DNA of 64,000 nt from Aliiruegeria lutimaris (lineage in GTDB: Bacteria; Pseudomonadota; Alphaproteobacteria; Rhodobacterales; Rhodobacteraceae). The stretch spans positions 1-64,000 of the forward strand of contig NZ_FNEK01000008.1 of NCBI RefSeq assembly GCF_900099935.1. The letters are read 5' to 3'. A program made the translations under genes and the position numbers. The notes under the pieces were generated by a model that made no database searches, had not been told where the DNA came from, and was given only the letters and a program-made list of their open reading frames with translations. Shown here piece after piece: positions 1 to 64,000 of this stretch; within the stretch, counting starts at the first letter, position 1; every line of letters begins with the position of its first letter.

Positions 1-1321
1 ACCAACTGTAGCTGGCGCCGAGGACGAATTCGTTCTGGGACATCTGCAGTTCGATGTCCTGCTCGTTGAACGGGATGGTCTCGTTGCGGCCGGAGACGGA
101 GTTGCTGAAGGCGTGGGTGTATGCGCCGTGGATCTTCCAGTTGTCGTTGACCGCGTAGGTGGCGCCCACGGAGGCGTGCCACTGGATCGTCGCCGGTGCG
201 AGGGTGTTGAACAGGACTTCCTCGTCGTCGATGAACTGGGAGGCGTAGCTCACGCCACCGCGGAAGGTCCATTTCTCGTCGTGGCGATAGATGGCGCCGA
301 CGCGGAAGATATCCATGTCCTTCCAGCCGAATCCGGGGCCGTCATCCTCGCCGAGGCGCGCGTCGGTCGGGTCGATCACCGAGCCGCCATTGGCGATGGC
401 CTTGATCTGGCTGTAGTAGATCCGCTGATATTCCGCGGTGAAAGTGAAGCGCGGGTCTGCGGCGGGTGTGTAGGCGGCGCCGATCAGGAGCGTCGCGGGG
501 ATGTCGAAATCGCCCTGTTCCGCGAAGAGCCCCGAATACCTGTCGAACTCACTCATCCAGATGCGTGAGCGATAGGAGATGCCGATATCCCATTCCTCGT
601 TGGGCTCGTAGAGCAGGCCGACATTGAAGCCCCAACCGCGGGACCAGGAATCGTCGTTATTCGTCACGTTGGCGGGATCGCTGGACATGCTCTGGAAGAG
701 TTCCAGCCCGGTGGCGGAGAAGCGCTGCACGGCATAGATCGGCGCGAAACCGAGCGAGAGTTGTTCATTCACCTGGTAGCTCACGTTCAGGCCGATGAAG
801 ACCTGTTCGAGGTTCACGCCAAGCGGCGAGGATGAGAACCCGGCGGGTGAACCATTGAATTGCAGCAGGCTGCTGTCGAAGATGTTGGTGTCGTACTCGG
901 TGTTCATGCCGCCGTTTCCGTAAACGACGAACCCGAGCGACATGCGCTCGTTCAGGCGCCAGTTGGCGCCACCGCAGGGAATGAAGAAGTAGTCGTTTTC
1001 GCTGGTATGCTTGCCGGGGACCAACGCCTGCATGCCGCCGTAGCTGTCGGTCGAATCGATGTCGATGCTCCGGCTGGGGGCGAAGGTGGTGATGCAGAAG
1101 CCGGCAGAGTTGCCGATCTTGTTCCCGGCGGCCGGGTTCTGGGCGAGGCTGAGAACGCCGGACGGTACTGCAACCCCTGCACCTGCCATCCCCTTGGAGG
1201 CTGCGCCATAGCCGTTGGCGAAATAGCCGTTGGTTGCCTGCGCGGGGCCTGCGGCGGCTCCGAGAAGAACCAGCCCTGCCATGCCTGCGATGGCACGCTG
1301 ATTCCGAACGGATTTTGTCAT
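1..1321 (-). CDS. OmpP1/FadL/TodX family outer membrane transporter (3' end outside window)
   Basis: Reading the minus strand from an ATG at 1321 gives an uninterrupted frame to the window edge (about 440 codons, no stop reached). It starts with a signal peptide of about 29 residues ending in GPAQA. The mature N terminus, TNGYFANGYGAASKGMAGAG, is the hallmark of FadL-type porins, and an NPA motif follows. The rest is rich in aromatic and small residues in alternating patterns, as expected for a 14-strand beta barrel. A GGAGG ribosome binding site lies at 1331-1335. The family takes up long-chain fatty acids or other hydrophobic compounds across the outer membrane. It is transcribed away from the mrp/mbx operon. 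Substrate cannot be judged from the sequence. Confidence 0.9.
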   Translation of the reverse strand, partial: MTKSVRNQRAIAGMAGLVLLGAAAGPAQATNGYFANGYGAASKGMAGAGVAVPSGVLSLAQNPAAGNKIGNSAGFCITTFAPSRSIDIDSTDSYGGMQALVPGKHTSENDYFFIPCGGANWRLNERMSLGFVVYGNGGMNTEYDTNIFDSSLLQFNGSPAGFSSSPLGVNLEQVFIGLNVSYQVNEQLSLGFAPIYAVQRFSATGLELFQSMSSDPANVTNNDDSWSRGWGFNVGLLYEPNEEWDIGISYRSRIWMSEFDRYSGLFAEQGDFDIPATLLIGAAYTPAADPRFTFTAEYQRIYYSQIKAIANGGSVIDPTDARLGEDDGPGFGWKDMDIFRVGAIYRHDEKWTFRGGVSYASQFIDDEEVLFNTLAPATIQWHASVGATYAVNDNWKIHGAYTHAFSNSVSGRNETIPFNEQDIELQMSQNEFVLGASYSW

Positions 1322-1442
1322 GGTGCGTTTCCTCCAGATCCGTGACACGGTGGAGATCGATCGCGAACTTGTTGGAAGCTGTCCGCACCGTTCTGCGCAC
1401 CGTTTTCGTACATTTGAATGCCTGCATGTTTTATCTGATTCC

Positions 1443-1458
1443 GTCACAAAAACGTGAC
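1443..1458. promoter_or_regulatory. Inverted repeat upstream of the FadL-type gene
   Basis: GTCAC, six bases, GTGAC: a 5-bp dyad about 120 bases upstream of the porin start in a locally AT-richer stretch. It has the size and spacing of a transcription-factor operator. The cognate regulator is unknown. Confidence 0.35.
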
Positions 1459-1949
1459 CCGAACGGAAATTTCTTCGCCGGGTGGGGCCAAACTGCGTCA
1501 CTTATCTCGACCTGAGACAATCTGGACCGATCGGGTTGGCCGTGGGAGCGCTATGCCAGCGGGCCGATCCGCAGCGTCGTGAATGCCCCGGTATCCATAC
1601 GAAGCGGTATCCCCTGCGGAGGGTCTCGACTTAGCACACCACCCCTGACTTGCCTCCATCTCGCCGCTGCACCATTCGTGTTTCGCGCTGTTTTCTTGGT
1701 TTCATTGGTAGGTAGGGCCCGGTGTTCTCTTCAACCGACAGCTCGGCCCTTGCAGCGCGTATGGCGTTGTTGGGGAGTGCCCAGACGGCAATCCGTAGCG
1801 TTCTTTCAGGCAGTGCCGTCCGGGTTTCCGGCACCCCTTTTGTCCTTCGCGAGACGGGTTGCCGCCGTTTGGACCTCCCCCTTGCGACGTTTTGCGCAGA
1901 TACACATCCCGAAAAAAAACGATCCCAATTTGTCCGAGATCAAATCACA

Positions 1950-1961
1950 ACATTCGAATGT
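1950..1961. promoter_or_regulatory. Perfect palindrome ACATTCGAATGT upstream of mrpE
   Basis: A 12-base perfect palindrome about 125 bases upstream of the first gene of the mrp/mbx operon. Position and symmetry fit an operator. No regulator gene is adjacent, so assignment is open. Confidence 0.35.
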
Positions 1962-2086
1962 GTGCTTGAAGGCGAGCACGGGACGCGCACTCCTTCCACG
2001 TTCGCCTAACGCACGAAGCTATCGCCTTCACGCGAGCGCCAAAGGTTACGGTACGCCCCGCTCTCAACTGTGCTGCGGAGGCCTTC

Positions 2087-2584
2087 ATGAGCGATACGTT
2101 CGCATCTGCTAAACTCTTCGCCATCACGTTCCTGTTCTGGATGCTGCTCAATGGCGCGCTCGCGCTTGACGTGATCCTTGTCGGTGCGCTCGTTGCCGGC
2201 GCGATCACGTTCTTTCTGGGCGGCAGCCTGCATTTCCTGTCGGGATATCGGCTGACCGGCGCTTCCGCGCGCGCGACGGTCGGATATGTCGGCTACTTCT
2301 TCAAGGAACTGGTGAAGGCGAATATTTCTGTTGCCCGGGTCGTGCTCGATCCCGCCCTGCCGGTGGTGCCCGCAATCGTCAAGGTGCGCACGCGTCTGCG
2401 CAATCCTGTCGCGCGGCTGCTCCTGGCCAACTCCATCACCCTGACCCCCGGAACGCTGACCGTCGAGATGACCGACGAGTGGCTTTATGTCCACTGGGTG
2501 GTCGCCCGGACAACCGACCCGGAAGCCGCGACCGACGCCATCGTCGCCGGTTTCGAGAAGTATCTGGAGGTCATGTATGACTGA
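2087..2584 (+). CDS. mrpE: Mrp/MnhE-type cation antiporter subunit E (MbhA-like)
   Basis: A 165-residue protein with two N-terminal membrane helices (about 8-50) and a cytoplasmic domain. It carries the family motif ANSITLTPGTLTVEM near residues 118-132. MrpE is an accessory membrane subunit of Mrp Na+/H+ antiporters and corresponds to MbhA/MbxA in membrane-bound hydrogenase-type complexes. It is the first gene of a 13-gene operon, with a GCGGAGG ribosome binding site just upstream of the ATG. It overlaps mrpF by 8 bases. In this context it most likely belongs to the cation-translocating half of the redox complex rather than to a free-standing Mrp antiporter, because no MrpA-type subunit is encoded. 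Confidence 0.92.
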   Translation: MSDTFASAKLFAITFLFWMLLNGALALDVILVGALVAGAITFFLGGSLHFLSGYRLTGASARATVGYVGYFFKELVKANISVARVVLDPALPVVPAIVKVRTRLRNPVARLLLANSITLTPGTLTVEMTDEWLYVHWVVARTTDPEAATDAIVAGFEKYLEVMYD

Positions 2585-2837
2585 TACACTCCTGTTCCCC
2601 GGCTGCATCGCCATGCTGGCCTTTGCCCTCGGGTTCTGGCGTTTCGTCGTCGGACCCCGCCCCGTGGACAGGATCGTCGCTTTCGACGGCCTGACCGTGA
2701 TCGCCGTGACCGGGCTGGTGCTCGCCGCATTGGTGTCGGGCCGCGGCATCTACCTCGATGTTGCGCTGGTCTATGCACTTCTGTCTTTCCTGGGGGTCAT
2801 CGTCGCGGCCCGTTACATTGAGGGAGGCGACCAATGA
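2577..2837 (+). CDS. mrpF: Mrp/MnhF-type subunit F (MbhB-like)
   Basis: An 86-residue protein of three hydrophobic helices containing FWRFVVGPRPVDRIVAFDGL, the conserved GP-x-x-x-DR-x-x-A-D/F core of MrpF, and a C-terminal ARYIEGGDQ-like end. The start chosen (ATG at 2577, inside the end of mrpE) gives the normal family length. Longer readings in the same frame start in non-conserved sequence. Its stop overlaps the mrpG start in an ATGA arrangement, implying translational coupling. Corresponds to MbhB in Mbh/Mbx complexes. Confidence 0.92.
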   Translation: MTDTLLFPGCIAMLAFALGFWRFVVGPRPVDRIVAFDGLTVIAVTGLVLAALVSGRGIYLDVALVYALLSFLGVIVAARYIEGGDQ

Positions 2838-3169
2838 TCGTCCTGACCGCTCTCGGTGTCGCCACAATGTCCATTGGCACGGTGTTCCTTGCGCTTGCCG
2901 GTCTCGGCCTGCGGCGGATGCCCGACACCTATACGCGTATTCAGGCCGGCACGAAGGCGACGACGCTCGGCACGATCCTGGCTCTCGTCGGGGCGGCGCT
3001 GATCATGCCTGAATGGACCGTGAAACTGGCGCTGATTGCACTGTTCTTGATGTTCACCAACCCGCTGTCTTCGCAAGTGCTGGCGCGAGCGGCGCATCGT
3101 GCAGGCGTTCCTGCAACCCGCGAGACCAGAACTGACGCTCTGGCCGAGGACAAGGAGGGATTGGCATGA
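2834..3169 (+). CDS. mrpG: Mrp/MnhG-type subunit G (MbhC-like)
   Basis: A 111-residue membrane protein with three helices. It carries the family segment GLRRMPDTYTRIQAGTKATT (around residues 26-45), which is highly conserved in MrpG (R-x-P-D-x-Y-x-R-x-x-A). An AGGGAGG ribosome binding site and ATGA overlap with mrpF support the start. The C-terminal 20 residues are charged and probably cytoplasmic. MrpE-F-G together form the small-subunit bundle that in Mbh-type complexes is proposed to carry the Na+/H+ antiport pathway. It overlaps the next gene by 4 bases. Confidence 0.92.
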   Translation: MIVLTALGVATMSIGTVFLALAGLGLRRMPDTYTRIQAGTKATTLGTILALVGAALIMPEWTVKLALIALFLMFTNPLSSQVLARAAHRAGVPATRETRTDALAEDKEGLA

Positions 3170-3420
3170 GCACGTTGATGCTTGGTCTGGGGCTGGTGAT
3201 CGCGTTGGCGATGGTCGGCGCGGCTGTGGTGGCGCTTGTCACCCGCTCGACGGTCACCGCCGTGTTGGCGGCGGGGCTGGTCAGCCTTTTCGCTTCGGTT
3301 TTCTTCGTCGTCCTGGCTGCACCGGATGTGGCGATGACCGAGGCCGCCATCGGCTCGGGCCTCACCACGTTCCTCTTCTTCTTTGTTATGGGCCGGATCC
3401 GGCGGGAGGGTGAGAAATGA
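3166..3420 (+). CDS. DUF4040 (MbhD-like) membrane subunit
   Basis: An 84-residue protein with three predicted helices. The sequence LAAPDVAMTEAAIGSGLTTF (about residues 47-66) is the hallmark of the MbhD/DUF4040 family, which also occurs as a segment inside MrpA. A free-standing DUF4040 gene between MrpG and an MrpB-like gene is the gene order of Mbh and Mbx operons rather than of ordinary Mrp antiporters, where it is fused to MrpA. The conserved acidic residues in this helix are thought to belong to the proton/cation path. Overlaps both neighbours by 4 bases (ATGA). Confidence 0.88.
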   Translation: MSTLMLGLGLVIALAMVGAAVVALVTRSTVTAVLAAGLVSLFASVFFVVLAAPDVAMTEAAIGSGLTTFLFFFVMGRIRREGEK

Positions 3421-4118
3421 TCCGCAAAGTTGTGATCGGACTCATGGTCGCGTTGCTTGGCGTTGCCTTCTGGACGCTGACCTCTGGCTACGTCCCGGAT
3501 GCGGAACTGAACCGCACCGCTGCCTACTACGCAGCCAATGCCGAGAGCGAGGTCGGGGCCCCGAATATCGTGACCGGCATCATCGTCACCTGGCGTGGTC
3601 TCGACACGCTGGGCGAGGTTACGGTTCTCTTCCTCACCTCCGCGATCATCGCGCTCGTGCTGTCGCAGTCGAAAACGCCCAAAGGGGCGTCCGGAGCGGG
3701 CCTTCTGCCTTCGGGCGAACTGCTTGTCACCGGGGCGCGAATGCTGGCGCCGCTGATCGCCCTCTTCGGTGCCTATGTCATCATGAATGGCCACCTGACG
3801 CCGGGTGGCGGCTTCCAGGGCGGTGCCATTCTCGCTTCCGGCGTGTTGCTGAGCTTGCTGGCAGAACCTTCCCGCCGTTTCGGTCACACGGTGATCGCGC
3901 GGATCGAGAGCTTCTCCGGAACCTTCTATGTTCTCGTCGGGCTTGCAGGCATGGCATACGCCGGAGGTTTTCTCGACAACGGGATCCTGCCGCTCGGCCG
4001 ATTTGGCACCATGCTCTCGGCGGGAGCAATTCCGCTCATCTCGATCCTGATCGGGCTCAAGGTTGGTGCGGAATTCTCCTCGATCCTCGAATCCCTGCAT
4101 GAAACGGAGGATGCATGA
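3417..4118 (+). CDS. MbhE-MrpB fusion (MbhE/F-like) membrane subunit
   Basis: A 233-residue protein in two parts. Residues 1-90 resemble MbhE and the tail of MrpA, with APNIVTGIIVTWRGLDTLGE as the diagnostic segment. Residues 95-233 are an MrpB domain with GHLTPGGGFQGG. In Mbh/Mbx operons these are normally two genes (E and F). Here they form one open frame, and the DNA between the two parts shows no stop or restart. The product should sit beside the DUF4040 subunit and the MrpC-like subunit in the membrane arm. Start and stop both overlap neighbouring genes in ATGA form. Confidence 0.88.
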   Translation: MIRKVVIGLMVALLGVAFWTLTSGYVPDAELNRTAAYYAANAESEVGAPNIVTGIIVTWRGLDTLGEVTVLFLTSAIIALVLSQSKTPKGASGAGLLPSGELLVTGARMLAPLIALFGAYVIMNGHLTPGGGFQGGAILASGVLLSLLAEPSRRFGHTVIARIESFSGTFYVLVGLAGMAYAGGFLDNGILPLGRFGTMLSAGAIPLISILIGLKVGAEFSSILESLHETEDA

Positions 4119-4474
4119 TGGCCCAGATCGCCCTTGCAACAGGCTTTGTGCTGATCCTTGCCGGCCTCTACGGTGCGCTCACCAATCGTGACATCCTGCG
4201 CATGATCGTGGCCTTCACCATCGCCGATACCGGCGTGAATGTCGTGCTCGTCGCCGTGGGCTACATGCCGGGACGGACCGCGCCGATCCTCGACGCGGCG
4301 GTCCCCGTGGCCGTAGCGTCGCAGCGCATTATCGACCCGGTGCCGCAGGCGCTGGTCCTCACCGCCATCGTCATCGGCCTCGGCATCACAGCGCTGATGC
4401 TCGCCTATGCCTACCGGTTGTTCCGGCTGCGTCACAGCCTTGATATCTCGAACTTTACGGAGCTGAAATGGTAA
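4115..4474 (+). CDS. mrpC: NuoK/MrpC-type subunit (MbhG-like)
   Basis: A 119-residue three-helix protein. DPVPQALVLTAIVIGLGITA (around residues 73-92) is the signature of the NuoK/MrpC family, and the second helix holds an acidic residue (TIADTGVNVV) as expected for the channel. An alternative ATG lies one codon downstream. It overlaps the DUF4040/MrpB-side neighbour by 4 bases and the large antiporter gene by 7. It forms part of the membrane arm that links the small Mrp subunits to the antiporter-like subunits. Confidence 0.92.
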   Translation: MMAQIALATGFVLILAGLYGALTNRDILRMIVAFTIADTGVNVVLVAVGYMPGRTAPILDAAVPVAVASQRIIDPVPQALVLTAIVIGLGITALMLAYAYRLFRLRHSLDISNFTELKW

Positions 4475-7400
4475 GCCCGGTCCTTATAATTGCCATCGGC
4501 CTCGGCACGGCATTCGCCCTGGGGCTGCTGGGATCTACCCGCAAGACCCTCCTCTTCGGCGTAACGCTTGCTGCCCTGGCCGCCATGGCCACGATCAGCC
4601 TCATCTGGCTCGTGGCCCTCGCCACCGGCGCCACGGAGACGGCAGAGATTCATACAGCCGGTGTGGCCCCGCCCTTTGCGATCAACCTGCGCGTGGGTAT
4701 CGCCGAAGCCGCGCTGCTTGCGACAGTCACCCTCACCGGGTTGCTCGCGGCGCTGTCGCTGCGTGCGCAGCTTCTCACCCTCGGACGCGGCGGCATGGCG
4801 GTACTGTTGGTGCTGGTCATGGCCATCTCGGGCCTCGTGATGACGCGCGACCTCTTCAACATCTTCGTCTTCATCGAACTGGTCGCCATTGCCACCGCCG
4901 GCCTCGTGCTGCTCTCCGAGGACACCCGCGCCGTTTGCGCCGGTTTCAAATTCCTCGTGGTCAGCCAGATCATCGCGATCCTGCTGCTGGTTGGTATCAT
5001 CTTCACGTATCACGCGAACGGCTCGCTCAATATCGACGATATCGGCGCGACCCCTGTCGCCGCCCAGGGCGCGGCCCTGGCGATGTTCCTGCTGCTGATC
5101 GCGCTCGTGATCGAACTCAAGCCCTTCCCGGCGAATGGCTGGGCTCTCGACATATATACCAGCGCGCATCCCGGCTTCTCGGCGATCTTCTCGGCCGCCA
5201 CCGGCAGCGCAGCGCTGTTCGTTGTCGACAAGGTCGTCGCACCAGCCGGTGCCGAGTGGCTGCCGCTTCTGACCGGTATCGGGTTGCTGAGCTTTGTCGG
5301 CTCCAATGTCGTGGCGCTTCGGCAAGACAATGACCGCCGCCTGCTCGGATATTCCTCGGTCGGTCAACTCGGTCTCGTGCTCGCCGTGATCGGCCAGCGC
5401 GATGTGCTGGGCGACGCCTATCTCTACGTCGCGGGCGGGCTTGTCCTGTCCCACGCCGTGGCCAAGGCAGGCCTGTTCTGGATGTCTGCCATCCTGCGCG
5501 GCCGCAAGCTTCAGGACTGGGCCGCCATCCGCGCCCGCGCGCCGATGGTGCTGGCCTTCGCCACGTTCATCGCCATGCTCGTCGGTCTTCCGCCCTTCCC
5601 GGGTTTCTACGCCAAGTGGGACCTTGCGCAGGCACTCGTGGCCGCGGGGCGGCTGCCGGTTCTCGGGCTGATCCTGCTCGGCGTGCTGATCGAAGCCGCC
5701 TATCTCTTCCGCTGGTTCGGCTTCGCCATCAAACGCGAAGCGCCGGAAAGCGGGCTCTCCGCCAACATGGTGGATTGTGGCATCACCTTCGCAGCCGTCG
5801 CCGGCGGATGGGCCCTTGGCTGGATCTGGGGCGCGATCCCGGGACAGCACAATGTTCTCGCAACACTTCCGGTGCTGGCTGTTGTGGCATTCATCGCCCT
5901 GGAGCCGCTCCCTGCGAAACTCAAGAACGTGCTCGCCATCGCGGCGCTGCTCGGCTGGTTCGCGCTGGTCTACGGTGACTATGACCCGATGCGCCTGATC
6001 TTCGCGGTCGTAATGATCCCCGGCGGGGCTGTCATTCTCCTCGCCTCCTTCTCGGAGACGGGACGGCGGATCGGTTTCTACCCGTCGGCCATGGCAATGT
6101 ATGCCGGTCTCGCGCTGCTGCTCGAAGCGAACACTTTCTTCGAGTTCTTCGCAGCCTGGGAGGTAATGACCCTCGGCTCCTACTTCCTGATCCTGCGTGG
6201 TCGGATGTCGGAACCGCACGCGCTGAGCTACATGCTCTTCTCGCTCGGTGGCGCCTTTGCGTTGCTCGCGGGCTTCGCGCTTGCCTCCGGCGGGGTCCAG
6301 CCCTTCGCGCTTGACCAACTCGGTACGGTCACGGCGGAACTGGCGCCTTGGGTCTTCGTCCTTCTGGCGATCGGCTTCATGACCAAGACCGCGGCCATGG
6401 GCCTCCATATCTGGCTTCCCGGCGCACATGCCGAGGCCGAAACGGATGTTTCGCCCATGGTCTCCGGCATCCTGCTGAAGGCGGGGCTCTTCGGCCTCTT
6501 CGTGATGCTGATGCAACTTGGCCGGCAGAGCCTTTGGGGTGTCGACCTGACGGTCGTGCTCGCCTGGATCGGCGCAATCTCCGCCTTCCTGGGCGCGGTG
6601 CTTTCGATCTTCCAGGAAGACGCCAAGCGGCTGCTGGCCTACAGCTCGATCAGCCAGATGGGCTATGCGCTCTTCGGCGTCGCGCTGATGAACCACCTCG
6701 GCTGGCTGCTGGCGATGATGTTCGTCATCAACCACTACGTCTACAAGTCGATGCTCTTCCTTGCCGTGGGCGGCGTCTACAAGCGTACCCATACCAAGCT
6801 GATGTACCAGATGGGTGGGCTGATCACGCTGATGCCCTTCACCTTCGTCTCGGTACTGGTGGGGATCATCGCCATGTCCGGCGTTCCGCCGCTTTCGGGC
6901 TTCGGCGGCCGTTGGATCTTCTACAACGCGATCATGGATGCCGACCTGCGCCTGCCGCTGATCCTGATCTTCATGGCGGGTCCGATAGGCTTCCTCTACC
7001 TCTTCCGGCTGATCCACACGATCTTCCTGGGGCAACTGAAGGATCCGCACCGGCAGCTGAAGGAGGCACCGTTCTGGCTGGTGCTGCCGCAAATGATCTT
7101 CGCCGCGTTCCTCATCGCCTTTGCCGTTCTGCCCGGAATGGCGCTGCAACGGGTCGATGGCTATATCGGCTCGATCTTCGGCGACCAACCGCTTATCTGG
7201 CAGGGCCGCGCCATCACGTCCGAGTTCGGCTACTGGAACCCGGTCGCGATCATGGTGGTGATCGCGGTGGTCTTCGTCGCGGTCTTCCTGATCCTGATCG
7301 CCAAGAACCACGACGCCCAAAAGGTGAAGCAGTTCAACATCGTCTTCTCCGCCGAGCGGCCCTACCGCCCCGAGACGACGCATTTCGCGTGGAACTTCTT

Positions 7401-7596
7401 CGCCCCCTACCGCAAGGCAATGGGCATCCTTGAAACCCCGGTCGTCACCTCCTTCTGGGGCGGCGTGACGGACGGCGTCAACGGCGCGGCGGAGTTCACC
7501 CGCCGCTTCTACACCGGCAACGGACAGACCTACGCGGCGCATGTGCTGCTCTTCGTGGTTGCCGTTTACCTGATCGCCATGGGAGGCGTCGCATGA
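4468..7596 (+). CDS. Double antiporter subunit: two fused NuoL/M/N- or MrpD-type modules (MbxH'-MbxH-like)
   Basis: At 1042 residues this is twice the size of a normal MrpD or NuoN protein. Two complete proton/cation antiporter modules lie in tandem, roughly residues 1-490 and 520-1042. Module 1 has the TM5 glutamate in NIFVFIELVAIATAGL (E137) and a divergent lysine segment VIELKPFPANGWALD. Module 2 has the equivalent glutamate in FFAAWEVMTLGSYF (E565) and the canonical segment TKTAAMGLHIWLPGAHAEAE followed by SPMVSGILLKAG. The C terminus adds long amphipathic and membrane segments. Mbx complexes are distinguished from Mbh by having two antiporter subunits (H and H'), so a fusion of the two matches the Mbx pattern. 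No frameshift or stop is present at the junction. Confidence 0.9.
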   Translation: MVSPVLIIAIGLGTAFALGLLGSTRKTLLFGVTLAALAAMATISLIWLVALATGATETAEIHTAGVAPPFAINLRVGIAEAALLATVTLTGLLAALSLRAQLLTLGRGGMAVLLVLVMAISGLVMTRDLFNIFVFIELVAIATAGLVLLSEDTRAVCAGFKFLVVSQIIAILLLVGIIFTYHANGSLNIDDIGATPVAAQGAALAMFLLLIALVIELKPFPANGWALDIYTSAHPGFSAIFSAATGSAALFVVDKVVAPAGAEWLPLLTGIGLLSFVGSNVVALRQDNDRRLLGYSSVGQLGLVLAVIGQRDVLGDAYLYVAGGLVLSHAVAKAGLFWMSAILRGRKLQDWAAIRARAPMVLAFATFIAMLVGLPPFPGFYAKWDLAQALVAAGRLPVLGLILLGVLIEAAYLFRWFGFAIKREAPESGLSANMVDCGITFAAVAGGWALGWIWGAIPGQHNVLATLPVLAVVAFIALEPLPAKLKNVLAIAALLGWFALVYGDYDPMRLIFAVVMIPGGAVILLASFSETGRRIGFYPSAMAMYAGLALLLEANTFFEFFAAWEVMTLGSYFLILRGRMSEPHALSYMLFSLGGAFALLAGFALASGGVQPFALDQLGTVTAELAPWVFVLLAIGFMTKTAAMGLHIWLPGAHAEAETDVSPMVSGILLKAGLFGLFVMLMQLGRQSLWGVDLTVVLAWIGAISAFLGAVLSIFQEDAKRLLAYSSISQMGYALFGVALMNHLGWLLAMMFVINHYVYKSMLFLAVGGVYKRTHTKLMYQMGGLITLMPFTFVSVLVGIIAMSGVPPLSGFGGRWIFYNAIMDADLRLPLILIFMAGPIGFLYLFRLIHTIFLGQLKDPHRQLKEAPFWLVLPQMIFAAFLIAFAVLPGMALQRVDGYIGSIFGDQPLIWQGRAITSEFGYWNPVAIMVVIAVVFVAVFLILIAKNHDAQKVKQFNIVFSAERPYRPETTHFAWNFFAPYRKAMGILETPVVTSFWGGVTDGVNGAAEFTRRFYTGNGQTYAAHVLLFVVAVYLIAMGGVA

Positions 7597-8498
7597 CCTT
7601 CGAGTGGATCCAAGTTCCTTACGCGCTCGCCACGCTGTTCATCATCCTGAACTACGGGCTGCTGATGACGGCGGTGGTGCAAAAGCTTGCCGCCCGGGTC
7701 GGCGGACGGCCGGGCATCCCGGTCTGGCAGAACTATATCGACCTGGTGAAGAACTTCGCGCTCCGCTCGAAGATCAGCCATGGCGTGATGTACTATCTCG
7801 GCCCGGTCTTCCGGCTTTCGGGCGGGATCGGCCTCATCTTCTTCGTGCCGACAATCTACGGAAGCACCTGGGCGCAGAACTTCTCCTTCGCCGGAGACCT
7901 CATTCTGGCGCTTTACTTCATCTTCTTCGGCACCTTGGGGATGGCGCTTGGCGCTGGTGAAAGCGGACACCCGCACTCGGCCATCGGCGTCTCGCGCGGG
8001 CTCGCGCAGGTGACGGCGGCCGAACTGCCGATGGCGCTGGCGGTCTACGCAATCGCCATCCAGTACCAGACTCTCTCGATCACCGAGATCGTGGCGGCGC
8101 AGCAGGGTGGGCTGTTCAACTGGACGCTCTTCACCAACCCGATCGCCGTCGCGGCCGCGATGTTCGCCTATGTCGGCACGACGATGCGCTCGCCCTTCGA
8201 CGTGGTGATCGCGCCGCAGGAGATCCCGATCGGCCCGCCGACGGAATACCACTCGGCCTACCTAGCGCTGATGCAGACCAACCGCGTGATCTTCCCCATC
8301 GCCAAGACGATCATCTACATGAACATCTTCTTCGGTGGGGCGACGAACTGGGCGGAATTCGCGATCAAGGTCTTCCTGCTCTACATGATCCCGGCCGTGA
8401 TCGGCGTGGTTCACCCGCGCTTCCGGGTCGAGCAATCCATCCGCTTCTTCCTGAAATGGGGCCTGCCCGTGGGCGTGCTCGCAATCCTGATGGTGTGA
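7593..8498 (+). CDS. NuoH/MbhM-type membrane subunit
   Basis: A 301-residue membrane protein with about eight helices. SRGLAQVTAAELPMALAVYA and the later SPFDVVIAPQEIPIGPPTEY correspond to the conserved cytoplasmic loops and acidic residues (PFD...E...E) of NuoH that connect the redox modules to the membrane arm. In complex I the latter loop reads PFDLPEAESEL; here it is clearly of the hydrogenase (MbhM/MbxM) type. ATGA overlap with the antiporter gene shows coupled translation. The product anchors the NuoB/NuoD-like pair to the membrane. No quinone-site claim is possible from this subunit alone. Confidence 0.9.
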   Translation: MTFEWIQVPYALATLFIILNYGLLMTAVVQKLAARVGGRPGIPVWQNYIDLVKNFALRSKISHGVMYYLGPVFRLSGGIGLIFFVPTIYGSTWAQNFSFAGDLILALYFIFFGTLGMALGAGESGHPHSAIGVSRGLAQVTAAELPMALAVYAIAIQYQTLSITEIVAAQQGGLFNWTLFTNPIAVAAAMFAYVGTTMRSPFDVVIAPQEIPIGPPTEYHSAYLALMQTNRVIFPIAKTIIYMNIFFGGATNWAEFAIKVFLLYMIPAVIGVVHPRFRVEQSIRFFLKWGLPVGVLAILMV

Positions 8499-8501
8499 GA
8501 T

Positions 8502-9194
8502 ATGAAAGACGTTGACGACAAGTTCCTGAAGAACATCGACAAGGAGTTCCCCCTGCGGGAGGAGCTGCGTCCCCGGACCGTGACGACACCCGATGGTCAG
8601 GAGATCGAGATCGAACCGCTCAAGGATTATTTCTGCGAGGCGGCGCCGAAGGTGCATCCCAAGGCCTATATCCCGATCGTCGAGAATTTCTACAACTGGG
8701 CGCGGGCCAACTCGCTCTGGATTCTCGGCTTCGGTACCGGATGCGGCGCCATCGAGATGCGCCCGCTGATGACCCCGCGCTTCGATGCGTACCGCTACGG
8801 CATCCAGTGGCGCCCGACGCCGCGGCAGGCGAACCTGCTGATGATCTCGGGCTATCTCTCGGTGAAAACGCTCAAGCGCGCGGTCCGCGCCTACGAGCAG
8901 ATGCAGGGGCCGAAATACGTGGTCGGACTTGGGTCCTGCACCATCAATGGCGGCATGTACTGGGATAGCTACAATACGATCAAGAAGCTGGACCAGTACC
9001 TGCCCGTCGATCTTTACATTGCCGGTTGCATGCCGCGCCCCGAGGCGCTGCTCGCCGGCTTCATGGATCTCAAGAAACTGATCAAGGCCGGGAAATGCGA
9101 AGGGGCGAACAAGTACGCCGAGAACTTCGCGTTCTACAAAGAGAACCAGAAGTCCGTGATCAAGGACTGGGATATGCCGGATTACAACTGGTGA
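8502..9194 (+). CDS. NuoB/MbhJ-type iron-sulfur subunit
   Basis: A 230-residue soluble protein. The N2-type cluster region is visible: FGTGCGAIEM (C81), GSCTINGGMYWDSYN (C146) and AGCMPRPEALL (C176). Complex I NuoB has two adjacent cysteines before AIEM; here the second is glycine, leaving three obvious ligands. C45 (YFCEAAP) or C199 could contribute a fourth. The N-terminal 50 residues are an extension without clear family features. It lies 3 bases after the NuoH-like gene. Role: the terminal [4Fe-4S] cluster of the electron chain, facing the NuoD-like subunit. Confidence 0.92.
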   Translation: MKDVDDKFLKNIDKEFPLREELRPRTVTTPDGQEIEIEPLKDYFCEAAPKVHPKAYIPIVENFYNWARANSLWILGFGTGCGAIEMRPLMTPRFDAYRYGIQWRPTPRQANLLMISGYLSVKTLKRAVRAYEQMQGPKYVVGLGSCTINGGMYWDSYNTIKKLDQYLPVDLYIAGCMPRPEALLAGFMDLKKLIKAGKCEGANKYAENFAFYKENQKSVIKDWDMPDYNW

Positions 9195-9730
9195 CGGAAA
9201 TGCGCGACATACATGCAAGACTGAAACAACGCCATCACCTGGGCCAGTTCGAAAGACAGCGCCCCGGCCTCGCCTTCTTCACGGTGCCGCGGGAATACCT
9301 GCGCGGCCTGCTGCTGGATTTGCGCGACAAGGAGGGGTTCAGCCACCTTGTCCTGCTGACGGCTGTGGACTGGATGGAAGAGGGGCTGTTCCAGCTCACC
9401 TACATGCTCAACAACCGTGCCGAGGACGTGACCTTCGGCATTCGCGTGATGCTCGACAGGGACGAGGCCGAGGGCGACAGCATCCACGATCTCTGGCCCA
9501 CTGCGGAGACCTACCAGCGCGAGCTCAAGGAGATGTTCGGTATCAATTTCCCCGGTTCGCCGCGGATTGACGACGAGTTCATCCTCGAAGGCTGGACCGA
9601 CCTGCCGCCCTACCGGCGCGACTTCGACAGCCTCGCCTACTCGCAGCAGACCTATGCCGAGCGTCCGGGCCGTGTGACCCACGATCCGCGAGAGCACATG
9701 AAACAGAAACTTTATCCGGACGGGGTGTGA
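9191..9730 (+). CDS. NuoC/MbhK-type subunit
   Basis: About 179 residues. The C-terminal half contains QRELKEMFGINFPGSPRIDD and LPPYRRDF, the conserved ending of the NuoC 30-kDa family (E-R-E-x-x-D-x-F-G-I-x-F-x-G-x-P in complex I). The start is uncertain: a GTG at 9191 overlaps the preceding stop as GTGA, in keeping with the rest of the operon, but ATG at 9200 is equally possible and would shorten the protein by three residues. It is a structural subunit that packs against the NuoD-like protein in the peripheral arm. One base separates it from the next gene. Confidence 0.9.
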   Translation: MTEMRDIHARLKQRHHLGQFERQRPGLAFFTVPREYLRGLLLDLRDKEGFSHLVLLTAVDWMEEGLFQLTYMLNNRAEDVTFGIRVMLDRDEAEGDSIHDLWPTAETYQRELKEMFGINFPGSPRIDDEFILEGWTDLPPYRRDFDSLAYSQQTYAERPGRVTHDPREHMKQKLYPDGV

Positions 9731-9731
9731 C

Positions 9732-10910
9732 ATGTTCAGCTTCAAACCCGACCGCAGCCAGTATCCCGCCGCAGGCGAAGACGGAAAGCTCGAGATCGAC
9801 CTAGAGACGGGCAAGTATCTCAAGCTCTGGCAAGGTCCGAACCACCCCGGCATCACGGGCAACATGTCGGTCGAACTGACCGTCTGCGGCGACGAGGTCG
9901 TGAAAGGTACGACCCATGTCGGCTACCTGCACCGCGGCTTCGAGAAGCTGATGGAACGGCGGACCTTCATCCAAGTCTTCCCCATCGTCTGCCGCGTCTG
10001 CGTGCCCGAGCCCGACTTCAACGAGTATTGCTACGCTGCGGCGGTCGAGGATCTCGCTGGCATCGAGGTGCCGGAATATGCCGACTGGATGCGGACGCTG
10101 ATCCTCGAGATGGGCCGCTTCAACAGCTACATGATGTTCCTTGGCGGCATCGGCGGCGCGCTCGGTCTTGGCATCACCGGCCAGTGGATGACCTATCTGC
10201 GCGACATCATGCTCGACCGTTTCGAGGAACTGACCGGCGCCCGGATCTATCACATGTTCATCCTGCCGGGCGGCGTTCGCGGGCATCTGCCCGAGGGGTT
10301 CGAGGGGCGCATGGAGGAGGTGCTCGACACCGCCGAGCGTTACCTGGCCGATATCGACAGGGTCATGTTCTCCAACTCTGTCTTCAAGACCCGGACGCAA
10401 GGCGTGGGCTATATCGACCCTGCGCTCTTCGAACCTTATGGCGTCACCGGTCCCAATGCCCGCGCCGGCGGCGTGGCCAAGGACCTGCGCAAGGACAGCC
10501 CGTATCTCGTCTACGATCAGCTCGATTTCGACGTGGTAACGCATACTGACAGCGACATCTGGGCCCGTTCCAACGTGCGCCGGCAGGATGTGCAGGTCTC
10601 CATCGACCTGATCCGTCAGATCCTGCGCAAGATGCCGAAAACGGGCCCTGCCATGGCGAAGATCCCCAATGTCCTGCATTGGAAGATCCCGCGCGGCGAG
10701 ACCTACATCAGGGGCGAATGCTCGCGCGGCGAGTACGGCTACTACCTCGTGTCGGACGGATCGGGCTACCCGCGCCGTATCAACGTGCGAGGGCCGAGCT
10801 ACACCCACGCGATGGCGCTTCTGGAACATATGATTCCGGGAACGAACATCTCCGACGTCGCAGCGCTGATGGTGTCGCTGCACACCTATCCCCCCGAGAT
10901 CGAGAGGTAA
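9732..10910 (+). CDS. NuoD/MbhL/MbxL-type large subunit without NiFe ligands
   Basis: A 392-residue protein. HVGYLHRGFEKLMERRTF (about 62-79) is the conserved N-terminal block of the NuoD/hydrogenase large-subunit family. A CRVC pair follows at C87 and C90, at the place of the first CxxC of NiFe hydrogenases. The C terminus ends SLHTYPPEIER where hydrogenases carry DPCxxC, so the second metal-binding pair is absent and it cannot be a normal NiFe hydrogenase. The complex I motif GPxHPxxHG reads GPNHPGITG, so the quinone-site histidine is also missing. This combination, one CxxC retained and one lost, resembles MbxL/MbsL-type proteins. It probably houses a modified catalytic or electron-exit site next to the NuoB-like cluster. 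Confidence 0.9.
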   Translation: MFSFKPDRSQYPAAGEDGKLEIDLETGKYLKLWQGPNHPGITGNMSVELTVCGDEVVKGTTHVGYLHRGFEKLMERRTFIQVFPIVCRVCVPEPDFNEYCYAAAVEDLAGIEVPEYADWMRTLILEMGRFNSYMMFLGGIGGALGLGITGQWMTYLRDIMLDRFEELTGARIYHMFILPGGVRGHLPEGFEGRMEEVLDTAERYLADIDRVMFSNSVFKTRTQGVGYIDPALFEPYGVTGPNARAGGVAKDLRKDSPYLVYDQLDFDVVTHTDSDIWARSNVRRQDVQVSIDLIRQILRKMPKTGPAMAKIPNVLHWKIPRGETYIRGECSRGEYGYYLVSDGSGYPRRINVRGPSYTHAMALLEHMIPGTNISDVAALMVSLHTYPPEIER

Positions 10911-10913
10911 GCC

Positions 10914-12710
10914 ATGGGCCTGCGCGAAGTCCTCACCCCGTTCACCGTCTGGAAACGCGTCTTCGACGAACCAGTCACGATCAAGGACCCTATCGGCCGT
11001 CCGGGCGCAGACCGCTATCGCGGTTTTCACCAGAACGACATGGACAAATGCATCGGCTGCGGCACCTGCGAGACGATCTGCCAGAATGCGGCAATCGACA
11101 TGGTGCCGATTGAAGGAGTCGAGCCAGAAAAGGGCGATTCCGGTTTGCGCCCGCAGATCGACTATGGCCGCTGCTGCTGGTGCGCGCTCTGCGTCGATGT
11201 CTGCATGACCGGCTCGCTCACCATGTCGAACGAGTACACATGGGTGGATACCGACCCCGACAAGTTCCGCTTCATCCCCGGCATCGACGGCGACTGGAAG
11301 GACGACGTCGCGGGTTATGAACGCGAGGGCCAGCGGGTGCTCTCGGGTGTCGAGCGGATTCATATGGAGGAGATGGAGCCGGAGGCGCGGATCTGCAATT
11401 TCGACGAGATCGTCGCCGGGTACACGCGGGAAGAAGCGGTGCTCGAGGCAGACCGTTGCGTCGAGTGCGGTCTTTGCGTCGCGACCTGCCCGGCGCATAT
11501 GTCCATCCCCGATTACATCGCCGCCGTGCGTGACCAGGATTACGACCGCGGGTTGCAGCTTCTCTACGAGACCAACCCGTTCTCCGAGGTCTGCGGTCGT
11601 GTCTGCACTCACAAATGCGAGTCCTCCTGTGCCGCGCTGCACGAGGGCGACCCGATCGCCATTCGTTGGCTCAAGCGCCACATCATCGACGAGGTGCCCT
11701 TTGATCGCCGCATCGAGCTGATCGGCCAGCCAGTCGAGCCCAACGGTCGCAAGGTGGCGATCATCGGCGCAGGTCCGGCCGGCCTGACGGCTGCCTTTGA
11801 TCTGGCACGCGCCGGAACCAGCGTCGTGGTCTACGAGGCGCTGGAACATGCCGGCGGGATGATGCGCTATGGCATCCCCGAGTACCGGCTGCCCTACGAC
11901 GCGCTCGACCGCGATATCGGCGTGATCCAGGCGATGGGCGTGGAGATAAAAACCAGCTGCCGCGTTGGCCGCGACGTCATGATGGAGGATCTCCAGCGCG
12001 AAAACGACGCCGTGGTCCTTGCAATCGGGCTGCACATGGGCCGCTCGACCCGCGTTCCCGGCACCGATGGCCCGGGGGTCGAGAAGGCGGTAGACCTGTT
12101 GCGCCGTATAACCGATGGCGAAGAGGTGCCGGTTCCGGAGCAACTGGTGGTGATCGGTGGCGGCAACGTCGCGATGGATATCGCCCGTTCCATGGCCCGG
12201 CTGCAGAAGGCCAAATACGGCGAGGTCGGGATCACCCTCACGGCACTCGAGGATATCGATCATTTCCTTGCCGATCCCGAGGAGGTCGTCGAGAGCCGGG
12301 AGGAAGGTGTCGAGATCTTCGATGCCCGCGGACCGCAAGAAGTGATGCGCGACGCGTCTGGCGCGGTGACGGGCCTGCGGACCTGGCGCGTCAAGTCGAT
12401 CTTCGACGCCGAAGGCCGGTTTGCGCCCGCCTATGACGAGAGCGACGAGCGTGTTCATGCCGGCACCATGGTGATCGAGGCCATCGGCCAGGCGGCCGAC
12501 ACATCGCTGCTCGGCGAGGCCCTGACCGAGGCGCTGGAATGGAACCGTGGCCGCATCCGCATCGACGATGCTTTCCGGACATCGGAACCCTGGCTCTTCG
12601 CGGCCGGCGATGCGGTGAAAGGACCCGATGTGATCACTGCGGTGGCTGACGGCCATCGCGTTGCCCGCACGGTGATGGAAGAATTCTCAGCAAGGCAGGT
12701 GATGCAATGA
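10914..12710 (+). CDS. Fusion of NuoI/MbhN-type ferredoxin with NfnB/GltD-type FAD-NAD(P) oxidoreductase
   Basis: A 598-residue protein with two functional parts. Residues 1-110 are a NuoI-like two-cluster ferredoxin: C46, C49, C52, C56 and C87, C90, C93, C97. Residues 165-598 resemble glutamate synthase small subunit/NfnB: cysteines C182-C185-C188-C192 and C227-C231-C235-C239, an FAD fold at VAIIGAGPAGLTAAFDLARA (281-300), a second dinucleotide fold at VVIGGGNVAMDIARS (about 412-426) and a C-terminal FAD-contact segment FAAGDAVKGPDVITAVADG. The fusion physically joins the NAD(P)H-reacting flavin module to the cluster chain leading to the NuoB-like subunit, replacing the NuoEFG module of complex I. 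NAD versus NADP preference is not evident. Overlaps the next gene as ATGA. Confidence 0.92.
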   Translation: MGLREVLTPFTVWKRVFDEPVTIKDPIGRPGADRYRGFHQNDMDKCIGCGTCETICQNAAIDMVPIEGVEPEKGDSGLRPQIDYGRCCWCALCVDVCMTGSLTMSNEYTWVDTDPDKFRFIPGIDGDWKDDVAGYEREGQRVLSGVERIHMEEMEPEARICNFDEIVAGYTREEAVLEADRCVECGLCVATCPAHMSIPDYIAAVRDQDYDRGLQLLYETNPFSEVCGRVCTHKCESSCAALHEGDPIAIRWLKRHIIDEVPFDRRIELIGQPVEPNGRKVAIIGAGPAGLTAAFDLARAGTSVVVYEALEHAGGMMRYGIPEYRLPYDALDRDIGVIQAMGVEIKTSCRVGRDVMMEDLQRENDAVVLAIGLHMGRSTRVPGTDGPGVEKAVDLLRRITDGEEVPVPEQLVVIGGGNVAMDIARSMARLQKAKYGEVGITLTALEDIDHFLADPEEVVESREEGVEIFDARGPQEVMRDASGAVTGLRTWRVKSIFDAEGRFAPAYDESDERVHAGTMVIEAIGQAADTSLLGEALTEALEWNRGRIRIDDAFRTSEPWLFAAGDAVKGPDVITAVADGHRVARTVMEEFSARQVMQ

Positions 12711-13201
12711 CCGAGGCGAGCAAGGAGCGACTGTCAGGAAAGGCAACGGTACGGGAGATTTTCGACGTTGCCACGGAGTTCGAAAGGGTCGCGCACCGTT
12801 TCTACTCCGAGCTGATTCCGAACGTGTCCAAGAACATTCGCTGGCTGGTGGAGGAACTGGCCGAGGAAGAACTGGAGCATGTGGAGCTGTTTTCCAACCT
12901 GGGGAAAAATCCCGAAGTCGAGTCGGTGATGGCAGCGGAAATTGCCCGCCCGGTGGCGGACAGCAAGTTTTCCGATTGCGTGCATACACCGGATCTCGGC
13001 GCCAACCCGGATGATCAGGCTGTGCTGCAATACGCGCTGATGCGGGAAAGCGCGGCCATGGATCAATATACCGAACTTGCCGAAAGCGCCCCGGAAGGTC
13101 CGCTGAAGGAAGCCTTTGTCTTCCTTGCCAACGAAGAAACCAAGCACAAGGCGGAACTGGAGAAGATCTACTACGAGATTGTCCATTCGGGCGGCGTTTG
13201 A
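12707..13201 (+). CDS. Rubrerythrin-like ferritin-fold diiron protein
   Basis: A 164-residue helical protein with two ExxH pairs, EELEH (around residues 54-58) and EETKH near residues 142-146, plus further glutamates in helices 1 and 3. This is the diiron ligand set of the rubrerythrin/ferritin-like superfamily. There is no C-terminal rubredoxin domain. It is the last gene of the mrp/mbx operon and overlaps the preceding stop by 4 bases, so co-production with the complex is likely. Rubrerythrins reduce peroxide with electrons from NAD(P)H or ferredoxin. A protective or electron-accepting role beside the complex is an inference. Confidence 0.85.
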   Translation: MTEASKERLSGKATVREIFDVATEFERVAHRFYSELIPNVSKNIRWLVEELAEEELEHVELFSNLGKNPEVESVMAAEIARPVADSKFSDCVHTPDLGANPDDQAVLQYALMRESAAMDQYTELAESAPEGPLKEAFVFLANEETKHKAELEKIYYEIVHSGGV

Positions 13202-13457
13202 ATCGGCTGAACCGCACCTCCGCTTTGGCGGACGGTAAGGTTGCGATGGAGCGAGCGCGCGCCGTTTTCTGAAACGGCAGACCTGCGACAACTTTGAAGT
13301 TTCCGCAAGGTTCACGGCGGCGGCCCTTTTCGGTTGCCGCCGGTTTGCGTTGTCGTGTCGTCTTGCAACTTGCTACAAGGTCAAACCGATCCGGATCCTG
13401 CGTGGACACTGGCAGAGGTTGGCGAACGCGGACGCAACCGGAAGGCCGGCGCCACTG

Positions 13458-14360
13458 TTATTCCACGAGGCGACCGTAATCCGCCGGCTGGCGGTGCATT
13501 GCGAAGTCGAAGACATTCCTGCGGATCTCGCCACAGCGGTCGAGGTTGACCCGCGCCGTGATGACCTCGTCATCCGTGCCGGCAGCCCGTGCGAGGACCT
13601 CGCCCGTCGGCGCAACGATGACGCTGCCACCAATCAGATCGCAACCTTCCTCGCGCCCGGCCTTGGCCGTTGCAATCGCCCAGAGCCCGTTCTGATAGCA
13701 CCCCGCCTGGATCGACAACTCGTTGTGGAAATATTGCAGGTGATCATGCTCTGGCGCGGGCGGGTAGTGCAGGGGCGTGTTGTAGCCCAGCACGACCAGT
13801 TCGGCGCCACCAAGCCCCAGCATCCGCCAGGTTTCCGGCCAGCGACGGTCATTGCAGATGCACATGCCCAGCTTGCCGCCCATGGCGTCGAAAACCGGGA
13901 AACCCAGATCGCCCTTTTCGAAATAACGTTTTTCGAGGTGCTGGAAGGGGCGCCAGTCTTCGTGCTCCCAATGCCCCGGCAGGTGGATCTTGTGATACTT
14001 GCCGACAATCTTGCCCGTCGCATCGACGAGGATCGCGGTGTTGAACCGCCGTCCCTCCGGGGTGAGTTCCGCGTAGCCGAGATGGAAGCCGATCCCCAGC
14101 TTCGCCGCGAGATCGAACAGCGGTTGCGTGCTCGCGGAGGGCATCTCCGTCTCGAACCAGGTGGCAATCTCTGCCTCGTCCTCGATATACCAACGCGGAA
14201 AAAACGTGGTCAGCGCCAGTTCGGGGAAGACCACCAGTTCGGCGCCGCGGGCATTGGCCTCGCGCATCATTTCCATCATCCGGGCGACCGCCGAGCTGCG
14301 CGGCTCGTCGCGGGCGATGGGGCCCAACTGGGCCGCGGCAGCGATGAAAGACCGGCTCAT
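13458..14360 (-). CDS. N-carbamoyl-D-amino-acid hydrolase
   Basis: A 300-residue nitrilase-superfamily enzyme that hydrolyses N-carbamoyl-D-amino acids to the D-amino acid, CO2 and ammonia. The catalytic triad is visible: E47 in VFPELALTTFFPRW, the lysine in VGKYHKIHLPGH, and the cysteine in MCICNDRRWPETW. PFQHLEKRYFEKGDLGFP and AHD-type substrate residues also match the well-known Agrobacterium enzyme almost word for word. It is the last gene of a minus-strand operon, and its ATG overlaps the stop of the ammonia-lyase gene (ATGA). A hydantoin racemase lies 10 kb away in the same locus, but no hydantoinase is present in the window. Confidence 0.93.
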   Translation of the reverse strand: MSRSFIAAAAQLGPIARDEPRSSAVARMMEMMREANARGAELVVFPELALTTFFPRWYIEDEAEIATWFETEMPSASTQPLFDLAAKLGIGFHLGYAELTPEGRRFNTAILVDATGKIVGKYHKIHLPGHWEHEDWRPFQHLEKRYFEKGDLGFPVFDAMGGKLGMCICNDRRWPETWRMLGLGGAELVVLGYNTPLHYPPAPEHDHLQYFHNELSIQAGCYQNGLWAIATAKAGREEGCDLIGGSVIVAPTGEVLARAAGTDDEVITARVNLDRCGEIRRNVFDFAMHRQPADYGRLVE

Positions 14361-15577
14361 GCGGCACTTCCTTCCATGATCTCTCGGTACAGCACGGGGT
14401 CTGTCGCGCCCTCGGTGCCGAAGACCAGGACGCGGGTGTCCGGGCCGAGCCCGAACGCCTCGGCGGCTTCGGGTACCTTGAGCGCGTTGGCGAGGCCCGC
14501 GAGCCCGGCAACGGCGCTTTCACCGGCGACAATGGCCGGGTCGCCGTCCAAGGGAGCAGCCAGCATGCGCATCTCGCGGATGGCCGATGAATCGGGCAGC
14601 GCCATGACAGCATCCGAATGCGTCTTCAGGATCTCCCAGGCGAGCGACGAGACCTCGCCGCAGGCGAGACCGGCCATCATCGTGTCGAGATCGCCCTCGA
14701 TGGCCGTCGGAGCGCCGGTCCGGATGCTCTCCAGCCAGCAGGCCGAGAGGTCCGGATCGGCCAGAACGACTGTCGGGCGCTCCGCGCCCCAGCGGCGTTT
14801 CGCCTGCGCCGCGACCGCCGCGGCCATGCCGCCGACGCCGGTTTGCAAAAATATATGGGTGGGCGGTTGCTCCAGCGCATCGAAAGCTTCTGCGGCCATC
14901 AGTTCATAGCCTTGCATCACGTCCTTGGGGACTTCCATGTAGCCCGGGTAGGAGGTGTCGGAGACAACGAACCAGCCCTCGCGGGTGGCGGTTTCCTGAG
15001 CTTCGCGCACGCTGTCGTCGTAATTTCCGGCGGTGCGGCGAACCTCGGCGCCATAGGCCTCGATCGCGGTCTTGCGGCCTTCGGAAACCGTGGCGTGGAT
15101 GAAGATCACGCATTTGCAGCCGAAACTCTGCGCGCCCCAGGCGACGGAACGCCCGTGATTGCCGTCTGTTGCGCAGCAGACGGTGATGTCCTTGGTGATC
15201 TCTTCATGCGCGCCGCTGACGATCTCGGCCATCGGCACCGGGTGCCCGAGCGTGGTCTCGACCTGTTTCTGCAACAGGCGGATGACGGCATAGGCACCGC
15301 CGAGCGCCTTGAAGCTGCCGAGCCCGAAACGCCCGCCTTCGTCCTTGAAATGAAGCGCAGCGATACCGAGCGCGGCGGCGCGGGCGGGCAGGGCGCGGAG
15401 CGGCGTCTCGGCATAGCCGGGCCAGGAGGAAATGGTCTCGCGCGCGGTGGCAAACGCACCGTCGCTCAGGATCTCGTCCTGGCGCGCGGTCCAGGGCGCG
15501 GCGCGGTCCGCGGCGGCGTTGATCGTGAGGGTGAAATCGTCCGCCGAACCCTCGGCGCGGGTGAGTTCTCGGGTCAT
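14357..15577 (-). CDS. dpaL: Diaminopropionate ammonia-lyase
   Basis: A 406-residue fold-type II PLP enzyme. FKDEGGRFGLGSFKALGGAYAV-type sequence (residues 77-97) contains the PLP lysine at K90 and is diagnostic for 2,3-diaminopropionate ammonia-lyase (YgeX/DpaL). ATDGNHGRSVAWGA and QTGVGGMAAAVAA provide the cofactor phosphate and glycine-rich loops. The enzyme converts 2,3-diaminopropionate to pyruvate and two ammonia, accepting both enantiomers in characterised members. It is transcribed with the TRAP transporter genes upstream and the carbamoylase gene downstream, suggesting that a diaminopropionate-type amino acid, possibly carbamoylated, is imported and degraded. Confidence 0.92.
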   Translation of the reverse strand: MTRELTRAEGSADDFTLTINAAADRAAPWTARQDEILSDGAFATARETISSWPGYAETPLRALPARAAALGIAALHFKDEGGRFGLGSFKALGGAYAVIRLLQKQVETTLGHPVPMAEIVSGAHEEITKDITVCCATDGNHGRSVAWGAQSFGCKCVIFIHATVSEGRKTAIEAYGAEVRRTAGNYDDSVREAQETATREGWFVVSDTSYPGYMEVPKDVMQGYELMAAEAFDALEQPPTHIFLQTGVGGMAAAVAAQAKRRWGAERPTVVLADPDLSACWLESIRTGAPTAIEGDLDTMMAGLACGEVSSLAWEILKTHSDAVMALPDSSAIREMRMLAAPLDGDPAIVAGESAVAGLAGLANALKVPEAAEAFGLGPDTRVLVFGTEGATDPVLYREIMEGSAA

Positions 15578-15630
15578 GTGATGTCCATGGAAATGCCCGG
15601 GCGACAGGGCGCCGCCCGGGGACGCCGCGC

Positions 15631-16668
15631 TCAGTAGGCGGCCTTTTCTTCCTCGATGCTGGCCAGCAGGGCGTCAAGCATCTCGATCCCTTCGGCGCCA
15701 TATTGCTCCTCGATCAGGGTACGCACGGCGGGCTGGGCGGCTGCGGCGAACTTGGCCTGTTCTGCGGGCGGAACAACGTTCACTTCCATCTTTTCGGCCA
15801 GCAGTGGCAGGCCCTTCTCGGAGGCCTCGATCACCCGGCTCATGGCACGACCTGATTCCGTAGCGACCTCGGCGGCCCAGTTGACCAGCGTCTTGTGCTC
15901 GTCGGAGAGCCCTTCGTAGAAGTCCGGGTTCATGGTCCAGATATAGGGCGTGATGACGTGGTTGGTAATCGAGAGGTATTTCTGCACCTCGTCGAACTTG
16001 GCGAAGGCGATGATCGGCACCGGGTTCATCTGGCCATCCGCCACGCCGGTTTGCAGCGCGGTATAGACCTCGGCCCAGGGCAGCGGCGTCGGCTGGCCGC
16101 CGAGCGAGGAGATGATCGCCTCATGCGTTGGCAGGGTCATGGTGCGGATGCGCATGCCCTCCATGTCTTCGACGCTGGCGATGGGCTTTTTCGAGTTGGT
16201 GAAGGCAAAGAAGCCGCCGGAGTCGATCAGGCCCAGCACCTTGAGGCCGGTCTTGGCTTCCAGGTCACCCACGAATTTCTCGCCGAAGGAACTTTCCTTG
16301 GTCATCACCTGGGAGGCGACGCCGATATTCGGGAAGGCAAAGGGAATGTCGAACACGCCGACCAGCGGGTAATGTTGCGCCATGCCGCCGGAAGAGGAGA
16401 TGGTGCTCTCGACGAGGCCGGAACGGACCTGGTCGATCACCTCGTTATCCTTGCCGAGCTGGCCATTGGGGAAGAGCTGCACCTCAATGGCGCCGTTGGA
16501 ATTGCTCTCGACCAGCGACTTGAACACCGCGGCCATGGTGCCGGAATGGCTCTGGAACGGGTCCTCGGGGTTAAGATGCGCGAGCCGGATGGTGACATCG
16601 GCGGCGAAGGCCGACGTTGCCATCAGCGCCGATGCAAGCCCGATCGCGGCAACTTTCATGAAGGTCAT
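15631..16668 (-). CDS. dctP: TRAP transporter solute-binding protein DctP family
   Basis: A 345-residue periplasmic protein. Residues 1-22 form a signal peptide ending TSAFA, followed by ADVTIRLAHLNPEDPFQSH, the usual first strand of DctP/TAXI-type binding proteins. SVEDMEGMRIRTM contains the conserved arginine that pairs with the substrate carboxylate, and ALQTGVADGQMNPVP is the family signature. The start at 16668 was chosen because it gives a proper signal peptide; a second ATG lies three codons in. Order in transcription is dctQ, dctM, dctP, dpaL, carbamoylase. The ligand is likely an amino-acid derivative carrying a carboxylate, by context only. Confidence 0.92.
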   Translation of the reverse strand: MTFMKVAAIGLASALMATSAFAADVTIRLAHLNPEDPFQSHSGTMAAVFKSLVESNSNGAIEVQLFPNGQLGKDNEVIDQVRSGLVESTISSSGGMAQHYPLVGVFDIPFAFPNIGVASQVMTKESSFGEKFVGDLEAKTGLKVLGLIDSGGFFAFTNSKKPIASVEDMEGMRIRTMTLPTHEAIISSLGGQPTPLPWAEVYTALQTGVADGQMNPVPIIAFAKFDEVQKYLSITNHVITPYIWTMNPDFYEGLSDEHKTLVNWAAEVATESGRAMSRVIEASEKGLPLLAEKMEVNVVPPAEQAKFAAAAQPAVRTLIEEQYGAEGIEMLDALLASIEEEKAAY

Positions 16669-16706
16669 TCTCGTTTCCTTTCCTGTTGGGGAGTTGACTG
16701 GGCCGC

Positions 16707-17993
16707 TCACAACCCGAGCAGCCGGGGGATAAAGAGGGTCAGGTCCGACCAGAAGGCGATGACGATCAGGATCGCGACCTCGGCCAGGATGAAAGGCCAG
16801 AGTTCCCTGGTGATCGCCTCGACCTTTTCGCCGGTGACGGAGGCCAGCACGAAGAGGCAGGCGCCCACCGGTGGTGTCATCAGCGAAATGTTGAGCGCGA
16901 GGATGATCATGATGCCGGCATGAACCGGGTCCATGCCGATCTTGACCGTCAGCGGCGCGAGCACGGGGGCGAGGATGATCAGCGTGGCGTTGATATCCAT
17001 CACCAGCCCGATCACAAGCAGCAGGATCAGGATCAGCCCTATGATCACATTGGGGTTGTCGGACAGCGACAGGATCGTTTCGGCAACCGCCTGCGGTATG
17101 CGGTTGAAGGTCATCCACCAGCCGAGGATGGAGGCGGAAGCGATGATCAGGAAGATCACCCCGGTGATCCGGGTCGTGCGCACGGCGATCTGGTAGAGAT
17201 CGGACCAGCTCAGCGCGCGGTAGATCACCCCGCCGACAAAGAGCGCGTAAGCCACGGCGATCGCGGCGGCCTCGGTCGGGGTAGCGAAACCGCCCAGGAT
17301 AGAGCCGAGGATGAAGACGGGCAGGAGCGCGGCGAGGAACCCTTCGCGCAGGGCGAGCAATACACCCTTGAAACTCGGCCGCCCTTCGCCCTTGGGCAGG
17401 CCCTTGGCCTTGGCAGTGAGCGCGATCACGCCCATGCAGATGGCGCAGATCAGCAGGCCCGGCAGGATGCCGGCGGCAAAAAGCCCGGCGATGGAGACGC
17501 CCATGATCGAGCCATAGATGATGGCGAGCGTCGAGGGCGGGATGGTCGGACCGATGATGGAGCCCGCGGCTGTGACGGCGCAGGCATAGGGGCGGGAATA
17601 ACCGGCCTTCTGCATCGCCGGCACCAGCGTATTGCCAAAGGCCGCGCTGTCGGCGGTGGCCGAGCCGGTCAGGCCCGCGAACATGACCGAGGCGACCATG
17701 TTCGAATGCGCCATGCCACCCCGCATCCAGCCCACCAACGCGTCGGCGAGCTTCACGAGGCCTTGGGTGATGCCGGAGCGGTTCATGATCTCGCCGGCGA
17801 GGATGAAGAAGGGCATGGCGAGGAAGGGAAACAGGTCCAGCCCGGCAAACAGCCGGTCCGGCGCCATGGTCATGAAGCGCGGCCCCATGTCGAAAATGCC
17901 GATCATCCCTGCCACGCCGATGGCAAAACCCACCGGCATGCCGAAGGCGAGGAAGCCGAAGAAAGCGAGCGGAACCAGCCAGAGACCCATCAT
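16707..17993 (-). CDS. dctM: TRAP transporter large membrane subunit DctM
   Basis: A 428-residue membrane protein with about 12 helices, full length for DctM. The helix-loop motifs GMPVGFAIGVAGMIG near the N terminus, GEIMNRSGITQGLVKLADAL, MVASVMFAGLTGSATADSAA and PPSTLAIIYGSIM are typical of the family, which drives uptake with a Na+ or H+ gradient. The ATG (two tandem ATGs) overlaps the dctQ stop, so the membrane subunits are coupled. About 38 bases separate it from dctP, which has its own ribosome binding site. Confidence 0.94.
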   Translation of the reverse strand: MMGLWLVPLAFFGFLAFGMPVGFAIGVAGMIGIFDMGPRFMTMAPDRLFAGLDLFPFLAMPFFILAGEIMNRSGITQGLVKLADALVGWMRGGMAHSNMVASVMFAGLTGSATADSAAFGNTLVPAMQKAGYSRPYACAVTAAGSIIGPTIPPSTLAIIYGSIMGVSIAGLFAAGILPGLLICAICMGVIALTAKAKGLPKGEGRPSFKGVLLALREGFLAALLPVFILGSILGGFATPTEAAAIAVAYALFVGGVIYRALSWSDLYQIAVRTTRITGVIFLIIASASILGWWMTFNRIPQAVAETILSLSDNPNVIIGLILILLLVIGLVMDINATLIILAPVLAPLTVKIGMDPVHAGIMIILALNISLMTPPVGACLFVLASVTGEKVEAITRELWPFILAEVAILIVIAFWSDLTLFIPRLLGL

Positions 17994-18520
17994 TCCATTC
18001 CTCCGGCCAGGGTTTCGCCCGTGGATGTGGGCGGGGTGTCGTCAAACATGTCGTGGATGAAGACCAACGCCAGCTGAACACAGGCCAGCGCGGCCGCCAG
18101 TGGCACACCGATGAAGGGGTAGCCCTTGGGGATGGCGTAGATCATCGTCAGTCGCGAGAAGCCCCTCTCGACAAAGGCCAGCCCGTACCAGAAGAGCAGG
18201 AAGAAGAAGACGAAAGCGATAACGTCGAAAGTGATCGCGAGGATGCGGCGTGCGCGGGCGGGCATGCGGGAGAAGACGAACTCCACGCCGATATGCTCGC
18301 GATAGGCAATGCCGGAGGAGACCGCCAGCAGCGCCATCCAGATCATCAGGTAGCGCGCGAGTTCCTCGGTAAAGGTCAGCGGCAGCGGGATGACATAGCG
18401 GACCAGAACGCCGAGCCAGACATCGAGCACCAGCAACACCAGCAACACTACACAGGTGATTTCGACCACCTTGTTCAGTCGCAGGCTCCAAAAACGTGCC
18501 TGTGCTGCAATATCTGCCAT
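17990..18520 (-). CDS. dctQ: TRAP transporter small membrane subunit DctQ
   Basis: A 176-residue protein with four membrane helices, the standard size for DctQ. RYLMIWMALLAVSSGIAYR (around residues 53-71) is the conserved ARxxxIWxxxLGxxxAxR-like motif and is followed by the EHIGVEF segment. It is the first gene of the dctQMP-dpaL-carbamoylase operon. The promoter should lie in 18521-18700, an AT-richer stretch ahead of the terminator of the GNAT gene. Confidence 0.92.
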   Translation of the reverse strand: MADIAAQARFWSLRLNKVVEITCVVLLVLLVLDVWLGVLVRYVIPLPLTFTEELARYLMIWMALLAVSSGIAYREHIGVEFVFSRMPARARRILAITFDVIAFVFFFLLFWYGLAFVERGFSRLTMIYAIPKGYPFIGVPLAAALACVQLALVFIHDMFDDTPPTSTGETLAGGME

Positions 18521-18718
18521 ATGCGACGCCCCCGGGTCCTGTCAGCCGCATCAGGGTGTCAGCACATAATGCGACGGCAAGAATCGCGGGGGCGCATCGT
18601 GGGCAAAAGCAGAGGTTCGCTGCAAATTTGAGCAGGTATTAAGGTCGCGGGGCGGATTTCGTGCGGAGCAGATTCTAAACGCTAAATCAAATGGTTAAGT
18701 GCTTCGTGTTCACGTGTT

Positions 18719-18746
18719 GAAACCGGCCGCGCGAACGGCCGGTTCG
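18719..18746 (-). terminator. Hairpin terminator downstream of the GntR-GNAT pair
   Basis: AACCGGCCG (18721-18729) pairs perfectly with CGGCCGGTT (18736-18744) across a six-base loop. On the minus strand it follows the GNAT stop by about 35 bases and ends in TTTCAA. Confidence 0.6.
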
Positions 18747-18776
18747 GGGGGGCTTGCCCCGGGTCGGAGACGATCG

Positions 18777-19604
18777 TCAGCCCAGTTCGAGCGTGGCGAT
18801 CGTGTGAATATCTCCACCGGCTTCTGGCGGTGCGCCGCGATACATCCGGGCGGTGGAGAAGGAGCAGGTCATCCCCGCGTCACGGCAATGCGCCGCAAAT
18901 GCGGGCATCTCGCGCGGGACATCGATGACGAAAGTTTCGCCGGGTGCCCTAGCGGCGATCCCGTGCAGGAGGGACGTCGCGCTCGCCAGCCTGTCCGCGA
19001 CGAGCGGGCCGATCTTCACGCCCTGCCGGCAACGCCGCCAGGTGGCGAGTCCGGCAATCCCGTTGCCGGTGTCGAGCACCAGGCTCTCACGGTACTCGGT
19101 CGGTCGGAGCCAGGCGGACAGAAAGCGGTCCATGCTGTAGCCATTGGCGGCCGCGCAGCGCGCGATCATTCCGGGCATGTCCGCGGCGGTTGCGGGGCGC
19201 AGCGCGCCGTTCTGCCGGGCGATGAGCGGCCCTTCGAAACGCGCGGTCTCGGAGGACGCGACGAAGCCCGAACGCCGGTAGTTTTCTTGCTGATCGGGCA
19301 CACCATCCAGCCCGACCGTCCGGCCACCGGCATGCTCCAGGGCGTGTTTCCATAGCGCGAGGCCGATGCCGCGACCGCGGAAATCCGGGTGGCAGATATA
19401 GAGGCCAAGAAAGGCGAAGCTGTCGGAGTGGTTGACCACCGAGATCGCCGCCGCCAATCGGCCGTCCACTTCCGCGACGAAGAACCCCTCCGGGTCGGCG
19501 GCAAGGAAGGCTTCGGGATCGTCCCGCCCCGGGTTCCAGCCTTCCGTGGCCGCCCATTCAAGGACGGTTTCGAGTTCCGACAAGGACAGGTTCCGCAAGA
19601 TCAT
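18777..19604 (-). CDS. GNAT family N-acetyltransferase with C-terminal second acetyltransferase-like domain
   Basis: A 275-residue protein. Residues 1-130 form a GNAT domain: FLGLYICHPDFRGRGIGLAL contains the acetyl-CoA-binding R/Q-x-x-G-x-G/A loop (FRGRGIG), and NYRRSGF is the usual motif B. Residues 140-275 resemble the second domain seen in Acetyltransf_18-type proteins. It overlaps the GntR regulator by 4 bases and should be co-transcribed with it. Given the locus, an amino acid or amine could be the acceptor, but the substrate is not evident from sequence. Confidence 0.8.
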   Translation of the reverse strand: MILRNLSLSELETVLEWAATEGWNPGRDDPEAFLAADPEGFFVAEVDGRLAAAISVVNHSDSFAFLGLYICHPDFRGRGIGLALWKHALEHAGGRTVGLDGVPDQQENYRRSGFVASSETARFEGPLIARQNGALRPATAADMPGMIARCAAANGYSMDRFLSAWLRPTEYRESLVLDTGNGIAGLATWRRCRQGVKIGPLVADRLASATSLLHGIAARAPGETFVIDVPREMPAFAAHCRDAGMTCSFSTARMYRGAPPEAGGDIHTIATLELG

Positions 19605-20293
19605 GGGAGTCTGAATGCCTCCTTGAGCGAGGCAGGTGCGTCCGTCGGCTCGGTAAGGTCGAGCAGCGAGAGCAGGTCCACCAGGTGACTCGTCATCAAC
19701 TCCTTGGCGCGGTCGGCCTCATGCGCTTCCAGCGCCTTGAGCAAGGCATGATGCGCATGGCTTTCGCAGGTGGCCTGCCGGCGCCGCCAATAAAGCGCGA
19801 TGATGAGCGAGGAGCGTGCCACGAGTTGGCGGACGAAGGCCGCGATGGTCGCCTGGTTGGCGATACGCGCGATCTCGATATGGAAATCGCCCGACAGGCG
19901 CAGCGCGCGGCCGGTTTCACCGGCATCGAACGCCCGATGCTCCTCGTCGATATGACGCTTCAGAAGCGCAATGTCCTCCGGCGTCGCGCGGGTCGCGGCG
20001 GAATGCGCGGTGCGTGTTTCGAGCAGGGCGCGGGCCTCGAAAACCTCGCGAGCCTCGCGGATGCTCGGGCGCGCGACGAAAGCGCCGCGATTTGGTTCGA
20101 TCACCACGAGCTGCGCGTGGGACAGCGTCTGCAGGGCGCTGCGCACGATCGTGCGGCTGACCCCGAAAATCTCGCCGACCTCGTCCTCGTTGAGTTTCAT
20201 GCCCGGCGACAGCCGGTGTTCGTGGATCGCCGTGGCGAGGCCTTCGGCAACATTCCGGCCACGTTGATTGCTGGTTATGCCGATGCCGGTCAC
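19601..20293 (-). CDS. GntR-family transcriptional regulator (FadR/FCD subfamily)
   Basis: A 230-residue regulator starting with GTG at 20293, preceded by GAAGGGA. The N-terminal winged helix (about 10-75) includes LNEDEVGEIFGVSRTIVRSALQ, the recognition helix pattern of GntR proteins. The C-terminal FCD domain (about 80-215) carries the metal/ligand residues D..H..H: DFHIEIARIA and SHAHHALLKALE. It sits divergently from the ABC transporter operon across a 242-base promoter region that contains a GTATAC-centred palindrome, so control of that operon and of itself is likely. The inducer may be an amino-acid-type ligand. Confidence 0.9.
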   Translation of the reverse strand: MTGIGITSNQRGRNVAEGLATAIHEHRLSPGMKLNEDEVGEIFGVSRTIVRSALQTLSHAQLVVIEPNRGAFVARPSIREAREVFEARALLETRTAHSAATRATPEDIALLKRHIDEEHRAFDAGETGRALRLSGDFHIEIARIANQATIAAFVRQLVARSSLIIALYWRRRQATCESHAHHALLKALEAHEADRAKELMTSHLVDLLSLLDLTEPTDAPASLKEAFRLP

Positions 20294-20380
20294 GAGATAC
20301 TCCCTTCGTCTCCGTTCTTGTTAGGGCGCCGATTCAGTTGAGTGCAAGATTCGCGATATGTGTGCGCAATCTATTCCCGG

Positions 20381-20392
20381 ATTGTATACGAT
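20381..20392. promoter_or_regulatory. Candidate GntR/FadR-family operator
   Basis: ATTGTATACGAT is symmetric around GTATAC (outer AT/AT also match, one mismatched pair). FCD-type GntR regulators favour t-GTa-tAC-a-like sites. It lies in the shared divergent promoter region, 88 bases upstream of the regulator start and 144 bases upstream of the ABC ATPase start. Confidence 0.5.
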
Positions 20393-20535
20393 TTTCGCCT
20401 CAAAATTACACTTAGTGCCCGAAACCCCGCGCGGAACCCGGGCAGTTCCCGTTTGGCGCCGGCTCAGGGCCGAAACGCCTTTCCGCTTTTCGCGCGTGCC
20501 GGCGAAAGATCGGTTGACTGATAGCGGGAACAAAC

Positions 20536-21519
20536 ATGACCACCGGACAGGATCTCGAACTAGTTTCCCTGACCAAGCGTTACGGCGAAGCATTGGCGGT
20601 TGACAGCGTTGACCATCATTTCCGGAAGGGGCAGTACGCGTGTCTTCTCGGGCCCTCGGGGTGTGGGAAGTCGACGACGCTGCGGATGATCGCGGGGCAC
20701 GAGGATCCGAGCGAGGGCTCGATCGTGTTGGGCGGGGCGGATGTCTCGTGGTTGCCGCCTGCCAGGCGGGGCACGGCGATGATGTTCCAGAGCTACGCGC
20801 TGTTTCCGCATCTGAGCGTGTCCGACAACGTGTCCTTCAGCCTGAAGATGAAGGGGGTGGACGCCCCGGAGCGGCGCAAGAAGGCCGGCGAGATGCTGGA
20901 GCTTGTGCACATGGACCAATATGCCGACCGGCTGCCGGACCAGCTCTCAGGCGGCCAGCAGCAGCGGGTGGCGCTCGCCCGCGCGCTGATCACCAATCCG
21001 CAGGTGCTGCTGCTGGACGAACCGCTCTCGGCGCTCGACCCGTTCCTGCGCATCCGCATGCGGACCGAGCTGAAGCGGCTGCAGCAGGAGCTGGGCATCA
21101 CCTTCATCCACGTCACCCACAGTCAGGACGAGGCGCTCGCGCTGGCCGACGAGATCGTGGTGATGAACAACGCCGTGATCGAGCAGGCGGGCCCCGCGCG
21201 CGAGGTTTTCAACGCGCCGAAGACGGAATTCGTCGCCCGCTTCCTGGGTGGCCATAACGTGATCGCGCTGCCGCATGGCCATTTCGCGATCCGCAGCGAC
21301 AAGGTTGCGCTGACCTCGACGGCCGAAGGGCGGCTGGGCGGGCAGGTGATCGGGATCGAGTACCAGGGCGCCTATGTGCTGCTGACGATCCGGGCGGCGG
21401 GCGATCAGGAGATCGCCGCCATCGTTCCCGAGGAGAAATATTTCGAGAATCCGATGCAGCAGGGCGTGGATGTGGGCCTGTCGTGGGACGACAGCGCATT
21501 GCACCCGGTCTCGGTCTGA
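20536..21519 (+). CDS. ABC transporter ATPase, spermidine/putrescine (PotA) type
   Basis: A 327-residue ATPase. Walker A is LLGPSGCGKSTTLRMIAG, the Q-loop MMFQSYALFPHLSV, the signature LSGGQQQRVALARAL, Walker B VLLLDEPLSALDP and the H-loop HVTHSQDEALALAD. The C-terminal 80 residues form a TOBE-like domain, as in PotA/FbpC-type importers. First gene of a five-gene operon (ATPase, binding protein, two permeases, hydantoin racemase), divergent from the GntR regulator. By family the substrate would be a polyamine or a related small organic ligand; the racemase points toward a hydantoin or amino-acid derivative. Confidence 0.93.
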   Translation: MTTGQDLELVSLTKRYGEALAVDSVDHHFRKGQYACLLGPSGCGKSTTLRMIAGHEDPSEGSIVLGGADVSWLPPARRGTAMMFQSYALFPHLSVSDNVSFSLKMKGVDAPERRKKAGEMLELVHMDQYADRLPDQLSGGQQQRVALARALITNPQVLLLDEPLSALDPFLRIRMRTELKRLQQELGITFIHVTHSQDEALALADEIVVMNNAVIEQAGPAREVFNAPKTEFVARFLGGHNVIALPHGHFAIRSDKVALTSTAEGRLGGQVIGIEYQGAYVLLTIRAAGDQEIAAIVPEEKYFENPMQQGVDVGLSWDDSALHPVSV

Positions 21520-21558
21520 AGTCGGGCACGCAAGCCAAACCGCAACAGGAGACGGACC

Positions 21559-22842
21559 ATGAAAGATTTCACTACCCCCAAACTCAGCCGGCGCAGCGTT
21601 CTGAAAGGCGCCGCCGCCACCGTGACGGCCGCGGGCGCCTCGACGCTCGGCGCGCCAATGATCTGGGCGCAGAACATCAAGGACGTGACGCTGCGCCAGT
21701 TCGGCACCGGCGTGTCAAACCTCAATGAGGTGGCGCAGAAGGTGAAGGAAGATCTCGGCTTCACGCTGGAGATGACCGCGCTCGATTCCGACGCCGTGAC
21801 GCAGCGCGCCGCCACCCAGCCCGACAGCTTCGACATTGCCGATATCGAGTACTGGATCTGCAAGAAGGTCTGGCCGACGGGCAACCTGCAGGCAATGGAT
21901 GTCTCCAAGATCAAGAATTACGACAAGATCGTCGGCATCTTCCGCGATGGCAAGCTGACGCCCGAGAGCACCATCGCCCAGGGCACCGCGCCGCATAGCG
22001 TTGGCTTCACCACCGGGCCCGACGGCACCGAGTTCGTGGCCGAGGAATCCGGCTGGATGACGCTGATCCCGACCATCTACAACGCCGACACGCTGGGCAT
22101 TCGCCCTGACCTGATCGGCCGCGAGATCTCGACCTGGGCCGAACTGTTGAACCCCGAGTTCAAGGGCAAGGCCTCGATCCTCGACATCTCCTCGATCGGC
22201 ATCATGGACGCGGCGATGGTCTGCGAGGCAATGGGCGAGATCGCCTATGGCGACAAGGGCAACATGACCAAGGAGGAGATCGACAAGACGATGGCGATCT
22301 TCATCGAGGCCAAGAAGGCCGGCCAGTTCCGCGCCTTCTGGAAGACCTTCGACGAGTCGGTGAACCTGATGGCTTCCGGCGAGGTGGTGATCCAGTCCAT
22401 GTGGTCGCCCGCCATCACCGCGGTGCGCAGCCAGGGCATTCCCTGCGTCTACCAGCCGCTGAAGGAAGGGTATCGTAGCTGGGGCGGCGGTATCGGCCTC
22501 TCGAAGTCGCTTTCCGGGCTCGAGCTGGACGCGGCCTATGAATACATCAACTGGTATCTCGACGGCTGGGTCGGCGGTTTCCTGATGCGCCAGGGCTATT
22601 ACTCGGCCGTTCCGGAGACCTCCAAGAACTTCATGACCGAAGACGAGTGGGGTTTCTGGTTCGAAGGCAAGCCTGCCCAGAGCGACATCTCCAACCCCTT
22701 CGGCAAGGTCATGGAGAAGGCCGGCGCGGTGCGCGATGGCGGCTCCTTCTACGACCGCATGGGCGCGGTGGCCTGCTGGAACGCGGTGATGGACGAGAAC
22801 CAGTACATGGTTCGCAAGTGGAACGAGTTCGTCGCGGCCTGA
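21559..22842 (+). CDS. ABC transporter substrate-binding protein (PotD/PotF-like), Tat-exported
   Basis: A 427-residue extracytoplasmic protein. The N terminus LSRRSVLKGAAATVTAAG has a twin-arginine motif (SRRSVLK), so export in folded form through Tat is expected. The mature part is a type 2 periplasmic binding fold: LDSDAVTQRAATQPDSFDIA, TWAELLNPEFKGKASI (typical of Pot/Fbp-type proteins) and ECA-like GYRSWGGGIGLSKS. The gene is followed by a strong hairpin before the permease genes, fitting higher expression of the binding protein than of the membrane subunits. The ligand is unknown. Confidence 0.92.
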   Translation: MKDFTTPKLSRRSVLKGAAATVTAAGASTLGAPMIWAQNIKDVTLRQFGTGVSNLNEVAQKVKEDLGFTLEMTALDSDAVTQRAATQPDSFDIADIEYWICKKVWPTGNLQAMDVSKIKNYDKIVGIFRDGKLTPESTIAQGTAPHSVGFTTGPDGTEFVAEESGWMTLIPTIYNADTLGIRPDLIGREISTWAELLNPEFKGKASILDISSIGIMDAAMVCEAMGEIAYGDKGNMTKEEIDKTMAIFIEAKKAGQFRAFWKTFDESVNLMASGEVVIQSMWSPAITAVRSQGIPCVYQPLKEGYRSWGGGIGLSKSLSGLELDAAYEYINWYLDGWVGGFLMRQGYYSAVPETSKNFMTEDEWGFWFEGKPAQSDISNPFGKVMEKAGAVRDGGSFYDRMGAVACWNAVMDENQYMVRKWNEFVAA

Positions 22843-22903
22843 CTCGGCCAAGCAAGACAACCGGGGCAGCGGGTGCTCTTCCCTTCCGCGCCGCCCCGCC
22901 TCG

Positions 22904-22930
22904 CCCCCTTCCCTCTCTCCGGGAAGGGGG
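22904..22930 (+). terminator. Intercistronic hairpin after the binding-protein gene
   Basis: CCCCCTTCCC (22904-22913) pairs perfectly with GGGAAGGGGG (22921-22930), loop of seven bases. No T-run follows and the permease starts 26 bases later, so it is more likely an mRNA-stabilising or partial-termination hairpin than an operon end. Confidence 0.55.
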
Positions 22931-22955
22931 TTCCCCCGCCCAAGCCGGAGCTGCA

Positions 22956-23819
22956 ATGCGCAACTTGCTGAAAAACCCCCATCTGACGGGATGGCTGCTG
23001 GCCTCGCCGCTCGCGCTGGTGCTGCTGGCCTTCCTCGTGCTCCCGATCGCGATGATCGTGGTGGTGAGCTTCTGGGGGGCGACCGAGTTCTCCATCTACC
23101 CGGCCTTTCTGTTCGACAATTACGAGTTCCTCTTCGGCTCGCCGGTGACCTATTCGGTCTTCTTCAACACCTTCAAATACGCCGCGATCACCTGGGCCTT
23201 CACCCTGGTCATCGGCTTCACGGTGGCCTATTTCCTGGCGTTCCACGTCCGCACGCTCACATGGCAGGTCGCGCTCTTCCTGCTGTGCACCATTCCCTTC
23301 TGGACGTCGAACATCATCCGAATGATCAGCTGGATCCCGTTCCTGGGTCGCAACGGGCTGGCCAATTCGACGCTGATCTCCTGGGGGGTGATCGACGAGC
23401 CGCTGGAATGGCTGCTCTTCTCCGACTTCTCGGTGATCCTGGCCTTCGTGCATCTCTACACACTGTTCATGGTGGTGCCGATCTTCAACACGATGATGCG
23501 GATCGACCGCTCGCTGATCGAGGCGGCCTATGACAACGGCGCCTCCGGTTTCCAGACCCTGACCAACGTGATCATTCCGCTCACAAAGCCCGGCATCATG
23601 ATCGGCTCGATCTTCGTCGTCACCCTGGTGATGGGTGATTTCATCACCGTGCGCTTCATGTCCGGCAGCCAGTCGGCCAATGTCGGCCGGCTGATCTCCA
23701 ACGACATCGCGCTGCTGCAATACCCCTCCGCCGCCGCCACCGCGGTGGTGCTGCTGGCCACGGTGCTGTTGATCATCGCCGTGCTGCTGCGCTTCGTCGA
23801 CATTCGCAAGGAGCTCTGA
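22956..23819 (+). CDS. ABC transporter permease (PotB type)
   Basis: A 287-residue permease with six predicted helices. The start at 22956 (MRNLLKNPHLTGWLL) gives the usual short cytoplasmic N terminus; longer readings overlap the binding-protein gene and the hairpin. The EAA loop is EAAYDNGASGFQTLTNVIIP, with the conserved G, which contacts the ATPase. Together with the next gene it forms the heterodimeric channel. Only one base separates the two permease genes. Confidence 0.92.
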   Translation: MRNLLKNPHLTGWLLASPLALVLLAFLVLPIAMIVVVSFWGATEFSIYPAFLFDNYEFLFGSPVTYSVFFNTFKYAAITWAFTLVIGFTVAYFLAFHVRTLTWQVALFLLCTIPFWTSNIIRMISWIPFLGRNGLANSTLISWGVIDEPLEWLLFSDFSVILAFVHLYTLFMVVPIFNTMMRIDRSLIEAAYDNGASGFQTLTNVIIPLTKPGIMIGSIFVVTLVMGDFITVRFMSGSQSANVGRLISNDIALLQYPSAAATAVVLLATVLLIIAVLLRFVDIRKEL

Positions 23820-23820
23820 G

Positions 23821-24663
23821 ATGTCCGGCAAACGCCCCCGCAGCTTCTACATCCTCGCCGGGTTCTTCACGCTCTTCCTGCTCTTCCTCTACGGGCCGAC
23901 CATGACCATCGGCATCCTCTCCTTCCAGGGGCCGGAGGGTGGGTTGACCTTCCCGATGCGCGGCGTTTCCACCTACTGGTTCGCCGATCTCTTCCGCCAG
24001 CAGGCGGTGGGCGATATCTGGGGCAGCTTCTCGCGCTCGCTGGTGCTGGGGCTGATGGTCATGGTCACCTCCGTCGTCGTCTCGATCATGGGCGGGCTGG
24101 CCTTCCGCAAGCGCTTCGCCGGCTCCAGCGTGATTTTCTATCTCGTCATCACCTCGCTGGTGATCCCCTCGATCCTGATCTCGCTCGGCGTCGGCCTGAT
24201 CTTCTCGCAATCGGGGCTGACTGTGCACTGGTCCACTTCCGGTTACGGCTCCCAGCTGACATGGACGCTGCCCTTCGGCCTGCTGATCATGTTCGCCGTC
24301 TTCAACCGCTTCGATCCCAGCTACGAGGAAGCCGCCCGCGATCAGGGCGCCAATGGGTGGCAGACCATCCGCCACGTCGTCCTGCCCATTATCGCCCCCT
24401 CCCTCATCGGCGTCGCCCTTTTCGGCTTCACCCTATCCTACGACGAGTTCGCCCGAACGCTGCTCACCTCCGGCAGCTACAACACCCTGCCGCTCGAGAT
24501 CTACGGCATGACCACGAACGTCACCACGCCCGTCATCTTCGCCCTCGGAACCCTCACCACTGCCTTTTCCTTCGCAATCATCGCCATTTTTCTCGCCCTC
24601 GCATGGATCCAGGCAAAAAGACGCAAAAAGCAAGGATCAGACGCAGGCAAAGGGTTGGTCTGA
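23821..24663 (+). CDS. ABC transporter permease (PotC type)
   Basis: A 280-residue permease with six helices; the EAA loop reads EEAARDQGANGWQTIRHVVL. LSYDEFARTLLTSG near residue 210 is the segment (SxDEFxxxxFxxG) typical of PotC/YdcV-type subunits. The C terminus is strongly basic. It lies one base after the other permease and three bases before the hydantoin racemase gene, so all are in one transcript. Confidence 0.92.
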   Translation: MSGKRPRSFYILAGFFTLFLLFLYGPTMTIGILSFQGPEGGLTFPMRGVSTYWFADLFRQQAVGDIWGSFSRSLVLGLMVMVTSVVVSIMGGLAFRKRFAGSSVIFYLVITSLVIPSILISLGVGLIFSQSGLTVHWSTSGYGSQLTWTLPFGLLIMFAVFNRFDPSYEEAARDQGANGWQTIRHVVLPIIAPSLIGVALFGFTLSYDEFARTLLTSGSYNTLPLEIYGMTTNVTTPVIFALGTLTTAFSFAIIAIFLALAWIQAKRRKKQGSDAGKGLV

Positions 24664-24666
24664 GGC

Positions 24667-25311
24667 ATGCGTGTCCTGATCATCAATCCCAACAGCACGG
24701 ATTCCATGACGCAGTCCATGGTAGAAGCCGCGCGGGTTGCCGAACCGGATATCGATGTTCTCGGCTGGACATCCCATGATGGCCCGCCGGCGATCCAGGG
24801 GCCGGAAGATGGCGCGGCGGCCGTTCCGCCGCTTCTCGATCTGGTCGGGCGCGTCGGTGCTGAAATAGACTGTGTCATTATCGGATGTTTCGACGACACC
24901 GGTCTGGACGACGCGCGCCGAATTGCGCCCTGTCCTGTGATCGGCATCGGTCAGGCGGCTTTTCACATGTCGGCTCTCCGGGGCATGCGTTTCTCGGTCG
25001 TGACCACGCTTTCGGTGTCCGTTCCCGTGATCGAGGAAAATATCGAGCGCTACGGGATGGGTGGGTTCCTCGGCAGGGTTCATGCAAGCGAACTGCCCGT
25101 GCTCGAGACCGAGGATCAATCCGGCTCGGCGACGGGACGGATCGTCCAAACATCGCGGGACGCGATCGCCGAGGGCAATTGCGACTGCATCATCCTTGGA
25201 TGTGGGGGGATGTCCCACCTCGCGCCCGGCATTCAGCGGGAGTTGGCGCAGCCGGTTATCGACGGAGTAACGGCGGCCGCCAGGCTGGCACGGGCGATCT
25301 CGCGCGACTGA
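24667..25311 (+). CDS. Hydantoin/aspartate/glutamate racemase family protein
   Basis: A 214-residue enzyme. The two catalytic cysteine regions are visible: IIGCFDDTGLDDAR and IILGCGGMSHL. The N terminus VLIINPNSTDSMTQSM is characteristic of hydantoin racemases. These enzymes interconvert 5-substituted D- and L-hydantoins, acting upstream of hydantoinase and carbamoylase. It is co-transcribed with the ABC transporter and close to an N-carbamoyl-D-amino-acid hydrolase gene, consistent with degradation of hydantoin-type compounds. Broader Asp/Glu racemase-family functions such as maleate isomerase-like activity are less likely given the length and motifs. Confidence 0.87.
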   Translation: MRVLIINPNSTDSMTQSMVEAARVAEPDIDVLGWTSHDGPPAIQGPEDGAAAVPPLLDLVGRVGAEIDCVIIGCFDDTGLDDARRIAPCPVIGIGQAAFHMSALRGMRFSVVTTLSVSVPVIEENIERYGMGGFLGRVHASELPVLETEDQSGSATGRIVQTSRDAIAEGNCDCIILGCGGMSHLAPGIQRELAQPVIDGVTAAARLARAISRD

Positions 25312-25663
25312 GTTTCGACATTGCGGCCAGATTCTATTCCATTCCCCGTTCTCACGGGGGCTGTTCCGGCCAGCTAGGCCTCGCGGGAGTGTCGCGGCCA
25401 AAGGGTTTCGTTGCGTTCGCGGAATTTTCCCCGATATTACAATTATTACAGCAAACACCCCTCCTCACGAAATATACCGTTCATACGACAAAGCTGTTAT
25501 ACAGCATGTGCACTGGGAGGAAGAGGTGCACGGGGGGAAACACGACGATCCGAACGCTCTGGACATGTGTCTTGACGTGGCGGTAGCCTGATCTCTCCAT
25601 CCAATGAAAATCACTCCTGGGAGGAGCCTGGGAGGGTCTGAAACCCAATCTGGAGGAAAGATT
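25312..25663 (+). other. Intergenic region upstream of frcB
   Basis: About 350 bases, no gene seen. The second half becomes AT-rich, with GCTGTTATACAGC at 25493-25505 (5-bp arms around TAT) overlapping a TTATAC sequence that could be a -10 element. A repressor operator over the frcBCA promoter is plausible. GGAGGA just before 25664 is the frcB ribosome binding site. Confidence 0.4.
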
Positions 25664-26689
25664 ATGAAATCCATTTCCAAGTCGCTGCTCGGCGCAACCG
25701 CTCTCGGCCTGTTCGGTATGGTCGGTGCGGCGCAGGCCGCTGATTTCGGCGCCTGCCTGATTACCAAGACCGACACCAACCCGTTCTTCGTCAAGATGAA
25801 GGAAGGTGCCACCGCCAAGGCCGAGGAGCTTGGAATTACCCTGAAATCCTATGCCGGCAAGATCGACGGCGACCATGAAGCGCAAGTCACGGCCATCGAG
25901 ACCTGCATCGCCGATGGCGCCAAGGGCATCCTGATCACCCCCGCCGATACGTCTTCCATCGTCTCGTCGGTACAGAAGGCCCGCGATGCTGGCCTCCTGG
26001 TGATTGCGCTCGACACCCCGCTCGAGCCGATCGACGCCGCCGACGCTACCTTCGCCACCGACAACTTCATTGCCGGCGAGCTGATCGGCAAATGGGCGGC
26101 TGCCTCGCTGGGCGATGAAGCGGCAAATGCCAAGATCGCTATGCTTGACCTCGCCGTCAGCCAGCCCACCGTCGGCGTGCTGCGCGACCAGGGCTTCATG
26201 CAGGGCTTCGGCATCGACCTCAAGGACCCGAAGAAATGGGGCGACGAGGACGATCCGCGGATTGTCGGCCATGACGTGACCGCCGGTAACGAGGAAGGCG
26301 GCCGCAAGGCGATGGAGAACCTGCTCGCCAAGGATCCGTTCATCAATGTCGTCTACACGATCAACGAGCCCGCCGCCGCTGGTGCCTACGAGGCGCTGAA
26401 GGCGCTTGGGCGTGAAAAAGAAGTGCTGATCGTTTCCGTCGACGGCGGCTGCCCCGGCGTGGCAAACGTGGCCGATGGCGTGATCGGCGCCACCTCGCAG
26501 CAATACCCGCTGCTGATGGCCTCCAAGGGCATCGAGGCGATCAAGGCCTGGGCCGACACCGGCGCCAAGCCGGAAGTGACCCCGGGCAAGGATTTCTTCG
26601 ATACCGGTGTGAAACTGATCACCGATCAGCCGGTTGATGGCGTCGAGTCCATCGACTCCAAGGCTGGCGCGGAGCTCTGCTGGGGCTAA
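25664..26689 (+). CDS. frcB: Fructose-type ABC transporter substrate-binding protein
   Basis: A 341-residue periplasmic sugar-binding protein (type 1 fold). Signal peptide 1-25 ends GAAQA, then [20 protein letters not shown], the sugar-binding N-terminal strand. [20 protein letters not shown] and [16 protein letters not shown] are hallmarks of the FrcB group; the latter contains the hinge and ligand residues. The chosen start has an ideal GGAGGA site; an ATG 60 bases upstream would add a non-signal leader. It is followed by a 13-bp hairpin and then frcC and frcA. In rhizobia this system imports fructose and, with lower affinity, ribose and mannose. Confidence 0.88.
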
Positions 26690-26718
26690 CTCCCGGCCCG
26701 CAGGGATGATCAACCCGG

Positions 26719-26749
26719 CGAAGGGTGGCGCAATGCGCGCCACCCTTCG
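26719..26749 (+). terminator. Intercistronic hairpin after frcB
   Basis: CGAAGGGTGGCGC (26719-26731) pairs perfectly with GCGCCACCCTTCG (26737-26749) around a five-base loop. There is no T-run and frcC begins 68 bases later, so it fits a 3' stabiliser or partial terminator that raises frcB expression over frcC and frcA. Confidence 0.6.
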
Positions 26750-26817
26750 TCACACGACAGAACCGAATTGCGAAGCCGGGCACGGTTGTCCGCTCGCGTG
26801 AATTCAGGGAGGTTCGG

Positions 26818-27903
26818 ATGTCCGACACTGGCACCGCAAACCAAAATTCATCGAATCAGAGCTATGAAGACGTCCTCAAGGACGCAGCGACGACCGTCGC
26901 GGAGTTCGAGGAAGACGAGTCCTTTTCCAGAAAGCTCCAGAACTGGTTGCACTCGACGCCCTCTGCCGTGCCGATGTTCGTGCTGCTGGCGGCAATCCTT
27001 GTCTTTGGCCTGATCCTGGGCAGCAAGTTCTTTTCGCCCTTCGCGATGACGCTGATCCTGCAACAGGTCATGATTGTCGGCATCACAGCTTCCGCCCAGA
27101 CATTGGTCATCCTGACCGCGGGGATCGACCTCTCGGTCGGAGCGATCATGGTCTTCTCCTCCGTCATCATGGGGCAGTTCACCTTCCGCTACGGTATCCC
27201 GGCAGAGATCTCCGTCGCCATCGGGCTTGGGGCCGGCGCCCTCATGGGGTTCATCAACGGTGTGTTGGTGGCGTACGTCAAGCTGCCGCCTTTCATCGTC
27301 ACGCTCGGCACCTGGCAGATCTTCCTGGCGGCAAACTTTCTGTATTCGGCCAACGAGACCATCCGGGCTCAGGAGATCGAGGAGCAGGCGCCCACGCTAC
27401 AGCTCTTCGGCGAGAGTTTCCGAATCGGCGGCGCGGTGTTCACCTATGGCGCGGTGGCGATGATCGTTATCGTCGTATTGCTGGCCTATGTGCTGAGCAA
27501 CACTGCCTGGGGGCGGCATGTCTATGCCGTGGGTGACGACCAGGAGGCTGCCGAGCTTTCCGGCGTCAAGGTCAAGAACACATTGATCCAGGTCTACACG
27601 CTCTCGGGCCTGATCTGCGCCTTTGCCGGCTGGGCCCTCATCGGTCGTATCGGATCGGTTTCGCCCACCTCCGGCCAGAACGCCAATATCGAGGCCATCA
27701 CGGCGGTGGTGATCGGCGGCGTCTCGCTCTTTGGCGGGCGCGGATCGATCCTCGGCGCGCTGGCGGGCGGTCTTATCGTTGGCGTGTTCTCGCTCGGGCT
27801 GCGCATGATCGGGACGGATCCGCAATGGACCTACCTGCTGATCGGCGCGCTCATCATCTTCGCGGTTACCGTGGACCAGTGGATCAGAAAGGGAACGGCA
27901 TGA
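26818..27903 (+). CDS. frcC: Fructose-type ABC transporter permease
   Basis: A 361-residue permease of the ribose/xylose (RbsC/FrcC) family. After a polar N-terminal stretch of about 55 residues it has eight to ten helices. TLVILTAGIDLSVGAIMVFS contains the conserved GIDLSVG motif and AITAVVIGGVSLFGGRGS is the EAA-like ATPase-contact region. The start at 26818 has an AGGGAGG site 6 bases upstream. The stop overlaps frcA as ATGA. Confidence 0.9.
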   Translation: MSDTGTANQNSSNQSYEDVLKDAATTVAEFEEDESFSRKLQNWLHSTPSAVPMFVLLAAILVFGLILGSKFFSPFAMTLILQQVMIVGITASAQTLVILTAGIDLSVGAIMVFSSVIMGQFTFRYGIPAEISVAIGLGAGALMGFINGVLVAYVKLPPFIVTLGTWQIFLAANFLYSANETIRAQEIEEQAPTLQLFGESFRIGGAVFTYGAVAMIVIVVLLAYVLSNTAWGRHVYAVGDDQEAAELSGVKVKNTLIQVYTLSGLICAFAGWALIGRIGSVSPTSGQNANIEAITAVVIGGVSLFGGRGSILGALAGGLIVGVFSLGLRMIGTDPQWTYLLIGALIIFAVTVDQWIRKGTA

Positions 27904-28682
27904 CACAGCAACCCGTCCTCCAAGGCCGTGGCCTGGTGAAGAAATTCGGCAAGGTCACCGCGCTGCAAGGCTGCGATTTCGAACTCTACCCCGGCGAAGT
28001 GCTTGCCGTGATCGGCGATAACGGGGCTGGCAAGTCGGTGATGATCAAGACGCTCTCGGGCGCGCTTCAACCCGACCACGGCGAAGTGTTGCTGGACGGC
28101 AAACCCGTCCACTTCAACACGCCGCTGGAAGCGCAATATGCCGGGATCGCGACCGTCTACCAGACGCTCGCCATGTCGCCCGCGCTCTCCATTGCCGACA
28201 ACATGTTCATGGGGCGCGAGCTGCGCAAACCCGGCTGGCGCGGCAAGTACCTGCGCCAGCTCGACAAGCCGGCGATGGAGAAATTCTCCCGCGAGAAGCT
28301 GACCGAACTGGGCCTGATGACGATCCAGAACATCAAGCAGGCGGTCGAGACCCTCTCGGGCGGACAGCGCCAGGGCATCGCCGTGGCCCGGGCGGCGGCG
28401 TTCGGCTCCAAGGTCATCATCCTCGACGAGCCGACTGCCGCGCTCGGTGTGAAGGAGAGCCGCCGGGTTCTGGAGCTGATCAAGGATGTCCGCGCTCGCG
28501 GGATCCCGATCGTGCTGATCTCGCACAACATGCCCCATGTCTTCGAGGTCGCGGACCGTATCCACATCCATCGCCTCGGCCGGCGCCTCTGCGTGGTCAA
28601 GCCGGGCGAACACACGATGTCGGACGCCGTTGCGATGATGACCGGCGCGATGGAACCGCCGGGCGAAACGCAGGCTGCCTGA
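27900..28682 (+). CDS. frcA: Fructose-type ABC transporter ATPase
   Basis: A 260-residue single-domain ATPase, as in FrcA and unlike the double-domain RbsA. Walker A is GDNGAGKSVMIKTLSG (the usual T-L after K-S is V-M), signature LSGGQRQGIAVARA, Walker B VIILDEPTAALG, and the H-loop LISHNMPHVFEVAD. The start is the ATG overlapping the frcC stop. A terminator lies 38 bases after the stop. Confidence 0.9.
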   Translation: MTQQPVLQGRGLVKKFGKVTALQGCDFELYPGEVLAVIGDNGAGKSVMIKTLSGALQPDHGEVLLDGKPVHFNTPLEAQYAGIATVYQTLAMSPALSIADNMFMGRELRKPGWRGKYLRQLDKPAMEKFSREKLTELGLMTIQNIKQAVETLSGGQRQGIAVARAAAFGSKVIILDEPTAALGVKESRRVLELIKDVRARGIPIVLISHNMPHVFEVADRIHIHRLGRRLCVVKPGEHTMSDAVAMMTGAMEPPGETQAA

Positions 28683-28719
28683 ACGGTTCGCACCGCGGTT
28701 AGACACTCCTGTCAAACGC

Positions 28720-28746
28720 ACAGGCCCGCTTTTCGCGGGCCTGTTG
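28720..28746 (+). terminator. Terminator after frcBCA
   Basis: ACAGGCCCGC (28720-28729) pairs perfectly with GCGGGCCTGT (28735-28744) around TTTTC. Ten-base GC-rich stem directly downstream of frcA; only a short T tail follows. Confidence 0.7.
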
Positions 28747-29430
28747 CCGTTCCTGCGCGGTCTTCCCGCGGTACGCGCGAAATGACGGAAAGGCGCTGGA
28801 GCCGCCGTGTCCAGGGCGCGTTCGTCGTCAACAGCGGACCTTGGGCGGCAAGACCGAATGCTGGCCGCAATACGAAGAGCACGTCCGCGTCATCGCTGCG
28901 CGTATCGACGTCGAAGCTCCAAGGCCCGTTCGCCTGGCCCTTTGTCGTGCATCATGCGGGCGCCCGTTGATCACCGCGCAACATCGCCGGTCCGCGCCCT
29001 GACATGCGGGCGTCGGTCTTGGTCGGATTTCCGCTGTCATAGGGCCAGGGGGCGCGACGATCGGGACCATCGCGTTCGGCTCCATCCAGCTTGGATCAAG
29101 GGAGGCGATGGTGTAACCGGAAGCGGAAAGAACATCCCCAGGAAGTCTCATGCCGTTCCCTCCCGAACAGGCTGCTTCTCATGTTGCTGCCCGGCTGCGT
29201 CCGCTGCTCGCCTTGCACGCCCCCGACGACGTCAAGGCGCCGGAATCGGGCGGTGCTTTGCTTTGCAAAAGTCGCGCGGGCGTGATCGGCTCGGCACTCA
29301 ACCCATTGCGGAGGTTTTCGAACGCTCCGATATCTCGGTCCTCTGGGCAAGCTTGGACGACCTCCAGAAACCGCATCGCCGCCTGCAGAGATGACAGGCG
29401 GCACAGGCATTCCAAATCGGAGCAAGGAAC
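28747..29430. other. Intergenic region without a convincing gene
   Basis: About 680 bases. Open frames on both strands show no recognisable family and have skewed composition (Arg/Ser/Pro rich). A minus-strand frame ending near 29179 contains MRFLEVVQACPEDRDI, which looks more protein-like than the rest but has no start, partner or homologue I can name. It may be a decayed gene. Confidence 0.4.
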
Positions 29431-30399
29431 ATGAAGATTGTCTTCCACGGAAGCAACGCGCTGACTTTTCGGGAGGGGCTGGAAGCCCTGCTTGAGAGCG
29501 AGCATGAGATAGTCGAATTGCCCAACATGTTGTTATCGGACGAGGAATTCGCGGCCTTCACGAATGCCGATATCATGGTCGGCGTTGCGCTCAATACGGC
29601 TTTGCCCTCGCCGCGGAAACTCAAGCTCTACCAGGTGCCGGGCGCTGGCGTTGACGGAATCGACCGCCCCTGTCTGCCGTCCTCCGCCCTTCTGTGCAAC
29701 TGCTTCGGCCACGAGACCGCAATCGCGGAATACGTGATGTCCGCGCTGCTCTCCTTCCACGTCCCGCTGGCCGACGCCGACCGTCGCCTGAGAACGGGGG
29801 ACTGGAAGTACTGGGCCGGCCGCCCGAAAGGGATGCGCACGGAGCTGGGCGATCGGAGCATCGGCATCGTCGGTTTCGGCCATATCGGCAAGGCCGTGGC
29901 CGCGCGGGCCAAGGCCTTTTCCATGCCGGTCTCGGTCATCAACCGCAGCCCGGTCGAAGAGCACGAGCATGTCGATGTGGCCTATACGCTGGATGAGTTG
30001 GCCGCCTTCGTCGGTTCGGTGGACATCATCGTGAACACGCTGCCGCTCACCTCCGAAACCGAGGGGTTGATCGGGGCGGAGGCGTTCGCACGGATGCGGC
30101 CCGATGCCATCGTCGTAAATGTCGGGCGCGGAAAGGTGATCGACGAGGCGGCGCTCTTTGCCGCGCTCCGGGAAAAACGTATTGGCGGGGCGGTGATCGA
30201 CACCTGGTATGTCTATCCCGACGGGGGCAACTCGACGCCCATGCCATCCCAGTTCGCGTTCCACGAGCTCGATAACGTGGTGATGACACCGCATATGTCG
30301 GGCTGGACCCATGGAACGATCTCCCGCCGGCAAAAGGTGATCGCGGAGAATATCAACCGCATTGCTTCGGATCAGGCGCCGATCAACGTGGTTTCCTGA
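29431..30399 (+). CDS. D-isomer-specific 2-hydroxyacid dehydrogenase
   Basis: A 322-residue NAD(P)-dependent dehydrogenase. The nucleotide-binding motif is GIVGFGHIGKAVAARAKAF, VNVGRGKVIDEAAL carries the catalytic-region arginine context, and the active-site histidine is in MTPHMSGWTHGT. The substrate-binding N-terminal domain contains LKLYQVPGAGVDGID. An AAGGA site precedes the ATG. It stands alone between a non-coding stretch and a convergent exporter gene. The family includes phosphoglycerate, hydroxypyruvate and phosphonate dehydrogenases, and which reaction applies cannot be read from the sequence. Confidence 0.87.
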   Translation: MKIVFHGSNALTFREGLEALLESEHEIVELPNMLLSDEEFAAFTNADIMVGVALNTALPSPRKLKLYQVPGAGVDGIDRPCLPSSALLCNCFGHETAIAEYVMSALLSFHVPLADADRRLRTGDWKYWAGRPKGMRTELGDRSIGIVGFGHIGKAVAARAKAFSMPVSVINRSPVEEHEHVDVAYTLDELAAFVGSVDIIVNTLPLTSETEGLIGAEAFARMRPDAIVVNVGRGKVIDEAALFAALREKRIGGAVIDTWYVYPDGGNSTPMPSQFAFHELDNVVMTPHMSGWTHGTISRRQKVIAENINRIASDQAPINVVS

Positions 30400-30430
30400 A
30401 GCCGGGATGCAGGGGTGTTTCAGAATAAGG

Positions 30431-30453
30431 GAGCCGGTGTGAACCGGCTTTCT
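30431..30453. terminator. Bidirectional terminator between convergent genes
   Basis: AGCCGGT (30432-30438) pairs with ACCGGCT (30443-30449), loop GTGA, followed by TTTCT on the plus strand and CCCTTATTCT on the minus strand. It serves the dehydrogenase gene and the convergent exporter gene. Confidence 0.65.
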
Positions 30454-30466
30454 GGCCTTCTGGCGT

Positions 30467-31210
30467 TCAGCCCGCGATCAGCACTTCGTAGAGCAGTTTG
30501 ACCGACACGACGGCGAGCGCGATCTCGATCAGCATGAAGAAGACCTTCTCCGGCAGGATGCGTGAAATCGAGGCCCCGGTCCAGGCGCCGGCCAGCGCCA
30601 GCGGTGCGAGCCAGGCGGCTTGCTGAAAGCTCTCCCAGGTGATCTGCCCGGCGAGGATGAAAGGGGGCACCTTCAACAGGTTGACGATGGAGAAGAAAAT
30701 CGTCGTCGTTCCCAGATAGACCATCTTGTCCAGCTTCTGCGGCAGGACATAGGCCTGAAAGGGAGGGCCGCCGGCATGGGAGACGTAGCTGGTCAAACCG
30801 GCCAGCGCGCCCCAGAACAGGCCACGCGGCACGTCGGCCGGCCTGGGCGGCACCTCGCGCCGGGAGATGCGCTGGCGCATGGCGTTGAAGAGATAGGACA
30901 GGCCGATCCCGGCCACGAGCAGTTTCACCATGTCGCCGGGGACATGCGCCACGGCGATATAACCGGTGAGGATGCCGCAAATGGCGCCGGGAAGGAGGAT
31001 CTGCAGGTTGCGAACCGAAAAAGCGCGTCTGAACAGGTATATGGCATACATGTCGGCCACGATGTAGATCGGCAGAAGCAGCCCGGCAGCATGTGCCGGA
31101 TCCATGAACAGAGACATGAGCGGAACGGAAAGCAGCGCGATCATCGGAACGCCGCCCTTGGACAGCCCCATCAGAAATGCCGCAAATCCGGCAACGATCC
31201 AGTATTCCAT
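30467..31210 (-). CDS. TauE/SafE family sulfite/organosulfur exporter-like membrane protein
   Basis: A 247-residue protein with seven to eight helices. The N-terminal repeat GFAAFLMGLSKGGVPMIALL and the second GLTSYVSHAGGPPFQAYVLP are the paired G-x-x-S/G...GG-P motifs of the TauE/SafE (DUF81) family. Characterised relatives export sulfite or sulfoacetate in taurine degradation; no sulfonate genes are nearby, so the substrate is open. Transcribed convergently with the 2-hydroxyacid dehydrogenase. GGGAG lies just before the ATG. Confidence 0.88.
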   Translation of the reverse strand: MEYWIVAGFAAFLMGLSKGGVPMIALLSVPLMSLFMDPAHAAGLLLPIYIVADMYAIYLFRRAFSVRNLQILLPGAICGILTGYIAVAHVPGDMVKLLVAGIGLSYLFNAMRQRISRREVPPRPADVPRGLFWGALAGLTSYVSHAGGPPFQAYVLPQKLDKMVYLGTTTIFFSIVNLLKVPPFILAGQITWESFQQAAWLAPLALAGAWTGASISRILPEKVFFMLIEIALAVVSVKLLYEVLIAG

Positions 31211-31490
31211 ATCTGCTCCCTAGACCCATTCCCGAGGGAATGCCACCACCCGGATGCAGCTTTTCTGCGACATTCTGGAGGGCGGTGTCAGCGCAGTTTG
31301 AAGTAATAGGGAGCCAAGTTTTCAGTAACTTGCGGAAACAATCTGGCCAAGGGACGTAGCATTACGGGGGCCGCTAATTTAAGACTCAGGTTCGCGCCTT
31401 TCCAAGGCAAGCGCGGCGGTTTCTTGTTGGGGCCTGTCAGCACACGGGGCTATGGTGCGCCACGAAACAGTCGGCCGCTCATCCATATAG

Positions 31491-32000
31491 CTAGTGCCAT
31501 CCGTAGTTCCAGTAGGAGTACCAGCCGTAGTTCCAACTGAGATCCCAGCCGTAGTCCCAAACGGAATACCAGCCATATGTCCAACCACTGGCATACCAAC
31601 CATAGTTCCAATAGCCATCCCAGCCATAATCCCAAGCCCGGTACCAGCCGTAACCAATCGACCAGTATGAACCGAAATCCCACGCTGAGTACCAACCATA
31701 ATTCCAGTAGTCATACCAACCATAGTCCGGCACAGCGTACCAGCCAGTGTTCCAGCCGAAGTACCAGTCGTTATGGGTGCCATAAGCCCATTGAAGGGAC
31801 CAACCAAAATACCAGTCCTCGTGCCAGCCGTAAGCGGGCGTTCCGTACCAGCCATAGGCCCAATCGGTATGCCAGCCGTAATTCCACGCGATGTGCCAGC
31901 CATAATCATAGGCGTAGTGCCAGCCAACATACCAGTCCTGATGCCAGCCATATGTCCATCCATCGGCCCACCACCCATAGGCCCAAGCCTTGTACCAGCC
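31491..32000 (-). repeat. Tandem ~24-bp repeat encoding YGWxxxWx units
   Basis: The 3' half of the metzincin gene is built from degenerate units of about 24 bases (on the plus strand, repeated CCAGCCGTA/CCAACCATA followed by nTCCCA). Units differ at third positions, so the protein repeat is better conserved than the DNA, indicating selection on the amino acids. Confidence 0.75.
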
Positions 32001-32504
32001 GTATGACCAACTGAAACTCGTTTCGGGGCCATACATCTGCTGTGCGCCATAGATGTCCCAATAGGTCAGGTCCGTTGCTGAGCCGTTAGCAAGGTAATAC
32101 ATGAGCGTATCTGGATTGCTTGAATGATCTAGGCCGATGGCATGTCCGATCTCGTGCGCGATCACTTCGTAGAATGTTGTCGTGCTGCCGTTAAGGGTGT
32201 GCCCACTGCCATTCCAGTTCCAGATTTCGGCGCTGTCCATGGCGATCGAGGAATCGACGATTGCTCCCGGGTAGTAGCTCGTCGTAGCCGCACCGAGTGT
32301 GTTATACGAGCCGTCGATATAGCTGAAATAGATGTAGATATCGGCGCTGGAGGGATCGGCCACCTGGACAAAGTCGAGTTCAATCACATCATCCCAGGCT
32401 TGGAATGCTGCCACGATTTCATCGTAATACGCCATGTCTCCGACATAGGCCCAGGTCACTGTGTAGTCTGTCCACTGATAGCCAGCTAGTACGTAGTTGG
32501 ACAT
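31491..32504 (-). CDS. Metzincin (matrixin-like) protease with C-terminal Tyr-Gly-Trp repeat tail
   Basis: A 337-residue protein in two halves. Residues 1-165 form a compact zinc protease with the metzincin motif HEIGHAIGLDH (H117, H121, H127; catalytic E118) and a Met-turn at DTLMYY (M135). There is no signal peptide or propeptide, as in serralysin-type proteins secreted by type I systems. Residues 168-337 are a striking repeat of about 8 residues, YGWxxxWx, with 16 YGW units and more than 35 tryptophans. I do not recognise this tail from any named domain. RTX calcium repeats are absent. A GGAG site precedes the ATG. Nearby DNA is less GC-rich than the rest. Role unknown; surface-attached or secreted proteolysis is likely. 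Confidence 0.85.
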   Translation of the reverse strand: MSNYVLAGYQWTDYTVTWAYVGDMAYYDEIVAAFQAWDDVIELDFVQVADPSSADIYIYFSYIDGSYNTLGAATTSYYPGAIVDSSIAMDSAEIWNWNGSGHTLNGSTTTFYEVIAHEIGHAIGLDHSSNPDTLMYYLANGSATDLTYWDIYGAQQMYGPETSFSWSYGWYKAWAYGWWADGWTYGWHQDWYVGWHYAYDYGWHIAWNYGWHTDWAYGWYGTPAYGWHEDWYFGWSLQWAYGTHNDWYFGWNTGWYAVPDYGWYDYWNYGWYSAWDFGSYWSIGYGWYRAWDYGWDGYWNYGWYASGWTYGWYSVWDYGWDLSWNYGWYSYWNYGWH

Positions 32505-32705
32505 CTCTGCTCCACTCTTGCAGCTTGCCTATATAAAGCCCATGAACTTCTCAGAAGGTTTTGCGGGCCTTGCCTCAGACGTTTCTTTGTTTTCCCCGCT
32601 TATACATGAAATCCGGATCATAACTAAGTCCGCGATTCATGAAGGCCGCTGCGTCGGCGAGATTTCGCATGATGCTTCCCAGCGTGCTCATCGAATTACC
32701 CCCCC

Positions 32706-32735
32706 AAAAAAAACCCCCGAGCAACTGCCGGGGGT
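32706..32735 (-). terminator. Intrinsic terminator of rpsU
   Basis: On the minus strand, ACCCCCG pairs with CGGGGGT (plus 32713-32719 and 32729-32735) around nine bases and is followed by eight T residues (A run at 32706-32713). It lies 68 bases after the rpsU stop. Confidence 0.85.
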
Positions 32736-32802
32736 CTTATGACTGGCGTCCGCCAAGTCGATCTCTCAAGCGCCTCAAGACGGCGCCGTGGGTCTCGCCA
32801 AC

Positions 32803-33009
32803 TTAGAGGAGCCCTTCGCGCTGCGCCTTCTTCCGCGCCAGCTTGCGTGCACGGCGAATCGCCTCGGCTTTCTCGCGTGCCTTCTTCTCGGAAGGCTTCT
32901 CGAAGTGCTGCTTGAGCTTCATCTCACGGAAAACGCCTTCCCGTTGCAGCTTTTTCTTCAGAGCGCGGAGCGCCTGGTCGACATTGTTGTCGCGAACACT
33001 GACCTGCAT
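32803..33009 (-). CDS. rpsU: 30S ribosomal protein S21
   Basis: A 68-residue, strongly basic protein: [20 protein letters not shown] at the start and [20 protein letters not shown] near the end are textbook alphaproteobacterial S21. The start at 33009 gives the known N terminus; an upstream extension in frame is not conserved. S21 binds the 3' end region of 16S rRNA in the small subunit and helps initiation. It is divergent from coq9, a pairing typical of Rhodobacteraceae. Confidence 0.97.
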
Positions 33010-33126
33010 GTGGTTGTCACCACCTTTCTTGTAAGAGTTGCAATGATTGCAGGAGCGGCCTCTATAGCAAAGCATTGGTGGTCTGTCTACCTTGTCGGTA
33101 ACGATTCGTCAGAGCGAGGGGCGTCC

Positions 33127-33837
33127 ATGACCGAAACCGACACGCAGGCCGAGCTGAAATCGAAACTGCTTGATGCTGCACTGCCCCATGTCACCTTTGA
33201 TGGCTGGAGTCAGGAGACGTTTCGCGCCGCCTGCCGCGACGCCGGGATCGAGCCCTCCGTTGCCAGGGTCCTCTGCCCCCGCGGACCGATTGATCTGGCG
33301 CTTGCCTATCACGAGCGTGGCGACGCGGAGATGGAGCGACGCCTTGCGCTCGAAGACCTGCCGACCCTGCGTCTGCGCGACCGGATCGCCACCGCGATCC
33401 TCTATCGCATCGAGGCCATCGACGACAAGGAAGCGGTGCGCCGCGGCTCGGCGCTCTTCGCGCTGCCCGGTAACGCCGGCGATGGTGCCCGCGCGATCTG
33501 GGGAACGGCGGACAAGATCTGGAACGCGCTCGGCGACAATACCGACGACGTGAACTGGTACACCAAGCGGGCCTCGCTCGCCGGTGTCTACTCGGCGACA
33601 GTCCTCTATTGGCTGGGCGACGAGAGCGAGAATTGCGAGCGCACCTGGGAGTTCCTTCATTCGCGCGTCGACGACGTGATGAACCTTGAGCGCGTGCGTG
33701 CGCAGGTCACCGGAAACCCGTTGATGAAGCTGATCTTTGCCGGTCCCAACTGGCTTGCCAGCCAGATACGCCCCCCGCGCAAGCAAGACGATGGTTTCCC
33801 CGGCAGCTGGACGGACGAGACCGGGAAGCCGGAGTGA
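33127..33837 (+). CDS. coq9: COQ9 family ubiquinone biosynthesis protein
   Basis: A 236-residue protein. SQETFRAACRDAGIEPSVARVL is a TetR-like helical start, and the C-terminal domain has RASLAGVYSATVLYWLGDES and FLHSRVDDVMNLERVR, the conserved lipid-binding COQ9 core. COQ9 presents quinone intermediates to COQ7-type hydroxylases. The start at 33127 excludes an upstream in-frame extension that overlaps the rpsU promoter region. Followed by a quinone oxidoreductase-like gene 57 bases downstream. Confidence 0.92.
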   Translation: MTETDTQAELKSKLLDAALPHVTFDGWSQETFRAACRDAGIEPSVARVLCPRGPIDLALAYHERGDAEMERRLALEDLPTLRLRDRIATAILYRIEAIDDKEAVRRGSALFALPGNAGDGARAIWGTADKIWNALGDNTDDVNWYTKRASLAGVYSATVLYWLGDESENCERTWEFLHSRVDDVMNLERVRAQVTGNPLMKLIFAGPNWLASQIRPPRKQDDGFPGSWTDETGKPE

Positions 33838-33894
33838 TTGCACCCCGCTCGGCAAGGGTGCATTACCGGGGCGAGCAATAAAGGAGTCCCCGTA

Positions 33895-34887
33895 ATGAGC
33901 CTGCCTGAGTCCATGCGTGCCGTCGAGATAACCAAACCCGGCGGGCCGGAAGTGCTCCAGCTTGTGACGCGGCCCGTTCCCACGCCCGGCCTCGGTCAAA
34001 TTCTCATTCGTACCGAATGGGTTGGCGTCAACCGTCCGGACGCTCTGCAACGTGCCGGTCTCTACAATGCACCGCCCACCGCGAGCGACCTGCCCGGGCT
34101 GGAAGCCTCGGGCGAAGTCGTGGCGGTTGGCCCCGAAGTCAGCGAATGGTCCGTGGGCGACAAGGTCTGCGCGCTGCTGCCCGGGGGCGGCTACGCCGAA
34201 TATGTCGCCACCCCCGCCGCCCACGCGCTGCCCGTGCCGGCGGGCATGGGAATGCGCGAGGCAGCCTGCCTGCCGGAGACGATGTTCACCGTCTGGTCGA
34301 ATGTCTTCGAGCGTGGCGGGTTGAAAGCGGGCGAACGGTTCCTGGTGCATGGCGGCAGCTCCGGTATCGGCACGACGGCGATCCAGCTTGCCACGGCCTA
34401 CGGTGCCCGCGTCTTCGCCACGGCAGGGTCCGCCGAAAAATGCGCCGCCTGCGAAAAGCTCGGCGCGGAGCGTGCCATCAATTATCGTGACGAAGATTTC
34501 GTCGAGATTCTGCGCGCCGAAGGTGGCGCGAACCTCGTGCTCGACATGGTCGGCGGCTCCTATATTCCGCGCAACATCAAGGCAATGGCCGATGACGCCC
34601 GGCTGGTCTTCATCGCCTTCCTGCAAGGCTCCAAGGTCGAGCTCAACTTCGCCCAGATCATGATGCGCCGCCTGACGGTCACAGGCTCCACCCTGCGCCC
34701 GCAATCGGATCTCGCCAAAGCCCGCATTGCCCGGGCGCTGCGCGAAAAGGTCTGGCCGCTGCTGGAGGCGGGCACTGTCGCGCCGATCATGGACTCTACC
34801 TACCCTCTCGAAGAGGCCGGCGCGGCCCATGCGCGCATGGAATCCTCCGGCCATATTGGCAAGATCGTCCTCCAAATCGCCGGTTAA
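33895..34887 (+). CDS. NAD(P)H quinone oxidoreductase (QOR/PIG3-like zinc-free MDR)
   Basis: A 330-residue medium-chain dehydrogenase/reductase without the structural zinc cysteines. VHGGSSGIGTTAIQLATAYG is the NADPH-binding motif, AINYRDEDFVEILR the following conserved strand, and LPGLEASGEVVAVGPEVSEWSVGDKV-type sequence the GroES-like domain. The match is to the PIG3/QorA group (QOR). AAGGAG is placed ideally before the ATG. Probably reduces quinones or enals with NADPH in the cytoplasm. It may be in one unit with coq9. Confidence 0.9.
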   Translation: MSLPESMRAVEITKPGGPEVLQLVTRPVPTPGLGQILIRTEWVGVNRPDALQRAGLYNAPPTASDLPGLEASGEVVAVGPEVSEWSVGDKVCALLPGGGYAEYVATPAAHALPVPAGMGMREAACLPETMFTVWSNVFERGGLKAGERFLVHGGSSGIGTTAIQLATAYGARVFATAGSAEKCAACEKLGAERAINYRDEDFVEILRAEGGANLVLDMVGGSYIPRNIKAMADDARLVFIAFLQGSKVELNFAQIMMRRLTVTGSTLRPQSDLAKARIARALREKVWPLLEAGTVAPIMDSTYPLEEAGAAHARMESSGHIGKIVLQIAG

Positions 34888-34995
34888 GCGCCACAGGGGC
34901 AATAAAGAGTTTTGGAAACACTCGATTCTGGTTCAGCTTCGCAATCGGAGGCTGCGCCGTTTGTGGCCGTGACCAACATTTTCGGGAATTGTTCC

Positions 34996-35700
34996 ATGTT
35001 AAAAAAACTCTATGCCGAATTCATCGGCACTTTCTGGCTCGTTCTTGGCGGCTGTGGTTCTGCCGTGCTGGCGACAGGTAACCTGGACGTCGGCATTGGC
35101 TGGTTGGGCGTGTCGCTCGCCTTCGGCCTGACTGTCCTGACCATGGCCTATGCCGTGGGCGGTATCTCCGGGGGGCATTTCAACCCCGCCGTCTCGCTCG
35201 GCCTGATGGTGGCCGGCAAGTTCGACCGCGCCGAGCTGATCCCCTACTGGATCGCCCAGGTGCTGGGCGCCATCGCCGCGGGCTTCATCCTCTGGATTAT
35301 CGCCAATGGCGCGGAGGGCTTCTCCTCGGCGGGCAATTTCGCCCTGAACGGCTATGGATTGGCCTCGCCCGGCGGCTACGGCCTTTTCGCGGCGCTGGTC
35401 TGCGAGATCGTGATGACGGCGATGTTCCTGCTGATCATCCTCGGCGCGACCTCCAAGGGTGTGCCGGCCGGCTTCGCGCCCATCGCCATCGGCCTCGGCC
35501 TGACGCTGATCCACCTGATCTCGATCCCGGTCACCAACACCTCCGTCAACCCCGCGCGTTCCACCGGCGTGGCGCTTTTCGGCGGCGGCACGGCCATGCT
35601 TCAGCTCTGGCTTTTCTGGGTTGCCCCGCTTGCCGGCGGCGCGCTCGGCGCCATCATCTGGAAGATGATCGAACCCGATCAATCCGAGGACGCGAACTGA
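34996..35700 (+). CDS. aqpZ: Aquaporin Z
   Basis: A 234-residue six-helix channel. Both NPA boxes are present, [16 protein letters not shown] (helix B) and [17 protein letters not shown] (helix E), and the N terminus [19 protein letters not shown] is that of AqpZ. The His and Arg of the selectivity filter context fit a water channel rather than a glycerol facilitator (no GlpF-like D after the second NPA: NPARS). Start chosen at the canonical MLKKLYAEF; a longer in-frame reading lacks conservation. Confidence 0.94.
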
Positions 35701-35708
35701 TATCCGTG

Positions 35709-35735
35709 GGCAGGCCCGGAGGATCCGGACCTGCC
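35709..35735 (+). terminator. Hairpin after aqpZ
   Basis: GGCAGG-C-CCGGA (35709-35720) pairs with TCCGG-A-CCTGCC (35724-35735) with one mismatch and a three-base loop. No T-run follows, so termination strength is uncertain. Confidence 0.4.
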
Positions 35736-35814
35736 AACCGCCGGCATTCAGGCGAAGTCCTGAAAATGGGATGTCAGCTTCTGAGCCGGACACGATGTCC
35801 GCACTCGGCTCCTG

Positions 35815-36402
35815 TTAATCGCCGGAGGCCAGATAGGCGTGCTCGAGGTCGATCTCGTAGCTCCACTCCAGGCCGGCATTCTTCCAGCCATTGACCACGC
35901 GGTGGCCTTTGTCCGGCCCGTTCTTGGCAACGTCGCCCTCGAAGCCGTCCACCACCGAATAGACGTTGGTATAACCAAGGTCGTAGAGCAGGTCGGCCGC
36001 CTTCGCGCTGCGCGATCCCGACCGGCACATGATCACGATCGGTGCGTCGTCGGCCAGCTCATGCGCCTCGGCGAAATCGAGGAAATCGAACTCGAAACCC
36101 GCATTCGGCTCCAACTTGTAGGTCTTCTTGTCCGGATCGTATTGCACGCCCTCCGACATGACCATCAGGGGAATATGCACATCCACCCGTTGCGGCATCC
36201 CGACAAAAGCAGCCTCCGGTCGGCTCCGGACATCCAGCAGCAGGACACTCTCGTCCTGAAGCATTTCACTTGCAGTGAGCGAGGTCAGGTACAACCCCGC
36301 CTTCGTCTGCTTTTTTTCCGGGATCTCGCTCGCGTCTCCCGCGAAAACGGGAAAGGCGACTGCAGTGGCCAGCAAAAGACTCGTTGTTTTCAAAAAGGAC
36401 AT
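35815..36402 (-). CDS. Exported rhodanese-like protein
   Basis: A 195-residue protein with a signal peptide (MSFLKTTSLLLATAVAFPVFA). The rhodanese domain contains LLLDVRSRPE (CH2A-like) and the active-site loop VIMCRSGSRSAKAADLL with the catalytic cysteine, followed by GYTNVYSVVDGFEGD. The start is the ATG at 36402; one codon upstream is a TTG. Such periplasmic single-domain rhodaneses may move sulfane sulfur or act in redox stress. Genes on either side are unrelated. Confidence 0.88.
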   Translation of the reverse strand: MSFLKTTSLLLATAVAFPVFAGDASEIPEKKQTKAGLYLTSLTASEMLQDESVLLLDVRSRPEAAFVGMPQRVDVHIPLMVMSEGVQYDPDKKTYKLEPNAGFEFDFLDFAEAHELADDAPIVIMCRSGSRSAKAADLLYDLGYTNVYSVVDGFEGDVAKNGPDKGHRVVNGWKNAGLEWSYEIDLEHAYLASGD

Positions 36403-36647
36403 CAATGTCAGCCTCTTATAGGGCCCGGAACCGCCCTGAAAAACCGAGGGACGCGGATTCCGGCCGGGTTGGCGCGATTAAATAATCATCGCGGGACTGG
36501 GAAACGGGCACTCGAGACATAAGAACTTGTACAATGCGAAGGATGGTACCAGAATAGTTGACGTTAGGGAAGTTCTGAGTGTGGCTTGTGTCCGCGCGGG
36601 ACCAACAGCCTGATGGCTCGGCAGTGAGTGGCGCGGCCGCCTTCGTG

Positions 36648-37277
36648 TCAGCGCACAGGTTCGAGCAGGGCGTCGCTTAACGTGCAATCGCGCACCGCGC
36701 GCCCGCCGCAATAGCGCGGCACAAGCCCCTTGGTGAAACAGATCCGCGTCTCGGCAATCCGGCCGTCCTTGCAGGTGACCGTGACCATGTCCGGCTTGAG
36801 TTTCGGGTTGGCTTGCAGCCACGCCTCCTCGATCACCGAGGCTGGCACCGCGACCGTCTGGTCGAGCTTGCGCAGGACTTCCGGTCGCTCGACGCTCCGA
36901 TAAGCTTCCCGCGAAAGCGCGAAATACTCCTGCGAGGACAGGCCGGAACAGCGCCCGTGCTTCTTCCACTGGTACCAGGCGAGCCCCGAAGAACCCATGA
37001 TATCGGCCATCGCCGCGGTTTCCTGTTTGGAGGGGTTATGTTCCGCGCTGGGGCAATGAGCGGGCCAGCCATCCTCGTATTGAGGCCAGAGCCCGTGCAG
37101 CACCCAGCCATTGCCGGTGCCGCGATCGCATTGCTCGTAACCCTTTGCATCCCCCTCAAGCGCGCAGAAATTCGGAGTCCAGCTCAACGACATCACGTAG
37201 TAGTCGAAATCTCCGGCCTTCTCGCCATCCGCGAAGGCTGCTCCGGAAAGCACGCACAACAAAATCAACCAACGCAT
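36648..37277 (-). CDS. Ribonuclease T2 family protein
   Basis: A 209-residue exported protein (signal peptide MRWLILLCVLSGAAFA). The two catalytic segments of RNase T2 are present: WVLHGLWPQYEDGWP (first histidine) and WYQWKKHGRCSG (glutamate replaced context, K-K-H-G-x-C with second histidine). Several cysteines suit disulfides in the periplasm. RNase T2 enzymes cut single-stranded RNA to 2',3'-cyclic phosphates, giving phosphate or nucleotides for uptake. The start at 37277 produces the signal peptide; a longer reading would lack it. Confidence 0.9.
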   Translation of the reverse strand: MRWLILLCVLSGAAFADGEKAGDFDYYVMSLSWTPNFCALEGDAKGYEQCDRGTGNGWVLHGLWPQYEDGWPAHCPSAEHNPSKQETAAMADIMGSSGLAWYQWKKHGRCSGLSSQEYFALSREAYRSVERPEVLRKLDQTVAVPASVIEEAWLQANPKLKPDMVTVTCKDGRIAETRICFTKGLVPRYCGGRAVRDCTLSDALLEPVR

Positions 37278-37399
37278 TTGGACTTCCCTTTCTGCCTCTC
37301 CGGGCTTATATCCCCAGCAATTCCCGAAAACGAGGAAAAGCGGCCCGGAAGGTCGCGGCCCTTTCCAGGCCACGGGGGAATTGTGCTAAGGAGGCAGAC

Positions 37400-38173
37400 A
37401 TGAACAAGCCGATCATGGCAAAAGCGACCGCCGTTTGGCTGGTCGATAACACGACGATCAGCTTCAAGCAGATCGCCGATTTCTGCGGCCTGCACGAACT
37501 CGAAGTGCAGGGTATCGCCGATGGCGACGTAGCCGCCGGCGTCAAGGGCTTCGATCCGGTTGCCAACAACCAGCTGGATCAGATCGAGATCGAGCGGGCC
37601 GAGAAGGACCCGCTCCACAAGCTCAAGCTGAAATTCAACGCAGCCGCCGTGGGCGAGGAAAAACGCCGTGGTCCGCGCTACACGCCCTTGTCGAAGCGCC
37701 AGGATCGCCCGAACTCGATCCTTTGGCTGGTCAAGTTCCACCCCGAGCTGACAGATGGCCAGATTTCCAAGCTGGTGGGCACCACCAAGCCGACGATCCA
37801 GTCCATCCGCGAGCGCACGCACTGGAACATCGCCAACATGCAGCCGATCGACCCGGTGGCGCTTGGGCTGTGCAAGCAGTCGGAACTTGACGCCGTGGTT
37901 CAGAAAGCCGCCGCCAAGCGGGCCGCCGATGGCGAAGTCATGACCGATGACGAGCGCCGCAAGCTCGTCTCCACCGAGCAGTCGCTGGCCGCCGATCCGG
38001 AACCGAAGATCCCGACCGCGATCTCCGGGCTGGAGACCTTCACCCTCGGGGGCGATCCGCGCAGCGACGACGAGGACGATGACGATGACCAGGGTCCGAT
38101 CCTGGATGCGGACAGCTTCTTCAACCTGCCCGACGCCAAGGACGACGAGGACGAGGACGAAGACGACCGCTGA
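37400..38173 (+). CDS. trcR: TrcR/DUF1013 cell-cycle transcriptional regulator
   Basis: A 257-residue protein of the alphaproteobacteria-specific DUF1013 family (TrcR). KATAVWLVDNTTISFKQIAD opens a first helix-turn-helix-like segment and RPNSILWLVKFHPELTDGQI a second, followed by GTTKPTIQSIRERTHWN. The C-terminal 40 residues are extremely acidic, with runs of D/E up to seven, probably a disordered tail. An AAGGAGG site stands before the ATG. It stands alone, in a position found in related genomes; regulation targets cannot be inferred here. Confidence 0.92.
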   Translation: MNKPIMAKATAVWLVDNTTISFKQIADFCGLHELEVQGIADGDVAAGVKGFDPVANNQLDQIEIERAEKDPLHKLKLKFNAAAVGEEKRRGPRYTPLSKRQDRPNSILWLVKFHPELTDGQISKLVGTTKPTIQSIRERTHWNIANMQPIDPVALGLCKQSELDAVVQKAAAKRAADGEVMTDDERRKLVSTEQSLAADPEPKIPTAISGLETFTLGGDPRSDDEDDDDDQGPILDADSFFNLPDAKDDEDEDEDDR

Positions 38174-38265
38174 GACGTCGTGGCCGGGGCGCGGGCCCCG
38201 GCGCAGCGCTGCCGTTTCGCGACCCGCCCATCTGCGGACGAACACAGAACCCAAGGGTACAGGCC

Positions 38266-39756
38266 ATGACATCTTCGGATCGCAACGCTGGCCTTGCCAC
38301 TGCCATTCAGGCTGCGATGTGCGTTTTGTTCATCGCCGCGACATGGATGGCCCCGCTCTATTACCAGAACCAGAACACGAAATTCCTGCACGGGCTGGCG
38401 ACAGCCTTTCCCGACCGGCTGGGCGCTGACTGGACGGCCGGCACGGTCGATGGCTTGCCCGTCTTCACCGGCCTTGTACATGCGGTGGCCGCGTGGTCCT
38501 CGCCGCTGGTCTTCTACGGCCTCGAAATTGCACTTCTGGCGATCATGTTCCTGTCGCTGCTGGCCCTTGCCCGGGTGATGGCGCCGAAACATGGCGCATC
38601 GCCGCTGTTCCTGACCGTCGCGGCTGCGGTGCTGGTGCTGCTGGTGCATCCTCCGCAGGAGGACAGCCTGCGGGGTGTTGCCGGGCAGAACATGATGCGC
38701 GGATACCTGCAGCCCTCGGAATTTGGCATCCTCTACCTGCCTGCCCTGCTGCTGGCGCTCCGCCGCCGCCCGACCGCGCTCTTGCTGGCGGCGGTTCCGG
38801 CCGCGATCCACCCGGCATATATCGCCTTCTCGGCCATCGCGGTGGCAATCCTTGCCTGGGAGCGCTGGCGTGCCGGCCTCGGCCTGCCGCTGCTGCCGCT
38901 TTCCGGCGCGCTGGCGCTACTTGTGCTTCCGCCGCTCGATCTCGCCATCCGCTTTGCGCCGACCGATCCCGATGTCATGGCCAAGGCCAATGCCATTCTC
39001 GCCTTTGAGCGCATCCCCTTCCATTCCGACCCGCGCGAATGGGCCGATTTCGTCGCCTTCCGAAAACTGGCGCTGGCGTTGCTGGGGCTGGCGGTGGCGC
39101 CGGCCGGGATTCTGCGCAACCTTCTGGTGGCCCTTCTTGTGCTCGCGGTCGGCGGCGCGGGCTTCGTGGCGCTCACCGGTAATGCCGAGATCGCGCTGAT
39201 GGCGCCGTGGCGCGCCTCCATCCTCATCGTGCCGCTGAGCACGGTGCTGCTGTTGGGCTGGCTTCTGGAAAAACTGTTCGAGCGTTTCCCGACGGGCAAG
39301 CTGCCTGCCGTTCTTGCGGCGGTCGCACTGGCCGGTGCCGGCTGGGCGGCGCTGGACGGGGCGGCGATCAAGTGGCGGCAGATTTCGGGCACCACTCCGC
39401 CGGATCACGTTGCTTTCGCGCGCGACACCTACGCGCCGGGAACGCTCTACTTGACCGATCCGGCGCTGGAGGATTTCCGGCTGGAGGCGATGGTGCCGCA
39501 ATTCGTGTCGCGCAAGACCCATCCCTATCTCGACACCGAGGTACTCGAATGGGACCACCGGCTGCGGCTGGCCGAGGATGTTTTCTCCAAGGATGAGGCT
39601 TTGGATTGCGCGGCGCTGGAGCGCGTGCTTGCGCTCTATCCGGTCACCTATGTGCTGGTGGAAAACAGCCGGCTGCCAACCCCGCCCTGCTCCGCGCTGA
39701 CTCCCGTTTTCGAAGGCGAGACCCACGCCGTCCTGGCTGTGGACGCGGGGCGTTGA
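38266..39756 (+). CDS. Polytopic membrane protein of unknown function
   Basis: A 496-residue protein with roughly ten membrane helices up to about residue 365 and a soluble C-terminal domain of about 130 residues. HPPQEDSLRGVAGQNMMRGYLQ sits in a non-membrane loop after helix 3 and GTLYLTDPALEDFRLEAM begins the soluble part. The layout (multi-helix domain plus C-terminal globular domain) resembles GT-C type glycosyltransferase-like membrane proteins, but I recognise no catalytic motif. It is convergent with recR, separated by 7 bases. Confidence 0.75.
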   Translation: MTSSDRNAGLATAIQAAMCVLFIAATWMAPLYYQNQNTKFLHGLATAFPDRLGADWTAGTVDGLPVFTGLVHAVAAWSSPLVFYGLEIALLAIMFLSLLALARVMAPKHGASPLFLTVAAAVLVLLVHPPQEDSLRGVAGQNMMRGYLQPSEFGILYLPALLLALRRRPTALLLAAVPAAIHPAYIAFSAIAVAILAWERWRAGLGLPLLPLSGALALLVLPPLDLAIRFAPTDPDVMAKANAILAFERIPFHSDPREWADFVAFRKLALALLGLAVAPAGILRNLLVALLVLAVGGAGFVALTGNAEIALMAPWRASILIVPLSTVLLLGWLLEKLFERFPTGKLPAVLAAVALAGAGWAALDGAAIKWRQISGTTPPDHVAFARDTYAPGTLYLTDPALEDFRLEAMVPQFVSRKTHPYLDTEVLEWDHRLRLAEDVFSKDEALDCAALERVLALYPVTYVLVENSRLPTPPCSALTPVFEGETHAVLAVDAGR

Positions 39757-39763
39757 TCCGCTC

Positions 39764-40363
39764 TCAGAGCGCCTTGCGCGCCCGCAAGGCCGCCGTGATC
39801 GTGCCGTCGTCGAGATAGTCCAGCTCACCGCCCACCGGCACGCCTTGCGCCAGCGAGGTCACTGCGATGCCGAGCGGTTCGAGCTGTTCGGCGATGTAAT
39901 GCGCGGTGGTCTGGCCGTCGATCGTGGCGTTGAGCGCAAGGATCACTTCGGAGATGTTTTCTTCCGAGATCCGTTCGACAAGCCGCGGGATGCGCAGCTC
40001 TTCCGGCCCGATGGAATCCAGCGCCGAGAGCGTGCCGCCAAGCACGTGGTAGCGGCCGCGAAAGACGCTGGCGCGCTCCATCGCCCAGAGATCCGCGACG
40101 TCCTCGACCACGCAGATCTCGCCGTTGGCGCGCTTGGCCGAGGCGCAGATCTCGCAGATCTCGCTGGTGCCGACATTGCCGCAATTAACGCATTCGCGCG
40201 CCGTGACGGCCACGTTCTGCATCGTGTCGGCCAGCGGCATCAGCAACTGGCCGCGCTTCTTGATCAGGTGCAGCACCGCGCGCCGCGCCGAGCGCGGCCC
40301 CAACCCCGGAAGGCGGGCCATCAACTCGATCAGGTCTTCGATATCGCGCGGCGCTTGCGTCAT
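39764..40363 (-). CDS. recR: Recombination protein RecR
   Basis: A 199-residue protein with the full RecR layout: helix-hairpin-helix ([20 protein letters not shown]), a C4 zinc finger ([18 protein letters not shown]), a Toprim domain ([16 protein letters not shown]) and the Walker-B-like C-terminal part ending [16 protein letters not shown]. RecR works with RecF and RecO to load RecA at gaps. Its start overlaps the ebfC stop (ATGA), the usual ebfC-recR coupling. Confidence 0.97.
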
Positions 40364-40710
40364 CAGAGCCCCGGAATATCCATGCCCGCCGGCAGGCCAA
40401 GTTCGGAGGTGAGCTTTTCCATCTCTTCCTTGGATTTCTGGGCGGCCTTGCTCTGCGCGTCCTTGATCGCGGCAAGGATCAGGTCCTCGACGACTTCCTT
40501 CTCGTCGGGGTTGAAGATCGAGGGATCGATATCGAGGCCTGTCAGGTCGCCCTTGGCGGTCGCCCGTGCCTTAACCAGGCCCGCGCCGCTTTCGCCGATC
40601 ACGACGGTGTTTTCCAACTCGCTCTGCAGGGCGGCCATCTTGCCCTGCATCTCCTGCGCCTTCTTCATCATCTTGGCCATGTCGCCAAGGTTGCCGAGCC
40701 CTTTGAGCAT
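40363..40710 (-). CDS. ebfC: YbaB/EbfC family nucleoid-associated protein
   Basis: A 115-residue DNA-binding protein. [20 protein letters not shown] and [12 protein letters not shown] form the N-terminal helix, and [19 protein letters not shown] the central strand region. These proteins form tweezer-like dimers that bind DNA. The start at 40710 is the conserved MLKGLGN; an in-frame extension is not family-like. Its association with recR is conserved across bacteria. Confidence 0.94.
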
Positions 40711-40825
40711 TGGCTTCTCCTGTTTGGGTAGCTTTCTCGCTTGGCCCATTGAATGCCCGCGAACGCGCGCGGAGGCAAGCAGGGGAATGCGAAACGCCCC
40801 CGGATCGCGCGGATTACGGGGCACG

Positions 40826-40861
40826 AAAAAGGCGCCGGGAAGCATTTTTCCTCGGCGCCTT
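40826..40861 (-). terminator. Intrinsic terminator of pheT
   Basis: On the minus strand AAGGCGCCG-A-GGAA pairs with TTCC-C-CGGCGCCTT around a short loop and runs into TTTTT (plus-strand A run at 40826-40830). It lies about 27 bases after the pheT stop. Confidence 0.88.
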
Positions 40862-40887
40862 CAAAGATGTCGCTGGGGGGGGGCGGG

Positions 40888-43296
40888 TCAGCTCCGAAGA
40901 ACGCCGCCCGTCGCCTTGGCGACCTTCTCGATGATCTTCTTGCTGACAGCCTCGATATCGGCCTCTTTCAGCGTGCGATCCTTCGGCTGCAGCCGGACGG
41001 TGATGGCCAGCGACTTCTTGCCCGCGCCCATCTGCGCCTCGGCCTTTTCCCCGTGGAACTCGTCGAAGACGCGAACCTCCTCGATCAGTGTCTTGTCGGC
41101 ACCGGCGGCGGCGTTGACGACCGTCAGCGCCTCGGTTCCGACATCCAGGACGAAGGCGAAGTCTCGCTCCACGGCCTGCAGGTCCGCCAGCTCCAGCGCG
41201 CCGCGATTGGTGCCCTTCGCCTTCGGGAAGGGCGTTGCGGCCAGATCGACCGAGAAGACAACTGCCGGACCCTTCACGTCCAGCGCGTCGAGTACCTTGG
41301 GGTGCAGCTCGCCGAAATAGCCCAGAACGTTCTTCGGCCCGAGGCAGATCGCCCCTGAGCGGCCCGGGTGCAGCCATTCCGGCACGTCGCGGCGGATCTG
41401 CACCTTGGCGGGCGCGCCGATGGCCGCCAGCACCGCCTCGATATCGGCCTTGGCGTCGAAGACGTCGACAGCGCGGCGGGAGCCATGCACGTCCTTCGGT
41501 CCCGAATGGCCGACGAGCACGCCGCAGGCCAGTTGCTGCTGTTCGTCCGGTTCGCCGCCGTGGAAAGCCGGGCCGACCTCGAACAGCGCCAGGTCGGCAT
41601 AGCCGCGTGCCTGGTTGCGGGAGGCGGCCTGAAGCAGGCCGGGCAGCGGCGTCGGCCGCATGTGGCTCATCTCCGAGGAGATCGGGTTGTCCAGCTTGGT
41701 CGCGTCCGTGCCGCCACCGAACAGCCCGGCAGAGGCCTCGTCCACGAAGGAATAGGTCACGCATTCATTGTAGCCGAGCGTGGCGATGGTGCGCCGCGCG
41801 GTTGCTTCCCGGCGCTGCATCGGCGTCAGAACGGCCTCGGGCACACCGGCAGAAGCGCGGCGCATCGGTTTGCCCACCAGCTTGGTCAGCGACGCCACGC
41901 GGGCGACTTCCTCCACCAGATCCGCCTCACCCATCACGTCGGGGCGCCAGCTTGGCACATGGGCCATGTCGCCTTCGAGCCGGAAACCGAGCGCCTCCAG
42001 TGTCGCGCGCTGCTCTGCGGCCGGGATCTCCATGCCGACAAGGCTCTCAACGCGAGCCGTGTCCAGCTTGTAGGCGCGGTCCACATCCGGAATCTCGCCG
42101 GCGATGACCACGTCCGAGGCCTCGCCGCCGCAGAGATCAAGGATCATCCGCGTGGCATGCTCGATGCCGACCGGCGTCCAGCAGGGGTCAATCCCGCGTT
42201 CGAAACGGTAGCGCGCGTCGGAATTGATCTTCAGCGCGCGGCCCGTATAGGCGGTGCGGATCGGGTCGAAATAGGCGGCTTCGAGGAAGACATTCGTGGT
42301 CTCTTCGGTGCAGCCCGTCGGCAGGCCGCCCATGACGCCGGCGATGCTCTCCACGCCTTCGTCATCCGAGATCAGCGTCATGTCCGCCTCGAAGGTGTAT
42401 TCCTTCTCGTCGAGGCCGACGAGCGTCTCGCCGCCCTTGGCGCGGTGCAGGCGCAGGTTGCCCTTCACCTTGTCGGCGTCGAAGACGTGCAGCGGGCGGT
42501 TGCGGTCATAGGTGAAGAAATTGGTGATATCGACCAGCGTCGAGATCGGCCGCAGACCGATGGCGCGCAGGTAATCCTGCAGCCATTTCGGCGAGGGGCC
42601 GTTCTTCACGCCCTTGATCACGCGGCCATAGAAGACCGGGGCCTGATCGAGCGTATCCGCGTCGATGCTGACGCCGATCGGGCAGGGGAAGCTGCCGGGC
42701 ACGGGATCGGTCTCGCGCGGAATGAGCGTGCCCAGGCCACGCGCGGCCAGGTCGCGGGCCACACCCTCGACACCGAGCGCGTCGGGGCGGTTCGGCGTGA
42801 TGGCGATCTCGATCACGGGATCGACCCGTTCCGGCTGGTTCTCGGATAGCCAGTCGGTGAAGCGCTGGCCGACCTCGCCCGAGGGCAGCTCGATGATGCC
42901 GTCATGGGCGTCCGACATCTCCATCTCGCGCTCCGAGCACATCATGCCGTGGCTCTCGATGCCGCGGATCTTTCCGACGCCGATGGTGGTGTCGATGCCG
43001 GGCACGTAGACGCCCGGCTTGGCGACGACAACGGTGATGCCCTCCCGCGCGTTGGGCGCGCCGCAGATGATCTGCAACTCGCCCTCGTCGGTCTCGACCT
43101 TGCACACTTTCAACTTGTCGGCATCGGGGTGTTTCTCGGCGTGGGTCACCTTGCCGATGGTAAACTCGGACAGCCGGTCCACCGGGTTTTCAACGCCTTC
43201 GACCTCCAGCCCGAGATCGGTCAGGGCATAGAGGATCTCGTCCAGCGTGGCCTCGGTCTCAAGGTGGTGTTTGAGCCAGGAAAGGGTGAATTTCAT
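40888..43296 (-). CDS. pheT: Phenylalanyl-tRNA synthetase beta subunit
   Basis: At 802 residues this is full length. Domains in order: N-terminal B1, then tRNA-binding (EMAP-like) domain with KVCKVETDEGELQIICGAPN, B3/B4 editing domain (DITNFFTYDRNRPLHVFDAD), B5 helix-turn-helix region, the catalytic-like core with RFERGIDPCWTPVGIEHATR, and the C-terminal ferredoxin-fold anticodon-binding domain (ADLQAVERDFAFVLD ... VRLQPKDRTLKEADIEAV). It charges tRNA-Phe with pheS. Here pheS and pheT are separated by about 1 kb with two small unknown genes on the other strand, instead of being adjacent. Confidence 0.98.
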   Translation of the reverse strand: MKFTLSWLKHHLETEATLDEILYALTDLGLEVEGVENPVDRLSEFTIGKVTHAEKHPDADKLKVCKVETDEGELQIICGAPNAREGITVVVAKPGVYVPGIDTTIGVGKIRGIESHGMMCSEREMEMSDAHDGIIELPSGEVGQRFTDWLSENQPERVDPVIEIAITPNRPDALGVEGVARDLAARGLGTLIPRETDPVPGSFPCPIGVSIDADTLDQAPVFYGRVIKGVKNGPSPKWLQDYLRAIGLRPISTLVDITNFFTYDRNRPLHVFDADKVKGNLRLHRAKGGETLVGLDEKEYTFEADMTLISDDEGVESIAGVMGGLPTGCTEETTNVFLEAAYFDPIRTAYTGRALKINSDARYRFERGIDPCWTPVGIEHATRMILDLCGGEASDVVIAGEIPDVDRAYKLDTARVESLVGMEIPAAEQRATLEALGFRLEGDMAHVPSWRPDVMGEADLVEEVARVASLTKLVGKPMRRASAGVPEAVLTPMQRREATARRTIATLGYNECVTYSFVDEASAGLFGGGTDATKLDNPISSEMSHMRPTPLPGLLQAASRNQARGYADLALFEVGPAFHGGEPDEQQQLACGVLVGHSGPKDVHGSRRAVDVFDAKADIEAVLAAIGAPAKVQIRRDVPEWLHPGRSGAICLGPKNVLGYFGELHPKVLDALDVKGPAVVFSVDLAATPFPKAKGTNRGALELADLQAVERDFAFVLDVGTEALTVVNAAAGADKTLIEEVRVFDEFHGEKAEAQMGAGKKSLAITVRLQPKDRTLKEADIEAVSKKIIEKVAKATGGVLRS

Positions 43297-43508
43297 CGGG
43301 TCGGCCCCTGCATCTCTAAGAAGTCGCGTGTCCTTAGCCCATTGCAGCGCAGGGGTGAAGGGCCGGCGTGGTCATTCCTGTGCATGGGGCCGCGAGGCAA
43401 GGGTCTTTCCCGCAATACAGCGCGACAATCGGGCCCCTGATCCAGAATTGTCCCTGAATTCTGCCATCTATTGCCCAGAATAGGCCACAATTTTGCCCTA
43501 TCCTGACC

Positions 43509-43817
43509 ATGTTGTTGGTGGGGGCCGCAACATTTTGGAGTTTGAGCATGGGGGCACTTGCGCAAACACTGGGAGGGCTGGGGCGACCCCTGGTCCTCGG
43601 CCTTGTTATCCTGTTGGGACTCGGGCTTGTGAGTGACAATTCCGGCAAGGGAACGACCGCTGCGGGCGGGCTTTCCTGTGGTGGCTGGACGAGCGATCCC
43701 GAGTTGAATCGGCTGATCTGCCGTTTTCATCCGTCACGGATATGGAACATGCCCGTCAGTGAGCTGTTGCCAGTCCTGTCGCCAAAGACCGAAGAAATGG
43801 CCGCCGTCGAGAAGTGA
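43509..43817 (+). CDS. Hypothetical small membrane protein
   Basis: Up to 102 residues. Hydrophobic segment ALAQTLGGLGRPLVLGLVILLGLGLVS suggests one or two membrane helices; the C-terminal half is soluble and contains two cysteines (SCGGW, LICRF). The start is uncertain (ATG at 43509 or at 43551). No homologue recognised. It lies on the strand opposite the pheS/pheT genes and is followed by a hairpin at 43912. Confidence 0.4.
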   Translation: MLLVGAATFWSLSMGALAQTLGGLGRPLVLGLVILLGLGLVSDNSGKGTTAAGGLSCGGWTSDPELNRLICRFHPSRIWNMPVSELLPVLSPKTEEMAAVEK

Positions 43818-43911
43818 CGGCGTTCCGTCCCGCATCGCGAAATCCTGCCGCGCAAGGCGGGCTTCTGCGCGATCTGCTTTGAATTGGCATATGTAAAATA
43901 CACAAAATCGA

Positions 43912-43937
43912 GACACCCCGCGCATCTGCGGGGTGTC
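43912..43937 (+). terminator. Hairpin terminator in the pheS-pheT interval
   Basis: GACACCCCGC (43912-43921) pairs perfectly with GCGGGGTGTC (43928-43937) around GCATCT. Ten-base stem about 95 bases after the small membrane-protein gene, in an otherwise AT-rich stretch. Confidence 0.55.
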
Positions 43938-44038
43938 CCTTAAGAAAAATTATTCCCTTCAAGAAAATCATCTAATTTCGTCAAAGTTTATTCCAAATTT
44001 ATTTCCATATCAAAGATATTGGAATTGTGGTGTTCTTC

Positions 44039-44311
44039 ATGTCGACGTTACAGGGTGACCAGTCCGGCTATATCGTTCTCGCGCTCGCGATCATTCTGGG
44101 CGCCGCCGCGGTCGCGGGGTCATGGAAGAGCTATGAGCATGCAGAAGAAGAGGAAAGGCTTCCCCAGCGGGTCGTGACCCTATCCAAGGCTTTGGGCGAA
44201 TGCAGCACGCACGAATTTCGCACCGGTCTCAAAGTGATCGGCTGCGACGAGGATGTCAGGGGCGAGAAGCGGGGCGACGCCATCTTCATGAAGCCGCCCG
44301 CAAGGTACTGA
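44039..44311 (+). CDS. Hypothetical small membrane-anchored protein
   Basis: About 90 residues: one N-terminal membrane helix (YIVLALAIILGAAAVAGSW) and a soluble part with two cysteines (GECSTHEF, VIGCDEDV). A GTG at 44027 is an alternative start adding four residues. Its stop abuts the convergent pheS stop exactly. I do not recognise the family. The upstream 100 bases are AT-rich, fitting its own promoter. Confidence 0.5.
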   Translation: MSTLQGDQSGYIVLALAIILGAAAVAGSWKSYEHAEEEERLPQRVVTLSKALGECSTHEFRTGLKVIGCDEDVRGEKRGDAIFMKPPARY

Positions 44312-45385
44312 TCAGCGGCTGATGCCTGCGTGGATCGACGGCACGTCGAGTGCGGCAAAGCCATAGTGGCGCAGCCAGCGCAGGTCGCTGTCGAAGAAAG
44401 CGCGCAGGTCCGGGATGCCGTATTTCAGCATCGCGATTCGGTCGATGCCGAGGCCGAAGGCGAAGCCCTGCCATTCGTTCGGGTCGATCCCGCCGGATTC
44501 AAGCACTTTCGGGTGCACCATGCCGGAACCGAGGATTTCGAGCCAGTCGTCGCCTTCGCCCAGCTTGAGCGTGCCGCCCTCCCAGGAGCAGCGGATATCG
44601 ACCTCGGCCGAGGGCTCGGTGAAGGGGAAATGGCTGGCGCGGAAGCGCAGCTCGACCCCGTCCACCTCGAAGAAGGCGCGGCAGAACTCTTCCAGCACCC
44701 ATTTCAGGTTCGCCATCGAGATGTCCTTGTCGATGGCGAGGCCCTCGACCTGGTGGAACATCGGCGTGTGGGTCTGGTCGTAATCGGCACGATAGACACG
44801 GCCGGGCGCGATGATGCGGATCGGGGCGCCCTGCTGAAGCATGGAGCGGATCTGAACTGGCGAGGTGTGGGTGCGCAGCACATGCGGCGGGCGATCGTCG
44901 CCTTCGGCGCGGGACATGTAGAACGTGTCCATCTCGGCGCGGGCCGGGTGGTGACCCGGAATGTTGAGCGCGTCGAAATTGTGCCAGTCATCCTCGACCT
45001 GCGGACCCTCGGCCACGGCAAAGCCCATATCGGCGAAGATCGCGGTGACCTCCTCGGTCACCTGGCTGATCGGGTGGATCGAGCCGCGGCGCTCAGAGCG
45101 TGCGGGCAGGGTCACGTCCAGCCATTCGGCTTTGAGGCGTTCTTCCAGCCCGGAATCGGCCAGTGCAGCCTTCTTGGCGGCGAGCGCCGAGTTGATCTCG
45201 TCCTTGAGCGCGTTGAGCGCGGGGCCGGCGACTTGCCGCTCCTCGGGCGACATCTTGCCCAGCTCGCGCATCTTCAGGCTCACTTCGCCCTTCTTGCCCA
45301 CGGCCTGGACGCGCAGCGCCTCGAGCGCGCCTTCGTCGGCGGCCTCCGCGATAGCGGCGATGTATTTCTGCCTCAGCTCTTCCAT
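44312..45385 (-). CDS. pheS: Phenylalanyl-tRNA synthetase alpha subunit
   Basis: A 357-residue class II synthetase. Coiled-coil N terminus (about 1-90), then motif 1 and the motif 2 region [30 protein letters not shown], and motif 3 [20 protein letters not shown] near the C terminus with the ATP-binding arginine. [17 protein letters not shown] is the Phe-binding segment. The start at 45385 ([12 protein letters not shown]) gives normal length. Forms the alpha2-beta2 enzyme with pheT. Confidence 0.98.
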
Positions 45386-45588
45386 GGCTGGCTCCCGTTC
45401 GTCTCGGCACACCGCCGGCCCTTGCAGGACTGGCGCGGAATTCTGGCGAGGGCCTATCACATGGGTGGATGAAGGCAAGCCCGCTGACGGACCGGGGGGA
45501 CCGTTGGCGCGGGCGTTTTGGCGCGTGCCCGTATTGTGTTACCCTGCGTCAATTGAAGGAGTCTCATTAAGTTAAGGCGGAGGTTGCC

Positions 45589-46221
45589 ATGCCGAAAAAG
45601 ATCGGATTGCCCACAGACAGGTCAACTCATTGGCATATCGCCTGCGCAGGGGCCGTTGGAGGCGGCGCCGTTTTGACGGGTGGAGGCTGGGTTTTCGAAA
45701 TCCAGAGCTGGGAGATCAACGTGCGTTCGCATGTTGTCTTCGCGGGGGCTGGTATTGGCTTCGGTGCCAAGGCGGGCGGAACCGGGCCGACCGATCTCAC
45801 CGTCGATTACGATGATTTCACCCCGATCACCACCGTGGTGAACATGAGCCTTGCGGATCTGAACGCCTCCTGGGGATGGATCAATTCGGCCGGCGTGGCC
45901 ATCGGTTACGGAGCGGGGGTCATGTTGCTGACGGCCTGCTCCATGCGCGGCACGCTCTTTGGCATGCAACCGGTTGCCGGTTTCAGCGCCGGTTTGGAAG
46001 GCAGCCTGAATCTCTGTACCGCGGGAACATGGCGCACGCTGGGCGAGCCGAAGGAATGCCTGGCCAAGCCCCGGCGCAGCGGTCTTCCGCCCTGGAGCCA
46101 GATTCAGTGCCAGGTCGCGCGCGAACGCATCTCCGTGGGCCCGCGCGCTGTCGTGAACCGGCGATATGACCTGCCCCGCATGGCGCCCGGGGCGAACGTT
46201 ATGACGCCGGGCGGCCAATAG
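45589..46221 (+). CDS. Hypothetical protein
   Basis: A 210-residue protein of unknown family. It has a GCGGAGG ribosome binding site well placed before the ATG, which supports translation. The sequence is glycine-rich (GAVGGGAVLTGGGW, GAGIGFGAKAGGTG, AIGYGAGVML), suggesting either a membrane-associated or beta-rich fold; no signal peptide is obvious. It lies between pheS and the convergent rplT. No catalytic motif recognised. Confidence 0.6.
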   Translation: MPKKIGLPTDRSTHWHIACAGAVGGGAVLTGGGWVFEIQSWEINVRSHVVFAGAGIGFGAKAGGTGPTDLTVDYDDFTPITTVVNMSLADLNASWGWINSAGVAIGYGAGVMLLTACSMRGTLFGMQPVAGFSAGLEGSLNLCTAGTWRTLGEPKECLAKPRRSGLPPWSQIQCQVARERISVGPRAVVNRRYDLPRMAPGANVMTPGGQ

Positions 46222-46234
46222 GCACCCACCCGCG

Positions 46235-46274
46235 CAAAGAAAAACCCCACCGACCCGGATGGGACGGTGGGGTT
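46235..46274 (-). terminator. Intrinsic terminator of rpmI-rplT
   Basis: AACCCCACCG (46243-46252) pairs perfectly with CGGTGGGGTT (46265-46274). On the minus strand the stem follows the rplT stop by about 30 bases and runs into TTTTTCTTT. Confidence 0.9.
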
Positions 46275-46302
46275 CGATTCCGTGACGCAGCGATGCGTCG
46301 GA

Positions 46303-46665
46303 TCAGGCCAGCGCGGCTTTCGCCTTGTCGACGATCGCGGTGAAGGCATCCGGCTCGTTCACGGCCAGGTCGGCCAGAACCTTGCGGTCCACCTCGATAC
46401 CGGCCTTCGCCAGGCCATTGATGAAGCGCGAATAGGTCAGCGCCTCGTCATGCGCACGCACGGCGGCGTTGATTCGCTGGATCCACAGCGCGCGGAACTG
46501 CCGCTTGCGGGCCTTGCGATCACGCGTTGCGTACTGGTTCGCCTTGTCGACAGCCTGCGTGGCCGTCTTGAAGTTGCGCGAACGCGATCCGTAATAGCCT
46601 TTCGCAGCCTTCAGGACCTTCTTGTGACGAGCGTGGGTGACGGTACCGCCTTTGACTCGGGACAT
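46303..46665 (-). CDS. rplT: 50S ribosomal protein L20
   Basis: A 120-residue basic protein: [20 protein letters not shown] at the N terminus and [20 protein letters not shown] in the C-terminal domain are standard L20. It is needed early in 50S assembly and in many bacteria represses its own operon by binding the mRNA leader. It is 12 bases downstream of rpmI. infC is not adjacent here. Confidence 0.98.
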
Positions 46666-46677
46666 CTCTCAAACTCC

Positions 46678-46878
46678 TCAGCGCGCGTATGGCATATATT
46701 TCTTCACGATCTTGGTATCCGCCTCAGAAAGAGTCGTGGTACCGCGAGCGTTCCGAATGAACTTTGTGGTGCGCTTGATCATTCCGTGCCGTTTGCCGGC
46801 CTGAGCGGATTTGATCTTGCCGGTGGCGGTCACCTTGAACCGTTTCTTGGCCCCGGACTTGGTCTTCATCTTGGGCAT
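46678..46878 (-). CDS. rpmI: 50S ribosomal protein L35
   Basis: A 66-residue basic protein beginning [20 protein letters not shown], the canonical L35 N terminus, and containing [20 protein letters not shown]. The start at 46878 is fixed by this conserved N terminus. First gene of the rpmI-rplT unit. Confidence 0.98.
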
Positions 46879-47384
46879 TTGCCAGCTCCTTATTGGATTT
46901 GGTCGTTTCGCCCGGCAGGCATGCCACTTTTGGCCCGTCGAGCGAGTGAAGTCGCGCGTATAGGCGCGTTGTACCGCTCTGGCAAGGGATAATCGTCCAT
47001 TCCAGCCATTCGCGGCGGCAACGACGGCGGTATGGCCCTCAGGGCGCATTGACCGGCTTGCGCCGCATTCCTACGTTTTCATTATACCGGCGCCAAGGGC
47101 GCAACCGATACGAATCGGAGATTGAATGCTGGAGACCGTAGCAAGCCACTGAAGGGTTCCCATTGGGGAAGCCTTCCGCAATTCGTGCCGAGACACGCTT
47201 CCGGGCCTGTCCGGACGCCTTGCCTACATTCTTCGGGCCGAACCTCATGAACATTTTCAAGACGGAGTCGCGCGCGCTGCGCGTCCTCGACCGGGGAGGG
47301 GGCAACGACCGCAACCGTTGACCGGTGCGGACGCGTACGCGCGACCCGCCAATTATTGGCCGCAGACACATCAAAAGGAATGGA
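46879..47384. other. Intergenic region between rpmI and a divergent GNAT gene
   Basis: About 500 bases, no gene recognised. It must contain the rpmI-rplT promoter and leader, where an L20-binding regulatory structure could lie, and the promoter of the divergent acetyltransferase. I could not assign a specific structure by eye. Confidence 0.5.
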
Positions 47385-47933
47385 ATGATGACCGATATCC
47401 TCCTTTGCCCCGCCGCGCCCGTGGATATCCCTGCGATTCTCGAACTCAACCGGCTGGCCTTCGGTGGAAACGCAGAAGCAGAGCTGGTCGAAGCCCTGCT
47501 TGCGGATCCGGCGGCGGCGCCCCTGGTCAATCTCGTCCTGTTCCAGGGCGATGTCCTGCGCGGGCACGTACTGCTCAGCCGCGGTTGGCTCGATGGGGTG
47601 GCGGACGGGCCGGCCTTGTCCTGGCTTGCGCCGCTCGCGGTGCATCCCGAACGGCAGGGGCGCGGGCTTGGGCAGGCGCTGACGCATGCCGCGTCAGCGA
47701 TGGCCGCGGAGATGGACCAGTCGCTGATCTTCCTTATGGGGCATCCGGGATTCTATCCCAAATGTGGATATGTGCCCGCCGCGCCGCATGGGTTCACCAC
47801 GCCACACCCACTGCCGATAGAGGCGCAACCGGCATGGATGGTGCGGGAATTGCAGAAAGGTGCCTTGTCTCATTGGTCCGGCCGCGTGCGCGCAGCGGCA
47901 GCGTTGGAATGGCCGGAATTGTGGGGAGGCTGA
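47385..47933 (+). CDS. GNAT family N-acetyltransferase (YhbS-like)
   Basis: A 182-residue acetyltransferase. LSWLAPLAVHPERQGRGLGQALTHAA contains the acetyl-CoA loop (R-Q-G-R-G-L-G), and LMGHPGFYPKCGYVPA is the typical YhbS-type end of the core (HPxFYxxFGF). Tandem ATGs leave a one-codon uncertainty in the start; AAGGA lies upstream. Substrate unknown. Confidence 0.87.
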   Translation: MMTDILLCPAAPVDIPAILELNRLAFGGNAEAELVEALLADPAAAPLVNLVLFQGDVLRGHVLLSRGWLDGVADGPALSWLAPLAVHPERQGRGLGQALTHAASAMAAEMDQSLIFLMGHPGFYPKCGYVPAAPHGFTTPHPLPIEAQPAWMVRELQKGALSHWSGRVRAAAALEWPELWGG

Positions 47934-47956
47934 ACCTTCCTGCGTCATGAACCGCG

Positions 47957-48190
47957 TCAGTGCAGGATGCTGCCCGCAACCTTGGTGAAGATTTCGGGAA
48001 TCTTCGTCGCAGAGTAGGTTCCCAGGGGGGTCTGCACGACAGCAAATGCAATCAGCCCGGCACCGACAATGACCAGAATCATGCCAGCGCGTAGCGAGCG
48101 ACCTTCGGAATATGCGCCTAGAAACGCCGGCACCGAGAGGATGCAGACGATCAGGCCGATGACAAAGACAAGATCCAGATCAAGGGTCAC
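47957..48190 (-). CDS. Small two-helix membrane protein
   Basis: A 77-residue protein with two helices (VFVIGLIVCILSVPAFLGAY and AGMILVIVGAGLIAFAVVQT). I chose the GTG at 48190 because an upstream ATG (48226) would place a perfect 12-bp hairpin inside the coding region and add a non-hydrophobic, basic N terminus. It is downstream of pyk and probably co-transcribed with it. Function unknown; similar short proteins occur in Rhodobacteraceae. Confidence 0.65.
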   Translation of the reverse strand: MTLDLDLVFVIGLIVCILSVPAFLGAYSEGRSLRAGMILVIVGAGLIAFAVVQTPLGTYSATKIPEIFTKVAGSILH

Positions 48191-48193
48191 CCT

Positions 48194-48224
48194 GGTTCTC
48201 CAGAATACGCGTTTCTGGAGAACC
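48194..48224 (-). promoter_or_regulatory. Perfect hairpin between pyk and the small membrane-protein gene
   Basis: GGTTCTCCAGAA (48194-48205) pairs perfectly with TTCTGGAGAACC (48213-48224), loop of seven. It lies directly before the GTG start, so it either partially terminates pyk transcripts or restricts ribosome access to the small gene. Confidence 0.55.
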
Positions 48225-48242
48225 ATACACTGAAACGGGCGA

Positions 48243-49691
48243 TTATTCAGGATCAGTGTTGAAAATCAGTCTTTCGTCGCAAGGCGCCACCCGCAGGATG
48301 TTGGTGGAGCCGGGGATGTTGAAGGGCACGCCGGCGACGACGACGATGTTGTCCTCGGCATTGGCGAACTGGCCAGCGCGTGCAGCGCGGGCGGCCGAAA
48401 CGACCGCCATCTTGAAACGGCTCACATCGCCATTGGTCATGAAGCAGTTCACGCCCCAACTCAGGCACATCCGCCGCGCCGTCCCGGTGAAGGGTGTCAG
48501 CGCGAGGATCGGCACGCGGGGCCGCTCGCGGGCGGTCTTGAGCGCGGTGGTGCCGGAATGGGTGAAGCAGCAGATCGCCTTCACGCCGGTATTCTCGGCA
48601 ATCTCGCGCGCAGCGGAGACGATGCTGTCGGCGGTGGTGTTGCGTTCGACATGACGCGCCGATTCGATGATCTCGCGATAGACCTGGCCGCTTTCGACCT
48701 CGACCGCGACCGCGTCCATCGTGCGCACCGCTTCGAAAGGATAGGCGCCGGCAGCCGATTCGGCCGAGAGCATCACCGCGTCGGCACCCTCGTAGATGGC
48801 GTTGGCGACATCCGAGACCTCGGCGCGGGTCGGCACCGGGCTCTCGATCATCGATTCGAGCATCTGGGTGGCCACGATCACCGGCTTGGCCGCCGAGCGC
48901 GCGCCGCGGATCAGGCGTTTCTGGATCGGCGGAACCGCCTGCACAGGCAGTTCGACCCCGAGGTCGCCCCGCGCCACCATGATTCCGTCGGAAACGGCGA
49001 GGATTTCGTCATAGGCATCGACCGCGGCGGGTTTCTCGATCTTGGCGAGCACGGCGGCGCGGCCCGCGACCAGTTCCTTGGTCTGGAGCACGTCCTCCGG
49101 GCGCTGCACGAAGGAGAGCGCCACCCAGTCCACGCCCAGCTCGCAGACGAATTCCAGGTCCTTCTTGTCCTTGTCCGACAGCGCGGCCACCGGCAGGACG
49201 ACGTCGGGCACGTTCACGCCCTTGCGGTTGGAGATGGTGCCGCCCGTCACGACGACGCAATCGGCATAGTCGTCACCGCATTGCTCGACCCGCAGGCGAA
49301 TCTTGCCGTCATTCACCAGCAGGGTCGCGCCCGGCATGAGTGCCTGGAAGATCTCCGGATGCGGAAGGCGCACGCGGCTCGACGTGCCCTCGGCCTCGTC
49401 GAGATCCATGCGGAACTTTTCGCCCTCGACCAGCACTTCCGAGTCTCCGGCAAACACGCCGACGCGGAGTTTCGGGCCCTGAAGGTCGGCCAGGATGGCG
49501 ATGGGGCGGCCTATTTCCTGTTCGATCTGGCGGATGATCTTGTGGCGCTCGCGGATTTCTTCGTGGCTGCCATGGCTCATGTTGAGCCGGAAAACATCGG
49601 CGCCAAGCTCGAAGAGCCTCCTTATCGTGTCATAGTCGTCGGAGGCGGGACCAAGCGTGGCCACGATCTTCACATTGCGCATTCGCCGCAT
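48243..49691 (-). CDS. pyk: Pyruvate kinase
   Basis: A 482-residue enzyme. MRRMRNVKIVATLGPASDDY is the usual N terminus; AILADLQGPKLRVG, the Mg/phosphate segment VLAKIEKPAAVDAYDEIL, ARGDLGVELP, and TQMLESMIESPVPTRAEVSD are all present, followed by the C-terminal domain ENTGVKAICCFTHSGTTA. It converts phosphoenolpyruvate and ADP to pyruvate and ATP. The start at 49691 is preceded by GGAAAGG; the frame stays open much further upstream, but that part is antisense to the next gene and not conserved. Confidence 0.97.
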   Translation of the reverse strand: MRRMRNVKIVATLGPASDDYDTIRRLFELGADVFRLNMSHGSHEEIRERHKIIRQIEQEIGRPIAILADLQGPKLRVGVFAGDSEVLVEGEKFRMDLDEAEGTSSRVRLPHPEIFQALMPGATLLVNDGKIRLRVEQCGDDYADCVVVTGGTISNRKGVNVPDVVLPVAALSDKDKKDLEFVCELGVDWVALSFVQRPEDVLQTKELVAGRAAVLAKIEKPAAVDAYDEILAVSDGIMVARGDLGVELPVQAVPPIQKRLIRGARSAAKPVIVATQMLESMIESPVPTRAEVSDVANAIYEGADAVMLSAESAAGAYPFEAVRTMDAVAVEVESGQVYREIIESARHVERNTTADSIVSAAREIAENTGVKAICCFTHSGTTALKTARERPRVPILALTPFTGTARRMCLSWGVNCFMTNGDVSRFKMAVVSAARAARAGQFANAEDNIVVVAGVPFNIPGSTNILRVAPCDERLIFNTDPE

Positions 49692-49826
49692 AATAGGGCA
49701 ACCTTTCCGTTCATTCGGCTTCCGGGGGACAGTTAGCGATAAAGCCGTCGATTTGCCACCCCCGGATGGCTCTGGCACTTCGCTCCCCGACGCAATACAC
49801 CCATGCGCGTAAAAGATCACGTGCCC

Positions 49827-50570
49827 ATGACATATCACGCTTTCCATACACACGGCGAAAGCCGGAGCAGTCGCTGGCTCATCACCTGCGATCACGCAAC
49901 GAACACCGTCCCGCCGATGGTCAATGGCGGCACGCTGGGCCTGCCCCAATCGGAGATGTCCCGGCATATCGCCTACGATCCGGGCGCCGCAGGGGTCGCC
50001 CATGCGATGGCGGACGCATTGGACGCCCCGCTGATCACGTCGAATTTCTCGCGGCTGGTTATCGACCCCAATCGCGGTGAGGACGACCCTACGCTGTTGA
50101 TGAAGCTCTATGACGGGACGATCATTCCGGGCAACCGCCTCGCGGATGCCGCGGAACTGGAGCGCCGCAAGGAGCTCTGCTACCGGCCTTACCATGCGGA
50201 ACTTGGGCGGCTGGCGGCCTCGCGCCGGTCACCGGTGATCGTCGCCATTCACAGCTTTACGCCGCAATTGCGGGGGCGTCCGCCGCGGCCATGGCATGTC
50301 GCGCTGCTCCACACGCCGCCGCAAAATGTGCTGTCGCAGGCTATGATCGCGCGGCTGCAGGCCGAGGAAGACCTGTGCGTCGGCGACAACGAACCCTATG
50401 CCGGGCACCAGCCGGGCGACTCGATCCATCGCCATGCCTTGAGCCACGACCGGCCGCATGTTCTGATCGAGGTTCGGCAGGATCTGATCGGGACCGTCGA
50501 GCAGCAGCGTGCCTGGGGGCGTCGGCTCGCGCCGCTCCTGGTTGCGGCGCTGGCCGATTGTGGAGAATGA
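49827..50570 (+). CDS. N-formylglutamate amidohydrolase family protein
   Basis: About 247 residues. WLITCDHATNTVPPMVNGG, SNFSRLVIDPNRGEDDP, AIHSFTPQLRG and GHQPGDSIHRHALSH are the conserved, probably zinc-binding and substrate segments of the FGase family. Members hydrolyse N-formyl-L-glutamate in histidine degradation or related N-acyl compounds. No hut genes are nearby, so the substrate is uncertain. Start may also be ATG at 49803 (eight residues longer). Confidence 0.88.
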   Translation: MTYHAFHTHGESRSSRWLITCDHATNTVPPMVNGGTLGLPQSEMSRHIAYDPGAAGVAHAMADALDAPLITSNFSRLVIDPNRGEDDPTLLMKLYDGTIIPGNRLADAAELERRKELCYRPYHAELGRLAASRRSPVIVAIHSFTPQLRGRPPRPWHVALLHTPPQNVLSQAMIARLQAEEDLCVGDNEPYAGHQPGDSIHRHALSHDRPHVLIEVRQDLIGTVEQQRAWGRRLAPLLVAALADCGE

Positions 50571-50592
50571 CTCGAAAGACAGGGAGAGAGAC

Positions 50593-50913
50593 ATGGACGA
50601 CCAGACGCGGATCGAAATCGAGGCCGCCGCCTTTCGCCGCCTGCGCAAGCACCTGATGGAAGATCGTGCGGACGTGCAGAATATCGACATGATGAACCTT
50701 GCCGGTTTCTGCCGGAACTGCCTGTCCCGCTGGTATCAGGAAGCCGCCAATGAGCGCGGTATCGAGATGGACAAGGCCGCAGGGCGCGAGGCTTTTTACG
50801 GAATGCCCTACGATCAGTGGAAGGCGCGGAACCAGTCCGAGGCAAGCCCGGAGAAGCAGGCCGCTTTTGAAACCGCCTTTCGCGAGAATGTCGGTGAGCC
50901 CGATCGAAACTGA
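50593..50913 (+). CDS. DUF1244 domain protein
   Basis: A 106-residue protein with the highly conserved DUF1244 core: NIDMMNLAGFCRNCLSRWYQ and GMPYDQWKARNQSEAS. Two cysteines (CRNC) lie in the first block. GGGAGAGAG precedes the ATG. The family is small, widespread in proteobacteria and of unknown biochemical function. It follows the FGase-family gene by 22 bases, likely in one operon. Confidence 0.92.
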   Translation: MDDQTRIEIEAAAFRRLRKHLMEDRADVQNIDMMNLAGFCRNCLSRWYQEAANERGIEMDKAAGREAFYGMPYDQWKARNQSEASPEKQAAFETAFRENVGEPDRN

Positions 50914-51119
50914 GCCGGAAACCCGGCGGCACGACAAATGTGCCGCCCCATTTTCGCCCTGAGTCTTTCCGAAACCTTAAGCCGGATGGCCTCGTGCCGG
51001 AAACAAATGCGCCCTGCGTGGACCTATTGTTTCTTCAAAGCATTGAATATAATACTTAAATCTGATAAATTCGTCGCTGTTTTTCTGTTAGAACTAGTTT
51101 TGGGGCGAAGAGGTGTATT

Positions 51120-51488
51120 ATGTTGAATGTTATCACACTGGCGATCATCGCCATTTCCATTTCCCTGGCCGCGATCGCGCTTATCCGTGAACAGCGTGGC
51201 AATAGTTCTCATGGGCGCGCCAAGTCACAGTCCGGACGTTCTGTAACTTTTGATCCCAATGCAGCCCAACCCGCCATCCTTTCTGGATTCGATCTCTGCA
51301 GCAACGCTTTGCTGTTGCAACTTCCCGCCGAACAGGTGGCGGCACTCGTTCCGACGGACTTCGCAACGCGCCCGATCACAGATGGCACCGGGCAGGATAT
51401 TCTGTACCGCAACAGGGTTCTGTTGCGCTTGCCGCATGTTTCGGCCAACCGCCACGTCGAACTTCACATCGAGGCTCTCGCGGTCTGA
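51120..51488 (+). CDS. Hypothetical membrane-anchored protein
   Basis: A 122-residue protein with one N-terminal helix (LNVITLAIIAISISLAAIAL) and a soluble domain of about 90 residues containing GFDLCSNALLLQLPAEQVAAL. An AT-rich promoter-like stretch (51030-51110) precedes it and a strong terminator follows. No family recognised. Confidence 0.55.
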   Translation: MLNVITLAIIAISISLAAIALIREQRGNSSHGRAKSQSGRSVTFDPNAAQPAILSGFDLCSNALLLQLPAEQVAALVPTDFATRPITDGTGQDILYRNRVLLRLPHVSANRHVELHIEALAV

Positions 51489-51510
51489 TCGCGATCCTGC
51501 GCAAACACGC

Positions 51511-51552
51511 AAAAGCCCGGCGAGATCCAGATCGACGCCGGGCTTTCTCGTT
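51511..51552. terminator. Bidirectional intrinsic terminator
   Basis: AAAGCCCGGCG (51512-51522) pairs perfectly with CGCCGGGCTTT (51536-51546). T-rich sequence follows on the plus strand (TTTCTCGTTTT) and TTTTG on the minus strand. It sits between the convergent hypothetical gene and dat. Confidence 0.85.
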
Positions 51553-51571
51553 TTCCGGATCGGTGGTTGGC

Positions 51572-52432
51572 TCAGATCGCCGCCTTGCGCATCTCGTCGA
51601 GATAAATCTCGCGCAGCCGTGCCGCGATCGGGCCCGGCGTGCCGTCGCCAATCGCCACGCCATCCACGTTCACAACAGGCATGACAAAGGCCGATGCCGA
51701 GGTGATGAAAGCTTCGTCGGCATTCTTCGCCTCGTCGATGGAGAAACCGCGTTCCTCGACCTCCATCTGCGCCTCGCGGGCAAAACGCAGCACCGCGGCG
51801 CGGGTAATGCCGTGCAGGATCTCGGTGCCCAGGTGCCGGGTGATGATCTTGTTGCCCTTGACGATATAGGCGTTGTTCGAGCTGCCCTCGGTGACCAGCC
51901 CGTCCTCGACCATCCAGGCATCCTCCGCACCGGCCTTTTTGGCCATCATCTTGCCCATGGACGGGTAGAGAAGCTGCACCGTCTTGATGTCTCGGCGGCC
52001 CCAGCGGATATCCTCGATGGAGATCACCTTGATGCCAGTCTTCGCCTGCGGGCTTTCGGCCAGTCCGGGCTTGGACTGAGTGAAGAGCACCAGCGTCGGC
52101 TTCACATCCGCGCTCGGAAAGGCGAAATCCCGGTCCGCGGGCGCGCCGCGGGTGATCTGGAGGTAAATCAGCCCGTCGGTGATCTCGTTCTTTTCCACCA
52201 GTGCGCGGTGAATTTCCAGGAGATCGTCCATCGCCTCGGGCACCGGCATGTCCAGTTCGTTCAGCGAGCGTTGCAGGCGCGTCTTGTGGCCGTCGAAATC
52301 GATCAGCTTGCCGCCGAGCACCGATGTCACCTCGTAGACGCCATCGGCGAACAGGAAGCCCCGGTCGAAAATCGAGACCTTGGCCTCTTCCTCGGGGAGA
52401 TAGTCCCCGTTCACGTAAACAATGCGGCTCAC
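51572..52432 (-). CDS. dat: D-amino-acid transaminase
   Basis: A 286-residue fold-type IV PLP aminotransferase. SIFDRGFLFADGVYEV is the D-amino-acid/branched-chain aminotransferase N-terminal motif, the PLP lysine is in RRDIKTVQLLYPSMGKMMAK (K of DIKTVQLL), and DGLVTEGSSNNAYIV the conserved glutamate loop. It starts with GTG at 52432, preceded by AAGGAG. It transfers amino groups among D-amino acids (D-Ala, D-Glu). Downstream partner of dgcN and dgcA, completing a D-amino-acid cluster. Confidence 0.9.
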   Translation of the reverse strand: MSRIVYVNGDYLPEEEAKVSIFDRGFLFADGVYEVTSVLGGKLIDFDGHKTRLQRSLNELDMPVPEAMDDLLEIHRALVEKNEITDGLIYLQITRGAPADRDFAFPSADVKPTLVLFTQSKPGLAESPQAKTGIKVISIEDIRWGRRDIKTVQLLYPSMGKMMAKKAGAEDAWMVEDGLVTEGSSNNAYIVKGNKIITRHLGTEILHGITRAAVLRFAREAQMEVEERGFSIDEAKNADEAFITSASAFVMPVVNVDGVAIGDGTPGPIAARLREIYLDEMRKAAI

Positions 52433-52514
52433 TGTCTTCTCCTTCGTGTTCCTGGACTGCCTCTTGGGCGCTTGAGCGGTTACGGTCAAGCGTCGTGGCA
52501 CCCCGAGAGGCGGT

Positions 52515-53480
52515 TCAGCCCCAAAGTTCGCGGCTCGGCGGGTGGACCCCCGCCGCGTCATAGCTCAGCGGGGTTGCACGGTCCTCGGCCAGCAGGAGCG
52601 GTCCATCGAGATCCACCACCGCCGCGCCCTGGGCCAACAGCACAGCCGGGGCCATTGCCAGCGACGAGCCGACCATGCAGCCCACCATGATCCCGAACCC
52701 GGCTTCCTCTGCCGCCTTGCGCAATGCAAGCGCCTCGGTCAGCCCGCCTGTCTTGTCGAGCTTGATATTGATCAGGTCGTACTTGCCCTGCAGCTTCTCC
52801 AGCGTCGCCCGGTCATGCACGGATTCATCGGCGCAAAGCGGCACCGGCCGCTCCAGCCCCAGAAGCCCGTCGTCCGCGCCCGCGGGCAGCGGTTGCTCCA
52901 CCATCGCCACGCCCAGCCGCAGCAGATGCGGCGCAAGCTCGGCATAGATCTCTGCGGTCCAACCCTCGTTGGCATCGAGAATGATCTTCGAAGCCGGCGC
53001 TCCGGCGCGCACCGCTTCCAGCCGCGGCATGTCATCCGGCGTGCCCAGCTTGATCTTCAGCAAGGGACGATGGGCATTCTCCGCCGCGCTGGCCTGCATC
53101 GCCTCCGGCGTGTCGAGCGACAGCGTATAGGCCGTGATCAACGGCCCCGGCGCCGAAAGCCCGGCCAGTTCCCAGGCGGGCTTGCCGGACGTTTTGGCCT
53201 CCAAGTCCCAAAGCGCGCAATCCACGGCATTGCGCGCCGCGCCGGGTTTCAGAAGCTCCTGCAACGAAGCACGGTCGAACGCGGTCGGCAATCCTTCGAT
53301 CTGCGCCGTTACGCTTGCCAGCGTTTCACCATATCGCGCGTAGGGCACGCATTCGCCTTGCCCTGTGAAGCCGTCCTTCTCGATCCGAACCGTTAGAACC
53401 TTCGCTTCCGTCCGCGACCCGCGCGAAATCGTGAAAACCTGCGCAAGGCGGAACACATCCGCCGTGACCTCAACCCGCAT
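52515..53480 (-). CDS. dgcA: N-acetyl-D-glutamate racemase / dipeptide epimerase-like enolase-superfamily enzyme
   Basis: A 321-residue enolase-superfamily protein. LLKIKLGTPDDMPRLEAVRA carries the KxK catalytic lysine pair; KIILDANEGW, VEQPLPAG and CADESVHD supply the three acidic Mg ligands; NIKLDKTGG holds the second catalytic lysine. By sequence it would be called an L-Ala-D/L-Glu epimerase. The adjacent DUF1611/DgcN gene points instead to the DgcN-DgcA pathway, in which DgcA converts N-acetyl-D-glutamate to N-acetyl-L-glutamate. Confidence 0.85.
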   Translation of the reverse strand: MRVEVTADVFRLAQVFTISRGSRTEAKVLTVRIEKDGFTGQGECVPYARYGETLASVTAQIEGLPTAFDRASLQELLKPGAARNAVDCALWDLEAKTSGKPAWELAGLSAPGPLITAYTLSLDTPEAMQASAAENAHRPLLKIKLGTPDDMPRLEAVRAGAPASKIILDANEGWTAEIYAELAPHLLRLGVAMVEQPLPAGADDGLLGLERPVPLCADESVHDRATLEKLQGKYDLINIKLDKTGGLTEALALRKAAEEAGFGIMVGCMVGSSLAMAPAVLLAQGAAVVDLDGPLLLAEDRATPLSYDAAGVHPPSRELWG

Positions 53481-53531
53481 CCCCGGCCTCTCCCGTATTC
53501 TTCATTCCCAGGGCTCCGCCCGTTCGGGGCT

Positions 53532-53554
53532 GAAATGGTCCCCCGGACCATTTC
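53532..53554. repeat. Perfect inverted repeat between dgcN and dgcA
   Basis: GAAATGGTCC (53532-53541) and GGACCATTTC (53545-53554) pair perfectly around CCC. It is very regular, with AT-rich bases at the outer ends and GC-rich bases near the loop, and looks like a short intergenic palindromic element. No T-run follows. I found no second copy by eye. Confidence 0.55.
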
Positions 53555-53621
53555 CGACACGCCCCTCACGCCCCGCCGGAGGCAGAAAGACTCAATCCTT
53601 CCGTCTCCGCAAGGACTTCGC

Positions 53622-54626
53622 TCAGTCGAACGCGGCCAGCGCATCCACGAGCTTGCCGGCGCCATGGCGGAACGGATCCACCGCCGGCAGGCAAAACTCG
53701 GCTTCAAGGTCGGCGAGATAGCTGTTTGCCTCGTCTTCGGACAAATGCTGCGTGTTCACCGAAATGCCAACCGCCTTCACATCCGGATTGACCCGGCTTG
53801 CCAGCGTCAGCGCCAGATCGCGTAGCTCTTCCAGCGAGGGCAGCGCGTAGTCTGGCAGGCCGCGCATATGCTCCCGGGTCGGCTCGTGGCACAGGATCAG
53901 CGCATCCGGCTGCCCGCCATGCACCAGCGCCATCGTGACGCCGGAATAGGAGGCATGGAAGAGCGAGCCCTGGCCCTCGATCAGGTCCCAGTGGTCCTCG
54001 TCATTGTCTGGTGTCAGCCATTCCACGGCGCCGGCCATGAAATCGGCGATCACGGCGTCGAGCGGAATCCCGTCGCCCGTGATCAGGATGCCCGTCTGGC
54101 CCGTCGCGCGGAAGGTCGACTTCATGCCGCGCTTCTGCATCTCCGCGTCCATCGCAAGCGCGGTGTACATCTTGCCGACCGAACAATCGGTGCCGACCGC
54201 AAGGCAACGCTTGCCGGTCCGCTTCTTGCCGTTGGCGATCGGGTAATCGACCTCCGGCACGCGGACATCGTGCATCTCGCGCCCCTCGGCCTTGGCAATC
54301 TCGACCAGTTCCGGCTCATCCGACAGCAGGTTATGCAGGCCGGAGGCAAGATCGAACCCCTTCAACAGCGCTTCGGCCAGAACGTGCCGCCATTCGTGCG
54401 AGATCATGCCGCCACGGTTGGCCACGCCGATCACCAGCGTCTTGGCGCCGGCTTCCAGCGCCTCGTCGAGCGTCATGTCGGTCAATTTCATGTCAGCCTT
54501 GCAGCCGTCCATGCGGAACTGACCCACGGCGAATTCCGGACGCCAGTCCTTGATACCCTGCGCGACCTTGGCGGCGAGCTGGTCCGGGGCTTCTCCGAGA
54601 AACAGAAGGTAGGGCGTTTCGATCAT
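53622..54626 (-). CDS. dgcN: DUF1611 family protein DgcN
   Basis: A 334-residue protein of the DUF1611 family. LAVGTDCSVGKMYTALAMD is a P-loop-like nucleotide/CoA-binding motif in the second domain, and FRATGQTGILITGDGIPLDA the next conserved block; the N-terminal domain carries GVANRGGMIS. In marine proteobacteria members (DgcN) acetylate D-glutamate before racemisation by DgcA. AAGGAGATT stands before the ATG. It is separated from dgcA by 141 bases containing a palindrome. Confidence 0.87.
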   Translation of the reverse strand: MIETPYLLFLGEAPDQLAAKVAQGIKDWRPEFAVGQFRMDGCKADMKLTDMTLDEALEAGAKTLVIGVANRGGMISHEWRHVLAEALLKGFDLASGLHNLLSDEPELVEIAKAEGREMHDVRVPEVDYPIANGKKRTGKRCLAVGTDCSVGKMYTALAMDAEMQKRGMKSTFRATGQTGILITGDGIPLDAVIADFMAGAVEWLTPDNDEDHWDLIEGQGSLFHASYSGVTMALVHGGQPDALILCHEPTREHMRGLPDYALPSLEELRDLALTLASRVNPDVKAVGISVNTQHLSEDEANSYLADLEAEFCLPAVDPFRHGAGKLVDALAAFD

Positions 54627-54842
54627 CTTGAATCTCCTTGTTCCCACGGACGCTAGCATGGGACGCGCAAGGAATTTTTGTCAGACTTGCTGACCCAATA
54701 AAGTTGAATTGGAAAGGCATTCTGGAAATCGCGCGAGAGTTCGAATACTGTTCGATTGCCTGCAAATTATGCAGTTTGAAAACTCACCTTTTTGGTTTGA
54801 TTCGTTGACAATCTCCAATCGGCCCGTGCCTTGGGCCTTCCG

Positions 54843-55679
54843 TCAGGCAAGGAGTGTCGGCCGGACCCACCAGCCGGGGCGAAGGCCGGAAATCTCCGCT
54901 GCCGCGCGTTTCGCGGCTGCCGCGCTCGGGTAAAGACCGAAACAGGTTGCTCCCGAGCCGGACATGCGCGCCAGAAGGCAATCGGGACGCGCGCCAAGCA
55001 AGTCGAGCACCTCCCCGATTTCGGGTGCAATCTCGCGGGCCGGGCCTTCGAGGTCGTTGCGCTGGGTCTTCAGCCAGCCGGCGATGCGCTCCGGAGTGTC
55101 CATGTTGCAGGGGATCTCGGACATTTCCGGATTGTCCCTGCGGGACAACCTGCGGAAAACCTCGGGCGTGGAGACCTCCACTCCGGGATTGACCAGAACC
55201 GCCGGCAGGGGCGGCAAGCTGTCGATCGGCTCCAGCCGTTCGCCAATCCCACGCATGCGCACGGAGCGGCCTTCGAGACAGGCCGGGATATCGGCGCCAA
55301 GCCGCGCCACGGCTTCGAAGTCTGGGAGAGGACGCCGGAGCAGCCTTGCCAGCGCGCGCAGGCAAGCCGCGGCATCGGCGGAGCCGCCGCCAATGCCGGA
55401 AGCGGCGGGCAGATGCTTGTCGAGCGTGATGGTGGCCCGGGGCGCACCCATCAATGCCGCTGCTTTCAACACGAGGTTGCTGGCGTCGGTCGGAATGCCG
55501 GCGGCCCGCGGGCCGGTGACGGCGAAGGCGCATGCCTCCGAATCCTCTACAAGGATCCGGTCCCCTGTATCGGCAAAGACGACCATGGAATCGAGCAGGT
55601 GATAGCCGTCTTCGCGCCGTCCGGTAACATGCAGGGTCAGGTTGACCTTGGCCGGGGCGAACTCCTCAATGGGCGCCAT
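54843..55679 (-). CDS. ispE: 4-diphosphocytidyl-2-C-methyl-D-erythritol kinase
   Basis: A 278-residue GHMP kinase of the non-mevalonate isoprenoid pathway. [20 protein letters not shown] is the diagnostic N terminus, [20 protein letters not shown] the ATP-binding loop, and [17 protein letters not shown] the third GHMP motif. It phosphorylates CDP-methylerythritol. Its start overlaps the 3' end of the TPR-protein gene by 14 bases. Confidence 0.97.
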
Positions 55680-57399
55680 TGGCCACGGCGAGAGGTTCGG
55701 ACCCTTCTTCTTTCAGAACCCGGTCGAGACCGACTTCCAGCTTGCGGCGGATGCGTTCAGCATCTTCCGATTCGGGGTCGAAAGACAGCGCGCGGTGCCA
55801 CTGGAACTCGGCTTCGATGTGCCGACCGACGGCCCAATAGGCATCGCCCAGGTGATCGTTCACGATCGGGTCCACGGCCATCAACTCGGTGGCCCGCTCA
55901 AGATGCTCCACGGCCTCTTCATAGCGGCCGAGGCGGTAGAAGACCCATCCCAGCGAATCGATGATGTACCCGCTGCCGGGAGAGGCGGCGACCGCCTCCT
56001 CGATCATCGCCAGCGCCTCGTCGAGATTGGTCTGCATCTCGACATAGGAGTAGCCGAGATAGTTCAGCACTTGCGGCTGACCCGGATTGAGCTCAAGCGC
56101 CTTGCGGAAATCGGGCTCGGCCAGCTCCCAACGCTTCTCGCGCTCGTGGGCGATCGCGCGTGCGTAATAGACGATCCACTGCCCGCGCTCCTCCTTGTCG
56201 AACAGTTCGATGGCGGCGTCATAGGCCTTGGAGGCGTCGTCATAGCGTTCCTCGGCGCGCAGGTTGTCGCCCAGCGTGACCTGCACGATAGGAATATTGC
56301 TATGCGTTTCGGCAAGCTGCTCCAGCACCTCGATGGCGGCCTCGTTCCGGCCGGAGGCGCGCAGGGCCGCGGCACGGCCGATCTCGGCAATATGGAAGCC
56401 TGCATCGTCGCGGGGTACCGCGTTGTAGGCCTGCGTGGCCAGCTCGTACTGTTCCTGTGCTTCCAGCAGATTGGCGCTGAGCAGGATGGCATCCACGTGA
56501 TCGGGGCGCAGATACTCCGCGAGGCGGGTGTAGAGCAGCGTGTAGCTATCTGCGGCCTCCCCTTCGAGCGCGCCCGCGACGGTATAGAAGACCTCGGCCA
56601 GACCATCCTGAACGTTGCGGATCTGCGTGAAGGGCACGGTATCGCCGGCTTCGAGCTGGGCCATCAATTCCTCCAGGCCCGGGTCCAGATCCTGGTCCCA
56701 GCCAAGGCGAATCAACTGGATGGCGGCGCTGTTTCGGCCAAGCTGGCTGAGCACCTGCGCATGGGCGATGGCGCCCCGGCGTGTCAGCGGCAGAGGTTGC
56801 CCCTCGCGGCCCCCGAACACGTTGTCGGCGGCTTCGAAATCGCCTGCCAGCGCCAGGGCCAGCGCCTTGTGATAGAGTCCGAAGGCCGCCAGGCCGGTTG
56901 TCTCGGCGGCCTCGTCAAAGGCGGCAATCGCCTCGTCGACCTTGCCCAGCCCCATAAGGCCCCAACCACGCACCAGCCCGTCAACCAGCGGCCCGACGGT
57001 CAGCGGGCCGTCAAGGCCGGAGATCACGCCGTCGAAATTCTTGGCCTTCAGCTCGTGGCCCATCAGCACCATGTTCGCCATCTGGCTTTGGTAACCGAGG
57101 CTCTGCATGCGGCGTGCGATCGGCACGGCCTTTTCGATTTCGCCAATCCCGGTAAAGGCGAGCAGCGCGTTTTCCTGAAGTTCGGGATTGTCCCTGTCGC
57201 GGGCGAGGGCCCGGGTGAAATACTCGGCGGCTGCCCGGTAGTCGCTTTGGAAGCTCGCGTGGCGCGCCGCGAGATAGGCGCCGGAGAAGCCACGCTCCGG
57301 CTCTTGTGCGGAAACGGAAAGGGCCGTGCCGAAGGACAGGACCAATGCGAGCGGGAGGGTGCGGATTAGGGGCAAAGCTCGGCCTCGATTAAATCTCAT
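55666..57399 (-). CDS. Exported TPR-repeat protein
   Basis: A 577-residue protein with a signal peptide (about 1-31, ending SVSAQ). Many TPR helices are visible, for example [40 protein letters not shown], and [20 protein letters not shown]. The start at 57399 yields the signal peptide. Periplasmic or outer-membrane-associated TPR proteins scaffold complexes; partners here are unknown. Upstream of ispE in one likely transcript, an arrangement common in Rhodobacteraceae. Confidence 0.88.
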
Positions 57400-57484
57400 G
57401 CCGGACAACCTAGCTTCGCAATCCAAATGAAACAATAAGGGGCGGCAAGCGCCGCCCCATTCTCCGCCTGTTATGACGGAAGTT

Positions 57485-59137
57485 TTACATGTTCGGGTAG
57501 TTCGGCCCGTCGCCGCCCTGCGGGCATGTCCAGGTGATGTTCTGCGTCGGATCCTTGATGTCGCAGGTCTTGCAGTGCACGCAGTTGGAGAAGTTGATGA
57601 CGAATTTCGCCTCCGACCCCGCTTCTTCGACAAATTCGTAGACGCCCGCCGGGCAATAGCGCGCCGACGGGCCGCCGAACTTGGCGAGTTCGACCTTCAC
57701 CGGCATTTCCGGATCGGCGAGCTTCAAATGGCAGGGCTGGCTTTCCTCGTGGCTGGTCATCGCGAAGGAGACGTTGGTCAGCCGGTCGAAGGAGAGCTTG
57801 CCATCGGGCTTGGGATAGTCGATCGGCTTGAACTTCGCCGCCTCGCCGGTGGCCTGCGCGTCGCTCTTGCCGTGCTTCATGGTGCCGAACGGGTTCCAGC
57901 CGACCATCGAGCCGAGCCACATGTCGAGCCCGCCGAAGCTGAGCCCGCCCAGCAGGCCGAACTTGGACCAGAGCGGTTTCACGTTGCGCACCGGCTTGAG
58001 ATCCTTGCCGACCGGTCCGGTCCGAAGGCCCACGTTGTAATCGGTCAGCTCGTCGCCAGCGCGACCCGCTGCAATAGCGGCATGAGCGGCTTCGGCGGCC
58101 TCCTTGCCCGAATACATCGCGTTGTGGATGCCCTTGATCCGCGGCACGTTGATCAGGCCCGAGGAGCAGCCCAGCAGCGCCCCGCCGGGGAAACAGCTCT
58201 TCGGGATCGACTGGTAGCCGCCTTCGGAAATGGCGCGGGCGCCGTAGGCCACGCGCTTGCCGCCTTCCAGAAGCTCCTTGAGCATCGGGTGATGCTTGAA
58301 GCGCTGGAACTCCATGTAGGGGAAGAGATGCGGGTTGGCGTAGTTCAGGTGCACCACGAAACCGACGCAGACCTGATTGTTCTCCATGTGATAGATGAAG
58401 GAGCCGCCGCCTGCGTTCGAACCCAGCGGCCAGCCCATCGTGTGCGTCACCGTGCCCTCGCGGTGCTTGGCCGGGTCGATCTCCCAGATCTCCTTCATGC
58501 CGAGGCCGAACTTGGCTACGTCGCAATCGGCATCAAGCGCGTATTTGGCGATGATTTCCTTGGCCAGCGAGCCGCGCACGCCCTCGGAGATGAAGACGTA
58601 TTTGCCGTTGAGTACCATGCCCGGCTCATAGGCCGGCCCCGGCGTGCCGTCGGCTTGCTTGCCAAACTCGCCGGCAACCACGCCCTTCACTTCGCCATTC
58701 TCGCCATAGACCAGTTCGGAGGCAGCCATGCCGGCGAAAATCTCGACGCCCAACTCCTCGGCCTGTTCCGCCATCCAGCGGCAGACATTGCCGAGACTGA
58801 CGATGTAGCAGTGATGGTTGTTCATCAGCGGCGGCATCATCATGTTGGGCAGCCGGATCTCGCCCGCCTCGCCCAGCATGTAGAACTCGTCCTTCTTGAC
58901 CTTTGTCGTGATCGGCGCGTCCCGGTCTCGCCAGTCCGGGATCAGCGCGTCGAGCCCGCCGGGGTCCATGACCGCGCCCGAAACGATATGCGCACCGACC
59001 TCGGAGCCTTTCTCCAGCACAACCACTTCCAGATCGGGATCGAGCTGCTTGAGCCGGATGGCCGCCGACAGGCCGGACGGACCTGCTCCGACGATGACGA
59101 CGTCGCAATCCATCTCTTCGCGTTCGATTTCGCTCAT
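57485..59137 (-). CDS. Electron-transfer flavoprotein-ubiquinone oxidoreductase
   Basis: A 550-residue ETF-QO. The FAD site is CDVVIVGAGPSGLSAAIRLK, the central membrane-contact region includes GGSFIYHMENNQVCVGFVV, and the C-terminal [4Fe-4S] domain has RYCPAGVYEF with NFSNCVHCKTCDIKDP (three clustered cysteines plus the upstream one). It passes electrons from ETF (fatty-acid and amino-acid oxidation) to ubiquinone. The start at 59137 (MSEIEREEMDCDVV) is standard. A long open frame continues upstream antisense to ilvD but is not coding. Confidence 0.97.
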   Translation of the reverse strand: MSEIEREEMDCDVVIVGAGPSGLSAAIRLKQLDPDLEVVVLEKGSEVGAHIVSGAVMDPGGLDALIPDWRDRDAPITTKVKKDEFYMLGEAGEIRLPNMMMPPLMNNHHCYIVSLGNVCRWMAEQAEELGVEIFAGMAASELVYGENGEVKGVVAGEFGKQADGTPGPAYEPGMVLNGKYVFISEGVRGSLAKEIIAKYALDADCDVAKFGLGMKEIWEIDPAKHREGTVTHTMGWPLGSNAGGGSFIYHMENNQVCVGFVVHLNYANPHLFPYMEFQRFKHHPMLKELLEGGKRVAYGARAISEGGYQSIPKSCFPGGALLGCSSGLINVPRIKGIHNAMYSGKEAAEAAHAAIAAGRAGDELTDYNVGLRTGPVGKDLKPVRNVKPLWSKFGLLGGLSFGGLDMWLGSMVGWNPFGTMKHGKSDAQATGEAAKFKPIDYPKPDGKLSFDRLTNVSFAMTSHEESQPCHLKLADPEMPVKVELAKFGGPSARYCPAGVYEFVEEAGSEAKFVINFSNCVHCKTCDIKDPTQNITWTCPQGGDGPNYPNM

Positions 59138-59512
59138 GGCTCTCCCCGATTCTTGCTCTTTTGCGCTGCAAAACTTGCTGTCGGCCTTGCCTAACGGAGA
59201 AAAAATATGGGCGTCAATCCAAACAGAGCAGCATGAATGACGCAGCGCGGCGCTACGCTGCGTACAAAAGTCGTCCGGCCTTTCGAGTCGCGCGAAACCC
59301 CGCCGCGCCGCATCTCGCTCAAAAGTGCGTGCAAATCGGGCGATCTTTCGGTGAATCTCCTGTAAACGCGGCGAAGCCGAACCGTTCCGCACCGTCGCCG
59401 GCTGGCGCAATCTGCCCGGCGCCAGTCTGAAAATTGGCTTCCTTGCTTGTTTCCCGGGCACTTTGGCGGCATTGGAGAGGGCAATTCGCCAAAACAGCAG
59501 AGTCAACCGATC

Positions 59513-61351
59513 ATGCCTCATTATCGTTCCAGAAAATCCACCCATGGGCGCAACATGGCCGGAGCACGTGGCCTTTGGCGCGCGACCGGCATGCAGGATG
59601 GTGATTTCGGCAAGCCGATCATTGCCGTGGTCAACAGCTTCACCCAGTTCGTTCCGGGCCATGTGCACCTGAAGGATCTCGGCCAGATGGTCGCGCGGGA
59701 AATCGAGGCCGCGGGCGGTGTCGCCAAGGAATTCAACACGATTGCCGTCGATGACGGCATCGCCATGGGCCATGACGGGATGCTCTACTCGCTTCCCTCG
59801 CGCGAGCTGATCGCGGATTCGGTCGAGTACATGGTCAACGCGCATTGCGCTGATGCGATGGTCTGCATCTCCAACTGCGACAAGATCACCCCGGGCATGC
59901 TGATGGCGGCGATGCGGCTCAACATCCCGGCGATCTTCGTCTCGGGCGGCCCGATGGAGGCCGGCAAAATCGACATTGCCGATCTGGACATGACCAAGAT
60001 CGACCTCGTGGACGCGATGGTTGCCGCGGCGGACGACAAGTTCACCGACGAGCAGGTCCAGCATATCGAGGAAAACGCCTGCCCGACCTGCGGTTCCTGC
60101 TCGGGCATGTTCACCGCCAACTCGATGAACTGTCTCGCCGAGGCGCTTGGCCTCGCGCTGCCGGGCAACGGCTCGACGCTGGCCACCCATGCAGACCGCA
60201 AGGGGCTGTTCCTCGAGGCGGGTCGCAAGATCGTCGATATCACCAAGCGCCATTACGAGGGCGAGGAGAAGGGCCTGCTGCCGCGCGAGATCGCGACCTT
60301 CGACGCCTTCGAGAACGCCATGGCGCTCGATATCGCCATGGGCGGCTCGACCAACACGGTGCTGCACCTGCTGGCCATCGCCTATGAGGGCAAGGTCGAT
60401 TTCACCATGGCCGACATGGACCGCCTGTCGCGCAAGGTGCCATGCCTGTGCAAGGTCGCGCCCAATATCCACAACGTCCACATGGAGGACGTGCACCGCG
60501 CCGGCGGCATCTTCTCGATCCTCGGCGAGTTGCATCGCGGCGGGCTGCTGCACACGGACGTACCGACCGTGCATTCCTCCACCATGGGCGAGGCCATCGC
60601 CAAATGGGACATCAAGATCGCCAACAACCCGGAGGCGGAGCAGCTCTTCCGCGCGGCCCCCGGCGGCGTGCGCACCACGGTCGCCTTCAGCCAGTCCAAC
60701 CGCTTCAAGGAACTGGATACGGACCGCGAGGGTGGTGTGATCCGCTCGGTCGAGCATGCCTTCACCAAGGAGGGCGGCCTGGCGGTGCTCTCCGGCAATA
60801 TCGCCGAGAATGGCTGCATCGTGAAAACCGCGGGGGTGGATGCGAACATCCTGAAATTCTCCGGCCCGGCTCGTGTCTTCGAGAGCCAGGACGCGGCGGT
60901 CAACGGCATCCTCACCAAGCAGGTCCAGGAGGGGGAAGTCGTGGTCATCCGCTACGAAGGCCCGCAAGGAGGCCCCGGGATGCAGGAGATGCTCTATCCG
61001 ACCTCCTACCTGAAATCCAAAGGGCTGGGGAAGAAATGCGCCCTGCTGACCGATGGTCGCTTCTCGGGCGGCACCTCGGGGCTCTCCATCGGCCATGTCT
61101 CTCCGGAGGCCGCCGAGGGTGGGCTGATCGGGCTGGTGGAAACCGGCGACCTGATCGAGATCGACATTCCGAACCGCGGCATCAACCTCGCCGTCTCTGA
61201 CGAGGTGCTGGCCGAACGCCGCGCGGCCAAGGGCGCGCTGCCCTGGACGCCGGCCGAACCGCGCACGCGGGCCGTGTCCACCGCGCTCAAGGCCTATGCG
61301 ATGCTGGCCAGCTCGGCGGCCAAGGGCGGGGTGCGTATCCTGCCGGACTGA
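59513..61351 (+). CDS. ilvD: Dihydroxy-acid dehydratase
   Basis: A 612-residue enzyme of branched-chain amino acid synthesis that converts dihydroxyvalerate-type acids to 2-keto acids. [20 protein letters not shown] is the classic N terminus. Cluster ligands lie in [11 protein letters not shown] and [18 protein letters not shown]; the C-terminal lobe has [20 protein letters not shown]. The start at 59513 matches the conserved N terminus; in-frame sequence upstream is not conserved. A strong terminator follows. Confidence 0.97.
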
Positions 61352-61377
61352 CCGGTGCGTGCCTCTTCACAGATCGG

Positions 61378-61408
61378 CGGCCGTCCCTCGGGGCGGCCGT
61401 TTTTCTTT
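61378..61408 (+). terminator. Intrinsic terminator of ilvD
   Basis: CGGCCGTCCC (61378-61387) pairs with GGGGCGGCCG (61390-61399), one G-T pair, tight loop, followed by TTTTTC. It starts 27 bases after the ilvD stop. Confidence 0.9.
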
Positions 61409-61492
61409 CTGAAGAGGCCGCTGGATTCCATGCAATGGCGTGACAGTCCCGGCAAGGCGTGGCCGGGATTTCCGTCTGATGTTGCCTTGCCC

Positions 61493-61521
61493 TTGACATT
61501 CGGTCGCACGCTTGGGTTAAG
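61493..61521 (+). promoter_or_regulatory. Candidate sigma-70 type promoter of greA
   Basis: TTGACA at 61493-61498, 17-base spacer, GTTAAG at 61516-61521. The -35 is a perfect match and the -10 weak, about 45 bases before the greA ATG. Confidence 0.45.
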
Positions 61522-61566
61522 GGCGTTCAACCCAATCCCCACAATCCAGACCGTGCAGGGACAGCA

Positions 61567-62037
61567 ATGGAAAAGATACCGATGACCCGCGCGGGCTTTG
61601 CCGCGCTGGACGCAGAACTGAAATCGCTGAAGACGACAGATCGCCCGGCCATCATCCGGGCCATCGCGGAAGCGCGTGAACATGGCGATCTGTCCGAGAA
61701 CGCCGAGTACCATTCCGCGCGCGAGAAGCAGAGCTTCATCGAGGGCCGGATCAAGGAACTCGAATCGGTGATTTCGCGCGCCAATGTCATCGACCCGAAG
61801 ACGCTGTCCGGATCCATCAAGTTCGGCGCCACCGTGACCATCGTCGACGAGGACACGGACGAGGAAAAGACCTACCAGATCGTGGGCGAACCCGAGGCAG
61901 ACCTCGAAAGGGGCCTTCTGAACATCAAGTCGCCCATCGCGCGGGCCCTGATCGGAAAAGATGAGGGTGACAGCATCGAAGTGCGGACACCGGGCGGTGA
62001 AAAGAGTTATGAGGTTCTCAGCATCAAGTATGTCTGA
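61567..62037 (+). CDS. greA: Transcription elongation factor GreA
   Basis: A 156-residue factor. The N-terminal coiled coil contains [20 protein letters not shown] with the acidic tip residues (D, E) that stimulate transcript cleavage in stalled RNA polymerase; the C-terminal FKBP-like domain has [20 protein letters not shown]. Full length. Followed 18 bases later by an unknown membrane-protein gene. Confidence 0.98.
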
Positions 62038-62055
62038 GCAAGGGGCCGTGCCCAT

Positions 62056-63099
62056 ATGAGTAACCCTTCGCGCAAGCCCAATATTGGCGATGCAACGCGA
62101 CCGCCTCCCGAAAAGGGAGGTCTCCAGGCTGCCGACTGGATCGCGCTGATTCTCAGCATGGTCTGGTTCGCCGGTGTCGCCGTGTTCTTTCTCGTGCTGC
62201 CCGAGCCGCAGGCGGATGGCGGGCTGGATCCGGCGCGCCTTGTCATGACCATCCTGGCGATCGTCATGCCGGTGGCGCTGATCTGGGTCGGGGCGATGGC
62301 GGTGCGTTCCGCCCGATTGATGCGCCAGGAAAGCAACCGGCTGCAGGCGGCAATCGACGCGATGCGCCATGCCTATGTCAGCCAGGCGCCGCAGGGCGCC
62401 AGCGGCGTGCGCCTGCCGTTGGAGCAGAAGCTGGACGAGATTGCCCGCGCGCAGAAAAAGACCGAGGCAGCGCTGGCCCACCTGACGTCGGTGAATACGC
62501 GGGCGGCGGCAGCCATGGCCAAGGACCCGGAACGCGCGGCTCTCACCGCACCGAAGAAGACTGAAACGGCGCAGGACAGCGCCCAGCCGGCGCTTGCGCT
62601 CGGAACCCCGGTCGAGGCGCTGGTGGAGCCGATCTCCTCGGAGGATTTCATCCGGGCGCTGAATTTCCCCGATGACGAACGCGACAAGGAAGGTTTCCGG
62701 GCACTGCGCCTGGCGCTCAAGGACCGCTCCTCCTCGGCCCTAATCCGCTCGGCGCAGGATATCCTGACGCTGCTGGCAGAGGACGGGATCTACATGGACG
62801 ACCTGACCCCCGATCGCGCCCGGCCCGAGATCTGGCGCCGTTTTGCCGAGGGCGAACGCGGCCGGACCATTGCCAGCCTTGGCGGCATCCGGGACCGCTC
62901 CAGCCTTGCCCTGACGGCGGGACGGATGCGTCAGGATCCGGTGTTCCGCGACTGCGCGCACCATTTCCTGCGCAAGTTCGACACCACGTTTTCGTCCTTC
63001 GGCAAGGACGCCAGTGACGCGGAGATCGCGGCCTTCGCCGATACCCGCAGCGCGCGGGCCTTTATGCTGATCGGGCGGGTCTCGGGAACCTTCGACTGA
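62056..63099 (+). CDS. Conserved hypothetical protein with two N-terminal membrane helices
   Basis: A 347-residue protein. Two helices (about 27-47 and 62-84) are followed by a coiled-coil-like stretch (RLMRQESNRLQAAIDAMRHA to KKTEAALAHLTSV), a Pro/Ala-rich linker, and a C-terminal helical domain of about 150 residues beginning ISSEDFIRALNFPDDERDKE. I do not recognise a named domain; the layout suggests a membrane-anchored cytoplasmic scaffold. Probably co-transcribed with greA. Confidence 0.8.
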   Translation: MSNPSRKPNIGDATRPPPEKGGLQAADWIALILSMVWFAGVAVFFLVLPEPQADGGLDPARLVMTILAIVMPVALIWVGAMAVRSARLMRQESNRLQAAIDAMRHAYVSQAPQGASGVRLPLEQKLDEIARAQKKTEAALAHLTSVNTRAAAAMAKDPERAALTAPKKTETAQDSAQPALALGTPVEALVEPISSEDFIRALNFPDDERDKEGFRALRLALKDRSSSALIRSAQDILTLLAEDGIYMDDLTPDRARPEIWRRFAEGERGRTIASLGGIRDRSSLALTAGRMRQDPVFRDCAHHFLRKFDTTFSSFGKDASDAEIAAFADTRSARAFMLIGRVSGTFD

Positions 63100-63101
63100 G
63101 C

Positions 63102-63683
63102 CTAGCGAAGCGTCAGGCACATCGTCGTGGCGTGATGAAACCCGAAAATCCGCGAAAGCCAGCCCAATTCGATCCGTTCCGTCGGTGAGAAGCCGTAGCG
63201 CTCGTAAAGCGCACGGGCGCGGATATTGGCGTCGATCACGTCGAGGCGGATCTCAGCCATGTCGTTCCACCGCGCCTGCGCCACGACAGCGTCGATCAGG
63301 CTGCTTCCGACACCCTGACCTCGCGCCTCGGCGGCAACGAAGAGCCCGTCCAGAAGCATCTGCTTTTCGGAAATCGGGCGCTCCAGCATATCCAGCAGGC
63401 TACCGCGCCAGGCCGCGCCGAGCAGGCCATAGACCCTTGCCATGTCCTGAAATCCGGCGGTCAAAAGCCCACCCCGATAGGTCTTGAAGCCGGCGATTCC
63501 GAGCAGCTCCCCCTGTTCCGACAGGGCGCTGAGCGCATGGGAGGGGTCGAGCGCGTGCTCGATGAAGGCAAGTGCCTTTCGCTCTGGCGCGAGCACCCGT
63601 CCGAGCTTGCCCGAGAACGCCTCCCAGAACAGGTAGGCGACCCTGTCTCTTTGGTCCTCAGGAAACCCGGTTTCTATTCGCAT
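63102..63683 (-). CDS. GNAT family N-acetyltransferase
   Basis: A 193-residue acetyltransferase. LLDGLFVAAEARGQGVGSSLIDAV contains the acetyl-CoA-binding R-G-x-G-x-G/S loop and NIRARALYERYGFSPTE the C-terminal core motif. The ATG at 63683 with GGAG upstream is preferred over a TTG one codon earlier. Convergent with the upstream gene, only 2 bases apart. A related but broken copy lies just upstream (63711-63851). Confidence 0.87.
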   Translation of the reverse strand: MRIETGFPEDQRDRVAYLFWEAFSGKLGRVLAPERKALAFIEHALDPSHALSALSEQGELLGIAGFKTYRGGLLTAGFQDMARVYGLLGAAWRGSLLDMLERPISEKQMLLDGLFVAAEARGQGVGSSLIDAVVAQARWNDMAEIRLDVIDANIRARALYERYGFSPTERIELGWLSRIFGFHHATTMCLTLR

Positions 63684-63710
63684 CAACAGCTCCGCTGACG
63701 GTCACAGCTT

Positions 63711-63851
63711 TCAGGAGCGAGACTGGCCCGCCAGCTTTTCAGGTGCAACCTCCGGAATTCCGGACGGTGCCCGGAACCCGGCGATCAGCAGCCCGCCGCG
63801 ATCGGACTCGAAACCGGTGATTTCGACCAGTTTCTCTTGCTCCGCGTAACA
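63711..63851 (-). pseudogene. Decayed fragment of a paralogous GNAT acetyltransferase
   Basis: In one minus-strand frame the segment encodes EQEKLVEITGFESDRGGLL followed by IAGF. This aligns with EQGELLGIAGFKTYRGGLL-TAGF of the adjacent intact GNAT protein (14 of 23 identical). After that the frame diverges and reaches a stop at 63711. Neither a start nor the acetyl-CoA motif is present. It looks like the remnant of a tandem duplicate. Confidence 0.65.
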
Positions 63852-63910
63852 ATGACCCCGACAGAAAGCCTGTCGCAGCGAACGATACGGTGCATCCGAA
63901 TGAACCCGTG

Positions 63911-64000
63911 TCAGTTTCCGGCGCCGCCGACGATACCGGCGGGATGGTTGGCTGAGCGCGAATCCGGTCCGTGCAGGACCACGATATCCTTGCGCGCCTC
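63911..64000 (-). CDS. Possible 3' end of a gene running off the window
   Basis: On the minus strand a frame open from the window edge reads 29 codons (including DIVVLHGPDSRSANHPAG) to a TGA at 63911. It may be the end of a real gene outside the window, but too little is visible to assign a family. Confidence 0.3.
   Translation of the reverse strand, partial: EARKDIVVLHGPDSRSANHPAGIVGGAGN

What the first reader, a model, noticed from the sequence alone, without database searches (positions are those of the whole stretch)
2087..13201. Mbx-type membrane redox complex with Mrp modules in an apparent marine alphaproteobacterium
Thirteen tightly overlapping genes encode MrpE, F, G, DUF4040, an MbhE/MrpB fusion, MrpC, a double antiporter, NuoH-, NuoB-, NuoC- and NuoD-like subunits, a NuoI-NfnB fusion and a diiron protein. 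This is the Mbh/Mbx gene order of anaerobic thermophiles (established for Pyrococcus-type Mbh and Mbx), not the order of Mrp antiporters or complex I. There are no NuoEFG or MrpA genes. Seen directly: gene order, motifs, overlaps. Inferred: a cation-pumping NAD(P)H-linked oxidoreductase with an unknown partner (ferredoxin, sulfane sulfur or a quinone).
Basis: partly seen in the sequence, partly recalled or inferred. Interest (0 to 1): 0.95.

Follow-up and report, generated by a model that had tools for sequence, protein, structure and literature searches.

The report
NADH-linked sulfane-reductase-type ion pump operon
A marine bacterium related to Aliiruegeria carries, besides its normal respiratory complex I, a second related membrane machine of a type known from hot anaerobes; it looks rebuilt to run on NADH and has an extra ferritin-like gene that relatives in other phyla lack beside theirs.

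Summary
Thirteen tightly packed genes (2087-13201) encode an Mrp-like module (MrpE, F, G, MbhD, MbhE/MrpB, MrpC), two fused antiporters, NuoH/B/C/D-like subunits, a NuoI-NfnL fusion and a ferritin-like diiron protein. For NuoB, D, H, I and both antiporter halves the best solved relative is Pyrococcus MBS (=Mbx). A NuoD tree places the family with MBS, outside complex I and [NiFe] hydrogenases. Site residues agree: one of four Ni ligands, no quinone residues, three core cluster cysteines in NuoB. The NuoI-NfnL fusion is a known family, also in Thermotoga maritima, so the kind is not new. Apparently new: a proteobacterial clade (Tropicimonas, Celeribacter, Magnetovibrio, Thiothrix, Sideroxyarcus) with an added diiron gene (35 of 36 testable loci; 0 of 11 elsewhere), a predicted NADP-to-NAD switch, and loss of one pump lysine. 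It is rare: 2 of 149 sampled genomes of the host family. Best reading: an NADH-coupled H+/Na+ pump whose far reaction uses sulfane or disulfide sulfur at the three-cysteine cluster; ferredoxin:NAD+ is the main rival. Substrate and direction are untested.

The parts
2087..2584 (+). MrpE-like (MbsA-type) subunit
   Evidence: Pfam MNHE 3.7e-37
2577..2837 (+). MrpF-like subunit; ATG at 2577 is the likely start (2559 was used in some calls)
   Evidence: Pfam MrpF_PhaF 2.9e-16
2834..3169 (+). MrpG-like subunit
   Evidence: Pfam PhaG_MnhG 1.2e-23
3166..3420 (+). MbhD/DUF4040 subunit
   Evidence: Pfam MbhD 1.2e-17
3417..4118 (+). MbhE-MrpB fused subunit
   Evidence: Pfam MnhB 1.1e-22 and MbhE 2.9e-08
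4115..4474 (+). MrpC/NuoK-like subunit
   Evidence: Pfam Oxidored_q2 1.4e-21
4468..7596 (+). Double antiporter: MbsH-like N half plus MbsH'-like C half in one 1042-aa protein
   Evidence: two Proton_antipo_M stretches; best solved relatives 6u8y_X and 6u8y_H; MbsH K250 equivalent not Lys in 32 of 32 aligned
7593..8498 (+). NuoH/MbsM-like membrane anchor
   Evidence: Pfam NADHdh 8.5e-44; 6u8y_M 6e-37, next best 2.1e-11
8502..9194 (+). NuoB/MbsJ-like subunit with three conserved proximal-cluster cysteines (C81, C146, C176)
   Evidence: 6u8y_J 9.9e-61; cysteine columns
9200..9730 (+). NuoC/MbsK-like subunit
   Evidence: Pfam Complex1_30kDa 5.4e-23
9732..10910 (+). NuoD/MbsL-like subunit, 1 of 4 [NiFe] cysteines, no quinone H/Y
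   Evidence: 6u8y_L 1.2e-91; tree; residues
10914..12710 (+). NuoI/MbsN - NfnL (GltD-like) fusion; 16 cluster cysteines, FAD and NAD(H) domains
   Evidence: NF010590 854 bits; Pfam; cysteines; NAD site
12707..13201 (+). Ferritin-like diiron protein, found only beside proteobacterial versions of the operon
   Evidence: Pfam Rubrerythrin 1.6e-10; ligands E26, E55xxH58, E114, E144xxH147; distribution

Best explanation
A membrane-bound, redox-driven cation pump of the Mbx/MBS class. Electrons are exchanged with NAD(H) at the FAD of the NfnL-like domain and pass through four predicted [4Fe-4S] clusters of the fusion protein to the proximal cluster in NuoB. That cluster has only three conserved cysteine ligands in its core. 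It faces the chamber between NuoB, NuoD and NuoH and exchanges electrons with a sulfane or disulfide sulfur compound. This moves the coupling loops, drives H+ through the two fused antiporter units, and the Mrp part exchanges H+ for Na+. The reaction is near equilibrium (recalled potentials), so it may also run backwards (sulfide or persulfide to NAD+, driven by the ion gradient). The diiron protein probably shields the complex from O2 or peroxide. Shown: gene content, phylogeny, residues. Inferred: NAD(H) preference, cluster chain, pumping, sulfur substrate, role of the diiron protein.
For: Best solved relative is MBS 6u8y for NuoB, D, H, I and both antiporter halves. NuoD tree: split of {MBS, family, two clostridial relatives} from {complex I, [NiFe]} with bootstrap 100. 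Site residues as in MBS: Nqo4 H38->T42, Y87->V91, MbhL E21->G43, three of four Ni cysteines lost; three core cluster cysteines in 38 of 38 aligned NuoB and Gly in 38 of 38 where MBS has its non-ligating C25. In MBS the three-cysteine cluster is the catalyst (PMC7684303, passages and section 9). Fusion: all 16 cluster cysteines kept in all rows or all but one of the 46-47 rows that have a letter there; the NADP-type YRR of four solved NfnL relatives is replaced by an acidic stretch, with Glu at position 446 in 41 of 47 rows. Antiporter channel residues mostly kept.
Against: No activity data. C45 of NuoB (34 of 38) could be a fourth cluster ligand, and C87, C100, C52 and C330 of NuoD, each frequent in the family, are not Cys in MBS where the alignment shows them. 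The energy span NADH to sulfane sulfur is small (recalled potentials). The K250 position of the first pump is not Lys in 32 of 32. SoxB does not separate carriers from non-carriers. No gene family other than ABC-transporter ATPases recurs in more than 4 of 30 flanks (proteins of 100 aa or more), so no sulfur partner is seen nearby.
Confidence: 0.42

Rival explanations
1. Ion-coupled ferredoxin:NAD+ oxidoreductase (an Rnf-like job): reduced ferredoxin docks at the NuoI-like domain, NAD+ is reduced at the fused FAD domain, and ions are pumped; or the reverse.
For: Mbx was named ferredoxin:NADP oxidoreductase in Clostridia (PMC4596419, passages). MBS takes electrons from ferredoxin (PMC7684303, passages). 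All 23 genomes tested, 9 of them carriers, have a POR domain, so reduced ferredoxin is likely made. 4 of 9 carriers have no RnfC over the cut-off, the window genome included.
Against: In this superfamily the pumps are thought to be coupled to the reaction at the proximal-cluster chamber (PMC7684303); a Fd to NAD+ path within the fusion protein would bypass it. No clear link with nitrogenase: NifH over cut-off in 4 of 9 carriers and 2 of 14 non-carriers, but within the genus 1 of 4 and 2 of 5. 5 of 9 carriers do have RnfC. A scan of the flanks for short ORFs with CxxCxxCxxxC found none in 29 of 30 stretches and one antisense ORF 16 kb away in the window.
Confidence: 0.3
2. An alternative NADH:quinone oxidoreductase (a slim complex I).
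For: NuoH/B/C/D/I homologues plus a nicotinamide module; the host has complex I as well.
Against: Nqo4 H38 and Y87, which hold the quinone head, are T and V in the window; V in 25 of 25 family rows, T in 23 of 25 (the two clostridial rows have His). NuoD lies outside complex I in the tree. No NuoEFG and no third antiporter in the operon.
Confidence: 0.12
3. An Mrp-type Na+/H+ antiporter whose redox arm is only regulatory or has lost its job.
For: Six Mrp-like subunits; the K250 position of the first antiporter half is not Lys in 32 of 32 rows.
Against: Core cluster cysteines of NuoB (38 of 38) and of the fusion protein (all or all but one of 46-47 rows) are kept over phyla, which implies selection for electron transfer. 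No MrpA in the operon.
Confidence: 0.05

Closest known systems
Pyrococcus furiosus MBS (= Mbx), PDB 6u8y
   Same: Closest solved sequences for NuoB/D/H/I and both antiporters, three-cysteine proximal cluster, no quinone or Ni site.
   Different: Here MbsN is fused to an NfnL domain, MbsH and MbsH' are fused, MbsJ C25 and MbsL C385 are Gly and Tyr, the MbsH K250 position is Ser, a diiron gene is added, and the host is a proteobacterium.
Thermotoga maritima MBX (13 subunits, PMC9431562)
   Same: A NuoI-NfnL protein of family NF010590 rings over the cut-off in T. maritima; 13 subunits reported there.
   Different: The window protein scores 854 bits, below the 946-bit cut-off. I could not fetch the T. 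maritima operon, so it is not shown here that the fusion lies in it, and no gene-by-gene comparison was done.
Ehr complexes (energy-converting hydrogenase related)
   Same: Hydrogenase-like subunits without Ni ligands plus Mrp-like subunits (definition from PMC6349859, passages, which also mentions an Ehr from Acinetobacter).
   Different: Umbrella class; the Margulisbacteria/Saganbacteria ones are proposed there to work with formate dehydrogenase and NuoE/F-like genes, not with NfnL.
Nfn transhydrogenase, large subunit NfnL (5vj7, 5jca, 4ylf)
   Same: Fer4_20 plus FAD and nicotinamide domains, 224-237 bits.
   Different: No NfnS in the operon; YRR motif replaced by an acidic stretch; fused to NuoI.

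Membership tests
MBS/Mbx | Redox and pump subunits closer to MBS than to complex I or Mbh | tested here: met
   NuoD 310.6 bits vs 209 (Nqo4) and 127 (Mbh); NuoB 208.6 vs 135.5 and 94.6; NuoH 131 vs 47; NuoI part 82 vs 51; antiporters 6u8y_X and 6u8y_H first; tree
MBS/Mbx | Proximal cluster held by three cysteines | tested here: met
   C81, C146, C176 in 38 of 38; Gly78 at the MBS C25 position. By sequence only; C45 (34 of 38) could be a fourth ligand
MBS/Mbx | No quinone H/Y, no MbhL E21 | tested here: met
   T42, V91, G43
MBS/Mbx | Two of four Ni cysteines kept (C85, C385) | tested here: not met
   only C90 (=C85) kept; Tyr at C385 in 20 of 25 family rows, Cys in 5. The MBS double mutant of these two had comparable activity (PMC7684303, passage), so this is a variant, not a loss of class
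MBS/Mbx | Two antiporter subunits with intact channel residues | tested here: inconclusive
   both present but fused; 32 aligned: E137, E216, K383, E565, K671, H756 in 32, H329 and K640 in 31; K250 equivalent Lys in 0; K399 equivalent Arg in 25, Lys in 7
MBS/Mbx | Ferredoxin-dependent sulfane sulfur reduction coupled to ion pumping | not testable with these tools
   needs biochemistry
Respiratory complex I | NuoEFG, three antiporters, quinone residues, NuoD within the complex I clade | tested here: not met
   a complex I NuoD is on C121
Group 4 [NiFe] hydrogenase | Two CxxC Ni-binding motifs in the large subunit | tested here: not met
   1 of 4 cysteines; outside the Mbh/HycE branch
Mrp antiporter | MrpA plus MrpB-G, no redox subunits | tested here: not met
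Nfn | NfnS partner and NADP(H) site | tested here: not met
   no NfnS in the operon; YRR replaced. NADP preference of YRR is recalled
Ehr | Hydrogenase-related subunits without Ni ligands plus Mrp-like subunits | tested here: met
   definition from PMC6349859 passages

The most novel reading that the evidence does not exclude
A branch of the complex I superfamily that has moved into respiring Proteobacteria: NADH-linked, working on sulfane or disulfide sulfur at an open-site [4Fe-4S] cluster, with an O2-protecting diiron subunit. With one of four Ni cysteines left, it is a step between MBS (two) and complex I (none). In sulfur-oxidising hosts it may run backwards to make NADH from sulfide using the ion gradient.
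Probability: 0.25. Interest if true: 0.82.

Novelty: new variant of a known kind. Interest (0 to 1): 0.6.

Why it matters
MBS/Mbx has been studied as a relic of anaerobic thermophiles and as a stepping stone to complex I. A family of it in Proteobacteria with named, deposited strains (Tropicimonas, Celeribacter, Magnetovibrio) would let its substrate, its coupling and its oxygen tolerance be tested in mesophilic laboratory hosts. The loss of one pump lysine in all 32 aligned members and the predicted cofactor switch are natural experiments on how this superfamily couples electrons to ions.

Tried and rejected
Nitrogenase link: NifH over cut-off in 4 of 9 carriers and 2 of 14 non-carriers (genus only: 1 of 4 and 2 of 5), absent from the window genome; not the general purpose. 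Replacement of Rnf: RnfC over cut-off in 5 of 9 carriers and 2 of 14 non-carriers; no replacement pattern, if anything the reverse. Thiosulfate oxidation: SoxB in 7 of 9 carriers and 12 of 14 non-carriers; uninformative. POR in 23 of 23; uninformative. The 23 genomes were picked by me, are few and not independent. Conserved gene neighbours in 30 stretches (about 1 kb or less upstream for most, up to 10 kb downstream, proteins of 100 aa or more): the largest cluster, 7 stretches, is ABC-transporter ATPases at varying places (3 of its 8 members named by Pfam); a dihydroorotate dehydrogenase-like protein follows the operon in 4 Bacteroidetes loci; nothing else is in more than 3. Foreign DNA by G+C: operon 0.626, rest of the window after 13201 0.630; no signal. 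Viral contigs: no relative of the fusion protein. Plasmids: 246 records match NuoD, all under 60% identity. A metal site from the extra NuoD cysteines was considered; they are not strictly conserved and I had no coordinates to measure distances. Promoter and terminator scan: no more sites than in shuffles.
Full report
What is there. The window (contig C126 of a 5.8-Mb genome in 193 contigs) holds 13 genes in one direction from 2087 to 13201. They overlap by 4-8 bases or are 1-5 bases apart (with MrpF starting at 2577). The 1042-aa antiporter protein contains two Proton_antipo_M stretches; the N half is NuoN/MbsH-like and the C half NuoM/MbsH'-like. The closest named locus is Aliiruegeria sabulilitoris (L058): 95-100% identity over the 13 proteins and the same four downstream flank genes tested at 90-98%. 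A complex I NuoD sits on contig C121; it is 28% identical to the operon's and groups with complex I.

Which family. Against solved structures, P. furiosus MBS (6u8y) is the best match for NuoD (310.6 bits; Nqo4 209, Mbh 127), NuoB (208.6; next 135.5), NuoH (131; next 47), the NuoI part (82; next 51) and both antiporter halves. A maximum-likelihood NuoD tree of 33 sequences (three references without their C-terminal part) splits {MBS, 23 family members, two clostridial relatives} from {complex I, Mbh, HycE} with bootstrap 100; the 23 members form a clade with 100; MBS joins them to the exclusion of the clostridial pair with only 82. The AlphaFold model of NuoD (pLDDT 84.8) matches 6u8y_L with TM 0.87/0.92, rank 2 by E-value; rank 1 is a complex I chain, and complex I-type chains among the 50 listed score 0.82-0.86 on the query, so fold alone does not decide.

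Active site. In the tree alignment Nqo4 H38 falls on T42, Y87 on V91 and MbhL E21 on G43; of the four Ni cysteines only C90 remains. MBS keeps two and complex I none (PMC7684303, passages). NuoB has C81, C146 and C176 in 38 of 38 rows and Gly78 at the position of MBS C25. PMC7684303 reports that in MBS three cysteines hold the proximal cluster and that its open iron is the catalyst (passages; section 9 read whole). Unexplained: C45 in NuoB (34 of 38), and C52 (37 of 48), C87 (41 of 48), C100 (39 of 48) and C330 (31 of 48) in NuoD. Only proteins of at least 85% of the window length were aligned: 38 of 40 NuoB, 48 of 51 NuoD, 47 of 51 fusions, 34 of 36 diiron proteins, window included. Three genomes were fetched twice (L024=L027, L025=L029, L026=L028), so some rows repeat.

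Electron entry. The fusion protein belongs with NCBIfam NF010590 (854 bits, below the curated 946). At E <= 1e-200 that family rings in one of 14 control genomes, T. maritima, over the cut-off. The fusion has 8 NuoI-type and 8 Fer4_20-type cysteines, hence four [4Fe-4S] clusters (inferred), plus FAD and nicotinamide domains. The four solved relatives printed have YRR after the second nucleotide-binding strand, which I recall as the NADP phosphate site. Position 446 is Glu in 41 of 47 rows, Lys in 2 and Arg in 4; the four Arg rows (L057, L061-L063) have the YRR form. I infer NAD(H) for the window protein.

Pumps. In 32 aligned double antiporters (of 37 found; those of 900 aa or less were left out) E137, E216, K218, K333, K383, E565, K671, H756 and K760 are invariant, with H329 in 31 and K640 in 31 (one X). 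The MbsH K250 position is never Lys (T 13, S 11, A 5, G 2, V 1), and the MbsH' K399 position is Arg in 25 and Lys in 7. In the Peptococcaceae locus L064 the two antiporters appear as separate pieces.

Distribution. In the host family 2 of 149 genomes (148 genera) carry the fusion at high score; at most seven candidates per genome were scored. In the class sample it is 1 of 289, the window genome itself; in the phylum sample 6 of 398, the window genome and one diverged member, G699, included; in the genus 4 of 9. These samples overlap. A scan of the genome-contig collection (84,980 species) with two short patterns returned 43 loci; 41 are true relatives and 2 (L068, L069) are weak GltD-like hits that I dropped. 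By record title they come from Alpha-, Beta- and Gammaproteobacteria (including Tropicimonas, Celeribacter, Sinisalibacter, Aliiroseovarius, Aliiruegeria, Magnetovibrio, Thiothrix, Sideroxyarcus), Bacteroidetes, Neomarinimicrobiota, Cloacimonadota, Spirochaetes and Clostridia. The patterns favour close relatives, so this is a lower bound.

The diiron gene. By tblastn with the window protein it follows the operon in 35 of 36 proteobacterial loci (window not counted) where the contig reaches far enough: L060 lacks it, and L066 and L067 end too early; three of the 35 are duplicates. It is beside 0 of 11 testable loci from other or unassigned phyla (L056 ends too early). In a concatenated tree of five subunits and 38 loci the proteobacterial loci are split from all others with support 1.000 and, rooted on L064, lie among the versions of other phyla. 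This fits one transfer into Proteobacteria with gain of the gene, followed by patchy spread (inferred). The protein keeps E55 and H58 in 32 of 34, E114 in 30, E144 in 34, H147 in 33, and E26 in 26 with D in 6. Its model (pLDDT 91.6) has only weak matches in the PDB, the best a thioferritin at E 0.011.

How it works. In this superfamily ion pumping is thought to be coupled to the reaction at the proximal cluster (PMC7684303). The residues speak against H2 chemistry, make quinone unlikely and resemble the sulfane site of MBS. I therefore commit to NAD(H) on one side and a sulfane or disulfide on the other, coupled to H+/Na+ movement. I put about 0.85 on a redox-driven cation pump, 0.7 on NAD(H) as partner and 0.45 on a sulfur substrate; the direction is open. 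Ferredoxin as donor is the main rival. Gene panels over 23 genomes (RnfC, NifH, SoxB, POR) do not decide, and no partner gene is widely conserved in the flanks.

What is in print. MBX in T. maritima is a 13-subunit operon whose mbxA rises 4.36-fold with sulfur (PMC9431562, passages). Mbx in Clostridia was called a ferredoxin:NADP oxidoreductase and was reported to move horizontally (PMC4596419, passages). Ehr complexes are discussed in PMC6349859 (passages), which mentions one from Acinetobacter; so hydrogenase-related complexes in a proteobacterium are not unheard of. PMC12361115 (passages) and PMC6085437 (passages) did not describe this system in the passages I saw. Searches listed no paper whose title or shown abstract describes an Mbx/MBS complex in Proteobacteria; several listings were cut (for example 20 of 1,048, 30 of 134, 12 of 115), and subscription papers (Schut 2013, Schut 2016, Marreiros 2013, seen only as citations) are not in the library, so this is no proof. 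I recall that the P. furiosus operon order is mbxABCDFGHH'MJKLN, which would match this one; I did not test it.

Noticed in passing
window 8502-9194 (C45) and 9732-10910 (C52, C87, C100, C330): Extra conserved cysteines in NuoB and NuoD that MBS lacks at the aligned positions; possible fourth cluster ligand or redox disulfide.
   Followed up: partly
L064 8874-9977, L065 354-1457: Clostridial relatives keep a His at the Nqo4 H38 quinone position and the C385 equivalent.
   Followed up: no
L050 10976-11977, L052 11767-12792, L053 5048-6040, L055 11916-12908: A protein of 330-341 aa follows the fusion gene in four Bacteroidetes loci; the L052 copy matches dihydroorotate dehydrogenase (PF01180), a few bases behind the fusion. 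This recalls dihydropyrimidine dehydrogenases, where a GltD-like and a DHODH-like part work together (the comparison is recalled).
   Followed up: partly
window 13458-18520, - strand: Next to the operon: a nitrilase/amidase-family gene, a diaminopropionate ammonia-lyase-like gene and ORFs that look like a TRAP-type transporter (by eye), perhaps a catabolic cluster; shared with A. sabulilitoris but not found in the held flanks of ten other loci.
   Followed up: partly
G000 contig C139:21041-23219: A GltD-like match next to a POR-domain match, with a similar pair in G007 (C12) and G012 (C45); may be a ferredoxin oxidoreductase with its own nicotinamide module.
   Followed up: no
L039 8841-10001: NuoD of Candidatus Thiothrix singaporensis is split over several pieces, probably sequencing errors in that assembly.
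   Followed up: no
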